64,000 bases of DNA, from the NCBI RefSeq assembly GCF_026213295.1, contig NC_079419.1, positions 27,771,139 to 27,835,138 on the forward strand, given 5' to 3'. A program made the position numbers and the translations under genes. Positions 1 to 64,000 of this stretch are shown in pieces; within the stretch, counting starts at the first letter, position 1; each line of letters opens with the position of its first letter. The DNA comes from Gadus chalcogrammus (lineage: Eukaryota > Chordata > Actinopteri > Gadiformes > Gadidae). Below the pieces are notes generated by a model. It made no database searches, was not told the origin of the DNA, and worked only from the letters and a program-made list of their open reading frames with translations.

Positions 1-838
1 GATCACCATGAAACTTTACCAGTTGATTACATACATCATTATAAGAAAAAAATGTATTACAAGTCTTTGAATTTTGCATATTTAATTATGCTAATTAGGC
101 TGAATCTCATTAAATATGCACGTTTTTGCATATATTTCCGGTGCATGAATTTTAAACTGTGATAAAGCCAGGACCAAAATTCTTTTTTTATTTTGTTTAT
201 ATATCAAATGACAAAAAATCCTCACATGGATTTTAGGATATCTGCTTTTATGACCTGGGAAATCAAAATATACTATCCATGGCCTTAAAAACCCTATTTT
301 CGCCATGATTTCCAGGTAAAATGACCCATAAATCTGGCCAGGAACAATTTATAAATAAATCCATGTGTAGATGTCTTCATAACAATGCTATGTGTGAAAC
401 TGGGAAGTGTGGTGTACCTAGGTTCTACATAGGCTGAGAAATGTGCACCTAAAAATGGAAAAACACTCATTCTGAGAAAACGGCATTTAAAGATTTATAT
501 AGGGGATTTTCATACATTTATACAGCAAAAATCTACTAGAACGCAAAATAAAGGCTCAAGCTCTTAGTCATAACAGTTTTGAATATATAAAGAACATTTA
601 AATAAATAATTTAATAACATGGCAGCCATAGAAAGCCAACAACTGCTGTAACAGGCTGGTTAATTATACGGTATTGTGCAGGTGAATAAGGTAAGATTTG
701 AACTTATACATACTGTATCATCATGAACCAGTTCATAACTTAAATCAAAATGATTACACAAAACATGCAATTCATTTTTTTAATCTAGTTTAAGTAGGCT
801 ATGGTAATTAATTGATTTGCATATACAGAACATTGGGC
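1..838. other. AT-rich non-coding DNA, no gene seen
   Basis: This stretch is AT-rich with no long open frame, convincing splice-bordered exon or repeat structure I could recognise. Short frames here have no family resemblance. It is the 3' side of the minus-strand Mutator-like gene that follows. Confidence 0.5.
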
Positions 839-2957
839 CTACATTTCCATCCCTGCACCATATGTCGCCCCCTCTTCCTGTTCTTGCTGGTGCCTTTTCA
901 CTTTTCTTTCATTGCTCTCATGTTTTCTCTTTCCCTTTGTTTGAGGAGACAGGATGGCATTTGCCTTGGTGACCCTCAGCATGTCAGCTTCCCTGATGGT
1001 GTTTAGGGTGATTGTTGTGCTCTCCAGCCACAGGTTGGCCATCACATTAAGGATGGCTGACGCACCCTCATTAAAAGATGATATGGCCATGCTTACAGCC
1101 GCCTCCACTCTGTTTCTCCCCACAAACACTGTTTTTGGGCAGCGAGCCCATATAACTGAATTGAGGCACTCATTGTTATTTTGTGTGCCCCCATGCTGCA
1201 TTTTTTGCAGGAGACTGTCACTTGACGTTCGATGATAAATGGGCACAAGTGTCTGACCCACTTCCCGGGACAAATGGTTTTTTGAGTGAAGCGAGTGGCT
1301 GTCAGGGGTCTCTCCGTTGTCTTCCGCCCTCCTAAAGAAGCACCACTGGGGGTTGCATCTGTTGTGCAATGGCACTTCGTCAGTAGACATGCAATGGAGC
1401 AGGCCCGCCCATATCTCCGACTTCGTGCCCTCAATGTTTCCCTGATTATTTAGAATGGCCCCCCTGTAAAAATTTTGTAGAGATTTGCACTTCTTTGCCG
1501 TGAGTTTCCCTGATCCCTTGCCACCCAATTTTTTGCCTACACTTATCTTTCTGAGTGCAGTGCCCATTCTTTTGTGAGCATGGTTAATGCACTCGAGTTT
1601 GGTGACCTCCTGACCCGGGTAGGGCTTCAGCTCTACTACCTGCCGGAATGCTGAGCTATCTCCATCCGACAGCATCTCCGTGTACCTGAGCTGATGACGG
1701 CTCACTGACCTACCCCACATCCTTTTGGCAGCCTCCTGCTCCATGGCCTTGCTGGAGCCAGCAAAGTTTTTAGCGCAGTCAGCCTTGTGGCCTTCTTTCC
1801 AGCTGTCAAACTCCTCCTCACTGATTTATCCTGCTTTCAACACACTGTTCTTACAGGCGCATGCATGGCAGTAAGATGACAGGATCTCGTAATCTATAAC
1901 GAGACCTGTCAGGATGTCAATGCAGACACCCACACCGTAGTGTGAGGTGAAGCCTCGCTTCTGCCAGGTCCCATCGAAGGAGACCCCAATGTCTATCACA
2001 GCATCCGTATCCTGCCTCAGTGACTCAGCCACCTCCGGATCCATATCTGCATACGCCTGCCTGATGCTCTCCCTGGCCTTGTGCAAGGACCCTAGTCCCC
2101 TCTCAATTTCTGCCACTAAAATTAAAATACACACTGTGTCAACATCTGCTCATTTTATTATGTCCTTTTTTTTTATAACATAATCAAAAGAATAACATAA
2201 TGTATTATTAGCCTAATATAATATTATCTGTTGTATGGTGTATTATGTTTACTACTAGTGGTGTAACATAATTATGTTGGATGTGTATTGAGTTAATACC
2301 TATCTACCATAATAATGTGTACATTTACCTAATACAGTAGCCTACATATATTTATTATTACTAGACCTACATTATTATCATCCAAGTCTGTAATCATTCC
2401 TCATCTTTCCATAGCCTACCTGTAACTCTTTTGTCATGTCGCTGGTACGTTTTCAAATGAAGGGAAGGGATCCCCAAAACCTTGCTGATCTTTTTCAGCG
2501 CAGCATAACCCAAGCCCAACTCGTGTGCCAACAGCACCATTCGCACATTTACGTCAAAGGCGACGTCTCCGCGGGTCTCACTTTGCAGTCGTGTGGATGT
2601 ATACACGCTTCGCCGATACCCACCCTCAGCTTTACAACGGTTGCACTCCAGAATCAGGCTACTGCAAAAGCCCTGGTTTTTTTGATCAATGTTTATTGAC
2701 AGATCCGATTCGGCACAGTTAGGACACAGAAGATCATTTATCATCTCATTTAGACGAGAGACATGGACAATCAACCACTGCTGTGTCGCGCAGTCAGTGG
2801 CACCCTCTATCACCTCACGGTTAGTAAACAACTTACGACCGGACGCGCTGTTCACTGGAGGGTTATGAGGCAATTCGGCCGGCTGATATATTCTCGTGGA
2901 TCTTGCTAGACCCATTTGTGTCTTTCTTTTAGCGGACAATTTAGTAAGACGAGGCAT
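839..2957 (-). pseudogene. Mutator-like (MULE) transposase-domain gene, two exons, one in-frame stop
   Basis: I recognise the animal Mutator-like transposase domain family (established knowledge). Exon 1 spans 2420-2957 and starts MPRLTKLSAKRK. It holds cysteine pairs CPNC and CNRC, a zinc-binding-like module. The donor reads CAG|GTAGGC, and the intron 2116-2419 ends TTTTAG. Exon 2 spans 839-2115 and keeps one frame throughout. Its motifs include SFDGTWQKRG (the conserved catalytic-Asp region), IDYEILSSYCHACAC, STDEVPLH and NECLNSVIWARCPKTVF, followed by a basic C-terminal tail. A TAA at 1826-1828 interrupts this frame just before a conserved-looking segment, and coding resumes in the same frame. 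The product would be a DDE-type transposase or a domesticated derivative. I could not find terminal inverted repeats. The stop could be real decay, a polymorphism or a sequencing error; everything else looks intact. Confidence 0.72.
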
Positions 2958-3323
2958 TTCTAAAGTTCCCGCGGCCAGCTAACACGGAAATGTCAAAAAG
3001 ACAACACGTGAGGCACTGAGCGAATCACGTTAGCAGAAAAGCGCCGTCAGCCAATGAATCGACTTTAGTTCTTTAGGACGAAATGGATGCCGCGGCTGAA
3101 CTAAATCAGTGAAACAGACACATAAATGTGTAATTTTGACGTTTTCTTTACGGTAGTATGAAAGATAACAAGTTAAAGAGGCAAACTAGCTCAAAATCTC
3201 AAATTTGACCAGGGCATGAAAAAATCGATATTTCACCTGCCGTGTCTCGCCTTAAGAAAGTGTAGTTTTGTGTTTCCATTTCTCAATTGTAATGTACATA
3301 TAATTCTTACTATGTCATTACAG
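2958..3323. other. Region between two divergent genes
   Basis: This lies between the minus-strand Mutator-like start codon (2957) and the first plus-strand exon (3324). It is less AT-rich than its surroundings and could hold promoters for both directions. I see no clear TATA box. No ORF here has recognisable content. Confidence 0.35.
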
Positions 3324-5192
3324 TTTGCTCAACCGGTGGGGGATGACCAGACTCTGTGTGTTGATGAGTGGCCGTTTCTTCAAACAGAGTTTTGTGAGGT
3401 AAAGGAATGGGGGAAAAAAAGAGCATCTTGTAATATTTGGGTTTTGTTGTTAAATTTGTATGTAGCGCCACAAAATACAGGCGTGCACAACACTATGTTT
3501 GTTACTGTTTTAAATAAGCTACATTAGCAGTAAGTTCTTTGAACTGCCCACTTTTCAATTTTCATGCAATTGTATCTCTCATGATAATTTTGCTCCCTTA
3601 CCTCATTGTAGAAGGTGAACCAGCCAACTGCTCGGGTTGTCTCTGGACAGAGAAAACAAGAGGAGCCAACACCTTGGGGGCCAAAAGTTGTGATGGCCCA
3701 GGCTGATAAACCAACAGCTAATGAGACCAGCTTCTTGGGATGTTCAACCAAGGTAATTAAAACAATATAAACAAATGATTTGCAAATAAGCAATCAATCT
3801 GTTCCAGGATCAGTGTAGTGACTAAGCCCTAAACTTAGTACTACTGGTTGTTGATTCCGTTTATAGTTTCCGACGTGCGCCCAGCGCGCTCCAATTACCG
3901 CAAAAACGAAGACAGTTCAGTTTATTTTGCTGGTTTATTTTCCTTCCAATAATACACAGCCGCAGTAATTCTAACTCAAAATATATGTAACAAAACAATA
4001 AACCTGAATTCCTCACTAAACTAAGATGCATTAACACACGGGGACACGGGCACACGAAAAACTGTTTGCTTCCCCATCAACAACAACCTGTGATCAGGTT
4101 GAATCAGGTTAAAAGCCTCACTCTGCTGACCCGAGGTCAACTGAACCACACAGCCCCCTAGTGGCACGGGGGTAAAATTACACGACAATAAAGCACATTT
4201 AATATGGCTCCTACAATCAGTATCTAGTAACATTTACATTTTTACTTCATAATTACAATCAACATAGTTTAACTGTTTTTAACATGTTCTTGGTAATATC
4301 TATACCCTATGAATTGGAAATGTCAAGAAGGTTGGCTGATGAACTTGTTGTGCTCATTTTAATTATTTAAACTGAACTGAAATAAAAGTTTTCTTTGTCC
4401 TTAATTCTGTTCACCACAATACACCAAATGTCCCCTTTTCTATGGCTTATGAGTTTGCATGTAGGGGTAAACCTAATTTTTTTTCACATTCGTAATGTTT
4501 TTGATTGCAGATGACACACATTGAGGACCATGAGCCGTTTGAACCAGCACCTGAGGTCACTGCGAGCAGTCAGCAGGTATGTAATTACTAGTGGAATAAT
4601 TGTATACCAACGGGAAAAGCCGCAGCTTAAGAGACCCATTTTGTTTTGATGTGTTTATTCTTTTAAAACATTGATATGGTGTCAGTGTGCAGTTCTGACT
4701 AATTTGTCTATACTATGTACATTTTCTAATTACTTACTGGGAACCAACATGCTTTTAAAAACACTGAATTGTCATTTCAGCAGAGCCCGCCTGAGGACAA
4801 TGGCCAGCTTGAAGATCCTCATGTAACACTTGGCAATCAGAAGGTACTTATTTTTAACATGTTATTCCCTGTTCCTTGTGAGTTTTCCTGCCATTTATTA
4901 GATCTTGGAAATTAGTTAAAGTAATGTTAATATCATGTACAATTCCATTTTCCCATTATACACAGCCATGAACTACAGCTGATTGATTCCTAGCCTTTTT
5001 ATGAATTCCTTGTTAATTTCGATATAAACTATTGGTTACACTCCTTTTTGATTGAACTACTGTTGTGTTTTTAGGCACCCTGTGATTTTGCACCTGCCAG
5101 AGCTCCTACATCAAGTCATGTGACTTATGACAACCCTGGGTGTCTTCAAGGATCGTTTGACCAGAGCAGCCACATATTCGGGGAAAATGCAG
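3324..5192 (+). CDS. Five small exons of an unrecognised multi-exon gene (partial)
   Basis: Five open segments are bordered by good splice sites: 3324-3398, 3612-3752, 4511-4576, 4781-4843 and 5075-5192. The first four are exact multiples of three (75, 141, 66 and 63 nt) and join in phase 0. The fifth is 118 nt and ends in phase 1, with donor GCAG|GTAAGC. The encoded peptide is hydrophilic, rich in Pro, Glu, Gln and Ser, with no domain I recognise (for example DEWPFLQTEFCE and FEPAPEVTASSQQ). The phase 0-to-1 pattern and low-complexity style resemble the exons at 44.7-48.1 kb, so they may belong to related genes. The 5' start is not identified, and the model is lost where the Helentron begins. 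The exon calls rest on splice signals and open frames only. Confidence 0.4.
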
Positions 5193-5303
5193 GTAAGCAG
5201 TGTGCTACAAATGGCATAGCGGCGATTATGACCCACACCACCCATAGCGTTCTCAAATGGAAAAAAAAAGAACATTCATCATATTCTAAAACTAGGTAAT
5301 GGC

Positions 5304-6943
5304 TTGTACACATTTATGCTAGAAAATAAGGAAATCAGTGCAGCCAAAACCAGTGGGCATATTTTCATTTCCGAGTTACCCAGACACTGCAAATTAAACA
5401 ATAAATTATTTAGTTTGGAATATTTTGATACACTCACTGGAAGTCTTGATCGAAAGGATGATTATGACGCTTCTTTGCAAAACATAGCCATGCCTTTAGA
5501 AGAGGCTATTCAGAAGACACTGCTGCAGACAGACACATGCTTGCTCAACATCCAAGAAAGTATCTGTGCCGTTTTCAAGGTCGAAACTGCTTTTGCAGTT
5601 TTCGATCCTCATTCTCGTAGTACTTGGGGTTCCGTTGCACCGGATGGAACCAGCATAGTAGCACACTATGCTACTGTGTATGAGTTATATGACCATATTG
5701 AGAACCTTGTCAATTCCTTATATCAAAATCATCCACATGCCCCAAACAAAGTGTTTGAAATCACTGGTGTGAAAGCTGTTGAGGTAAACTCACCATTTAC
5801 TGCTTTAACTGCACGGCCTGCAGCCAGCACTTCGGCACATGACGGCACTTTTGACACTGACAGTGGCTCGGATCTCTGTGTCCTTTCGGTAACAGACAGA
5901 AATTCCCTTGCAGTAAACACGTATTTTTCCCTTGAAACTGTGCAGCCTGTAGCAAACACTTCTACATGTGACACAACTGTAAACATTGACAGTGATCTTC
6001 CAATTCACACAAATGGTGCATCAGATGTCTGTTTAATTTCTGTATCAGATAGACCCAATATAATATTTACTGGAATGACATTAAGCGAAAAAAACAGGAT
6101 CTGCAACAAACTGAATATCGTACCAACTTTAGATCAAAATATTGTTGTACAACCCTTCGATATGGCACAGCCTGAACCATGCCATACAACATCCATTGAA
6201 GGTGACGGTAATTGTTTCTTTCGTTCTCTTTCGTCTGTAATTAGTGGTTGCGAGTCAAATCACAAGGCCTTTAGAAAGGCTGTAGTGAATCACATCTCAA
6301 ATAATCCACTTCATTACATTACTTGTTTAAGACAACAATTTGCTACTGTGGAGAAATATCTCAGGGACTCAAAATGAAATATGTTGGATCTTGGGCAACA
6401 GAGTTGGAAATACAAGCTTCTGCAGATTTGCTCTGTGTTGACGTTTACACATACAGTCAACAGAAATGGATTACGTTTACGGCGAACATTGAGCCGATTT
6501 CAAGAAAAGCTATATATCTGAAACACTGCAATGAACTCCATTATGAACCAATTGCATGTGTCAAAGAAAAAACCTCTCATTCATGCTTTAGTTTAACTAG
6601 CTTCTGTGAAACGACGCACAAAATGTCCAATGCAGACCTTGTTTCACCACGTAAAAAATGTACTGATAAATTAAAAATTCTAAGACAAAAGAAAACATAC
6701 GCAGAAGACACAGAACATAGGCAAGTTAAAAAGCTAAAAACACAACAAAGATATAATTGTGATAAACAGTATCAAGCAAATCGGAAAAATAGCAGTATCG
6801 AAAAATATGCTTATAATGAACTATTCAAAGAACAAGTAAAAAACAGCAGTATTGAAAAGTATGCTAATAATGAACCGTTCAAACAACAAGTAATAAACAG
6901 CGGTATCGAAAAATACGCAAACAATCCCATCGTAAACAGGTGA
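5304..6943 (+). pseudogene. Helentron N-terminal part: C76-like plus OTU peptidase domains and repeat linker, frameshifted
   Basis: The first frame (5304-6377) has a segment containing FDPHSR and APDGTSIV. This resembles the C76-type (tegument-protein-like) peptidase fold seen in fish Helentron proteins. It is followed by an OTU cysteine-protease start, EGDGNCFFRSL (Asp and Cys catalytic motif). Near 6373 a one-base loss in an A-run moves coding to another frame (to 6943). That frame supplies the rest of the OTU domain (GSWATELEIQASADLL, then NELHYEPI with the expected His). A basic linker follows, with three degenerate copies of a roughly 20-residue repeat around SSIEKYA. The N-terminal catalytic Cys of the C76-like domain is not visible, so the 5' end may be truncated. 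Confidence 0.72.
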
Positions 6944-7027
6944 TACAAAGAATTGTAATCAAATACAGAGAAGATCCGGCTTATAAGCCCTCTGTAATTG
7001 AAAGAAACTGTCAAAAGAGACTTCATC

Positions 7028-7545
7028 TAGGGTGACCAAACGTCCTCTTTTCCCAGGACATGTCCACTTTTTACGTCCCGTCGGGGGCGTCCGGGGGGGT
7101 TTTATTAATTGATGATAATGTCCGGTTTTCGGACATTATCTCGTTGCATATTTGTTTTTGCCTCGTCGCATATTTGTGTTTCTGGGTCTTTCACATAACC
7201 TACTAGTTATTACCATTGTATATGTCTATGGTTATTACGGCCTTCCAAGTTCTGGAAATGGTATCTCCCTTACGTTCCACCTTCTTGCGCGAGCTGACTG
7301 TAGAGAGAGTCTGTCATTGGGCGACCGATCTCAGGGTTGCCAGAGCCACGATAATGATCCTCCAAATACGACCATTTTGAGCCTTTGGTACGTTACTTTG
7401 CCATTTCCAATCTGGCAACATTGAGCACCTTGCCGCTTCCACTCTGTTTACAACAGCACATTACAAAAAAAAAGTTTTTTGTAAAAGTAAGTTCACGGAC
7501 GAACTAAAGAAAAAATACCCATGTTTTCGGGTACACCTGTGCGCA
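7028..7545. mobile_element. Insertion or replacement inside the Helentron, with a hAT-like terminus
   Basis: Helentron-like coding stops at about 7027. The next sequence, TAGGGTGACCAAACGTCC, resembles a terminus I associate with hAT-type repeats. A perfect hairpin lies at 7113-7139 (GATAATGTCCG, 5 nt loop, CGGACATTATC). A matching right terminus was not found, so the copy may be truncated. Rep coding is recognisable again from about 7546. The Cys-rich region expected between linker and Rep is absent. Confidence 0.4.
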
Positions 7546-10235
7546 TTGAATATTCCCTTTATGCGACTTGTGGCATTGCCACGAGGTTCTCAGAATTCTG
7601 TCCATGGGCCGGTGACTTGCGTTCCATCAAACAGCGATGTAGTCACTTCGGTTCTCCCTAGGCTAGAAAATCAAGATTTAATGATCCGAATAAAACTGAA
7701 AAGAAAACTTACTTATAAGGGGCATTATCAGTATCAATATGTGCACACTCAAAAAATCCAGAATGCGATAGCATGTTTAAAGGACATGAATAAATGGTAT
7801 AAGGACATAGACTTTAACGCAGAATGGGAAAATCCCTTGCCAGAAGATGCATGTTCTGTTTTGAAAGAATGCAACCCAGTTAATGACACTCCATCTGCAC
7901 CTAAAAGCAGTGACATTACAACTCAATCAGACCAGGTGTCGGATGATGAAGAAGCTGACCACATATATGAAACTCAAACACACGGGTTACTCTTGGACAC
8001 ATGTTTGCAACCAATTGATATCGCACAAGAAATATTTGATCAGCATTTCGAAAGTGTTTTATCAATAGCTCCAGCTGAGGGCAACAGTCCTGTTAGGCTG
8101 CTGACAGATAAGGGCAATGAAGCTAAATGTTTCCCAACTCTTTTCCCCAAAGGGACAGGTACATTCCATGATGCACGGCCCCACAGGCTCACTCTCAGTA
8201 GATACATCAACACACGAATCCTAAATGCTGATGGGAGGTTTAGCAGCAACTTGGACTACATTTTCTATGCTCAATATTTATCTGAGGTCAATCAGGTTGT
8301 TTCCAAGGTGTCCATAGCATTGAGAAAAGGTTACCATGCAGGGGAATCATTGGCTATAACTTCCGCCATGCTTTCAAACAAAGACTATGTACAAAATGTC
8401 TTAAAAACCGATCTGGGTTACAAGTTCCTTCAACCGATCCGAGGGACTCCAGTTTTTTGGCAAGGTGTACAGAAAAATCTATTTGCTATGGTTCGTCAGC
8501 TTGGTGTCCCTACTTGGTTCTGTTCATTTTCATGTGCTGATTTACGCTGGACTGAACTCATCGATGTTTTCATGAGACTACAGAAAATACAGGGAAATGT
8601 CAACGACCTGGACTGGTCACAGAGGTGCAATTTACTCAAAACTAATCCGGTTACCGCGGCAAGAATGTTCCAACACAGGTTTCAGACTTTCCTAAATGAC
8701 GTCATCAAGTCACCAGCTAACCCCATTGGTAAAGTTATCGACACATTTTTTAGAGTTGAATTCCAACAACGCGGCTCACCCCATACTCATTGTCTGTTCT
8801 GGGTAGAAATAGCACCGAAAATAGGCAAAAACACAGACCAAGAAGTCACACAATTTATTGATAAATACATCAGTTGTGAACTCCCGCAACCGACGCATTG
8901 CATGAAGTTGTTTCCAGCGTTCAAAAACACAGCTCCAAGCACTCAAAGAGTTGTAGGAAAAAAGGCACAACATGCAGATTTAACTTTCCACGTCCTCCAA
9001 GCAACCACACCTTTCTTTGTAGAAGTAAAACAGACGAGAACCAGGAGGTAACAGACGCTGATCCGATAGACATCTCTATATTAGAAATGCGAAAAGAAAA
9101 AGAGGTGGCTAAAAGTGTCATGACAAGGGTCAAACATGCTCTTTCAAGTCCAGACCTAACCTTCGACATTGTGGATCAGCTATTTGCTTCCATTAACATC
9201 ACCCAGGAAATGTTTGAAAATGCCTACCGATTGACAACCAATAAAAACGCGGTTGTACACAAACGCAACCCATCAGATGTTTACGTTAATCAATACAACA
9301 AAGACCTTTTGCGTTGCTGGGATGCCAACATGGACATACAATATGTCTGTGATGCTTTTGCTTGTGTAGTATACATAATATCCTACATCTCAAAAGCAGA
9401 ACAAGACATGGGCTTCTTGTTACAACATACTCAAAATGAAATGAAAAAACATGGAAATTTAGATGCCAAACAAACACTCAATAAGTTGGGAAGTGTCTTT
9501 CTCCACAATCGCGAGGTCTCAGCTCAAGAAAGTGTTTATCGAGTCACAAACATGCATCTCAACGAATGCTCAAGACTGGTCACATTTATCCCTACTGGTG
9601 AAAATACCGTCAGAATGAGTTTTCCTCTCAGTGTCATTCAAAGCAAAGCAGAACAGGGTGACACATCAACAGACTCGATATGGATGACGAGCATAACGGA
9701 CCGCTACAAAAACCGCCCCCAGGGCGCAATTTTTCATGATATTTGTATAGCCACATTTGCTTCAAAATACAGAGTTCTGTACGGGAAAGAGCAGCACAGC
9801 CAGGGCTCTGTTAAACTGGAAAATAACACTGGCTTTGTTAAGATGAGAACTAGGGGATCTGATGCTGTTGCTAGATACGCTCGTTTCTCACAAACCAAAT
9901 ATCCAGAAAAACACTACCAAAGTTTGCTACAATTGTTTTTGCCTCATTATTCAACAGATGAGATAAAACCTCCACCGTACAACAGTTATGAGCAGTTTTA
10001 CAGGACCGGTTCCATCACTAACAGTAGCAATACAACGCAAAGTGTTAAGGAAGTTGTAGATTTGAACAGATCCCTGTTTGAAGTAGATGCAGATGAGCTC
10101 GACAGATGCCAAGAGGTTGCAGGGCACCACGGGGCTCACGACGAGGCATGGGCAGACCTTTGCCCTGAATCTGAGTTGGAGCGATTAGAATGTCAGGAGG
10201 AGATGTCTAACAACAACGACACAAAATCCAAATGA
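7546..10235 (+). pseudogene. Helentron Rep (HUH endonuclease) domain, frameshifted
   Basis: The first frame (7546 to about 8897) contains a Helitron-type N-terminal region (LPRGSQNSVHGPVTCVP, then KRKLTYKGHYQYQ). It then has FPTLFPKGTGTF and the metal-binding HUH motif in GSPHTHCLFWV. A frameshift near 8895 moves coding to the 8898-10235 frame. That frame carries a Cys/His segment (SKHSKSCRKKGTTCRFNFP) and the Rep tyrosine region YIISYISKAEQDMG. The protein would nick and rejoin DNA strands during rolling-circle transposition. Stops and frameshifts mean no full-length Rep can be made from this copy. The frame shifts again around 10225, where the helicase part begins. Confidence 0.85.
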
Positions 10236-10242
10236 AAGAGAA

Positions 10243-11611
10243 GCCATACCGGACTTGCAGTCGGACACAAAGGCAACACTGTCTAAAGAATTTCCCACAC
10301 ACTCGATACAAAGAGCTGAAGGTCTGTCCATTATGCGCACGTTAAACGAACAACAGACTCAAATTTTTTACAAAATCCGCGCATGGTGCCTTGACAATGT
10401 CAATGGCAAAAACCCTGACCCGTTTCGCGTATTCATTTCAGGGGGAGCGGGCACGGGAAAGTCCCACCTGATTAAAGCTGTGTACTACGAGTCATGCAGA
10501 CTCTTTGCAAGAATGTCCATTAATCCAGACGACACTCATGTTTTGCTAGCTGCTCCTACAGGAGTAGCAGCATATAATATCAACGGAAGCACAATACACA
10601 GCACCTTTGCTATTACTACCACTGCCAAACTGCCATATCAACCTCTAGGAGATGAAAGAATCAATTCGTTAAGAGCCACCATGAAAGACTTACAAATACT
10701 CATTTTGGACGAGGTGAGTATGGTTGATCATAAAATCCTGACGTATGTCCATGGCAGACTACGACAAATAAAGCAAAAAGGAGATTATGCATTGTTTGGG
10801 AATGTATCAATCATGGCAGTTGGTGACTTCTTCCAGCTCGGCCCTGTAAAGGGAACACCTCTTTACCACGAGCAATTGGTGACCGATCTGTGGAACAATC
10901 ATTTCACTCACATTGAGTTGACAAAGATAATGCGACAAAAAAACAAAGAGTTTGCTGAAACATTAAATCGTCTCAGAAAAGGAGACAATCTTTACCAGCG
11001 AGATGAAGTCTTGCTAAGACAACGCGAGACCGGCGAGGGGGAACTGACACAGGACCTTCACATTTTCCCCACAAACGATGAAGTGGCAGCCCATAACATC
11101 GCCATGTTACACAAGACGTGTACGGATTTGGTGCAAATTAAAGCTCAAGATACTCAGAGAAACCCTACCACAGGACAAGTAACAAGAAAAAATAATCCAA
11201 AATTTGATAGTCAGATATGTTTAAGCAGAACGTTAATCGTTGGTCCATCAGCTCGCGTAATGCTCATCAAAAATAAAGATCTGTCAGATGGATTGGTCAA
11301 TGGTGTATTCGGTACCGTTTGCAAAATCACCTTTGAAGGGAACGTTCAGTTTCCCAAAACCATTTTGGTTAAGGACAATGGACAATGACACAATCGGCAG
11401 GAAACTGAGGAGTAGGTCTATATGCTTTGAGCCTCAATTTCAACAAGCAACACCCATAGATGCTGTGGAAGACAAAGTAATGACTGGTGGATCTAGACGC
11501 CAATTCCCGTTACGCCTAGCATGGGCCTGTACCATACACAAAGTTCAAGGTTTAACTTTAGAAAGAGCTGTAGTGTCCCTTAAAAGGATATTTGCAGCTG
11601 GCCAAGCATAA
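10243..11611 (+). pseudogene. Helentron Pif1-family helicase domain, frameshifted and cut by L2
   Basis: This superfamily 1 helicase has Walker A GGAGTGKSHLIKA, Walker B LILDEVSMVDH and motif III GDFFQLGPV. A further conserved block is FAETLNRLRKGD. A frameshift near 11383 moves coding into the 11288-11611 frame, which carries [18 protein letters not shown]. Reading then stops at the residues GQA, because the L2 LINE is inserted there. The rest of motif VI (YVALSRVT) is found on the far side of the LINE at 15324. No intact start codon separates this from Rep, as expected for one fused Rep-helicase protein. Confidence 0.88.
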
Positions 11612-14600
11612 TAATAATAATAATAATACATTTTATTTATAATGCACTTTATATTCAAGAATCTCAAAGTGCTTCAGAGAAAAAAATACCAAAAAAACTA
11701 TTAAAAAGGGGGATCCTCAAAGAAAGTTTAGCTAAATGCTCTTTTAAAGAGATGGGTTTTGAGGTTCCGTTTAAAAAGAGCTGTAGTCTGTGGAGCCCTC
11801 AGGTGGTCAGGGAGGGCGTTCCATAGTCTAGGGGCAGCAGCAGAAAAGGCCCGATCACCCATGGTGCACAGCTTCGTATGTCGGGTTTGGAGGGTGTGAG
11901 TGGATCCTGAACGGAGTGTACGTGAGTTTGTCGGGGGGGTGAGGAGTTCCTGAAGGTAGAGGGGGGCAAGTCCGTGAAGGCACTGGTGGGTGAGGAGGGA
12001 GACCTTGTACTCAATTCTGAGTGAGACAGGGAGCCAGTGCAGTGATTTCAGGATGGGGGTGATGTGGTCATGCTTGCGCACCCTCATCAGGACCCTGGCA
12101 GCACTGTTTTGAATGTATTGGAGCCTCTGGATGCTCTTGCCAGGGATCCCAATGAGGAGTGCATTGCAGTAGTCCAACCTGGAGGAGACAAAGGCATGGA
12201 CGAGCTTCTCTGCATCAGCCAGGGTGAGTGATTGGCGGAGTTTGGCAATGTTCCTGAGGTGGTATAAAGCTGTCTTACAGAGGTGTTTGATGTGGGTGTC
12301 AAAATTAAGTTGTGGGTCCATTTTAACACCGAGGTTGGTGACGGATGTGGAAAGGGGGATGTTTTTGCCAGAGAAGGTGATATTGGTGATGGTGGGGGAG
12401 CGGAGCTGATGTGGCGTGCCAACAAGGATGGCTTCCGTTTTATGGCTGTTAAGTTGTAGGAAGTTGAGCTTCATCCACGCCTCTATCTCCTCCAGGCAGG
12501 TGGTCAGTGTGGATGTTGGCAGAGGGGCAGAAGAAGTGGGGGTTGTCCTGATGTAGAGCTGTGTATCATCAGCATAGCAGTGGTAAGACAAGCCATGCCT
12601 GCTAATGACACTACCCAGGGGGAGCATGTACAGTGAGAACAGTGTGGGGCCCAACACCGAGCCCTGGGGGACACCGCAGGTGACGTTGTTGGTGTGTGAT
12701 TTTGCTTTGCCCAGGGCAACGTGCTCAGTTCTGTCAGTGAGGTACGAGGTGAACCAGTTCTTTACATTTCCTGATAGTCCAATGGTGTATTGCAGGCGGT
12801 GAAGGAGAATATTGTGGTCGACCGTATCAAAAGCAGCTGTTAAGTCCAGGAGGATGAGGAGAGATGGGGAGCCGGTGTCTGCTGCCATCAGGAGGTCATT
12901 TGTGACCCTGACCAAGGCTGTTTCTGTACTGTGGCCATAGCGGAAACCAGACTGGAATTTTTCAAACAAGTGATGTTGTATGAGGTGATCCTGGAGTTGT
13001 GCTGCAACTGTTTTTTCCAGAACTTTTGACAGAAATGGGAGATTTGAGATGGGCCTGTAGTTGGAGAGGACTTCTGGATCAAGGGTAGGTTTTTTTAATG
13101 TTGGTCTGATGACAGCAGTTTTTAATGCAGATGGGATATGGCCGGCCAGGAGGGAGTGGTTAATGATATTGGTGATGAGTGGAGAGACAGCAGAGATGTT
13201 GGCCTTCAGCAGAGCTGTAGGGAAGGGGTCTAGTGCACAGGTGGATGGCTTCATTTTCCTGATGACGTCCTCCACCTCTTCCTTTGTGATGCTGGAGAAG
13301 GAGCAGAGGGTCTGGACAGAGTCAATCGGTGGGTCAGCAGTTTGAAGGGGCAGGGCAGTAGTGATGGAGAGGTGTGAGCGGATGTTATTCACTTTTTGTT
13401 TAAAAAAGTTGATGTGCATGTTGCACCTCTCCGTGGTGACATCAGATTGGGATGGTAAAGGGGGTTTGAGAAGGTGATGAACAGTTGAAAAGAGCTGTTT
13501 GGAGTTACCAGGGCTATTGTTGATTATTGCGGAATAGAACCTGGACCGTGCATTATTCAGGGCTTCAGCATATGCCCTCCCGTGTTCCCTGTATGCCTGT
13601 TTGTGAACGGTCAGACCAGAGGCCTTGAGTCGCCGCTCAAGGACACGCCCAGCAGCCTTCATTGTACGTAGTTCACTGGTGTACCAGGGTGCGGAGCGCG
13701 AGAAGGAGACTGACCTCGATGTTAAGGGGGCATGGAGATCCAGGAGACTGCTCAGGGACTGGTTGTATAAGTCCACTGAGTCAGCAAGAGAGAGGGAGTC
13801 AGTTGAGCCAGAGGAGAGATGTTGAAGGTCCAGGGCCAGGGCATCCATGTTGATATTTTTCACATTCCTGAAGTGGATCTGCCGCTTTGGTTTGGTGTGG
13901 GAGGAAGGAAAAGGGAGCTCCATTGACACAACTCTGTGATCCGAGACGCCAAGATCATAGACCTGTAGGTTGCTGATGGGGGCGGAGTTTGAGATGACCA
14001 GGTCAATTGTGTGTCCTCTGGAGTGTGTGGGGGCATCAACATGTTGTTGTAGGTTGAGGGAGTCTAGCAGCTGAAGAAAATCAGCAGCGGGCTGGCATGA
14101 GGGGGTGTCAACATGAATATTTAAATCACCCAGAATGATGGTATTGGCAGAGGTAGTACAGAGTGTTGTGAGGAGATCAGACATTTCCGGGATGAAAGCA
14201 GAGTTGGGTTTAGGGGGCCTGTATATGAGTAGAACAGTCATGGGATGGGGGGGCTTGCATGTGAATGCAAGACATTCAAAGGAGGAAGTTGTAGGCAGCA
14301 CCATGGGGGACAACTCCAGGTCCTGTTTGTGGATGACAGCTAGGCCACCACCACGTCCAGTTCTGCGGGCTGCCTCCAAGTAACTGTAGCCTGGGGGACA
14401 GGCTTCGTTTAGGGCAGAGTAAACCTCTGGCTGGTGCCAGGTTTCTGTTAGACACATGAAGTCAAGTCCTTTTTCCCTGATATGCTCTTCAATCAAGCTG
14501 GATTTATTATTCAAGGATTGAGTGTTGAAAAGTTCAAATTTAACCAGTGACTGTGGAGTTATTCTCTGTACAGGTCGCAGAGCCTTAAAATCCACTCCGC

Positions 14601-15320
14601 GCAGGTTGGAATCCACTCCATGAAATCTATCCAGCCGGGAGTGCGGGGATCTCGCGATGTTACGTCTTTTGCCCTCAGCCGTCTCAGCGGACCTAATGGA
14701 TGTGATGAAGCCGGCAGGCTGACCATAAATAAAGTTTCTCCCTGAGCCTCTGTGGATATATCGAGGTCTACGCAATAGTCCTAGCTGCTTAATGGTGGAA
14801 ATACAGGGTGGGATGGAGCGATTGTTGTACTTCAGCAGCTGTGGGGCGAAGTACGTCAACATCGAACCTGATGTTGAGTGATGTTTGCCTGTTAGCAGCT
14901 AGGTACGGACCCGACGCATCTGGGGAAGAGCTGGGAGGCAGTGCAGAAAATCCACGAGACAGTAGAGACAGCTTAGCAGGTTGACCAGGGCATATTCCTC
15001 ACCAGGATCGCCGAAAAAAAAACCGCCAGCAGTGACCAGGAAAATGTCACATCAGCTACTAGTTTTTAGCCGTTGTTTTTAGCCGTTACTAGGGAAACCA
15101 AAATAACAAGTGAGCTACACGGCTCTTCACAATAACACTGGAACCACTAAAGACAGTCCATAAGCTTGCTTTTCGTCGCTGATGTAGCTTGGGAACCAAG
15201 TAGAGATAATATGTCAACAAAAATCACTTTTTAAGTAAAATTGTTTGGAAAAGCGGCGAACAGACAGCGCCAGCGTCCTCTCCGTTTGTTGCCTAGATAC
15301 AACTTAATGCATATGCATAT
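11611..15320 (-). mobile_element. Near full-length L2 LINE inserted in the Helentron helicase
   Basis: The element runs on the minus strand. Its 3' tail is a (TTA)n-type microsatellite (plus strand 11609-11629), preceded by an L2-like 3' end. It carries one uninterrupted 1044-codon ORF and about 450 bp of 5' leader. The left flank keeps GCATA of the helicase codons, and the right junction has GCATAT repeated (15309-15326). This suggests a short target duplication of about 5-6 bp. The surrounding helicase reads straight across if the LINE is ignored, so the insertion is younger than, or at least later than, the Helentron copy. Confidence 0.88.
11728..14862 (-). CDS. L2 LINE ORF: endonuclease plus reverse transcriptase, apparently intact
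   Basis: This is a 1044-residue single-ORF LINE protein. The N-terminal region is short and basic (RRPRYIHRGSGRNF). The APE-type endonuclease lies at roughly residues 105-330, with ETWHQPE, GDLNIH and the SDHR signature. The reverse transcriptase lies roughly in residues 530-830, with SNYRPISNLPFLSK, LDLTAAFDTVDH, GVPQGSVLGPTLF and the catalytic YADDTQLY. The C-terminal part has SRLDYCNALLIG, RVLMRVRKHDHITP and LKSLHWLPV, which are typical of L2/CR1-group proteins. I see no stop, frameshift or missing catalytic residue, so it could still be active. There is no separate ORF1 in the leader, as in several fish L2 families. Confidence 0.93.
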   Translation of the reverse strand: MLTYFAPQLLKYNNRSIPPCISTIKQLGLLRRPRYIHRGSGRNFIYGQPAGFITSIRSAETAEGKRRNIARSPHSRLDRFHGVDSNLRGVDFKALRPVQRITPQSLVKFELFNTQSLNNKSSLIEEHIREKGLDFMCLTETWHQPEVYSALNEACPPGYSYLEAARRTGRGGGLAVIHKQDLELSPMVLPTTSSFECLAFTCKPPHPMTVLLIYRPPKPNSAFIPEMSDLLTTLCTTSANTIILGDLNIHVDTPSCQPAADFLQLLDSLNLQQHVDAPTHSRGHTIDLVISNSAPISNLQVYDLGVSDHRVVSMELPFPSSHTKPKRQIHFRNVKNINMDALALDLQHLSSGSTDSLSLADSVDLYNQSLSSLLDLHAPLTSRSVSFSRSAPWYTSELRTMKAAGRVLERRLKASGLTVHKQAYREHGRAYAEALNNARSRFYSAIINNSPGNSKQLFSTVHHLLKPPLPSQSDVTTERCNMHINFFKQKVNNIRSHLSITTALPLQTADPPIDSVQTLCSFSSITKEEVEDVIRKMKPSTCALDPFPTALLKANISAVSPLITNIINHSLLAGHIPSALKTAVIRPTLKKPTLDPEVLSNYRPISNLPFLSKVLEKTVAAQLQDHLIQHHLFEKFQSGFRYGHSTETALVRVTNDLLMAADTGSPSLLILLDLTAAFDTVDHNILLHRLQYTIGLSGNVKNWFTSYLTDRTEHVALGKAKSHTNNVTCGVPQGSVLGPTLFSLYMLPLGSVISRHGLSYHCYADDTQLYIRTTPTSSAPLPTSTLTTCLEEIEAWMKLNFLQLNSHKTEAILVGTPHQLRSPTITNITFSGKNIPLSTSVTNLGVKMDPQLNFDTHIKHLCKTALYHLRNIAKLRQSLTLADAEKLVHAFVSSRLDYCNALLIGIPGKSIQRLQYIQNSAARVLMRVRKHDHITPILKSLHWLPVSLRIEYKVSLLTHQCLHGLAPLYLQELLTPPTNSRTLRSGSTHTLQTRHTKLCTMGDRAFSAAAPRLWNALPDHLRAPQTTALFKRNLKTHLFKRAFS

Positions 15321-16132
15321 GCATATGTAGCATTAAGCCGAGTAACGTGTGAGGAAAACCTTATCATTCAAGACTACGCAGCCAAAGCCTTCTATTCGAA
15401 ACCAGACATCGACATTTCCCTGCAAAAAATGGAACCATTCATTGCAACTCCACCAGCAGAAATAACTTCAACCCTCAAAATATGCCTCCACAACATTCAA
15501 GGTCTATGTCAACACATGGAAGACCTTAAACATGACCAGAGAATCTTGAGTGCTGACATCATTTGCGTGACAGAAACATGGCTGGAACAAAACACCTCAG
15601 TCGATTCCATTGAAATGCCAGGTTGGACTTTTAATCACAAACTCCGGTCCCAATCCTACCATAACATGACCCAATTCCAAGACTTGGTAAACAAACGGCA
15701 CGGTGGAGTGGGCTACTACCACAAAGACCACATCACTTGTAACATTATACACATGCCATGCAGTGACTTGGAAGCCATCATGTTTAATGTTCAGCCTTTG
15801 AATTACAATTACATTGTGCTGTACAAACCGCCATCATATAAACTCGCCTTATTCAAACAAAATCTCGCTTTGGTAATGCAACACTTTAACCAACTTTCAG
15901 GAGAAAGGTAATTATGGGTGACTTCAACGACAATGCCCTTGTTTCTAAATCTGCAGAAAATTTCATGCAACAGCAAGGTTACACCCAAATTGTCTCTTCT
16001 CCAACAAAAGAAAACGACACAACAATTGATCACGTATACATTCGTGACATTAATCCCACTGATATCAAAGTGCAAATTCTGTCCACGTACTACTCCGATC
16101 ATGAGTGCCTCTGTTTAGATTTCCTTCTGTAA
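15321..16132 (+). pseudogene. Helentron C-terminal AP endonuclease domain
   Basis: After the LINE, coding resumes with the remainder of helicase motif VI (YVALSRVTCEENLIIQDY). It continues without a break into an endonuclease/exonuclease/phosphatase fold. Visible motifs are LKICLHNIQGL, ICVTETWLEQN and HGGVGYYHKDH. A one-base loss near 15905 then shifts the frame, followed by MGDFNDNA, TTIDHVYIRD and YYSDHECLCLDF, ending at the stop 16130-16132. This endonuclease tail distinguishes Helentrons from canonical Helitrons. The domain would be complete but for the frameshift. Confidence 0.83.
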
Positions 16133-16139
16133 CTGGTTA

Positions 16140-16745
16140 GCTCGTTTAGCTCGCAGGTTTTAGCACTACCCAATATTTCAAATGTTTTGTCTGTCTTTTC
16201 TATTTATTCAAATAAATAATAAATATTAAATATTATATATTTTAATTTTTTCCATTTTTTCTAATAAATAATGAATTTTCTCCCGATTTTTTTTTATGGA
16301 TTTGCCCCTCTAATCAAAGCCATAGATATGATTTTTTTTTTAGCACTACCCAATGTTTTAAATGTTGTCTGTCTTTTATATTTTTTCAAATAAATAATAA
16401 ATATTAAATATTATATATTTTTAATTTTTCTATTTTTTCTAATAAATAATGAATTTTCTCCCCATTTTTTTAATGGATTTGCCCCTCTAATCAAAGCCAT
16501 AGATATGATTATTTTTTTAGCACTACCCAATGTTTTAAATGTTTTGTCTTTGTCTTTTCTTTTTTTTTCTAATCAATAATAAATATTATCCATTTTTAAC
16601 TTTTTTTTCAATTTTTTCTGATAAATAATACATATTATCCATTTTTTACTTTTTGGATTTTAACTTTACATTTTCTCCCCATTTTTTTTTATTTATTTTT
16701 TTTATTTGCCCCTCTAATAAAAGCCATAGCTATTTTGGCCCTTTT
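16140..16745. repeat. AT-rich tandem repeat, about 170-180 bp unit
   Basis: Three to four imperfect copies begin with TAGCACTACCCAAT (near 16163, 16342 and 16519). Each contains AATAAATAATGAATTTTCTC and GCCCCTCTAATCAAAGCCAT. The last copy is rearranged. It directly follows the Helentron stop codon, so it may be the element's 3' untranslated region or a later expansion. Confidence 0.8.
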
Positions 16746-16789
16746 CAGCATTTTTTCCCTATTCATCTATAACTTACAATTTACAATAA

Positions 16790-17170
16790 GGGTACATAGA
16801 TAAGCTATTTGTTAATGCTTAGTTAATAACTCATAGCTAACGAACCATTTCTAAATACTTGCGTAATGCTTGGTTAGCATTAACTAAGTCAAACTAACTG
16901 TTATCCTTAGTTAATGCTAATCTAAGCATCAACCAAGTGAAACTAACTGTAATGCTTAGTTAATACCTATCTTAGCATTAACTAAGCATTACAGTTAGTT
17001 TCACTTCGTTAATACTTATCTTAGCATTAACTAAGTAAAACTAACTGTTAGGCTTAGTTAATACTATGGTAAGTATAGTTAACTAAGCATACTTAATGCC
17101 TAACCAATCATTACTTAACATTAAATACTGTTAAATACGCATTAACAAACCATTGATAACATTACGTAAG
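16790..17170. repeat. Inverted and direct repeats of a TTAGTTAATGCTTAG-type motif
   Basis: The motif GCTTAGTTAAT and its complement recur more than ten times in both orientations, for example around 16900, 16960, 16990 and 17060. Long imperfect hairpins would form. No coding frame is present. The following sequence to about 17450 is non-coding, with a perfect 12 bp stem hairpin at 17352-17387. Confidence 0.75.
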
Positions 17171-17351
17171 TATTAGTCCACAGATATATGATGTACCCTC
17201 ATTGTAGTATGCTAGCCATGGATTTAGGTTTCCTTTTTATTCAATCTTTAAAATACCATTTGAATTTTTTTGATTTTTCCAAATTTATTTGCCTCTCAAA
17301 ACCCAACCCCTCGTCCACGTCGTGAGAGGCGGAAACAGTGTGTCTGTATTC

Positions 17352-17387
17352 CAGGTCCATCCAAGACGCTGTCTGGATGGACCTGGA
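17352..17387. repeat. Perfect 12 bp stem hairpin
   Basis: CCAGGTCCATCC and GGATGGACCTGG flank a 12 nt spacer. It lies inside the left, partial part of the repeat cluster, and similar palindromes are absent from the other copies. Confidence 0.8.
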
Positions 17388-17449
17388 AACATGCTGGCCA
17401 ACGGGGCTCTGGTAAAGCAAACCAATCGAAACGGTAGCGGACAAGGCGT

Positions 17450-18905
17450 TTGGGGCTATAACTCCCACACCGAACCTCTCACAGTCAAAACCTTTATATC
17501 CACAGGTTCACGGTAGCGTTTTGAACACATGCTTCGCGTTGTGCCGGCGAAACGCACATTTCTTGTCGCGTTGTGCCGGCGAAATGCACACTTCTTGGAC
17601 CCCTGCATAACTGCTTGCAGTTCTAGTTAGGGGTCCAAGCCAACAGGTTGGATCCCTATTGTTTTTGTAAGGATTATTATACTTCACGCCTTGAAAGTGG
17701 GACTACAGCCCAAACCGTAAATGGTGCACACGCGCCAATTGAATGACTAGAACCAGGTCCGGCACCGCTACTCAGATAACCAAATCCAGACATGCCGGCC
17801 ACTAGGTGGCGCTATACCAAGGAATACGCGTTTGGGGCTATAACTCCCACACCGAACCTCATACAGTCAAAAACTTGTACCCACATATGCACTGGAGTCT
17901 GCTGCATCTTTTGGCCTAGGCCACGCCCATTTGCGTCGATGAATGTTTTTCGCAAAATCGCGAAAACTGCAAAACTGTTTTTTCGCTACTCCTCCCACAT
18001 TTCTTGACCAATCAACACCAAACTTTGCACACAACATCTTCAGACGCACACGCAAAGAAATCATAGACACTTTTTTGATCCGACCTTCGACGACGAAACG
18101 GTAGCGTTTTGAATATTTGTTTATTAGCTAAATTAGACGTGGAAAATCAAAAATCCAAAAAAATCCAGAATTAGACATCGGATCAAGTCCAACTTTTAGA
18201 CACATGTCGGTGCTACCCTTAATGGCGTTCAATAAAAGAATCGGAATATTTCGCCATTAGGGGGCGCAATAAATGAGGAAATTGTATATCTTCTACAAAA
18301 TTTCGCCGCGAAAACACTACACTGACTTCTCGCTACTCCTACCACAGTCAAATCCTTTGTATCCACAGGTTCAGGGTAGCGTTTTGAACACATGCTTTGC
18401 GTTGTGCCGGCGAAATGCACATTTCTTGGACCCCTGCATAACTGCTTGCAGTTCTAGTTAGGGGTCCAAGCCAACAGGTTGGATCCCTATTGTTTTTGTA
18501 AGGATTTTTAGGGGTCCAAGCCAACAGGTTGGATCCCTATTGTTTTTGTAGCGATTCTTCTTATTAGGGGTCCAAGCCAACAGGTTGGATCCCTATTGTT
18601 TTTGTAAGGATTATTAGGGGTCCAAGCCAACAGGTTGGATCCCTATTGTTTTTGTAGTGTTTATTATTCTTCCCCCCGTGAAAGTGGGACTACAGCCCAA
18701 ACCGTAAATGGTGCACACGCGCCAATTACATGACTAGAACCAGGTCCGGCACCGCTACTCAGATAACAAAATCCAGACACGCCGGCCACTAGGTGGCGCT
18801 ATACCAAGGAATACGCGTTTGGGGCTATAACTCCCACACCGAACCTCCCACAGTCAAAAACTTGTACCCACATATGCACTGGAGTCTGCTGCATCTTTTG
18901 GCCTA
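17450..18905 (+). repeat. Tandem array of an ~840 bp repeat bounded by AGGGGTCCAAGCC and CTTGGACCCCTGC
   Basis: A partial copy ends at about 17625. One full unit spans about 17625-18462. Three very short copies follow that hold only the left end (GGGGTCCAAGCCAACAGG, near 18463, 18509 and 18568). A new unit begins near 18617 and is cut by a transposon at 18905. The outer blocks AGGGGTCCAAG and CTTGGACCCCT are inverted repeats of one another. Common internal blocks are GGCGCTATACCAAGGAATA, GTTGTGCCGGCGAAATGCAC and TTTCGCCATTAGGGGGCGC. I see no protein-coding content; the unit looks like a non-autonomous element amplified in tandem. Confidence 0.82.
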
Positions 18906-19060
18906 CACAGCAAAAATTGGAGTGTTGAATTTTCGGTGTTAAACATTTCTGAGTTGTTTTTCACTCCCAGAGTGTAATTTTAACACATTCTGATTTAAAT
19001 GGTGTTCAGAATTGGAGTTATATGACAGAGTTGATCACATCAGTGTTAACGCAACTCTGC
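18906..19060 (+). repeat. Left terminal and subterminal repeats of the CMC-like transposon
   Basis: It starts CACAGCAAAAATTGGAGTGT. Five or more variants of AGTGTT or GGTGTT with nearby AAC/ACTC occur within 150 bp. Such arrays are transposase-binding sites in CACTA elements (established); their role here is inferred. Confidence 0.68.
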
Positions 19061-19929
19061 AGAGATGTAATTAAAGGTTGGGCATGGAATTCTCTTTTTC
19101 GGCAATTTTTGCAAAATTACTTGAAATCCTTATCATAACCCACTTACAGACACTGAGTTAGAAGTATTGGCATGAAAATTAAACAAGTCAATCATCTGTG
19201 GAACGGGCAGGGCTCGAAAAACTCCAATGATTTCCAGAACCACCGAGTGGCATTGGAAGTTGTAAGTGCGTCAATCAAACGGTCGTACTGCACACCCCTC
19301 CCCCTTCGTGTATACCCAACCTTTAAGTTCCGCCCATGCATTTCACGTCTACGGTTGGAGACAGAGGAGGCAAGTCTGGACATTTTCTACCACTCATGCA
19401 ATACTACACAGTAAGTGCATTTAAGTCAAATTTACTGAAAAATCAATTTATGCTGTGTATTTCAGTGTGTTTAATGCCAGGACTGATCAGCAAATTGGTG
19501 CACTTGATTAGCCACTTAGCAGACTATGCTAATTGGCTAAGCTAACCACGTGTTACTAAAACCGTCTCCTATTTCATCAATGACGATTTAACAATTCACA
19601 TGCAAGTTTAAAGCGATAGAAAGACCAGCTTTATGATTTTTATTGTATAAATCTCGTTTGAGGCCGATTTTTGGGCTTCACTATGTTCATCGAAGGGGCT
19701 GCATGTCCGAACTTGTCCCTACACGCAGACGGGCGTTTCACGTGTCTATTTGTCGGTGTGACCGGTGTACCACTGTATTTGGTGACCCATCATCAGATTA
19801 TGTGACCTGCAGTGTTTTCGGAAAAGGTATTTTCGGATAATTTACTTAATTAAAAGTTTATAAGTATTTGAAGTACTAAGTTAAAGCACAAAATGGCTTT
19901 TCCCGCAGTCTGCCCATTCCCGCCGTCCG

Positions 19930-20100
19930 CCCATTCTGACACGCATCGTAACTAAATACATCTTTAAAATTCTACCTGCGTTCAAAACATTTAACATATC
20001 TACACACTTGTATCTTCAATAAAATAATTTATACTTTATTCAGAATCACGGTTTGAGTTCCATATCGCTTAGTTTTCAGTTGATGGCATTGGACAGTGAG
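19930..20100. repeat. Repeat related to the interior of the hAT MITE at 56.9-57.9 kb
   Basis: Blocks such as CTACACACTTGTATCTTCAA, TTCAGAATCAC and GCCCATTCTGA are shared with about 57040-57410. It lies in the first intron of the accessory gene, so an old hAT-type insertion is likely. Ends were not found. Confidence 0.5.
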
Positions 20101-20592
20101 AACGTCAATCAAACCGTCATACTGCACTCCCCCTTCCCCTCACCCGTGACCGCTTCGTGCACGTACTCAAAGCTCGTGACCCAGAGCAAGCTTCTGTTTG
20201 TTGTTATCCTGCGGTAGCTACTGGAGCTAGCTAACTAGCTAATCCACATTTGGACCTAGAACTAGAAGACAACCCTAAACTCCCACGAGCTAGCCTGGCT
20301 CGCTCTTGCGCATTTGTGTTCGCGCTTGTGCATGATTGTGCGTCCATGTACTTGGAATGGGTGGAGTCAGCGTTGAAGGAGAGGGACCATTCGAGTTGTG
20401 TGTTTTCAAAATCTGCTGGCGTTTCGCAAATCCCATATCCAACCATTAAAACTCAACTTCACAGTCGCACCAACGTGAACCGCTAGCCGTCATGTTTATT
20501 GTTTAATGGGAAAGAAGGGTCGCATGGACTATACGTCATCCAGCTCAGGTTGCGTAGCCGTGCGTGTGTCGGGTCATTAGCATCTGCACCGT

Positions 20593-20625
20593 GGCCTGAG
20601 CACACCTCCCAAGTGTGCTCAGGCC
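20593..20625. repeat. Perfect 13 bp stem hairpin
   Basis: GGCCTGAGCACAC, a 7 nt loop, then GTGTGCTCAGGCC. It lies in the intron or promoter region about 200 bp upstream of the first coding exon of the accessory gene. Confidence 0.85.
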
Positions 20626-20804
20626 AAGGAAGGGAAGTGGACTTGAGTACAGTTGATGCACTCACACTAGCCAAACAATCTAGACTTGAGCAAGGTACAG
20701 GTGTGAGATGCACCCTCACACACACACACATATTCTAGTTTTTACCGTTCTTCCATTTAAATGTTTATTTACTTTGTCAAACTTCCTTGCATGTCTCAGT
20801 AAAA

Positions 20805-23800
20805 ATGCTGGTCCAGGTGAGGTACGGCCAACAGCAGAAATATGTGAAGTTGGAGGAGGATGAAGGACGGTTTGACTTCCTGCAATTCCATGAAAAAGGT
20901 TAGCAAGGCTTAGGAAAAAGGTTTAAAACCACACCCATGTTATTTTAAATGCTCATTCTGTAAGCTCCGTAATGTTGTGCATTCTGATGCCTTTATCAGC
21001 CTCTTTTAAACTATAAATAGGGTTAAATCGAAAAGTCAGTTCTGCAATGTGTGCTTCATATGCCGCTTTTCCACCGCACATGTAGCTCGACTCGACACAA
21101 CACGACTCGACACGGTAGCAGCGCGGGTGCTTTTCCACCGCAAATAGTACCTCCGGGACGTGGGCGGGGTCGTCTGCGCGAAAGGGCCGTGACGTATTTT
21201 TGTACGCGACGCAAACAACACCTACGTAACCCACACATGGACAGAACCCACATAACAACAATGGAGAACATCGATGCGATGGTATTCGTGTTCGTATTAT
21301 TAGCTGGCATGTTGAAGAAGTGGAATATGTTGGCTGCGGCGCTACTATGGCTGTTCTATCGTTACCAGCATGGTTGCCATGTCGCTCTCGTGACTTCGTC
21401 ACACTCTCTGGCCAATCAGTGGCCGGCCGTCTGCCGACGTCACATTTTAGCATCGGCTCAGCCGCTTGGAACCTAGAGCGAGGCGGTACTAGAAAAAGCA
21501 GCCACTTGAGGTACTAGATCGCGGTGGAAACGCAAAAAAGGCGAGCTGAGTCGAGTCGAGTCGAGTCGTGTCGAGCTGGTACCATGCAGTGGAAAAGCGG
21601 CAATAGAGTGTAAAGCATAATATACACCAATACAGATAAAAAAAAAATGCCAATCATACATTTTTTAATTTGCCCTTAAGAGGGAGGGGGTTGTGAGGGG
21701 AAAATGCTCTAGGTCTATTGAATAATTATACAGTGCTGATATTTAATAGAAAGTTATTCGCTGTGAGGCAAGAAACACTGCTGACTTGAAAAGCACATTC
21801 AGTTTTATCTTATCTTTTCTAGTCATCGAGAGATTTTGCCTGCCCACTGATGCTAAAGTAACATACAAGGATGCAACAGGGACAGAAGTTGATGGAGAAA
21901 TATTCAGCGACCTCGTTGGACAAGGCAATGTGGTGCTGACAGTTTTCTCAGATCAGGGTGAGATATAAAGGCAGGCATAATTAAGCACTACACCTTACAG
22001 AATATAATTACTAACATGTTTTCTATTCCTTTAGAATTCTCTGACAGCTCTTATGTTCTGCTTCTGGGCTGTCTGACTCAAGCTTCAGCTCAAGTACATC
22101 AACTGTGAACATAGATGAGCTCTATAGCAAGAGACAAAGAATCGAGGATACACGTAATCGTGATGCTGCGTCTGCCAAACAGGTTTCTTAATACTTCTTA
22201 ATACATTTTTACACTCTTGAGTCTTTAGAAAAGCTTTTTATCCGCATGTTTGTTATTCTCATGTTTTTGTTTTTTATTAGTTGATTGAAGCTGTGCTGAG
22301 AGGCAAATCCGGAGGTGAAGAAGTACTACAGGAGTACCAAACAACAGAAACCCTGACAGATGCTGCAAGAAGACAGATGGTCAACATCCTGGTGGCTCAC
22401 ATGATTGACAATCATGGGTATGTTTCTTTCATATTGTCTTTATTTGTGCCAAATGACTGCATGGTCATTGTATTAAATGTACTCATTTACTAATTGAATA
22501 TCTCCTCTCAGGCACCTTCCCACTAAAGAAACCAGAGAGGATTATGCACATGGGATAGTGATGCTGTTCCCTTCCCTCAGGGATCCATATTCCAAGAAGG
22601 GATATGTAATAGTCATTATTATTGTTTACACTTTCATGTAATGATAAAAAACTGTGTGGATGACATTGATATTTGAATTCCGTGAGATTGCTCAGGAGCC
22701 TGGTATGACAACACATTTCATTTATTTTTCATTTCAGGAACACTTCTATGATTCTGCAAGCAGCACAGGATACATTTCTTGGCGTCTGAAAACAGTCCAG
22801 AGGAAGATTCGTCAAGGATCTGCAGTGCCACCAAATAGCGCTATTTGCTTTTCTCCAGGAGGCCCAAATTTCCAAAGAACTGTTCATGTTGAAAGGCAGC
22901 TTGATGGTGATGCTTGCCAAAAGGCCATGTCTTTGCTCAACCATACACCAGACAATTCCCTGATTTTCCAGAAGATAAGAGAGACCTTTCTGCACCGTAA
23001 GAAGCTCGTTAATGACCCAGGCAGAAGTGTTGATATCCTCTCCAGCTTCCCAAGATTCCTGGATACAAAGGGATTGGTAAGTTTGAGATGTTTTAGAATG
23101 GCTAGAAATTGTAAAGTATTTCCTGTAGTTGAATATCTTCTTTCTTAAAGATGGACCAAGACTTCACTCTCCTATTTGATGATGACACATCCTCCAGGCT
23201 TCTTCAGAAATGGGATTTGTTCTTCAAGCCAAATGTCATAAAAGAGGCTAAGCAGCTCACTTCAACACCAGAGTTGCGTCACTTGGTGCAGTCAGCAGAA
23301 AGTCCCCAAGGAGATGATCTTGATGAGGAAACAAGTGAGTTTTTGTTTTAATGCATTTGCTATAATTGCAGTTGAACTCTAACTGCAATATTTCCTTTGT
23401 TTATTCTGTGTATCTCTTGAGCGTTGATCAAGAGATACACTCATTTTTGGATAAATGTGACTAATAGATGGATGACTGTTTAAAACTTTCTCATAATGCC
23501 TCCTTGTTCTCATTCAAACTTGAAAAGTATTAAATTTGAAGTTTTCAGTTAATTATTTTGTGTCTCTTGGTCCTCAGCCTACGACCAAGAAATGGCCTCT
23601 CTGTTGTTGCTGTTACATCTCCTTCCACCACCTCCAGGGGGACTGAAGTCTCCAAAAATTAGTGCATCTGATGCACTTGAGAGACTTGTTGTCTTTCATA
23701 AGGTATTTATATTATTACGTTGATTATAATAATTGTCACGTCACCTTCTTAGCCACATGTAAATGAGGGTTGCTAAAAAATTGGATGGTATTTTAATTAA

Positions 23801-24268
23801 GTCTTCATTCCCATCCTGCACTAGCCAATGAGAAGATGTATGAATAATCACTTCCATAATGTCTTTTTCTCTGTGGCTGTACATAATTCTTGTGTCTAAT
23901 GTTCAGTTTTCATATTTCTACCCTAGTCATGCTGCAGTTTGGAGGAGCATCTCCGCAACCAGCAGGGTCGACAGCCATACCTCCTTGCAGTCGGGCGTCA
24001 GAAGAGCAAGATTGACAGCTTCTACATCACCATGGATAAACATCTCATCCCATGCAAGGCAATCCGCTTCCTCGGGGCATGCGATGAACTTTTCAAAGCA
24101 CATTTTGTGTTTAATTTGTCTTACGATGTGGCACTAGTGAATTTTTACACGTTCCTGCAGACAACAGTGTATAACATTGATGTGGGGAAAATGAAGGAGT
24201 CGCCCAGACTTAGAGAATTGAGAGCGAGACTGCTTAACCATCCAGTAGCACTTACACCCTGTGAATAA
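20805..24268 (+). CDS. Multi-exon accessory gene inside the CMC-like transposon (fish 'SAMD3-like' family)
   Basis: Coding exons with good splice sites are 20805-20898, 21823-21957, 22035-22182, 22281-22417, 22512-22605, 22738-23076, 23151-23334, 23578-23702 and 23927-24268 (stop). A non-coding first exon may end at 19410 (donor ACA|GTAAGT). The N-terminus (MLVQVRYGQQQKYVKLEED ... FSDLVGQGNVVLTVF) looks like a small ubiquitin/PB1-like fold. A Ser-rich linker follows, then a domain with HLPTKETREDYAHGIVMLFP and SSTGYISWRLKTVQRKIR. The C-terminal region is a conserved block (GRQPYLLAVGRQKSKIDSF, DELFKAHFVFNLSYD, YNIDVGKMKESPRLRELR). I recall similar fish proteins annotated as SAMD3-like, but I see no SAM domain. 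Exon 3 (22035-22182) needs a one-base shift to join its two halves, so the copy may be inactive. Confidence 0.68.
21061..21602. mobile_element. MITE with TGCCGCTTTTCCACCGCA ends, in an intron
   Basis: The left end TGCCGCTTTTCCACCGCAC mirrors the right end GCAGTGGAAAAGCGGCA. Inner sequences are also mirrored (GTAGCTCGACTCGACACAAC against GTCGAGTCGAGTCGTG). ATA flanks both sides, a possible 3 bp target duplication. It is about 540 bp with no coding content. Superfamily is uncertain. Confidence 0.72.
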
Positions 24269-24280
24269 GAAGCTATAACA

Positions 24281-26707
24281 ATGCTGACCTGTTTCATGTG
24301 TCAGAAAAATTATCCTAGCAGTCAGCAGTTGATTTCACATTTAAGAGTTGAACATGGTTACTATCCTGGACCCAAGTTCAAATTGTTTTGTTCTCAGCAA
24401 AGTTGTAGGCATCAGTTCCTGACATATGCAGGTTTTCGGAAGCACCTTAATAGTGTTCATAGCAATGTTCAGCAAATTGCTCAAACTGTTTCATGTTCAT
24501 TTAGTGAGTCAGTTGCTACTTCATTTCAGGCACATGCTTTGGAGTACCAATTTAACCCACAAAATCAATGTAGCTCTTCCAATGATTCAGGAATAACTAA
24601 AGATCCAACTAAAGAAATGTGTGCATCCATCGTGGCCAAATTACAGGGGAGTGGGATTTCCAACAGTTTGGTATCCTCAATTGTAGGAGATTTGGAGGAA
24701 CTAACAAGTGAGCTTCGCTCACAAGCAAAGCACACAGCTATTTCTGCTTTACCTATAACTGACCCCAACATATCTGTGATAAATGAATCTTTTAAAAATT
24801 ATGAAAACCCATTCACAAATTTGAATACAGAATGGAAACGAAATAAATACTTCAACCAAAAATGGGGCGTTGTCGAGCCAATAGAAATAACCCTGGGAGT
24901 GAGATATGACAACAGGAGAAATCCGAAATCTGGTGCTTATGATCAAGTACCTGTGAAGGATACTTTTATATATGTGCCGATTTTAGAAACATTGAAGTTC
25001 ATGGGCAGAAATCCAGACATTTGTGTTTTGCTAAAGAGAGAATATAGATCAGAGCCTGACACTTATACTGACTTCTTTGATGGAAGTTATTTTAAAACTC
25101 ACCCTTTGTTTACAGCTAATAGACATGCATTACAAATTCTACTATACTATGATGATTTTGAAACAGCCAATCCCCTTGGCTCCAAACGAGGAATTCACAA
25201 AATTGGCTGTCTTTATTTCGTTTTAAGAAACTTGCCCCCAAAATTTAATTCGGTTTTGATGAACATTCACTTGGTATCCCTTTTTCACACGCAAGATCTG
25301 CGCAAATATGGTTTTGATGTTATACTAGAACCGTTGATAAATGATATGAAAAAACTAGAAAGCCAAGGGCTAAGTCTTCCGTTTTCGGATGAGCAGGTAT
25401 ATGGTACAATCTGTCGGATCACTGGAGATAATTTAGGGATGCACACAATTCTTGGTTTTAATGAATCATTCAGTAGCCGTCATTTCTGTCGCCTTTGTTT
25501 GATTGAGAAGAATGACTGTCAAACGGTATTCAGTGAGGATGATCCTAAGGTGATCCTTCGTGGAAAAGATGTGTTTGAAATGCATTGCCAGTCTCTCCAG
25601 GAAAACCCACAATTGAAGTCAATGTACGGATTGAAAAAAATATCGACACTTAATTCATTGATGTATTTCCATGTTTGTAATAACTATTTTATTTGATATC
25701 ATGCATGATCTTCTTGAGGGAGTGGTTCAGTATGAGATAAAATTGCTTTTTGGTTACCTCACACAACACTTTGTGTCAGAACAGGACTTGCTTTCCAGAA
25801 TATATGGATTTGATTATGGATTTCTAGAACGAAAAAATCGTCCTAAGATTATTTTGGATAGTGCTGGCAATGGCATTAGTTTGAATTCTATTCAAACATT
25901 ATGTCTTGTTAAAAACATCCCACTGTTGTTTGGTGACATTATTCCTGCAGGAAACCAAAACTGGAATTTGTTACTGTTGTTACTTAAAATAATGAACATC
26001 GTTTTTTCACCTTCTCTCACTCTAGGTATGACAATATATTTGAAGCATTTGATTATTGACCACCACAAGTTATTTAAGCAATTGTATCCACATAGAAACT
26101 TGATACCTAAGCATCATTTTATGATCCATTACCCATCTTCTATAAGGAAAATTGGCCCCTTATTGCATACGTGGTGTATGAGGTTTGAGGCCAAACACAA
26201 GATGTTTAAAAATTAGAAAAAAACATAACTAAATCACTCGCTAAAAAGCATCAGATGGCCATTGCTTCACACTGGGAAACCTTCCCCCTCAAACAAAATG
26301 AGTATGGGCCAATTAAATCTTATCACTTCGTAGATGAGAATGTGGTCAACAAGGAAATGCTTGAAACGATCTTGTCAAAAGATGTTTTCTCAACAAGTTG
26401 GGTTAAAGTTGATGGTATCGAGTATAAAGCGGGATTAGTTATTTGCAGTGCAATGGAGGAAGACATGCCAGTCTTTTATCAAATAAGTGAAATACTTTTG
26501 GTTGGAGATCACGTTATTTTTTTGTCTAATAAGCTATTTACAGAGAATTTTGATGAACATCATCATGCATTCAAAGTTGTGCGAAGTGTGGAAAGATGTC
26601 TTTTAAAAATGTCTGAGATTAGATTTGATAAACCTTTTGATATTCAAAGCTCATACAATGTTTTAGATGAAAGTTTGTATATTATACCTTCATTCACAAT
26701 GTTGTAA
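24281..26707 (+). pseudogene. Transposase of the CMC-like element, frameshifted twice
   Basis: The first frame (24281-25696) begins 12 nt after the stop of the accessory gene. It has two C2H2-type fingers (CFMCQKNYPSSQQLISHLRVEH, written in two parts: CFMC and HLRVEH; then C...C...H...H near residues 35-60). Next comes a transposase-like block: YYDDFETANPLGSKRG, HKIGCLYFVLRNLPP, TGDNLGMHTILGF, and HFCRLC. A frameshift near 25685 leads to the 25671-26216 frame (IMHDLLEGVVQYEIK, PKHHFMIHYP, WCMRFEAKHKMFK). A second near 26210 leads to the last frame (HQMAIASHWETFPLKQ to the stop at 26707). AATAAA follows at about 26736. This style of protein is widespread in fish and I associate it with EnSpm/CACTA-type transposases; the exact family needs a profile search. 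Confidence 0.68.
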
Positions 26708-26869
26708 TTAAACTGACTGCAAGGAAGAATTGGCACAAATAAATTATTTGAAATGATATTGTTTATTGTAATTAATTGATATTAACATAAGTATATATTA
26801 AATTAATGAATAAATATTTAATAAATGTATTTTACATTTTTTCAGTGTAGATAATTTAAATTTAGGGAG

Positions 26870-27107
26870 TGAAATTAACACTACCCAAATAGTTAAAACG
26901 TACTTTGAGCAGTGTTAGTTGTCAAATCCCTTAGTGTTACTTTAACTCTGTTTTGCGAGTTAAAGAAGGAACTCTGGCAGTGTTAAATGTTTAACTATTT
27001 TGAAAGTGTTAATTTAACTCTGGAGAGTGTGGAGCTATATAAACCCTCAAAAAGTGTTAAAATCAACTCTGTGAGAGTTAATTCAATGGACTGGACTTTT
27101 TCCTGTG
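26870..27107 (+). repeat. Right subterminal and terminal repeats of the CMC-like transposon
   Basis: At least six AGTGTTA-type motifs lie between 26912 and 27060, with intervening AACTCTG and GAGTTAA words. The end reads CTTTTTCCTGTG, the inverted match of the left end. The density matches the left side. Confidence 0.7.
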
Positions 27108-28517
27108 TAGGCCACGCCCATTTGCGTCTATGAATATTTTTCGCAAAATCGCGAAAACCGCAAAACTGTTTTTCCGCTACTCCTCCCACATTTCTTGACC
27201 AATCGACACCAAACTTTGCACACGAAATCTTCAGACGCACACGCAAAGAAATCGTAGGACAGTTTTTTGATCCGACCTTCGACGACGAAACGGTGGCGTT
27301 TGGAATATTGGTTTATGAGCAAAATTAGACGTGGAAAATCCAAAATACAAAAAAATAAAGAATCAGACAACGGATCGAGTCCAAATTGTACACACATGTT
27401 GGTGCTAACCTTAATGTCGTTCGATAAAAAAATCGGAACATTTCGCCATTAGGGGGCGCCATAAACGAGGAAATTGTATATCTTCTACAAAATTTCGCCA
27501 CGAAAACGCTACACTGGCTTCTCGCTACTCCTACCACAGTCAAATCCTTTGTATCCACAGGTTCAGGGTAGCGTTTTGAACACATGCTTCGCGTTGTGCC
27601 GGCGAAATGCACACTTCTTGGACCCCTGCATAACTGCTTGCAGTTCTAGTTAGGGGTCCAAGCCAACAGGTTGGATCCCTATTGTTTTTGTAAGGATTTT
27701 TCTTTTCATACTACCTCCCCCTAGAAGTGGTACCACAGCCCAAACCGTAAATGGTGCGGACACGCCAATTGCATGACTAGATCCAGGTCCTTCACCGCTA
27801 CTCAGATAACCAAATCCAGACACGCCGGTCACTAGGTGGCGCTATACCAAGGAATACGCGTTTTGGGCTATAACTCCCACACCGAACCTCCCAGAGTCCA
27901 AAAACTTGTACACACAGATGCACTGGAGTCTGCTGCATCTTTTGGCATAGGCCACGCCCATTTGCGTCAATAATTTCTTTTCGCAAAAAAGGCGAAACTG
28001 CATTTTCGCTACTCCTCCCACATTTCTCGACCAATCAACACCAAACCTTGCACACGACATCTTCAGACGCACACGCAAAGAAATCCTACATTACTTTTTT
28101 GATCCGACCTCCGATGACGAAACGGTAGCATTTTGAATATTTGTTTATTAGCTACCTTTTACATCGAACAGCAAAAATTCAACAAATACCAAAATTAGAC
28201 ATCGGATCAAGTCCAAATTTTTGACACATGTCGATGCTACCCTTAATGGCGTTCGATAAAAAAATCGGAAAATTTCGCCATTAGGGGGCGCAATAAACAA
28301 GGAAATTGTATATCTTCTACAAAATTTCGCCGCGAAAACGCTACACTGACTTCTCGCTACTCCTACCACAGTCAAATCCTTTGTATCCACAGGTTCAGGG
28401 TAGCGTTTTCAACACATGGTTCGCGTTGTGCCGGCGAAATGCACATTTCTAGTCGCGTTGTGCCGGCGAAATGCACACTTCTTGGACCCCTGCATAACTG
28501 CTTGCAGTTCTAGTTAG
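27108..28517 (+). repeat. Continuation of the ~840 bp repeat array: interrupted copy plus one full copy
   Basis: Positions 27108 to about 27651 complete the unit split by the transposon. A further full unit runs from about 27652 to 28517, ending GCTTGCAGTTCTAGTTA. Internal blocks match the 17.6-18.5 kb unit with scattered substitutions. Together with the left part, at least three units and several end fragments are present. Confidence 0.82.
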
Positions 28518-28619
28518 TATTATTATTGTGAGTGCTTCAGTCCATCGTAAACATTTGTCTGCATATCTTAATGGTCACATTTGGGTCACAGTTTTAATTT
28601 GAAATGTTCATTCCTTTCA

Positions 28620-29486
28620 TGCCTACATGTCATCTTGAAGGGTGGTATAATCAGCGTTGCCCCACGATCAGCTAGTGGCTTCTCGATGGTGAAACCTTTT
28701 TCTGCCATGCAGCCATCTCCTGGCTCCAGTAAATCCAGCAGTCCACTTCGTTCAGTCAGCTCTCGGTCAGAGATGGAGCCGGTGAAGAGTCACAGCACAC
28801 AGGGGCAATCCCAATCAAGGCCTTAAAGGTTGACGTGTTCTTGTAAGATAAGAAAACCTCAGACTGGAGGGTGAGGGATGATGGATTCTGGCATCGCACC
28901 CTGGTGCAGTCGATGATTACCCGAACATCTGGACTGTACTGCACAAATTTGCCTGGCATGGTGTTTTTGACTTGCTGTTTACTCATCCAGATGGGGAGGG
29001 AGCCAAGGAGCAGGTAACGGTAGGTGGCCCACGTTATAAAAACACGGGAGACAGTGGACACACTGACCTGAAACATGTCAGCCAGCACCTTCTCTTGCAG
29101 ACCTGCAGCAACCCGGCAGCAGAAGAGAAAAAACTCAACCAGTTGCAGTCTACGCGTTGGACTGGGAGAAATGGGTTCAAATGTTTGTTTATTTTTCAGA
29201 GCTTTCGACCAATGAACCAACATAGAGGCAGATGGTTGAACTTCATAAAATGAAGTCACAAAAAACATCTCTTGATGTGAATCTGGTGTAAAAAAGGATG
29301 TCCTTGTCTGAGACACAAAATCTGTGAAAAGGAACTTGACCCACTTTCAGCTGTGACAGCTCTCGTCCGCTCCTTGACTGTTTCTTCCAATTGCTGTATG
29401 CGTGCAGCAGCAGCATCCAGTGCACCTATATGAGGTGAGAATTTTTTTTTTACAAATCTGACCGAGATTTTGGCTGTGACTTGCAT
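28620..29486 (-). pseudogene. IS5-like (ISL2EU/Harbinger, DDE_Tnp_4-type) transposase remnant
   Basis: Reading on the minus strand, a coiled-coil-like start (ALDAAAARIQQLEETVKER) changes frame near 29310. It then enters the main frame 28756-29316 with RLQLVEFFLFCCRVAAGL, VSVSTVSRVFITWATY, PIWMSKQQV and VIIDCTRVRCQNPSS (first catalytic Asp). After a frameshift near 28790 the domain continues with GSISDRELTERSG and CMAEKGFTIEKPLADRGA. The latter should contain the second Asp but has Glu. The N-terminal DNA-binding domain is not visible. At least two frameshifts and a changed catalytic residue show it is dead. Confidence 0.75.
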
Positions 29487-30074
29487 ATTGGAAGTAGTTT
29501 GGACCTCTAAAGAAATTACTTTTAATAGCTCAATATTGCTTTTAAAATGTGCTTTTTATAGCTCAATATTCACCTTTACATTTAATTAAGTAAGATATAA
29601 AGTGCAACATTTGTACTTGTGATGAAGCTTTTCACATTGTGGTATTGGTCAAATGCTGGGACATCAATAAGGCTAAACATTTTGTGCCCGAGTTCTGAAA
29701 AGTTGAACTACCTCCTCGGTATAACCTACTCAGAGCCCATTCTGTGATTAAACCATAGGTAGCACATCCTGTCAGGTAGGTGGTTTAAGAACAGTATGGG
29801 GTACTAGTAGGCCAATATTTCAGAACGCTAACAAACACACTGACAAACCTGGTTTAGGAGCAGAACCGAAATCATGTTCTGTCATCACCACCGAAGCTGC
29901 GATCTCCTACATCGGCTCTTCTGCACATGGCAGCGGTTGCTCCAGAGGAAGGGCTGGGTGAATGTCATGGCTTAAGCGAGTTTATGCTCTTTTATAAACG
30001 GACTCCCTTCTTGGCAGTCCCCAGTTGTTCCACTGGAAACGGGAGTGTACAGACCCGATTTTCAGTCGATCAGT
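29487..30074. other. Non-coding stretch between transposase remnant and LTR
   Basis: No open frame of interest, splice-bordered exon or clear repeat was seen. It forms the 3' flank of the retroviral LTR that follows. Confidence 0.4.
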
Positions 30075-30663
30075 CGTGGCATTAATAATAAGGACTTATC
30101 TAATTTACTTCAACTAGCTATAAGCAAGAGGAATCGGGGATTCCAGGTCTAGTATAGATGGAGAGTTTATTGCCACCCGCAAACGAGAGACAACAAAGCC
30201 GAATGGTATTTGCGAATACACACTGCTGAATGAATCCCGGACAGCTCCTTATATCCCCAATCCTTTACACAATACAAAGTTGGACTTTCATCAAATATTG
30301 ATGTGCATAGAATGTTTTTCTGGGTCACACTGTGTGGATGTCAGTATATTCTCATGTCTTCTGGCTACCAATGTGACCTTAGAACATATATTATCCTTAT
30401 ACAAACAGAGACGATGCACACGTGTGAATGTAAGCATTGTCTTCAGAGAGTACATCAAATTGGGAGTAGACTGGACTCTCTGACTGGTGTGCCACCTGGC
30501 CCATAAGGTGAGAATGTCCTGGACCTACTCACTGGTGTCACACGGCACACAACATCTAGGTTAAAGGTGATCAGCTCTTTTCCACTATTAAAGTATATAT
30601 ATGATATGTAGGCCTAATAATAATCATAGTTTAACATAGAATGTAAGGTTAATTTCTACCACA
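30075..30663 (-). repeat. Endogenous retrovirus copy A, 3' LTR (approximate limits)
   Basis: On the minus strand the LTR starts TGTGGTAG at 30663, two or three bases after a polypurine tract. It has an AATAAA signal near 30166-30171. The distal part (30100-30190) aligns with 63870-63955, the edge of the copy B 5' LTR (shared words CTAG, TCGGGG-type block, GAGTTTATTG). The lower end near 30075 is set by that alignment and is a degraded version of the expected ...CTACCACA. Confidence 0.65.
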
Positions 30664-30675
30664 TATCCCCCCTTT
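30664..30675 (-). other. Polypurine tract of endogenous retrovirus copy A
   Basis: The minus strand reads AAAGGGGGGATA directly before TGTGGTAG. A purine run immediately 5' of the 3' LTR is the standard plus-strand primer site in retroviruses. Confidence 0.65.
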
Positions 30676-32360
30676 GAGGCTTGCCCAAGCCTCAATAAAA
30701 GAAAACAATAATAACATCTCTATTACTTAAATTTTCCCATGTCCCCTTTATCTATTAATTAGTCTATGAGATTATGTGCCGGCGGTTGGATCAGAATAGC
30801 ACCACATCTGGCTACCTAGAAAAAACACAGCTAATCTAAAGCAGGAGTTTCAACCTGCATCCAGGGATCGCAACCTGGTGATGAAAAAGATTGCCAAATG
30901 TGGTGTATTATGTCCAATATTTTTGACTCCCGCAAAGTATTCATAAAAAGATCATAAAACCTTTCTAAACATAACACCACAATGTTTCCACATTTAGAAT
31001 ACAACCAAATCAAATGTGTACCTAAAATACCCTCATAAAAATCATAAAAATTATGACAATATGTTTTCAGCATGCATTGAAAATCATCATTCTCCAAAAT
31101 ATGTGAAATAATAATAAACTAAAAATTTATAATTTTGAAAATATGCGTCATGATAATGTACCCAAACATGGACATTTCAGCATTTGAAATCTTGAGATTG
31201 TCTGTAGGTTTGCACGGGCCTGAATGGCTCAGGTGATCTTCATGTATTGGTGCGCAGGATACAGGTAGGGGGTTTTGGGCAAGGTCATAGATGTTGCTCC
31301 TGTTGGCTGAAATCAAGCCTTGTAGATCACGAGGCAGGCTCACATGAAGAGGTTACTAGCACATTTCGTGAGCCTCCACCTGGTGTTTGAGATATCACAG
31401 TCCAATGTTCGTCCCTCCTTGGCAAGGGCATATGTTCCAACCGTCCAGCAGGATCGGGTCGGGCCTCTGTTGGATCCTCATTTGTGTTCACAGGTTCAAC
31501 TGGATCTCCATGTACTCTTGGATGACACCTGGTGCTCCTTGAGCACTCACTGCTCACAGGCTCTCCATCCGTCCTGAGAAGGGGTTATTAATTCCAGAGT
31601 TCTCTGTAAACTCTAATCTGAGGCACTATAATCCTTCCAGCGCCCTGGCCACCGACCCATCCGGAGCTGTGTTGTTGGGGATAAAAGCACAACATGTCGC
31701 CCCTATAATCCCACACACCCCTCTTGGTTCTGCCAATGCATAACCAAGACTAGCTTAATTTGATTGATCATTCGGGAGGTAGCATCTAATTGTTAGTCCT
31801 TCTGCTGTATCCATGGTAAATTTGACAAAACGTTGCTGATTTTATATAGATTATACAATCAATATTTTTGTGAATGGTTGAACACAAAAACAGAATTCAT
31901 TCAAACCCCTGCCACTATTGCATCATGTGGCTGTTACTCCTTGCTTGGCGGACGTAGTTTTGTGGGCTCCGGGTGTGTCTGCATCTGGCTCTGGAACTTT
32001 GCGTTTCTATTGTAGAAATACAAACTCATGTCCAGCAGTTAGTTGTTCAAAAACATATTTCCTTTGATTCTATTTTTAATTGTTCTGATGGAAGTCCCTT
32101 ATGGGGCCCTTGAAATGTAAGTGAAAGCATGAATCTAACCGTAAGCATTACGTGCAAAGTTAGCTGTGTCATTCTATTAGCTTGTATGTGATAACTCAGT
32201 ATTGCTATAGATATTGATTGATGTCTAATTGATGTCTCTCAGAGAGATACGAGGTACTCACCTTGCTTCTGGAAACATTGGACCCGAAATTTGTATGTGT
32301 TTTAAATATGTTTGTATTATAATTGATAATGCCTCAGTTGCATTCCTTCTTAAGTGTTTT
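30676..32360 (-). other. Degraded retroviral region between integrase and 3' LTR, no intact gene
   Basis: The position corresponds to env and the pol end of copy A, but no envelope-like frame is recognisable. A short minus-strand frame (31327-31557) is Pro/Arg-rich and could be an integrase C-terminal or linker remnant; this is weak. The rest is AT-rich. Confidence 0.35.
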
Positions 32361-32448
32361 ATGTGTGTATAGATGTGTGTGTGTGTGTATAGATGTGTGT
32401 GTGTGTGTGTGTGTATAGATGTGTGTGTGTGTGTGTGTGTGTGTATAG

Positions 32449-32536
<88 letters not shown>
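32361..32536 (+). repeat. (GT)n microsatellite with interruptions
   Basis: About 175 bp of GT dinucleotides with several ATA-GAT breaks (GTATAGATGTGTGT repeated). It lies inside the retroviral integrase remnant and generates spurious Thr-His and Cys-Val frames. Confidence 0.97.
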
Positions 32537-32540
<4 letters not shown>

Positions 32541-32830
32541 ATTGCATCCAACCAATTCTATTTAGTGCTTGAATAAGTGTTTGCTGAATATACGCTGGCC
32601 CATTGTCTGAACTTATCTCTGATTGAATTTCAAACCTTGGCATGACTTTTCCAGTCTGAAACTTGATTACTGTAGCTGCACTTTGGTATTTTGATGGGAC
32701 TGCTTCTACCCATCTGCTGAACCTGTCAAGGATAACTAACATGCACAACATGTCAACATAGTTCATGACCAAATGTCAAAATGGTCCTTCAGGTGTGGGA
32801 ATATGTCCCAATGTAGTAGTGATTGTTTTT
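32537..32830 (-). pseudogene. Retroviral integrase fragment, copy A
   Basis: The minus-strand frame shows the integrase catalytic core with DRFSRWVEAVPSKY (first Asp region) and SSDNGPAYIQQTL (second Asp). The domain is cut by the GT microsatellite before the final Glu, and an upstream stop separates the N-terminal part. It belongs to the same minus-strand provirus as the LTR at 30.1 kb. Reverse transcriptase and RNase H are not seen. Function is lost. Confidence 0.8.
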
Positions 32831-33552
32831 CTTACATTGTTTTTTGCACATAATTCATACTCATTTAGTTGGTTATCAATCATTTTTTGCAATTATGGTG
32901 AAGAAAAAACCTAGTTTTCTAATTCCCCTCAACACTCCTCAACACCTCCCCCCTTGCGCAATGGTCAAAACCATGCACATTTAAATGATAGGCAACCCTA
33001 ACAACGCCGTTGGTGGAACCAACGTTGGAACTCCTAACCTTAACCATCCGTAAACTAAAACCAATCTATTGGGAAGGGAAATCGAAGCCAGTATATCCAA
33101 AACCAAAGGTTGGTATTTGTGGGTTTTACCATCAGCCGCCTTGAAACCACGCCGTTACCAAGTCATGCACTAAACCAAAAAGATTTCATGCGTCAGCAGG
33201 CCTTCATACCTCAACTGTCAAATAAAACGCAACATGCCCTGTCCCAATACCACCACCTCTGCTGCTGGGGCTGCCATATCTGACTCCTGTTCCCCCTCCA
33301 CCTTTGACCAGCCGGCTCCTCCTATGATGGTTGCAGTTTGTCACTTCATGATCAAGTGAGCCAGTGCTCACAGTGACTGCCAAGTAATCGTGACTGTCCC
33401 TGTTTTAGGTTGTCCCGGTCTTCAAGGTGGGATCTTACCCGTCGTTGGCTAACCAGCCTTCCATACTGGCTTAGCGCAGGATGCCGTGCCTGGGATACAA
33501 TCAATCCCCACCCATAAGGTGGTTTTGACCGCAAAGTGGAGGGATGGAGACA
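32831..33552. other. Non-coding stretch in copy A
   Basis: No gene was recognised. It holds an (AAC)n run near 33614-33632 just to the right and otherwise unique-looking sequence between the integrase fragment and the shared non-coding segment. Confidence 0.35.
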
Positions 33553-35034
33553 GAGTCTTCAATCACAATTGCCCATGCAGCCAAGGCAGTGCGTAATGGA
33601 CACACCAGAGCAGCTACAACAACAACAACAACTAAAATTTGACTCCGTGTGTGCGGGGGGTATATGATGGGGTGAATATAAAGGTAATTCATCAGAGTTA
33701 AAAGTATCATATTATCAAATGTTAATATTCTATAAAAGTGTTGCAGCAGCGGTCATGGCATTTGAAAGGTAAACCCACCACTCCTGAATGTAAATTGAAA
33801 CCTAGCATGTAGGATCCCTTCCCAGCAGATGTAGCGTTAATCCACCTATTGTCCTTAACTAAGGAGATGTGAAAATAAAACAAAAAATCACAATATTAAA
33901 ACTTGCATTTTCAATATTAGGCGATTCACTTCTGTGTTAACCGTTACTCATAATCATAATTCCCTTTATAATTCCACCCGATTGTCCTATACTCACTATT
34001 TAAATTGGGCGATCTAATCTTATTATATTCTACCTGTTGTTTTGTGTGAAGTAAGCTTTTGGGACCCCTTCGTGTATTCCATCACTCTAAGCAGGAGAGG
34101 ATTCTCCCCTGCCTCTGTGGCCCTAACACATACGCGAGAGCAGGCTCAAACACACACCCTTTTTTATTGTATTTTACTTATTTAATTTTAAATGACATTT
34201 GTCATTGTGGATAACATGAATTCATAAATTTGAATAATATTTTATCGTACTCATTCAGTCTAATTTTTAAGTATTGCCGATTATTATTTCTAGATTGTAC
34301 GACCACTTTTAATAAATGTCCATTAACATCGTAATTACTTAGGAAATATTTTATTTGTGTTGTTATCTTGGCACCTAGACCTCGTCAGGTCCAAACACCA
34401 AAACAACATCCACCTATCCACTGCGGAGTCCAAGGTTTGGGTAAGCTGAGCTCCTCTTTTGAGGAGTGCAACTGTGTTTACCCTGAATTCTTATAATAAG
34501 AATCCCCAGCGCTGGTAGCCCCCTGGACTTCTGTGGACGAGCGGTGTGCATGTTATTGATAACATTAAACGCTAATTGTTCATTTTATGGAGTCTAGATA
34601 ATTACCCTTAAAACCTGTGATTATCATGTAGCTCTAATACTTCGATACTGGGCTCTCCATTGATTTCCATTCCATTGAAACCTCTGGGTTGGGCCCTACC
34701 ATCTCTCTCTGTGTCCTTTACATTAAACTCATCACATCCAGAATCCTCTCAATCCTCTCCCTTACCCAACATGCTGTATCCCTCTGAACCAACACAGTGT
34801 TTCACCAATTGCCCTGTGTACCAAGATCTATTGATTCATTTCACATGGTACCACGACGCTATGGAGAGTCTCAAAGGTTGTCGCGACACAGAACCACAGA
34901 GCCACCGATTCCAGTGGTGGTTCTATGATTTTCCTAAAATAGGGGCCATTAAGGGGCCACAGGTTATATCGAAGGACCAAGTAGTACAGAGTACATCCAA
35001 TCACAAATGTAATCTATTAAGCACAATGCAAATC

Positions 35035-35036
<2 letters not shown>
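33553..35036 (-). repeat. Shared non-coding retroviral segment, copy A
   Basis: Sequence from about 33553 to 35036 aligns with 55388-58260 in copy B once two MITEs are removed from B. Shared blocks include GGCATTTGAAAGGTAAACCC, AAACTTGCATTTTCAATATT, TAGACCTCGTCAGGTCCAA and GGAGTCTAGATAATTA. No coding frame is found on either strand. In both copies it lies 3' of gag/protease (minus strand). It may be an LTR of a second element, a lineage-specific spacer or a replaced pol region. Confidence 0.72.

Positions 35037-35066
<30 letters not shown>
35037..35066 (+). repeat. (CT)n microsatellite at a deletion junction
   Basis: This is an uninterrupted CT run. Copy B has a CT-rich tract at about 58255-58360 in the equivalent position, and gag sequence ends exactly here in copy A. 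Confidence 0.95.
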
Positions 35067-35068
<2 letters not shown>

Positions 35069-35849
35069 GTGATCTCCTTGGTTTCCCCTGTGTTTCGAGT
35101 GCCAGGGGGCTTCGTAATGCTGTACTACAGCTAGGCTCCTCTGGCCCTTGATCCACACGGGAACTCTCTCCCTGTTTCTTGTTCCGACTATTTAATTTCC
35201 TCCTAGCTTTCTTACTCATGGGCTTAACCAAAATCTCTTCTTCCACATGCCCATCATCACTATCCTAATCTTCGTCCTCACTTTCACTTGATCTAGTTTC
35301 AGCATCATCACACTCTCCTCTTGCCTTTCTAATCCCCTCATAAGTCCATGTGTATGGGTGCACACCTCCTTCCCTGTGTGTTATATTGCTTATCCTCCTC
35401 ATCTAGTGTGACCTCCCCTTTAATTGCTACCATGCCTTTTAACAATGGATAGACTGACACTGGTTTGTACAGCGGTGGCTCAACCTTCAGAGGCAATGGT
35501 TGAGCCTTTTTGTTCTTAGCTATTATTTCTCCCGCCACTCTCTGTAATGTTCGACATCTCTCTCCTTCCTCTAGGAACAAAGCTAGTACTAACTTTTCCC
35601 TGTCCCTCTTCGCCAAGGCCGTTTTACCACTTCTGTTATCTATGTAATTCCTTATCACTACCGCCATGTCCCTATACATTATTGGATCAAAAGTCCCTCC
35701 CATGGGCCATGGTGCCTGGTCCTTCTGTCCTTTCTTCCCATTTCTCAGAGATCTTTTTCATCTCACCTTTGAAAAATAGACGGTCTCTACTCAAAATCTC
35801 CGCTGCCGTCGGTACTATATTCATTTTCATTTTAATACAATTTATTTGA
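35067..35849 (-). pseudogene. Retroviral gag N-terminal remnant, copy A
   Basis: Minus-strand frames at 35338-35703 and 35001-35246 match the copy B gag N-terminal region almost residue for residue (FDPIMYRDM, IDNRSGKTALAKRDREK, LPLKVEPPL). The start codon region near 35820 differs from B, and coding is split into two frames by a frameshift near 35300. The capsid, nucleocapsid and protease parts present in B are missing. The break is at the CT microsatellite. Confidence 0.72.
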
Positions 35850-36150
35850 GTTTATTCAACTCGTTAGACAAATTATTTTATTATCTCTAAGCTATAAATG
35901 TGCACTCCTCCCGTGCGTTGCTCTCTCTCTCTGTTGATTGGGATGTGCGTCCCAGCTAACTCTGCTCCTAGGCCCCCACCCTTTCTGGCCACAGGCTAAG
36001 AGAACACACCCCTAGATAAAGTTTCGCCCACTTGTTCCAGACAAGTTATTTATTTCTCTGACTGTCTTAATGACAGGATAAACTAAAAACAAAACGGATT
36101 GTAAAAGCCTCCGAGGTAACTTAATCCTACACAACTTAAATACAGAAGCC
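35850..36150 (-). other. Retroviral leader region, copy A
   Basis: This aligns with 61090-61230 and 62160-62250 of copy B (shared words TACAATTTATTTGAGTTTATT and CTCCGAGGTAACTTAATCCT). It lies immediately upstream of gag. A LINE has inserted at about 36150. Confidence 0.6.
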
Positions 36151-37735
36151 CTCCTCATCATCCTCATCCTCACCCGCTTATCCGGGGTCGGGTCGCGGGG
36201 GGAGCAGCTCAAGCAGTGGGCCCCAGACTTCCCTTTCCCGGGCCACATTGACCAGCTCTGACGGGGGGATCCCGAGGCGTTCCCAGGCCAGTGTTGAGAT
36301 ATAATCTCTCCACCTAGTACTGGGTCTTCCCCGAGGTCTCCTCCCCACTGGACGTGCCTGAAACACCACCCAAGGAAGGCGCCCAGTGGGCATCCTTACC
36401 AGATGCCCGAACCACCTCAGCTGACTCCTTTCTAAGTAAAGGAGCAGCGGCTCTAATCCGAGTTCCTCACTGATGGCTGAGCTTCTCACCCTATCCCTAA
36501 GGGAGACGCCAGCCACCCTTCTGAGAAAACTCATCTCGGCCGCTTGTACCCGCGATCTCGTCCTTTCGGTCATCACCCAGCCCTCATGACCATAGGTGAG
36601 GATAGGAACGAAGATCGACCGGTAGATCGAGAGCTTTGCCTTGCGGCTCAGCTCTCTTTTCGTTACAACGGTGCGGTAAAGCGAACGCAATACCGTCCCC
36701 GCCGATTCTCCGGCCAATCTCACGCCCCATAGTACCCTCACTCGCGAACAAGACCCCGAGGTACTTGAACTCTTTCACTTGGGCTAAGGACTCATTTCCT
36801 ACCCGGAGTAATCAATCCACCGGTTTCCTGCTAAGAGTCATGGCCTCAGATTTAGCGGTGCTGATCCTCATCCCAGCCGCTTCACACTCGGCCGCCAGCC
36901 GATCCAGTGAGTGCTGAAGGTCACAGGCCGATGATCCAATGAGGACCACATCATCTGCAAAAAGCAGTGACGAGATCCTCAGACCACAGAACTGCAACCC
37001 CTCCCCACCACGACTACGCCTCGATATCCTGTCCATGTATATCACAAACAGGATTGGTGACAAGGCGCAGCCCTGGCGGGGATTTATGAGTATCCCCACA
37101 CCCGCCCGGCGCCTCACGCCCTCGGCAACTCCGGAGAAGAATAGAGTCCAACCCTTATCCAGGAGTACGGTACCAGAGCTGAGACTGTGCGTGGAGGTAA
37201 GCCCCACCAGATCTAACTGATAGCGCTCCACCTCCCTCACAAGCTCCGGTTCCTTTCCCCACAGCGAGGTGACGTTCCACGTCCCCAGAGCCAGCTTCTG
37301 CCGCCCGGGTCTGGTCCGTCGAGACCCCTGACCTTCGCTGCCACCCATGTGGCTGCGCACCCGACCCCAACGGGTCTTCCCACAGGTGGTGGGCCCATGG
37401 GATGAAGAGAGGGGGGGTGCCACGTAGTTTGTTCGGGCTGTGCCCGACCGGGCTCCGTGGCAAACCCGGCCACCAGGGGCTCGCCATCGAGCCCTCCGTC
37501 TGGGCCTGGCTCCAGACGGGGGCCCCGGGCTTCCTCCGGGCCGGGTCACATCTCCTCTTTTTTCGTTCTTCATTGGAGTTTTTTGAACCATTCTTAGTCT
37601 GGCCCCTCACCTGAGACCACTCTGCCATGAGAGACCCTACCAGGAGCACAAGGCTCCAGACAACACAGCTCTCAGGTTCACAGGGACACGCAAACCTCTC
37701 CACCACGATAAGGTGACGGTTCCAGGAGAGGTGTT
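36150..37735 (-). mobile_element. Internally deleted LINE with endonuclease start fused to RT end
   Basis: The minus-strand element starts near 37735 (GGAACCGTCACCTTATCGTG) and ends near 36150 in a (GATGAG)-like tail. The first frame (36812-37591) has a GC-rich N-terminal region, then an endonuclease start (LALGTWNVTSLWGKEPELV). It jumps within a few residues to reverse-transcriptase sequence (RQGCALSPILFVIYMDRISR, LLFADDVVLIGS). Coding continues in a second frame (36178-36741: RELSRKAKLSIYRS, ILTYGHEGWVMTERT, SQLRWFGHLVRMP). Several hundred residues between endonuclease and RT palm are missing. I recognise a common fish LINE with FADD catalytic residues but do not assign the clade. Confidence 0.78.
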
Positions 37736-37867
37736 GATGTGTTAAATATTGCAAATGTTGCCATTTAATTTTGTGTGGATTGCATTTGAATAATAACAGT
37801 TTGTTCTAAAAAGTTAATATACACTATTTATTTTTTGTTTAATGTTATTAAAGTCTTTAATGCTTGT

Positions 37868-38612
37868 CTGAGCCTCCTTTCCTATGGAACAGAGGGGGAA
37901 CGCATCCTGACAGTATTATTCCAAGCTGTCAGGATGCGTTCCGCCTGTTCTAAATGGTCAAATTGAATGATATCAGCCTGAAAATCACAGCACGTATCTG
38001 TTGTGGGGAAATAAGTCAGCAGTATGAATTTGAAAGATGTGTGAGCCTCCTTTCCTATGGAACAGAGGGGGAACAGTATCTGACAGTAATATTCCAAGCT
38101 GTCAGGATGCGTTCCCCCTGTTCTAAATGGTCAAATTGAATGATATCAGCCTGAAAATCACAGCACTTATCTGTTGTGGGGAAATAGGTCAGCAGTATGA
38201 ATTTGAAAGATGTGTGAGCTTCCTTTCCTATGGAACAGAGGGGGAACAGTATCTGACAGTAATATTCCAAGCTGTCAGGATGCGTTCCCCCTGTTCTAAA
38301 TGGTCAAATTGAATGATATCAGCCTGAAAATCACAGCACTTATCTGTTGTGGGGAAATAAGTCAGCAGTATGAATTTGAAAGATGTGTGGGCCTCCTTTC
38401 CTATGGAACAGAGGGGGAACGCATCCTGACAGTATTATTCCAAGCTGTCAGGATGCGTTCCCCCTGTTCTAAATGGTCAAATTGAATGATATCAGCCTGA
38501 AAATCACAGGACTTATCTGTTGTGGGGAAAGAAGTCAGCAGTATGAATTTGAAAGATGTGTGAGCCTCCTTTCCTATGGAACAGAGGGGGAACAGTATCT
38601 GACAGTATTATG
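37868..38612. repeat. 173 bp tandem satellite, about 4.3 copies
   Basis: Units begin near 37868, 38041, 38214, 38387 and 38560 (partial) with TGAGCCTCCTTTCCTATGGA. Copies differ by a few substitutions. Units 1 and 4 carry a 12 bp palindrome, GCATCCTGACAG...CTGTCAGGATGC; in units 2 and 3 the left arm is changed to CAGTATCTGACAG. Short ORFs on both strands are by-products. Confidence 0.95.
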
Positions 38613-39012
38613 AATGAGCACACTTCCTTCAAAAGTCCATAACATTCAAAATGAAAAGTCTCTCACAAAAATAATATTTTTTATTGATAGAAATCTACAA
38701 TACAACATCTTCAGATAAAACTCGCTAAAAAAAGTCCGTTTTGAACCTTAGCTCTCTCCAAAGTTCCTCTGTGGTACGAGCACAGCAGCTCGTGGGCGAG
38801 CTTTTTGTGTACGCGCGCTTCCTTCGCCCTTCGGGTAATTTCGGACGGGGGCGGGGACTAGGGGAAACACATCTCGACGGGGAAACACATCTCGACACAA
38901 CAACGACACAGTGGTATTGAGGAAGGGGGAGAGGGGGTTACAATGGTGACTATCAATGTTGTTCAACTTTATTTGAAGTCTGAATTCTTCCAGTTTCTTT
39001 GAAGAGGCAGAG
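38613..39012. other. Non-coding stretch right of the satellite
   Basis: No gene was recognised. It includes a GC-rich patch (38790-38860) with the duplicated word GGGGAAACACATCTCGAC (38859 and 38879). Confidence 0.4.
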
Positions 39013-39678
39013 CAGGCCTATTCAACTAGCGGCCCGTGGGCCAAATGCGGCCCCTCTTAATCTTTTTCTGGCCCGCAAGAGGTTGCATGCAAAAAATAAA
39101 TAAAATAAAGGAGAAACACAGTTGCATGCAAAACAGGTTTCTGTGTGTAGCCGGTGATACTAGCCAGTATCAGTACCCCACAATCAGGAACTGGCATCAC
39201 TTATTCTGACAATGTTTGGCTCAACCGATAGGTGTGAGTCTAGCTTTTCTCATATGAATGCCATCAGAACAAGGGCACGTTGCTCAATGACCTATGAGAA
39301 GCTGCATGAGTGTCTCAGGATGAGCCAAACTAGGCAAACAAGGCAGTGCAATCCTTCTCACTGACTCACTGGCTCAAAATGTCTCATATGTACAGTAGTT
39401 CTGTTTTGTGATGATTCAAACAACATTGTTGAATTCTAAATACGTGTCCAAAATATGTGAGAACGAAATCTTTTATAATGATACGATTAAAAGTGAAGAA
39501 GGAAGGAATGCGTCTGACAAGTTTATTCCATGTAGTAGTACTATATATATTAAGTTAACACTACTTTAAGTACGATTTATTTGTAGCGATTCATTGACGT
39601 AGTTTTACTCTGTGTGGCCCATGAACTCCCAGTGGTTTTCCTTTTCGGCCCACTTGTTAAGGAGGTTGAATAGCCCTG
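39013..39678. mobile_element. hAT-type MITE with CAGGSCTATTCAAC ends
   Basis: The left end CAGGCCTATTCAACTAGCGG and right end (minus strand) CAGGGCTATTCAACCTCC match, with GGCCC-rich subterminal sequence on both sides. CAGGGGT-like ends are typical of hAT elements. The flanking 8 bp match poorly (AGGCAGAG and AGGGACGC), so the insertion is old. There is no coding. Confidence 0.72.
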
Positions 39679-39787
39679 AGGGACGCGCCCATCTAGAAAA
39701 CTAATGGACTAAATATTAAGTAGCCCAACATTAACTCCCACGTGAGGAAAGTATAGACAGAGGTTATGGCTTGGCAAGCTTAATGTC

Positions 39788-40382
39788 CAGCGCTAGAGTT
39801 GTGTCGATGGACGATGTCATCGTCCATCGTGATGGCTGACCGACATCACGATGGAGAGCCTCCATCGTGATGCCCCCCCCCCGCCATCAGACACACACTC
39901 ATCCTCCTAGTCTCTTCTATAGTTAAGCTAAAAATGTTGCAGGGATTGCTCTGTAAATTAAATTAAGAATATAATTAATGCATATGCATGCTATTTTAAA
40001 TACGGTAGCCGATGCCAGCGAAAGGACTTCCGCGATCTGATCGCAGTTCTCGAGGCAGATTACAGTGCCATGTCGCCAAACTATGACTGTGCGGCTGGAG
40101 AAGATGTACAGCGAAGCAGCAGCCTCGCTCCATGAGATCCTGTCCTTAACGGAGAAAGTTGCCATCACCACCGATGCTTGGACAGCGTTGACTACGGAGG
40201 CGTATGCCTACGGGACCGAGACCTTTCACGTTTTTACTGACTGGGTTGTGCAGAGTGCTCCTGTAGACCCGCTCAATGCCAGAGAGGCACACTGCGGAAA
40301 ACATGTTCGGCTAACATTTTTCGTTTCCAAATATTTATTTAAAAACGAAAATATCTGTTTTAGTGCTTGTGTGTTAAATTAA
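39788..40382 (+). pseudogene. hAT transposase fragment
   Basis: After a palindromic hAT-like start (GTCGATGGACGATG... with several inverted CATCGTGATG words, 39800-39870), the frame at 40065-40380 encodes QTMTVRLEKMYSEAAASLHE. It continues VAITTDAWTALTTEAYAY, the region around the first catalytic Asp of hAT (ZBED-like) transposases. The remainder of the transposase is missing. Sequence after about 40300 is unrelated. Confidence 0.65.
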
Positions 40383-41085
40383 ATGTTTTTATATCTTAAA
40401 CAAATTCCGTTGCAAATAGGAGGCGCGCAGCATCAATATCCTAACTAAAAAAAGTTATTCGGCCAACGCAGACACATTGTCATTTAGCATCTGAGCATAC
40501 TGTTTGAACATCCATGGTATTAGTGAGATGAAAAGTAGTGAAGTTGTGTTGTAGTTTACATTTTTGTTCTTAATTTCCTTAGTAACTTCCATCATGCCAC
40601 GGAGAACTCCCTTTCAGGATGCCACTAATCACATCCTTGCAGGAAGAGACAAGAATTCAATGTTAGAAATGAAATATATTAATCCAGTTAAAGGTGAGTG
40701 ACTTTGCCACACTGTACAGGGTTACACGTCACTGGTTCTTAAATTGATATTGTGACCAGTGGTTTTCAGTCAATGACTATTAATTGTACAAACATCAATA
40801 TAAATTAAAGCTGTTAATAGTATTTAAATAATATCTTAGTTAATAGTGGGCCTGTCTGTTGCTGTATTCTACACTTGGACATGTATTCATTATTGTACAT
40901 GAGGAATTGAAAAAAATAGCACAACGTTGCCTTATAGCAATTTATAGGAATAATTCAGTTTCATGTGATTATTTGCAGTGCTGAGTTGTATCCAATGGAT
41001 AGTCTGCTACCCCTGTTACTCTAATAAGGTTGTGTCTGCAGGTCGTGGTATCTTCACTTTAGCTGTTTTCAATCAAGGAGACTTT

Positions 41086-41590
41086 GGCCACGTTTATACG
41101 TAGCAGGGTATTTATAGAAACAAATATTTCCCCCCCCTCCGTTTTCAAAAATAACATTGTACACACAACATCGTTTTCAAAAAAGTTGTCGTTTGAATCA
41201 AAATGGGATAAATACGCCGTTGGAACATTATAACTATGCCAAACCTATGGGCGGCAGTTTAGGGAGAAGGATAAAGCCATGCAAGCCAATCAGAATCCTC
41301 AGAATCAACATCAACGAATAACACGAGCGTCTTCCTGTAACAAACAAACTGTAAACATAGGGCGCTCATATGACGTTCCCATTTCCTGGCGCATAATGTG
41401 ACGTTTCAGAACCTAAAACCCTGTTTCTACCCGTTGACACGACAACACGTAACCGGCGTTTTCAGAAATCTCCACTTTGGCCGGAGTTTTTAGAAATGAT
41501 CGTTTTCTGTGACAAAAACAGCGTTTTCGTGTAAATGAGAGGCTAAACCGTGTGAAAATATCTGCGTTTTCCCTTCGTGTAAACGGGGCC
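41086..41590. mobile_element. 505 bp Harbinger-type MITE, copy 1 (inside the SET exon)
   Basis: It begins GGCCACGTTTATACGTAGCA and ends TCGTGTAAACGGGGCC. The flanks are TTT (left) and TTA (right). A second copy at 59792-60296 is exactly the same length, in the opposite orientation, with perfect TTA flanks. The 3 bp TWA-type duplication points to PIF/Harbinger. It has no coding of its own. Confidence 0.9.
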
Positions 41591-42097
41591 TTAGTGGTCG
41601 AGTATTGAGGGGAGCTCATTGATGCAGCCGAAGCTGAACATAGACGTACACTGTACCACAATGCATGTTCGATCTTCATGTTTGACTTCACATGGAAGCA
41701 GAAGACATGGTGGTAGGTTCATAATGACTAATACTGTATGTTTAGATTACTATAGTGAGTTCAGGATTTCTGAAGTAAAGATCTCATTAACTCATCAACT
41801 GTGCATCGAACATCTATACTAGTATTGGATGTTGGCATTAGTGTACTGTAGTTGCTTACAAATTAAAGTACAATTCAAAAGTGTCACTATAAAGTTTAAA
41901 CGTCTGATTAGTGCATGATGTTTGTACATTTGCAGCATTGATGGAGCACTTGAAGATGGGTCATTTGGACGACTGGTAAACGATGAGCACAAGGCACCAA
42001 ATTGCAGAATGAAGTTGATCGAAGCAGATGGGAAGCCACATCTCTGCCTTTTTGCACTGAAGGAAGTATGGCAGGAACTGAAATCACTTATGACTAT

Positions 42098-43631
42098 AAT
42101 AATAATAATAATAAATGAAATTTATATAGCGCTTAATATGGTACTCTAAGACGCTTTACATATTGCCCTATCAAAACTATGTAAGACAGACTAGGAATAA
42201 AAGAAAAACAGAGGTTAAACATGAAGAATAAGGTGGGAGTTAGGTGGGGAAGGAGCGGGTACCAGTGAGGAGGCGTGCAGCTGAGTTCTGGACATAGTGA
42301 AGTTTTTTGAGGACTTTGTTGGTGGTACCTTAGAGAAGAACATTGCAATAGTCAAGTCTGGATGAAATGAAAGCGTGGATGAGTGTCGCAGCAGCGGTAG
42401 TTGACAGGTTGGGGCGGAGGCGGGCGATGTTTCGGAGGTGGAAAAAGGCAGTTTTGGTAGTATGGTTAACATGGGGGAGGAAGGAGAGAGTGGGGTCCAG
42501 GATAACTCCAAGGTTACGGATTTTGGTGGAGGGGGTGATGGTGGAGCCGTCAATGTTAAGGGTGAAGTTCAGAGTGGAGTGAGTGAGGGTGTCAGGACCA
42601 ATGATGAGGATTTCGGATTTGTTGGAGTTGAGTTTGAGAAAGCTGTTTTGCATCCTGGTCTTGATGTCAGTCAAACAGGTGGAGAGGGTTGAGAGGGTGG
42701 AAGGACTGACTGTTTTGGAGGTGAGGTAAAGCTGTGCGTCATCGGCGTAACAATGGAACCGAAGTCCATGTTGACGAAGGATCTGACCAAGAGGAAGCAT
42801 GTACAGAATGAAGAGGAGTGGACCAAGCACAGAACCCTGGGGGACACCGTGGATGAGAGGAGTAGTGGCTGATTGACAGTTGTTGATGGCGATGAATTGA
42901 TGTCTGTTGGAGAGATAGGATCCAAAAAAGGAGAGGGCGGTGCCAGTGATGCCAAGGGTGGATTGGAGACGGGAGAGGAGAATGGAGTGATTGATCGTGT
43001 CAAAGGCAGCACTGAGGTCAAGGAGGATGAGGATATTTAGGGAGCCAGTGTCAGAGGATAGCAGAAGGTCATTGGTCACTTTGAGGAGGGCAGTTTCTGT
43101 ACTGTGTTTGGAGCGGAAACCGGATTGGAAGAGTTCAAAGAGGTCGTTGGTGTCAAGGTAGGTGATGAGTTGTTTGGCAACAACACGTTCCAGGATTTTA
43201 GACAGAAAAGGTAGATTGGAGATGGGGCGGTAGTTGTTAGGGGAATCAGGATCCAGGCCGGGTTTCTTTAGTACGGGGGTGACTGATGCAAGCTTTAGCG
43301 AGGAGGGGACATGGCCGGAGGATAGAGAGGAGTTTACAGTGTTAGTGATGAGGGTGGAGAGAATGGGGAGACAGGCCTTTAGAAGTGTGGTGGGGAGCGG
43401 GTCCAGGTTGCAGGTTGTTGATTTCATGGTTGAGACTATGGAGAAAAGATCAGAGGAGGTAATGGTAGCAAATGTGGAGAAGGATTGACCGGTGGTTAGG
43501 GGGGGGATCCTGTTTGGGACGTAGGGCGGGGTCGATGGTCAACTGTCTGTGGATTGTGCTGATTTTATCATTGAAGAAGGATAGGAAGTTATTGCATTTT
43601 TCAACTGAGAAGGAGTGAGAGATGGTGTCTC
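42098..43631 (-). mobile_element. 5'-truncated L2 LINE inserted in the SET exon
   Basis: The 3' tail (ATT)n lies at 42098-42115, preceded (minus strand) by AGCGCTATATAAATTTC. The main frame, 42330-43427, encodes L2 reverse transcriptase: NYRPISNLPFLSKILE, LDLSAAFDTINHSILL, GVPQGSVLGPLLF and YADDAQLY. A stop at the end of this frame precedes KLHYVQNSAARLL, and the C-terminus is deleted to the 3' end. Endonuclease is lost apart from a trace near 43500-43620. ACTAT flanks both sides (42093-42097 and 43632-43636), a 5 bp target duplication. It is a different subfamily from the L2 at 11.6-15.3 kb. Confidence 0.9.
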
Positions 43632-43959
43632 ACTATGGTGGGTAAGAATGGCCCTGGCGTAAAGAGGTGGGTCATTTTGATTTTTTTCCCCTATGAATTG
43701 GTGTCAAGGTTTAAAAAATATAGCCTATAGTTTGACATCTTGATAAAAATGAAATCATCTTTTGTGTTAAGCTGTGTCAGTTTCATGATGCCACAGAGAT
43801 GACACAATACCTATCGCTTGTAAGTGCCAACAATCATAACCAAAAAACAGAAGTCACTGCTTGGTGAGAAGTCACATCTTGGTGGTCTTCAATCTGGTTT
43901 TTAGTCAATCGTGTCTCTCTCCCAGATGATGACAGCAAGCTTATCTGAATGTTTTGTAG

Positions 43960-46900
43960 ATTCCCCCTACTGTTACAAGCACTGCTGCCCAAGAGTCTAT
44001 CAAAGACCGTTTTCAATCCCAAATCATGCCATCCACAGTCTGTATTGAAGGTCAGTGACTGTTTGACTAAATGTTTTATCTAGTTGTCAATGGTGTGCTA
44101 TAGATGATTGAGAAACATTTATGCCACATATGGCCATGTTTACTGAGATGGTTTTTACATTAGTTATGTAGGCCGTATAAACATTGTGTCTATAAAGAAT
44201 GCGAACCAGCGACAGTGTGGTTGCTTCTAGAGTGATGCACAACCCCAGCCACCCTGGCCTTCTTCATATTCTTTCCTGTATTCTACAAAGACCAGAGAAA
44301 GACCAGAAGTCCAGTCCTGCAATATGACATCAGGCAGCTCTGCTTGTGAGGTAAGGTTGAATACGGCTGTCCCATTGTTTTACAATGTCTAAGGAAAGAA
44401 GTAGGTCACAACACAAAGCATCACCATGTACACCTGGCATAGTTTTATTGAACGAGGGCACAGGAAAATGTAGTGAACTATTCGTAAATAACAATTCCTC
44501 AGCAAAATATATTTTCTCTAGCTGAATTGTTGGCAAGTAATTCACAAATGCAGACAGCGTAACTTTTCTAAGGTGTACTAACATAGAACAAAATGCAGAG
44601 ATGTGATGGGAATTTCACAACAGGATCAAATGTGATCCAGCCGATCATATCCAAGGGTCATTTTAAATTGTTACTCTGTTTTAGTCAGTTCAACTGTACA
44701 ATAACACAATTGTGTAATTGATGTCCAAGTTCACATGTGCATTTTTCTGTTTAACTTGTTTAGACACAACTCAGTGGTGCAAGCTTCCCTTCTGGCCAAC
44801 ACTCCGTTGCAGAGCTTAGTGACCACGCCCATGACTTGGAACCCGATGTTTTCTCTACAGACTTATTCAGAGGTGAGTCCCTGCTTGAAGAAACCTGGTA
44901 AATACTAGGGTCTTGCAAGACACTGTGCATTCATGTCCTGTGTTCTCTTCAACAGACACCGAATGGAGAGCAGAGTGTCAGTCATCCAGTCCCACACCAG
45001 ACAGTCAAGCGCATGAGGTTAGTTTGAATTTAGCTGTTTATTTTGGGGATGTATGAATGTTTAGAAATGATGTAGTTTCGTAAGGGACATATTTATCAAT
45101 GAATTACAATTATACTGCAGGTACAGTCCGGAAATCTTTGTCGGTACAGATAGTCATCACTTAACACTTTGTTCCCCTGTCTACATCATTTTGAGTGTCA
45201 TTCACTTAAGGGTTTGAGTGAAATGGACAGTTGATGCCTGTTCATCTTTGCATATTGCTGTTCATTTTTTATGTGCACTGTGTCAGAGGTCAAAGTGGCA
45301 CTTCTTCTGCGAAAGAGGGGATTGGAGAAGTTGGTGTCCAGCACCCTGCTGTGTTCTCAGCAGACCTTGGCAGTGGTTAGTTACAGTTTTGAGTAAATGT
45401 TGTTAATTTCTGGCAATGCATGTCATGCCTGCCAAGGCAGCATGAAAAATGTGGCGGTATCAGGCCATTTTTCTATGTCTTGATGGACATTTTGAGTAGA
45501 ATATCATCTGTCAGGGATGTGAGTTGTGTATGTTATGCCTATATGTGGTTTTATGACTTGAGGAAAGTCGAGCACTGAATCTCCCTGTGTTCTCTTGTAC
45601 AGAGACCGAATCAAGATCAGGGTGCCAATCATCCAGAGCTGCGCCAAATGACTCTGCTTGTGAGGTGAGTTTGAATTTACCTGTGTAAATTAGACCAATG
45701 GTTAGAAGTACTGTGATGTTCCATGGAACACAATTTTCAGTGTTTTAGTAAACATCTTGCAGCTACAGTGGAAATGTCCTCTATTCAGTATGGATGGTTT
45801 TACTAACCATGGTGTCCCCCCAACACTGTTTTTTTTCTGAGTGCTTCATACACTGGGAGTTCAATAATGGAAATGTCTTCTATTCAGTATGGATGGTTTT
45901 ACTAACCATGGTGTCCTCTCAACACAGTTTTTTTTCTGAGTGTGCCATACACTGGGAGTTCAATAATGCAAGACTTAGAGTTTGGTCAAGGATGTCATTA
46001 AAAGTCCAAAGGACAGTGTCCTGGCATACCATGAGGTTGTCTGTGTTACAAACTGTGCTCACATAACATGAATATTCCCCCGTCTCATACACAGATGTAG
46101 AAACTACAGCACTTGCTTGTAAAGTGGCTAGTTAAGGAATATCGTTTTTTTCTCTTTAATACACATTCTTACTTGTGGTATCAATGTGTACCTATATGGT
46201 GCATTGTCAGCTGTTTCCTGCGGCTTGATGCTGAAATGTGTTATGTAGTGACATGCCTCCCTTATCCATATGGATGGTTTTACTAACCATGGTGTCCTCA
46301 ACAGTTTTTTTTCTGAGTGTGCCATACACTGGGAGTTCAATAATGCAAGACTTAAGGATGTCATTAAAAGTCCAAAGGACAGTGTCCTTGCATATCATGA
46401 GGTTGTCTGTGTTACAAACTGTCCTCACATAACTTGAATATTCCCCTGTCTCACATACAGATGTAGAAACTACAGCACTTGCTTGTAAAGTGGCTAGTTA
46501 AGGAATATCGTTTTTTTCTCTTTAATACACATTCTTACTTGTGGCATCAATGTGTTCCTATATGGTGCATTGTCAGCTGTTTCCTGCGGCTTGATACTGA
46601 AATTTGTTATGCAGTGACATGCCTCCCTTATCCAAAATTATTGCTAAGTCTTGTTATATATTCTGTCTTTGCACATACTGTATGTAGAATTCCCATCTGT
46701 ACTGTTGCATATTCTTGAAGCAAGTAGTCCAATCCCGGGTTGCTTCACTTTAACTCACTTTATTTGTTATAAAGTCGGCATGTTTCGGTATGGTAAATGG
46801 AGACTACGGAGGGAATTGTATCTAACACGTGTGAGAGGAAAATACCGTGATCTACTTCAAGCCCCCCGGGCTTATGGTGCGTTCGAGTATTCTCTGCGAA

Positions 46901-48111
46901 CTGACTCGGATCTCGGATCTGACGCCACGCCCACACTTCAAGCGTTTTATTATTTCGCTCGGTCGTTGGAGGAAAACATGGACGCCACCCGGAAAGCTGT
47001 TGTCACGGTAGCATTGGCAGAGGACCAGGGGATCCAATATAAGTAGGCTATAGGCCATATTCAAGTCAAGTCAAGTTTATTTATATAGCACATTTAAAAC
47101 AACAGTAGTTGACCGAAGTGCTGTACACAAATACAGTATATTTGTGTACATAGGCAGATACGGACGCAGTAAGGTATTGCAGTAATACGAGTGATTGAAA
47201 TTACAATTTAAGCCACCAAAGTGGTCCAAGCACAATGAAAAAAGTTCATACTTCAGGTCACAATGGGCGCAGCCATCTTGAATTCTGTCTCGGAATTTCG
47301 CTTGATCACCACTGAGTTCAACCGAGATGGCGAGATTGCCGTCCGAGGAAAAGGGGCGTGTTTGTGCTTGTCGCTAGGCAACGTCCTCGGACCTCCGAGA
47401 CGGATGGATATTAAAACGCACCATTAGGCCCGGGTGGCTTTCTGCGCCGTCTACCTATTGATCTCTGCCTCTGGAGTTCGAAATCACCCGCTAGAGAGGA
47501 CGTCAAGTGGGCGTGGCCTAGTGGGCGTGGCCGGGTGACGTAATGGCTTCGGCTTCTTCACCTTAACTAAAGGTGATGCCTTCTGTGGTGGAGCAGCCTT
47601 CAATAAGGTCTTGCTCCCCTTGTGGCTATGTGAGGGTAATGCTGCTTCTTAAAATACTTAACAGTACCAGTTGATGCCTGTTCATCTTTGCATATTGCTG
47701 TTCATTATTTATAGGTGCACTGTGTCAGCGGTCAAAGTGGCACTTCTTCTGCGAAAGAGGGGATTGGAGAAGTTGGTGTCCAGCACCAGGAGGTATCATC
47801 CCCTGTGTTCTCAGCAGACCTTGCCAGTGGTCAGTTACAGTTTTGAGTAAATGTTGTTAACTTCTGGCAACAACTTTGCCATGAGCATAGTAATTATAAT
47901 ATAGAAATGGCTGTCTGCTTGTCATGTGCATGGTAGTAGAATATATTACAGTTTTACATGTATCCCCTCTATACCCATGGTGTTTGATTGGTAGGCAGAC
48001 AGGCTCTTTAAGCCCATACATTTATACTATGCAATGTTTTTTTAGATGACCAGGGGAACTCTGCCTGTGTAACATCTGGTTCACCTCATCTCCCTGACTC
48101 AGTTACTCAAG
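43960..48111 (+). CDS. Serially duplicated small exons downstream of the SET pseudogene (partial gene or pseudogene)
   Basis: Splice-bordered open segments are 43960-44050, 44231-44350, 44764-44872, 44956-45017, 45603-45664, 47715-47829 and 48046-48111. Two 62 nt exons (44956-45017 and 45603-45664) encode related peptides (DTEWRAECQSSSPTPDSQ; ETESRSGCQSSRAAPNDS). Both enter in phase 1 and leave in phase 0. The 109 and 115 nt exons at 44764 and 47715 go from phase 0 to phase 1, so pairs can be repeated without breaking frame. A near-identical copy of the 47715 exon at about 45283-45375 has lost its acceptor AG. Not all joins keep frame (44050 to 44231 does not). The peptides are Ser/Glu/Gln-rich with no known domain. 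They may be the tail of the SET gene. Confidence 0.4.
45889..46640. repeat. Tandem duplication, about 380 bp unit
   Basis: The sequence from about 45889 (TATGGATGGTTTTACTAACC) repeats from about 46268 with small indels. An extra shorter piece lies at 45788-45870. Both units hold the same words, such as AAAGTGGCTAGTTAAGGAAT. It is intronic to the exon cluster. Confidence 0.88.
46730..47650 (-). mobile_element. LTR-like element, copy 1 (contains a MITE)
   Basis: Minus-strand sequence aligns with 61640-62090 on the plus strand. Shared words are CATAGCCACAAGGGGAGCAA, CAGAAGGCA, GTTTACCATACCGAAA-like and ACAAATAAA. The presence of a polyadenylation-like AATAAA near one end and no coding suggest a solo LTR. 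It is interrupted by the MITE at 46875-47423. Confidence 0.5.
46875..47423. mobile_element. MITE with TGGTGCGTT ends and TTA flanks
   Basis: Ends TGGTGCGTT...AACGCACCA are perfect 9 bp inverted repeats flanked by TTA on both sides, consistent with a Harbinger-type target duplication. Another repeat with the word AAGTTTATTTATATAGCACA (about 47058-47280) is nested inside it. Confidence 0.75.
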
Positions 48112-48470
48112 GTATTAATTAAATGCGGTCACGAGGTACACTAGGCACACTTGCCAATGTGCAGTCAACACTTACATTATGTTTGGTTAGACATATGTAA
48201 GGCACACAGGCACATACACACTAGCACACAGGCACGCAAACAGACGCTTACTCAACACTAGGACGTGGTGTTTTGTCTCCAGATTGCCATTCCTAATAGT
48301 AAGCCTACAACTATAATTAAGAGTTTAGTTAACATTATTTAAGGCAGTAATACACATTATTATATGGCATTAGCATAGGGGTTAGGGTTAACCAAGGGAC
48401 CACCCAACGGTGTTGTTAGCTTAGCTGCTAGGTGTTTTTAGCTTAGCTGCTAGGCGTTGTTAACACAAAG

Positions 48471-49561
48471 ATGGCTGGAGGAACAAGAAAAAAGCAGGGC
48501 AAGAACAAAAAGAGTGATGAACAAGCCAGTGATTATGAGGGAGAGGCCTCCTCTCCGGCTGAACAGGAGACTGAGCTGGTCACCATGGTCTCTGTCAGAA
48601 AGCTAATCAACCAAATGCTGACACAGCAGAAAGTCCACTTCATGGAGATACTGGACAGACAAACTGACACCTTTAATAAGTTTGTCCGGGTGATTCTGGA
48701 CTCAACCAAGGAGCGTCTTGACTCTATGAACAGGCAGTGGCGGTTTTAGGCACGGGCGAACCGGGCAGCCGCCCGGGGCGGCATATTTGTGGGGGGCGTC
48801 AAATCACATGGGGGGCGCCACGAGCAGAGTAACGAGTAAAAAAAAAAAACGCGCTGCGTAGCGGTTATCAATGAAGTACGACATAACATTGTGTGGGGAA
48901 TAGGTATTTTGCCGCCCCCTCTGGCTGCAGGCGCACACCTGCTCGTTGAGAAGGTGCCGTGCACAAACGGAATGAAACCCCCACTGAAGTCCGGTTCACG
49001 ATACAATCCCCCCTAAAAGTCTCTGGTGAACACAACACTGTTGAAAATGGTATGCACACCATTTGTGACAGTCTCACCACGTTGGAAAACAAGGCTGACT
49101 ATCTCGAAAATCAGTCAAGAAGAAACAATTTAATTTTTGAAGGGATTGAGGAATCACCACGGGAGAGCTGGGCTGATACTGAAGGTAAAGTCCGCAAACT
49201 AATATCTGAAAAACTAAAGCAGGATGTAGGAGCCATGCAGATTGAAAGGGCTCACCGCAGTGGGAAGCCAGATCACAGAACTGACGGGAAGCGTCCCATT
49301 GTAGTAAGATTCTTAAACTGTAAGGACTGAGAGCTAATCTTGAGGAGCAGAAAGGAACTGAAGAAGACCGCCCCTGGGATTTACATCAATGAGGACTTTT
49401 CCGAGGCTGTACGGCAGAGACGAAGAGATCTTCTGCCTAAACTTAAGGAGGCATGGGATAGAGGGGACATTGCCTACTTAAGATATGATCGCCTTGTGAC
49501 CCACCCACCTAGGGAGCGAGGGGCTGTGTCGCCCCAGCACTTGTCCTCCACCCGATCCTGA
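48471..49561 (+). pseudogene. LINE ORF1, interrupted by a hAT MITE and a frameshift
   Basis: It starts MAGGTRKKQGKNKKSDEQAS with a basic and acidic leader, then a helical segment (VRKLINQMLTQQKVHFMEIL). It is broken at 48735 by a MITE. It continues in another frame (48959-49330) with LENKADYLENQSRRNNLIF, IQIERAHRSG-like and RPIVVRFLNCKD, the RNA-binding (RRM-like, transposase_22-style) region of LINE ORF1 proteins. A stop and frameshift near 49330 separate the last part (49340-49561, APGIYINEDFS). The product would bind LINE RNA. Confidence 0.72.
48735..49010. mobile_element. hAT-type MITE (CAGTGGCGG family), copy 1
   Basis: It begins CAGTGGCGGTTTTAGGCACG and contains GCGTAGCGGTTATCAATGAA and CTGCTCGTTGAGAAGGTGCC. 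All of these are found reversed in copy 2 at 63373-63725. The right end, expected as ...CCGCCACTG, is missing, so the copy is truncated near 49010. Confidence 0.82.
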
Positions 49562-49607
49562 AGAGTGGTATGTAGGACTCAGAGATGAGGACCTTCTGTC
49601 TTTTAAC

Positions 49608-52390
49608 TTGTATTTAAATTCTCTCATGTCTATCAAACTACCGAAAAAAGGTTTGAGGTTTGCTCATTTAAATGTCTGTAGTTTAAAGAACAAGGTCCAA
49701 GAGCTATTTACTATTCTACACGAAAATGATATTCATATTATGGCTGTGTCAGAGACTCATTTGGAAGAAGCCATGGAGGATGCAGCTGTTTCAATTCAAG
49801 GTTACAATATATTTAGATTGGACAGAGACAGGTATGGGGGAGGTACTGCTTTCTACATTCAAAATCATATTCCAGCTAAAATAAGGAAAGATCTAGGTAT
49901 GGCTGGAGTAGAAGCCTTATGGCTCCAAGTTCATATCCCACATCTGAAACCTATATTGACATGCTGTTGTTATAGGGCACCATGCTCTAATGCTGAATAT
50001 CTGCTGGATAACATATGCATGATGCTGGAGAATGTAACTGATAATGGCAATGATATTTACATGCTTGGTGATATGAATATAGACTGGTTGTCCAGTAATT
50101 GTACATTGAAAAAGAAGTTGAGCAATGCAGCCACATTATGCAACTTATCTCAAGTCATAGGTGTACCCACAAGAATTAATGTCAATAGGGACGGAAGGGT
50201 CACGTCAACCTGCATTGATCACTTTTTTACAAATTGTTCTGAAAAATGTTCTAAAGCTGTGTCGGTGCCTGTGGGCTTCAGTGAACACAATATTGTTGCT
50301 TTAACTGTGAAAACAAAGGTTCCTAAAGCAGGGCCTACAGTGATTCATAGAAGAACATATAAAACCTTTCTAGAAAAGGATTTTATTGCTGATGTAGAAA
50401 ATATTGAATGGGATACTGTGCTTGAGAAGATGCATGAAAATGCTGCACTTGACTTCTTTATGAATTTATTTTCTGCAGTGTGTGATAAACATGCTCCAAT
50501 TAAGAAATTCACTGTCCGTTCACTTAAAGCGCCTTGGCTGGATGAGGAATTGAGAAAATTGATGAGAGAAAGGGACCTACTGAAAAGATCTGCCATCATG
50601 TCAGGTAATGCAGCAGATTGGCAAGAGTACCGCTCACTAAGAAATATAATAACTAAACTAAATAGACAAAAGAAAAAATATTACTATCATTCTATATTTG
50701 AGGAGTACCATGGGGACAGTAAAAAACTTTGCAGAGTACTTAATGAGGCTATGGGTAGAAGTAAAATGGCCAAAACTCCTTCATTTATTGAGCTGAATGG
50801 AGAATTTATTACCAAACCTTCTGACATAGCAAATTATTTCAATAATTACTTCCTCAGTAAAGTAAACACACTACGAAATCAAATGCTGCCTGTTAGTGGT
50901 GGGCTGTCCAGAGCTATAATACAAAATCATATTATGTGTGGTAAGGATTGTGAGTTTGATTTCAAGCCAATCAGTGTTCCTTTTCCTTTTGCATTTATAT
51001 AGCGCTTTTCTGACCATCGGCCACCCAAAGCGCTTTACAATGTTGCCTCACATTCACCATTCACGCACACATTCACACACCGACAGCGGAGTCAACCATG
51101 CAAGGCGACAGCCAGCTCGTTGGGAGCTAACAGTCAGGGTTAGGTGCCTTGCTCAAGGACACCTCGACACTCAGCTAGGAGGAGCCGGGGATTGAACCGG
51201 CAACCAGGTTACCAGCCAACCCGCTCTACCTCCTGAGCTACTGCCGCCCAGTGTTGATTATTTGGTTAAGATACTTCAAACAATTAAGTGTGACAAACCT
51301 TGTGGGGTTGATAATATTGACGGCAGGCTGCTTCAGCTATCAGCCAAATCAATTGCGAAGCCTGTAGGCCATATTTTCAATTTATGTTTTAAGGAATGCG
51401 CTTATCCTGATTTGTGGAAAATTGCAAAGGTTACTCCTCTGTCAAAAAACAGTAGGGAGCCATTTACAGGTCCAAACAGTAGGCCTATCAGCATCCTACC
51501 TGTCTTGAGTAAACTTTTGGAGGGAATTATATTTAAGCAGATCCAGCAGTATCTTGCAGAAAACAACATTAACTCAGATCTACAGCATGCATACAAAGCA
51601 AGCTACTCTACAAGCACTGCACTGACATGTCTTACTGACGAGTGGTTCAAACAGATTGACATGAAGTCAGTTGTTGGGGTGGTGCTCTTGGATTTCAGCG
51701 CAGCCTTTGACATCATAGATCATGAGCTACTACTCATGAAACTATCGGCGTATGGATTCAAAGATTCTGCTATTGAGTTATTGAAGGGCTATTTAGTGAA
51801 TAGGCAACAATGTGTTAAGTTCAATGGCTCTCTGTCAAATATTGAGACACTCCAGTGTGGAGTTCCTCAGGGAAGCTGCCTTGGCCCCCTTCTCTATTCT
51901 ATTTTTGTAAATGACATGCCATATGTATTGGAAAATGCAGGAATGGGGATTTATGCAGATGACAGAACTATGTATGTATCGTCGGACAGCATTGAACATG
52001 TTAATGAGGTGCTTCAACAAGAGTTAAAGCTGGTTTCTGAATGGATCACAGAAAATAAGCTGAAGTTGAATGTCTTAAAAACTAAATGTATGGCATTAGG
52101 TTACCTCTCTTTAAAGCGTGCTATGGTAGAACAGGTTAAAGAAGTCAAACTGTTGGGTGTCACAATTGACGAATCACTGTCATGGTCCACTCAAATTAAA
52201 AAGACAGTGGTGAGAATGATATATGGTATCTATGCCATAAGAAGGAGTGCTCATCTGCTTACGAATACATCAATTAGGCTAGTCATACAATCTCTAGTTC
52301 TGTCAAATTTAGACTACTGTCCTGTTATCTGGTCTAGTGCATCAAAAACAAGAAATTAGCAAACTGCAGCTTGCTCAGAACAGAGCGGCA
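49608..52390 (+). pseudogene. LINE ORF2: endonuclease and reverse transcriptase, split by a SINE
   Basis: The endonuclease lies in the first ~240 residues: LRFAHLNVCSLKNK, MAVSETHLEE, LGDMNIDW, IDHFFTN, FSEHNIV. A spacer (KAPWLDEELRKLMRERD) and the RT region follow (KPCGVDNIDGRLL, NSRPISILPVLSKLLE, LLDFSAAFDIIDHELLL, CGVPQGSCLGPLLYSIFVND, YADDRTMY). The catalytic YADD is intact. The C-terminus ends SNLDYCPVIWSSAS. A frame break near 52359 precedes LQLAQNRAARLALRC. A SINE interrupts the frame at 50979-51248; without it the reading frame is continuous on both sides. Confidence 0.85.
50979..51248 (-). mobile_element. tRNA-derived SINE inserted in LINE ORF2
   Basis: On the minus strand it starts with a tRNA-like head holding an A box (TAGCTCAGGAGGTAGAGC) and a B box (GGTTCAATCCC). 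A core follows (TGTCCTTGAGCAAGGCACCT), then a tail TAAAGCGCTTTGGGTGGC and AGCGCTATATAAATGCA. CAGTGTT flanks it at 50972-50978 and 51249-51255. The tail resembles L2-type LINE 3' ends, which probably supplied reverse transcription. It is 270 bp and looks young. Confidence 0.93.
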
Positions 52391-52404
52391 AGACTAGCAC
52401 TTCG

Positions 52405-52592
52405 TTGCTCATGTTGTGTTTTACACAACATTGCCATGAATCATGGATGTGTCTGACATTAATGAGGATAGATTAGAGGACTTAAGGAGACGTGATGCTG
52501 AACTGCATGTGCCGATGCCATTACGTCCAAATGCCCCAGCAGCAGCACGGGAGAGGAGAGCTCATCTGTCAGAGGAGCTGCATCGTATATAG
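52405..52592 (+). pseudogene. Harbinger (HARBI1-like) transposase C-terminal scrap
   Basis: Translation gives CCVLHNIAMNHG, then VSDINEDRLEDLRRRDAELH and ERRAHLSEELHRI before the stop at 52590-52592. VLHN is the conserved end of Harbinger DDE nucleases. There is a frame change in between. It joins directly to the truncated LINE. Confidence 0.55.
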
Positions 52593-53416
52593 TCAGGTAA
52601 GCAAACTAATGACATCTCCGCTCTATTGTTTAGCTACATTGTACAATTATTACCATGCATTCATAACCTTGTGATTCAGAGAAAGTGAGCCCAAAACATC
52701 GGAAAGTATAGTATGTCCTTGAAACATTTTTTATTCGACTTGTGTTCAAATGTTCGTAGGCGTAAATGAAAAAATAAAATACAAAACGAAAAATGAAAAG
52801 TTGCAAAGATTTGAAGGAGATTTAGCCGGAAAATAAATTATTTTCTCACTCCTCTGAACCTTTCTTGGCGTGCGCCTGGCAAATCCGCCATCATAATAGC
52901 AATCCGCCATGGAACAAGCGCCGATCGCTCTTAAAGGAGATGCGAGAAAACGCTCTGATTGGTTCATTGCACGTTACGCCCAAACCACACCTACGGGTAA
53001 TTAGGCTGCTTCAGACCAACCCTTTTGACACTTGCGCCACGGCGCATGTGTCATTTATCCGCCTGTAAAATAGCGATAGCGCCGTAGAACCGCCCACAAA
53101 GCTACTTGCGCTTTGTGGGCTTTGTGCGCTTTGTACTTGCGCTTTGCACGTTTCAGACCGTTAAAATAGGGCCCCTTGTGTCCTTTCAAAACAGGTTATA
53201 CTTGGTGTGTGTGTATGATGACATCACTGACCTTGTATACCACACTGTCCTTATAGACCGTGTTACAGAGAAGTCATTACGAACCACCAGAAGTCTGAAA
53301 AACAGCCATTTCTTATATCTCAGTTGTGCAAAGAAAATCTCGATGTCCTCGTAAACCAATGCCGAGTCTGATTTGAGCAAAAAATCGAAAATTTTCCCTC
53401 TAGCCCGACAAACGGG

Positions 53417-53419
<3 letters not shown>
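52593..53419. other. Non-coding stretch
   Basis: No recognisable gene. It includes short GC-rich repeats of GCTTTGTGGGC / GCGCTTTG near 53094-53150. Confidence 0.4.

Positions 53420-53499
<80 letters not shown>
53420..53499 (+). repeat. (GT)n microsatellite
   Basis: Eighty bases of uninterrupted GT. From 53500 to 53799 the sequence is AT-rich without features. Confidence 0.98.
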
Positions 53500-53501
<2 letters not shown>

Positions 53502-53799
53502 CTATTCTATTCTCGCTTGTTCATAATTCTTATATCAACAGCCTACCCTCCAATAATATAATAATAGGCTATAGGCCTATATGAAAATTGAGAAACGGCA
53601 ATCTCATACAATCTTTTTCAAGCCACTGATTGTTTTTATGTAGGGTACTGCTGGCTTTCCGTGTGAATACGCATAACTTTTCATTTATATTCATTCAAAA
53701 TATTAATATAGCCTACTATTTTAAAACTAAAGAAGCTGGTGTTTGTTTTATATAATTTGTTTATATTGTTCAGTAGTTATGCCGACATGAGGCCGTAGC

Positions 53800-55208
53800 C
53801 AGTGGTGTAGTCCAGGGTATACGCGGGTATACGGCGTATACCCACTTATTTTTCAGTCAGCATTGCGTATACCCACTTCTAAACCCCCCCCAGATGCGCA
53901 CCATTCAGTAGTATCTGCAAGCGAAATCGCGCACTTTTACCCGGTGAAGCCATGACCCACGCTACTCTGCAACTTATTGGCCAATACTCGCTGCCTTTAC
54001 TGATTAGATTGGTTAACTGTAGGCATGACGACGAATGAGCCAATCGGAGGGAGAGAAAGGCGGGTCATGCCGAAGTAAATATCGCGAAAGACTAATTTAC
54101 TTTTACAAGTTTACTTTAAATGATTTTCTATAATAATCCGGTAAAATGAAGCGAGCTATCCAAACAAAAATTTCATTTGACAATTTCAAACGTCCTCGCG
54201 AATCAATATCAGCCAGCAGCTCAGCAGTTAATGTTAGCGATCGTACACCGGTACAGTTACCGTCGACGCCCGCTCTGCCCCCCGCCCCCGTCGGAGAGGA
54301 GGCTGTTTGAGACCTGGTTGAAGAGCCATCGGGCTGCCTCTTCTGTGCGTTCTAGACAGTGCAGTGTGAAAACTCCTGCAGAAAGCAAGTCTGTCTGGAA
54401 TATACTGTAGTATGATCATGGTTAGAAACCCAGTACTGGGCTCAGAGAGCATATCACAGTTGATGTGTTGTAAATGCATTTATTTAAAAAATTTAATTGA
54501 ATTGAATTAAATATTGTTGTTGTGTTACATATTGTTTTGTTGAATAATTTGAATGATGATGTTCAATCATCATATGATATTTATATATATATTGATATTA
54601 TACATATCTAACGAGATGATTGTTGTGGAAGAGAAATAATCTAATGTTTAATCTAAGGTGAAATATGAATAAGGATGCAGTATCACTGAAATGACTTTTG
54701 TATGTTATTTATTTAAATAACATACTACATAAGTAGTATGTTATTTAAATAAATGTTCAAAAAATTACTGAAACACCATGTTTGCCTCATCTATATTTTA
54801 CATTCATGCTGGCTGCCTGTGTGACCAGTAATACCTACTGCTCCTGATCAAGTCATGTTAATTTCATAATAGTGGCACACTCTGGCCCATGCTATGTGTT
54901 GCGAATCAGCTGTTCAAAGACACCGTTTACAAAATAAATTACTGATTTGCCATGTGAGAGAATAAGTGTCATTCCAGGAATAAGGAATAGTTGTCTCTCA
55001 CTAGTCTGTGGGCCAGTATTTGTTTAGTCATTTCATAATCCTTCCTCCCTGAGATCAAGCAGCAGAAATTATGTGCCAATGTAAGTAAACTAAAAAGAGT
55101 AGTCTCAAATATCACTGTTTCTAAAAAAAGGGTGTTTTTCTGGGCTGCCTTAAAAAAAGGGCAAACATTTAGAGTATACCCACTTCTCCAGGGACCACTA
55201 CACCACTG
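53800..55208 (+). mobile_element. hAT deletion derivative with perfect 8 bp target duplication
   Basis: The left end CAGTGGTGTAGTCCAGGG mirrors the right end CCCTGG...CACTACACCACTG. GCCGTAGC flanks both sides exactly (53792-53799 and 55209-55216). The word TATACCCACTTCT recurs at both ends. It retains the start of a transposase (54146-54310) but little else. Near 54705-54755 lies a long perfect palindrome of TATGTTATTTAAATAA type. The perfect duplication indicates a recent insertion. Confidence 0.93.
54146..54310 (+). pseudogene. Truncated hAT transposase N-terminus
   Basis: A 54-residue frame starts MKRAIQTKISFDNF, the style of TTF-type hAT transposase N-termini, and stops at 54308-54310. 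Nothing of the catalytic region follows. It belongs to the deletion derivative that surrounds it. Confidence 0.5.
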
Positions 55209-55216
55209 GCCGTAGC

Positions 55217-55387
55217 ACAGTTAACAGACGAGCTGAGCTGGTGACGTCATCGAGTCCGCTGCTGTTCCAATTGCAGCTGCGTACTCCCGTCCTCGGAAGT
55301 GTTTACTGGAAGTCCGGACTTGCCAAGTACGAACTTCCAAGTCCGCAAGTACGTAGTACGCGTACTGGGAATTGAGAAACGGCGGAG
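55217..55387. other. Short non-coding segment between hAT element and retroviral copy B
   Basis: It has AAGTCCG/ACGTAGTACGCGTA palindromic words. The word TTGAGAAACGGC occurs here (55369) and at 53588, flanking the whole 53.6-55.4 kb interval, so an older nested insertion is possible. Confidence 0.4.
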
Positions 55388-55576
55388 TCTTCAGCCCCAT
55401 CTGCCCTATGCAGCCAAGTGTGTGCGTAATGGATACACATCAGGGCGACTATAAAATCAGAGTTAAAATTATAAAAGTGTTGCAGCAGCAGTAGCGGCAT
55501 TTGAAAGGTAAACCCACTACTTCTGAATCCAAATTGAGAACATGGAACGTGGCGTAAATCCACCTATTGTCCTTAA

Positions 55577-56078
55577 AGGGGAGCTATTATGCTTTTTCGA
55601 CTTTTATGACCTATAAACGTTGTTATAATGATTGATAGTCATGTTTAACCATACTAAAGTGTCAAATAATGACGTACATGCATTTCAACGTATTCCCTGC
55701 TGACAGTCTGGGGTGGCTGTGCAGAGCGCTAAACACTCTGTACAACGTTTGCGAGTTCACTTGTTCACATTTCCGGGAAATCCTCTACGTAGACGTAGAG
55801 GCACTCCTGCCGCGCCCCCATATGCCTGGTCAAATCTGCCTGCGCGCTCGCTTGAAGGAAGGTAACCAATCACAACGGAGTTGGGTTGGCAGGAAGGGGG
55901 CGAGGGGCCTGAGAAGGACGAAACCGAGCGTTGACAGAGAATGCTGAAAGCGCCAAGATGAGAGGAAGAGTTTCCCGAAAATAGGGAAATCGTTTTTTGT
56001 GTATGATTGAACATAACTATCAATCATTATAACAATGTTTATAGGTCATAAAAGTCAAAAAAGCATAATATGTCCCGT
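55577..56078. mobile_element. 502 bp MITE with TTAA target duplication
   Basis: TTAA flanks both sides, and copy A (about 33855) has the empty site with a single TTAA (GTCCTTAACTAAGG). Left end AGGGGAGCTATTATGC, right end (minus) ACGGGACATATTATGC, with about 60 bp of near-perfect terminal inverted repeat. TTAA sites are used by piggyBac and by Kolobok elements; I cannot choose between them. Confidence 0.93.
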
Positions 56079-56900
56079 TTAACTAGGGAGATGTGAAAGA
56101 AAACAAAAATCACAATATTAAAACTTGCATTTTCAATATTGGGCAACTCACTTCTGTCTTAACCGTTACTCAAAATCACTCAAATTCCCTTCATAATCCT
56201 ACCCGATTGCCCTACACTATCTCTATAAATTGGACAACCTAATTAAACCTTTTATTCTATCTATTGCTTGCATTTAGTGTTTTCCACAATTTGATTAACT
56301 ACTATGTACCCAACACGTCTCTCTATGTTGTCCTTATCTAGTTTATTCAACATTGAATCAATACATTATTTCCATTTTGTAATTAACCATAATGTTTTAT
56401 CTGAAGTATGCTTTCAGTATCCCCTTTTGTATTCCATCACTCTGAGTAGGAGAGGATTCTCCCCTACCTCGGCAGCCTTGACACACGCACGAGAACAGGC
56501 TCACACACACACCCTTTTTTATTTTAAATGACATTTTTCATTGTGAATAACATGAATTAGGAATTTGGATAACATTTTATCGTACTTAGTCTAGTTTTAA
56601 GTATTGCCGATTGTTTTTTCTAAATTATAAGATCACTTAATAAAATGTTTGTTACTATAGTAATCTCTAAGGAAATATTTCATTTGTGTTGTTATTCTGG
56701 CACTTAGACCTCGTCAGGTCCAAGCACCAAAACAACATCCACCTATCCACCGCGCTCCCGCAGAGTCAATGGGTTGGGTCAGCTCCTCTTTTGATGAGTG
56801 CAACCGTGTTTACCCTGGCGCCATTAAACCCCTTGACTCCTGTGGAGTGTGGTGTGCAGACAACTTTTAACGCTAATTGCTCATGTTTTGGAGTCTAGAT

Positions 56901-57893
56901 CAGTGGTTTTCAAACTGTGGGGCGCGCCCCCCCTGGGGGGCGCCAGAGTTCTTCAGGGGGGGCGCGACGTGAGAAAAAAATAAACCCGAAGAAAAACCTG
57001 AAAGTCGATTATTCAAATCATCAATCGTACTTCAACTGTAGAAGTAACCTAACTAAATCAATTTTCAACCGTTTATCTTCGTGCAAACCATTTAACAAAT
57101 CTACACACTTGTATCTTCAATAATATCCAAACAGAATTTCGATATCATTTAAAATGTCTTCAGAACCACCGTTTTAGTTTCATACCGCTTCGTTTTCAGC
57201 TGTTTTCATTGAAGACGTCTGCCCATTCTGATACACCTACTTCTAGACATCGTAACTCATTCATTTTTCAACCGTTTACCATCGTTCAAACCATTGAACA
57301 AATGTATCTTCAATACTATCCAAACGGAATTTTGATAGCATTTATACTTTTTTCAGAATCACAGTTTTAGTTTCAAACCGGCATCGTTTTCAGTTGCTTA
57401 TAATGATTTAGGTCACCATAGCAACGCCGGTAAACAAACCCCGCCGAATAGTCGAATCTCTGGACTGAAAAAGCAGATCTGATTCGACTCTGAAAATTCT
57501 AGGAAAGGAAAATTCTAGGAAAGGAATCTGTGTAAACTGGCAGTTTACACAGATTAAGATGTTCAAATGTATTTTAAAAAGGTTAAGCTAAAACATGCTT
57601 AGATAAAGTTGTTAAATTGTGTTAAGAAATGTGTTTAAAAACGCACAAAGATGTTGTAATGTTTCAGAAATATGTTTAAAATGTTTAAAAAATATGTTTC
57701 AAAAATATGTTTCAAATGTTTAAAAAATATGTTTCAAATGTTTTAAAATTATGATTAGAGATGTTTAAAATGTGTAAAATAATTAAGATAGCTTTCAAAA
57801 CACAGGTCTTTAGAAAAAAAAATTTGGGGGGGGGCTCAGCTGAATTTTTTTCTCTGAGGGGGGGCTCACTCTCTCACACTTTGAAAACCCCTG
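56901..57893. mobile_element. 993 bp hAT-type element with perfect 8 bp duplication
   Basis: GTCTAGAT lies on both sides (56893-56900 and 57894-57901), and copy A has the empty site with one GTCTAGAT (about 34590). Ends are CAGTGGTTTTCAAACTGTGG and (minus) CAGGGGTTTTCAAAGTGTGA. G-rich subterminal blocks (GGGGGGCGC, GGGGGGGGCTC) are present. No transposase is seen. Part of its interior matches 19930-20100. Confidence 0.94.
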
Positions 57894-58353
57894 GTCTAGA
57901 TAATTATTCCTAAATCCTGCGATCACCATGTAACTCGAATACCCCAATTCAGGTTTGTTGGTTTGTTACCTCTGGGTCTGTCCCCGACCGCCCTCTCTGC
58001 GTTCCTTACATTCCTTTCCCTTCTTCAATCACCTTCTCCCTCTGATCCAACCCGTCGTCTCACCAGTGCTCTGTGAACCAAGATGTAATGATCTATACCA
58101 CATGGCGCTCCGACACGATGGAGAGTCTCCAAGAATCACCAATCCCAGTGGTGGTTCTACGTTTTTTCTAAAACAGTGGACATAGGTTACATTCAGGGAC
58201 CAATTACAGAGTACATCCAAACGCACAAATAATCTATTCAGTACAATGCAAATTCAGTCTCTTTCTCTCTGTTGTCTCTCTGTCCAGCCCCCACCGACGG
58301 TTTTTCCTCTTACTCTCGTTCCTGCTCGCTCTCTCTCTCTCTTTCTCACTCAA

Positions 58354-61058
58354 TCATTCACTCACTGACTCACTTATACACCTTAAAATAAAAATTCTCA
58401 GATTGTCATCCTTGGAACTGTCATAGGTATTAACTGCGTGTGTCCCAGAGAATCCTACAGTTTTGGTGAATTTTCCTGCCATGGGGAGGTGAGAGGCATA
58501 TTTTGAACCTAGGCAAGTGTAAGTGGCTCCAGTGTCAGCCATCATTGGCGTGCCTCTGTCATTTATCAGAACCTGCAGTATTGGTTCCTTATCAGCCTGT
58601 TTTGTGATTGCTGCAAGCTGACCCTCCCCCTGTGGATTCTCTGGGCACCCCTAGTATCCCTGACCCATGAAGGGACCCGCCTGTCCCTCGTTGCTGTTAC
58701 CCTGTGTTTGCTGTGGTGGAAAAGGGTTAATCAAACAATCTTCCTTAGTATGTCCTTCCTGGTTGCACCCATAACATATTAAAGGACCTCTGCGTTGTCC
58801 TTGAGATCCCTGTTTTTGATTGTTTTTATACTGTCCTTGGGGCCCCTTATACTGATTCTGCTTATTTTTATTTGAGGGGTTCCCATAATTATGGATGTGT
58901 ACATGTGTGACAGTTGGAGTAGGTGAGAGTTGGCTCTGAGGCTGTTGTGCTGGGGGAGAGAATGCCTGTCGTGGATATTGGTTTTGAGGTGTGCCCTGCT
59001 GGACGGCTTGCAATATTACAGCAGCTGGTTCTGAAACACCTGCCTGTCTCTTCTTATCTCTTATCTTTCCTTCCTTGTGAGATCTTCCAGCTGAAGCTGA
59101 GATAGCTTCCTCTGGACCTCTTTGCTTTGTTCCTGTATTTTTTGTTCATTCTGACGATATTTATCCACTGCATGAACTAAATTGTCATTAAAATCTCTAT
59201 GGGATCCTGATGTAAATAGTCCAACCACATCCTCTAGCTTGGCTTTGATTTGGCTGGGTAGTGTCTCTATCACAGAGTTTCTAAACATGACGGAGAACAC
59301 AGGATGGATCTCAGGATCCTCATCCGTCTCCATGCGCCATCTGTCTACTTGGGCCTGCAGGTAGGATGCAGGGTTCTCTGTGTCACCAATAGGGAGACCT
59401 CTCATGTATTTATGATCCATGTGGACCGGGAACTCCCTCCTGAGTGTGGCCCACATCACCCCTCTGTAATGATCAAGTGTAGTCCCATCATACTTTCCGT
59501 CCAGTATATTCAACCCTCCATTCCTGAGTACAAACTCCATCTTGGATAACCCCAATACTCTTGCCAACAGAGCTTTCAGGTCCCCCACTGCCATTAGCTT
59601 TCCCACTGTGAGCTCCTCAAATGTTCTAATCCATTTTGACGCCCCGTTATGTATGTTAGGGAGTTTATAAATGACTCCCTCCAAGTCCTGTGAACCCCAC
59701 GGTTGATAGTGGACCTGATGTCCTTTGACTAGAATAGGATAATTACCTGGGAGGGTGTCGGGTGCCTTTTTTCCCCTTTGTGATCTCCTTAGGCCCCGTT
59801 TACACAAAGGGAAAACGCAGATATTTTCACACGGTTTGGCCTCTCATTTACACGAAAACGCCGTTCTTGTCACAGAAAACAATCATTTCTAAAAACTCCG
59901 GCCAAAGTGGAGATTTCTGAAAACGCCGGTTACGTGTTGTCGTGTCAACAGGTAGAAACGGGGTTTTAGGTTCTGAAACGTCACATTATGCGCCAGGAAA
60001 TGCTTAACGTCATATGAGCGGCTTATGTTTACAGTTTGTTTGTTACAGGAAGACGCTTGTGTTACTCGTTTTTTGTTGATTCTGAGGATTCTGATTGGCT
60101 TGCATGGCTTTATCCTTCTCCCTACAATACCGCCCATAGGTTTGGCATAGTTATAATGTCCCAACGGCGTATTTATCCGTTTTGATGTAAACAACAACTT
60201 TTTTGAAAACGATGTTGTGTGCACAATGTTATTTTTGAAAACGGAGGGGGGGAAATATTTGTTTCTATAAATACCCTGGTACGTATAAACGTGGCCTTAG
60301 TTTCTCATCTAACTCGAATGGTGTGGGGCTTAGTAATGATGTACTGCAGCCAGGCTCCTCTATTGCTGGGCTCCCACTATGCCCCTCCCCCTTGGGTTCA
60401 TTACTCTTTTTTAGCTTCCTCTGTGTCTTTGTTCTCTTTGCTGACCTCTTTCCTCTCTTTTTCTTTCCTGGAGAAGGCCCCTCGCAAATTCACTCATTGC
60501 CATCTTTCACATCTTCATCACTGTGCTCATCACCACTTGCCCCATCTTCGTCCTCATCTTCACTCTCACTAGAATTAATGTCAGTATTGTTACACTCTTC
60601 CCTTGCTTTCCTGATAACCTCCTCATAACAATCCATGTGTATGGGTGCGCCCCTCCTCCCCTGTGTGTTACATTTATTATATTATATTATTATGATACTG
60701 GTTTGTGCAGCGGTGGCTCAACCTTCAGAGGCAATGGTTGAGCATTGTTGTTATTAGCCATTATTTCTCCCGCCACTCTCTGTAATGTTCGCCATCTCTC
60801 TCCTTCCTCTAAGAACAAAGCTAGTACTAACTTTTCCCTGTCCCTCTTTGCTAAGGCCGTTTTTCCACTTCTGTTATCTATGTAATTCCTTATTACTACC
60901 TCCATGTTCCTATACATTATTGGATCAAAAGTCCCTCCCATGGGCCATATAGTGCCTGATCCTTCTGTCCTTTCTTCCCATTTCTCAGATATCTTTTTCA
61001 TCTCACCTTTGAGCAATAGACAGTCTCTAATCAAAATCTCTACCGCTGTTGGTGCCAT
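58354..61058 (-). pseudogene. Endogenous retrovirus copy B gag-protease, interrupted and degraded
   Basis: In minus-strand order: an N-terminal gag region (60690-61058, IDNRSGKTALAKRDREK), an acidic segment (about 60300-60650), the MITE at 59792-60296, a capsid-like region (59061-59807: YRGVMWATLRREFP, MRGLPIGDTENPASYLQAQ), and a Pro/Gln-rich segment with one CCHC zinc knuckle (CYGCNQEGHTKEDC, 58651-59013). An aspartic-protease start (ADTGATYTCLG) follows. A frameshift lies near 59050 and a stop near 60690. The nucleocapsid and protease frames are the same, separated only by a TAG at 58651-58653 followed by G. Reverse transcriptase and later genes are absent. It is related to gammaretrovirus-like fish elements by organisation (inference). 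Not functional. Confidence 0.85.
59792..60296. mobile_element. 505 bp Harbinger-type MITE, copy 2 (inside gag)
   Basis: TTA is present on both sides (59789-59791 and 60297-60299). It is the reverse complement of copy 1 at 41086-41590, with the same length and only scattered differences. It interrupts the gag frame, and the frame is consistent on both sides once the MITE and one TTA are ignored. Frames inside it are accidental. Confidence 0.95.
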
Positions 61059-61637
61059 TTTAAATTTTTACTTTATTACTTTAATTATTTTGAAACACAC
61101 TAATTATTAATACAATTTATTTGAGTTTATTCTACTAGTTAGTTTAAATATTTTATTATCTCTAAGCTACAAATGTGAACTCTTCCCCGGCGCTCGTCTC
61201 CCTCCCGAAGATTGGAATGTGGCCCCCACCCTTCACTGTTTTATATTTTTAACCCTGCTTTGCATGCTCCTGCTCGTCCCCTGTGTGTTTGCTCGTGCCC
61301 ATGCAGTTAGAGTCAGCACGATAATGTTTAAGTCAAACAAGATTTACACATTTATTCATTACTTCAACAAATGAACTATTCTCTATTGTTATCATACAAT
61401 CATATGTTCATTGTTGTATTGTTAAATAATGACCTGTATTTCCTATGAGACCCACAATGTGAATACCGTTTCAGTATTATGGGGACGCGTAGTGGTTTTT
61501 CTCTATTCGATAGAGTTGTTCCCACACGGTTGATGGTGTTGATGATTTATCCTACTTTGACTATGTTTTCGGTGTGGTAAATGGTGTTTATGATTTAAAA
61601 TATTATTGTATGGTCATCTGAGATGACCAAGGATGGA
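61059..61637 (-). other. Retroviral leader region, copy B (first part)
   Basis: The first ~170 bp align with the copy A leader (35820-35960). The rest diverges. No gene. Confidence 0.5.
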
Positions 61638-62090
61638 TTGTTACGTATTTTAAGAGCACAAGGTGTATTTCCCTCACTTAACCACTAGGGAGTAGGACCA
61701 AACATATAAGCCGTAAATACTATACATAGCCACAAGGGGAGCAAGACCTTACTGAAGGCTGCAATAAATACTTTAGCCACAGAAGGCAGTTCCACAGACC
61801 AGGCGAGGAAGCCGAGGGTTACGTCACACCGGCTCCTCCCACTACTTCCGGGCCGCGCTGTTCAGACCATAACAACCTACAGATCGAGCATGCGCTTCAG
61901 ATTTCTTCCGGCAGCTATTGGACAGGGTTTAAAGGTCTATTGATCAGCTAGGAGAACGCTCGCACGTGCTTAGATACATCTTCATTCTCTCTTTGCTTCA
62001 GAGTCTCAGTTTACCATACCGAAAATACGAGATACCAAATAAACTCTCTTAAAAGCTATTCCTTTGGATTTGACCACTTTCCTTGAAGAA
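61638..62090 (+). mobile_element. LTR-like element, copy 2
   Basis: It starts TGTTACGTATTTTAAGAGCA. It has a TTTAAAG-type promoter-like word near 61930 and AATAAA near 62038. It matches the minus strand of 46730-47650 and sits inside the copy B leader. It is probably a solo LTR, but its exact end and target duplication were not resolved. Confidence 0.5.
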
Positions 62091-62689
62091 CTCAGCACTA
62101 TCCGTCTATTTTATTTATGATTATCAATTACTTCAAACAAATTAACTATTCCCTGTCCGCCTAATTTATTTATGACAGAATCAACTAAAAAGAAAACGGG
62201 CCGTAAAAATCTCCGAGGTAACTTAATCCTAACACGACTTGAATACAGACAATAAACCGATTTATACAATTTTTAATAGTATATTGAAAAATGTCCACAT
62301 TTTTTGTAGTTAATTACAAATAAAAGGTTGAGCCAGCGTATAAACTGGCCTTTTGATTAAAACATGAACGGTCGGATGGATAATCAATCAACCAGAATTT
62401 CAAACCTATCGCTTCACAGTGCCAAGACCAGAATTACAAACTGGCCCTTTCTTTAGATCCAATACTGCAGCGTGATTGGAAGATTAGTGGGTCAAACTCA
62501 TTCAAACAGAACGTCAAACAACAAGCCCATTCCATAAAACAATGGTTCATCACATATACACTCGACCAGATCAAAAACAGACAAGAAACTACTCAAAATA
62601 CCAACTCATACGGTACCCCAACCAAGAATCGTATCTATTCAAAATGTGCGAGAACCTTGTTTTCTCAAAATGCCAAGATTAGAATTAAA
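62091..62689. other. Retroviral leader continuation, no gene
   Basis: Part (62160-62250) aligns with the copy A leader near 36040-36140. The remainder holds no recognisable feature. Confidence 0.4.
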
Positions 62690-62915
62690 AATTTACTCAA
62701 TCGATCCGATGATCAGAAAGTTGTTCAATCGGCCCAAAATAAGAGAAAATTCACTCAGTTGATCCAAGATCAGAAAACTGTTCAATCAGCCCAAAATAAA
62801 AAGAGAGAATTCACTAAATCGATCCAAGATCAGAAGACTGTTCAATCGGCCCAAAATAAAAGAAACTCACTCAATCGATCCGAGATCAGAAAGCTGTTCG
62901 ATCGGCCCTAACCAA
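62690..62915 (+). repeat. Tandem repeat, about 57-60 bp unit, four copies
   Basis: Units contain TTCACT(C/A)AATCGATCCAAG and AAACTGTTCAATCGGCCC. The repeat keeps one plus-strand frame open (62657-62911), giving copies of a QDQKTVQSAQNK peptide. This is probably accidental, since it lies in a retroviral leader of the opposite strand. Confidence 0.85.
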
Positions 62916-63372
62916 GAGACAATTCACTAGTCAGCACTTCAAGGAAACTCTTCTCAAATAAAAATGAATTCATCGACGGCAATGAATTCCAACCCAGCTC
63001 TCTGGGATACTCTCAGACATCCAACAGGTACCTAAATCGACCTGCGGACCTGCACTGTCCCATTGGAACTTTCCCATGAATTAATTCCTCTAGAAGATAG
63101 CCACAGGACTTTATAGTAGGCCTACTTAACCAAAACACCAAATTACAACAACTCGTATCAAAATAGGGAGCCACAAAGCGTCTTGGTCATGTAGAACCAC
63201 AGAGCGCTTATGGCCTATGTGCGCGCACACGTCAATCTCTCCCGGAGCTCCCGTCTCTCTCTCTCTCTTTAACTTAGGTTTGTTTGACTGAAGAGACACT
63301 TTACCCGTTCACCAAGCGTTCAGACGGGGCAAAAACAGATCAACCAACCGTTTAATTAGTGGTAAGACAAAC
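62916..63372. other. Leader region, no gene
   Basis: It has a short CT run near 63250 and nothing else I recognise. Confidence 0.4.
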
Positions 63373-63725
63373 CAGTGGCGGTTCTACGTCCAGTTGCACC
63401 CCGGGCAAGACTATCTTCAAGCGGGGGGGGGGGGGGGGGGGGGGGTCATACGGTAGGTTCACGTATCGTGAACCTACGGGCTTCAGTGGGGGTTTCATTC
63501 CGTCTGCGCACGGCACCTTCTCAACGAGCAGGTGTGCGCCTGCAGCCAGAGGGGGCGCCAAAATACCTATTCCCAACACAATGTTATGTAGTACTTCATT
63601 GATAACCGCTACGCAGCGCGATTTCTTTTTTACTGCTCGTGGCGCCCCCCATGTGACTTGCCGCCCCCCACAAATATGCTGCCCCGGGCGGCTGCCTGGT
63701 TCGCCCGTGCCTAAAACCGCCACTG
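63373..63725. mobile_element. hAT-type MITE (CAGTGGCGG family), copy 2
   Basis: Left end CAGTGGCGGTTCTACGTCCA, right end AAACCGCCACTG. Flanks AGACAAAC (63365-63372) and AGCCAAAC (63726-63733) form an 8 bp duplication with one mismatch. It is a reverse-orientation relative of 48735-49010. A 23-base G run lies at 63423-63445. Confidence 0.9.
63423..63445 (+). repeat. Homopolymer of 23 G
   Basis: This is an uninterrupted G run inside the MITE. Its length is likely unreliable in an assembly. Confidence 0.95.
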
Positions 63726-63818
63726 AGCCAAACTCACCCAGAATAATTTTGTGCGCTTGGTTGTGTGATCCGTCCGCGCCCCGTCCTGCAGCCCAGCAGC
63801 TGGGCGGTCTCTTTCCAG

Positions 63819-63836
63819 TCCTATTCATTGTCGCCA
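63819..63836 (-). other. Primer-binding-site-like sequence of retroviral copy B
   Basis: On the minus strand, TGGCGACAATGAATAGGA follows four bases after the LTR edge (...CTACCACA). Retroviral primer-binding sites start TGG and pair with a tRNA 3' end. The tRNA was not identified. Confidence 0.5.
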
Positions 63837-63840
63837 ATTA

Positions 63841-64000
63841 TGTGGTAGATTTTAACCGAGATATAAAACACTTCGACTAGTCTAAGAGAGAATAAAAGAA
63901 ATCGAGGGGTCCGGAGCAAGTATTGACAGAAGACTTTATCGTGAAGAACAACAACAACGATAACAGCCGGGTGGGTTTGCCAAAATCACTGGTGGTCAAC
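63841..64000 (-). repeat. Endogenous retrovirus copy B, edge of 5' LTR (runs off the window)
   Basis: The minus strand ends ...CTACCACA at 63841, the inverted match of TGTGGTAG that starts the LTR at 30663. The 63870-63955 part aligns with 30100-30190. The LTR continues past the end of the window. Confidence 0.65.

Follow-up and report, generated by a model that had tools for sequence, protein, structure and literature searches.

An unexplained fish protein family as the second gene of a CMCT-clade transposon in Gadus chalcogrammus

The element, its ends and its surroundings

The 64-kb stretch of Gadus chalcogrammus DNA analysed here (the window) contains one copy of an 8,202-bp transposon, which lies inside a tandem repeat and encodes, on the plus strand, a spliced gene (here termed the accessory gene) followed by an intronless transposase gene (Table 1). 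The tandem array extends from about 17500 to 28000 with a copy spacing of about 830–990 bp; it houses the transposon and also supplies an unbroken repeat copy that serves as the empty site.

The first-pass annotation had described an 8.2-kb sequence bounded by CACAG(C/G)AAAAA, with a pre-insertion site in the unbroken repeat copy, and our analysis bears this out. Exact matches to CACAGSAAAAA occur twice in the 64-kb window, at the two element ends and in inverted orientation. When up to one mismatch was allowed, 10 matches were returned against 5.17 expected, and the short end motif alone is therefore weak proof. The extended arms (18899–18923 and 27090–27114) show 84 % complementarity. The empty site is strong evidence for the limits of the element: aligned to the unbroken repeat copy, the 280-bp left flank has 267 of 280 positions identical and the right flank 257 of 281 columns. 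Fusing the flanks with a single TA gives 115/120 identity to the empty copy, and the duplication is thus TA, as had been proposed.

Both ends carry subterminal repeats of the motif GWGTTAA. All 11 sites within the element fall in the outer 2×300 bp, leaving the inner 7,602 bp without any, while the remaining 55,798 bp of the window contains 20; 2,000 dinucleotide shuffles of the element ends yielded at most 4 sites, although these statistics overstate the surprise because the motif was picked after the ends had been viewed.

Table 1. Features of the transposon and its insertion site (positions within the window)
Feature	Position	Strand	Basis or content
Whole transposon	18906–27107	+	Exact inverted ends; TA on both flanks; empty copy within the window
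Left terminal inverted repeat, CACAGCAAAAA	18906–18916	+	Exact CACAGSAAAAA match
Right terminal inverted repeat, CACAGGAAAAA	27097–27107	-	Exact CACAGSAAAAA match
Target site duplication TA, left	18904–18905		Comparison with empty site
Target site duplication TA, right	27108–27109		Comparison with empty site
Empty target site (unbroken repeat copy)	17905–17930		Flank alignment
Left GWGTTAA subterminal repeats, 3 sites	18936–19049		Motif count
Right GWGTTAA subterminal repeats, 8 sites	26875–27081		Motif count
Accessory exon 1 (first coding)	20805–20898	+	With exon 2, PB1/CIDE-N-like domain; limits from model of relative P0016
Accessory exon 2	21823–21957	+	Splice/frame analysis
Accessory exon 3, one frame break	22035–22182	+	Splice/frame analysis
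Accessory exon 4	22281–22417	+	Frame analysis and public gene model
Accessory exon 5	22512–22605	+	Frame analysis and public gene model
Accessory exon 6	22738–23076	+	Frame analysis and public gene model
Accessory exon 7	23151–23334	+	Frame analysis and public gene model
Accessory exon 8	23578–23702	+	Frame analysis and public gene model
Accessory exon 9, TAA end	23927–24268	+	Alternative acceptor gives start at 23907
Insertion-like block in accessory intron 1, 18-bp inverted ends	21061–21602		Inverted-repeat pairs
Transposase piece 1	24281–25693	+	C2H2 fingers; first D 25151–25153; second D 25427–25429; C(2)C 25487–25498
Transposase piece 2	25662–26213	+	DIMHD 25695–25709; H(3)H within 26109–26132; E in RFEAKH 26181–26198
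Transposase piece 3	26210–26704	+	BAH-like C-terminal domain, from model of relative P0121

Some further repeats were observed. Within the element's 5′ noncoding part, a 46-bp stretch is present twice (19262–19307 and 20096–20141, 78 % repeat) and is possibly a duplicated promoter segment. Positions 19949–20091, in the same part, match 57050–57211 (162 columns, 72 % identity), with a second piece at 57340–57396; either an unrelated repeat common to both places or the old remnant of a relative could explain the match. Rfam returned nothing at gathering thresholds. Outside the element, long plus-strand frames at 5232–11388 and 15297–15911 appear by eye to be of Helitron type and encode what we take to be a Pif1-like helicase (10189–11388), an OTU-like region (near 5232–6377) and an endonuclease-like region (15297–15911). 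These frames are split by a minus-strand frame (11728–14898) that we take to be LINE-like.

The accessory gene and the transposase

The accessory gene (20805–24268) has nine coding exons, its eight introns are all GT...AG and its reading frame is intact apart from one break, within exon 3. Immediately 5′ of its ATG lies the acceptor-like sequence TTGCATGTCTCAG, which suggests a further, noncoding 5′ exon upstream of exon 1. The inverted-ended block in intron 1 is probably a nested small transposon. Isoform X3 of G. chalcogrammus LOC130386969 (P0024, 337 residues) is encoded without a single difference by exons 4–9 in the window, starting inside exon 4 and using the alternative exon-9 acceptor. 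The accessory gene, or an identical copy of it, has therefore been annotated as a host gene, which is what the first-pass annotation had guessed for such genes in fishes.

The transposase gene (24281–26704) begins 12 bp after the accessory stop codon. Its protein is spread over three overlapping open pieces, indicating two frame breaks. The earlier description of a multi-exon gene accompanied by a transposase frame thus stands, at nine coding exons, with the correction that neither gene is intact in this copy. The D, C(2)C, H(3)H and E motifs are all present in the transposase pieces, and in the 59 aligned relatives the second D, both C, both H and the E are kept without exception, while the first D is kept in 58, with one gap. 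The predicted model of relative P0121 has a RAG1/Transib-type fold. At E≤1, the Pfam family Transposase_21 (tnp2) matched 28 of the 59 members, with 6.5e-4 as the best value; the two scores shown, 16.9 and 14.4 bits, lie below the cut-off of 28.6.

For the accessory protein, a PB1-like N-terminus had been proposed, and the predicted model of relative P0016 agrees with this: the N-terminus adopts a ubiquitin-like superfold whose nearest folds, by a small margin, are PB1 and CIDE-N. Pfam matches were weak (at E≤1, CIDE-N in 8/55 and PB1 in 4/55 accessory members), and neither P0016, P0004 nor the window's own domain matched Pfam PB1 or CIDE-N. The domain keeps a basic and an acidic cluster, as seen in domains with head-to-tail assembly. 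Against viral models, the accessory protein gave no fold match under E 0.001, and no relatives were confirmed in scans of viral contigs and prokaryote genome contigs. In NCBIfam, P0121, P0016 and P0164 had no match and P0095 had one, far below cut-off.

Relatives in fishes and a gene shared by ten species

Database searches at E≤0.001 returned 490 matches for the accessory family and 372 for the transposase; among the matches listed, many are labelled uncharacterized, and a few have been given the names of unrelated host genes. P0006, P0080, P0187 and P0198, for example, are named Replication origin-binding protein (Dissostichus), p24 family protein gamma-4, alpha-tectorin and RAD51-associated protein 1 (Sarotherodon). 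Fifty-five accessory relatives from many fish are 45–89 % identical to one Oryzias javanicus copy. 'SAMD3-like' vertebrate proteins presumably resemble the accessory core, and a literature search for SAMD3 with transposon found nothing relevant. By title and start of abstract, the accessory protein is described nowhere in the literature searched; Repbase may contain it. A cyprinid clade of accessory-like proteins (P0120, zebrafish sb:cb449; P0110; P0119; support 100/100) could be either a gene of a transposon or another case of domestication, and the literature searched contained no paper combining cb449 with zebrafish. In the Hydra genome, CIDE-N and RAG1 Pfam domains are over-represented alongside transposase domains, as reported in PMC7642931, and the Hydra CIDE-N proteins may also be transposon accessories.

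The two genes recur together. Three of 240 retrieved proteins match both accessory and transposase: in the Oreochromis niloticus model, a few residues link the accessory protein to the start of the transposase, while in the Gouania and Menidia models the accessory protein is fused to later transposase parts. An Oryzias latipes model (P0021) ends, by eye, in the transposase start, and in O. javanicus the two genes carry consecutive locus tags. By hand count over the best 120 matches listed of each, 17 of the 24 species with a transposase also appear with an accessory protein. Among the matches listed, Fundulus heteroclitus, Triplophysa rosa, Coilia, Ctenopharyngodon, Pangasianodon and Alosa have the transposase only, and Conger has the transposase and otherwise only the protein shared by ten species described below. 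In both gene trees, an anchovy joins Merluccius with 100/100 support, the anchovy being Engraulis in one tree and its kin Coilia in the other; this hints slightly at a common history of the two genes. The usual CACTA element has two ORFs and subterminal repeats (PMC8978399). The accessory gene therefore looks like a core gene of the element, given this plan and the recurring gene order, and its earlier description as unusual cargo is probably wrong.

In the accessory tree, which has no outgroup and was midpoint-rooted for drawing only, distant fishes are paired with strong support (Gadus with Carassius, Engraulis with Merluccius and Simochromis with Paramormyrops). On account of these pairings, we rejected the idea that the whole family consists of host genes. 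The Paramormyrops and Simochromis accessory proteins are 87.5 % identical over 526 residues, compared with 70.1 % between Scleropages and Anguilla for the ten-species protein including its N-terminus; other transposon pairs fall below that value (e.g. Polypterus and Danio, 68.7 %). The mixing of distant fishes is likely due to horizontal transfer; contamination of single assemblies could also lie behind the pairings.

In the ten-species proteins (626–662 residues), the accessory core is preceded by another N-terminus, in which a coiled coil and then a CxxC pair can be seen by eye and which has no PB1-like domain. A query with this N-terminus (Anguilla residues 1–190), in a search that reaches only relatives with shared short exact words, identified 10 proteins among 478 candidates. 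They form one 90 %-identity cluster per species (n=10), in Anguilla, Conger, Synaphobranchus, Gymnothorax, Aldrovandia, two Albula, Megalops, Scleropages and Arapaima. Their clade is supported at 100/100, and within it the bonytongue pair (100/100) lies apart from the eel-group rows (93/86), as in the species tree, where bonytongues are likewise separated from the eel group. With one cluster per species and a tree that follows the species tree as we know it, the protein looks, from its sequence, like a vertically inherited, domesticated host gene. In the midpoint-rooted drawing, the gene sits inside accessory diversity. Domestication is the simplest reading, with the direction presumably from transposon to host. 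Accessory copies at conserved synteny and lacking CACAG ends had been named in advance as evidence against a transposon gene, and a partial match to this came to light: a relative of the core is an apparent host gene in ten species, under another N-terminus. It is best read as a derivative rather than as counter-evidence to the transposon.

Proposed mechanism and comparison with known systems

We consider it moderately likely that the element is a damaged copy of a cut-and-paste transposon with two genes, belonging to the CMCT group (EnSpm/CACTA-Mirage-Chapaev-Transib-RAG1), that its accessory gene encodes its own end-assembly protein and that the accessory core has been domesticated. The N-terminal C2H2 fingers of the transposase would bind the inverted ends; its RAG1-like catalytic core would pair and cut them, achieving excision and strand transfer at TA; and its C-terminal BAH-like domain may contact chromatin. 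The accessory protein, from nine or more exons, would be the element's own second protein, assembling on the subterminal GWGTTAA arrays, gathering the ends for the transposase and regulating the element. In maize En/Spm, TnpA acts on the ends and regulates, and TnpA with TnpD offers the pair for comparison. From the 12-bp distance between the accessory stop and the transposase ATG, we infer one shared transcription unit that would give both proteins, the transposase by alternative splicing (candidate acceptor, 24159). A host gene would have arisen from the core of the first gene, under a new N-terminus, in the eel group and bonytongues. We put forward only tentatively a more specific reading, namely a vertebrate non-RAG two-protein system with a RAG1 fold, in which a PB1/CIDE-N assembly factor coats the subterminal repeats and joins the ends and whose core was domesticated. 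Equally tentative are its further parts, that the assembly domain was swapped for the CxxC-pair N-terminus and that the host gene predates the split between the eel group and bonytongues.

The accessory gene might instead be captured host cargo, derived from the ten-species gene or its ancestor and carried with no role in transposition. Nine host-like coding exons beside an intronless transposase would fit such an origin, as would the host-like behaviour of the related gene in ten species, and a tree lacking an outgroup allows capture from a host gene. We nevertheless regard cargo as unlikely: relatives are widespread among fish, and the repeated occurrence of the accessory–transposase order in several species makes the association look long-standing and maintained; a two-ORF plan is normal for CACTA; and the ten-species gene falls within accessory diversity, albeit in a drawing with a midpoint root. 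A role in escaping silencing is similarly doubtful. Here, the accessory protein would be a chromatin factor directed against host defence and would not act on the ends, a role like the one proposed for the fungal TET/JBP genes, which are encoded by 11 transposon lineages according to PMC12730594. Searches of the accessory core, made within longer models, recognised no DNA-binding fold, which suits this idea, but profile and fold searches recognised no enzyme or chromatin-reader domain either. It is extremely improbable that the element belongs to a different superfamily of two-gene elements that duplicate TA or 3 bp, such as PIF/Harbinger-like elements or PHISTA, some with a Myb/SANT second gene. 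Two genes and a TA duplication would agree with it, PHISTA duplications being TA (PMC12730594), but the modelled RAG1/Transib fold, the C(2)C...H(3)H motif and the CA..TG ends disagree, and Myb/SANT is absent among the 25 Pfam families listed, of 33 in all, for 55 accessory members.

The element provides a shared explanation for hundreds of database proteins of the accessory and transposase families. It also adds to the vertebrate RAG1-fold transposases that travel with a partner protein, which bears on the roles of such partners, and is a candidate for domestication having acted on the partner instead of the transposase.

The element is a real CMCT-clade transposon: its transposase has a DDE triad with C(2)C and H(3–4)H between the second D and E, and its one copy has CA..TG ends (CACAG..CTGTG) and a duplication (TA) within the 2–5 bp range. 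The CACTA/CMC-like assignment of the first-pass annotation agrees with these features and with the modelled RAG1/Transib fold. Like EnSpm/CACTA (plan from PMC8978399), it combines CA..TG ends, subterminal arrays at both ends and two genes, a transposase and a second protein, in the window and in other fish gene models, together with weak Transposase_21 and DUF4218 similarity. Strictly, it is not CACTA by end letters and duplication length, as the ends are CACAG rather than CACTA/TAGTG and the duplication, in one copy, is the 2-bp TA rather than 3 bp (PMC4158355). It further differs in its PB1/CIDE-N-like, nine-coding-exon accessory gene and the BAH-like domain on its transposase. ESTA elements, EnSpm-like with TA duplications, share CMCT motifs and TA duplications with it, by description in PMC12730594, but are known there from fungi. 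Compared with PB1 and CIDE-N/CAD proteins, the accessory domain sits in a transposon protein and is too diverged for secure Pfam assignment, other ubiquitin-like domains scoring nearly as high. ProtoRAG and RAG1-RAG2 differ in their 5-bp duplication, against TA here, and in RAG2, which is absent among the matches listed for the accessory protein. The second gene of this CMCT transposon belongs to an unexplained fish protein family.
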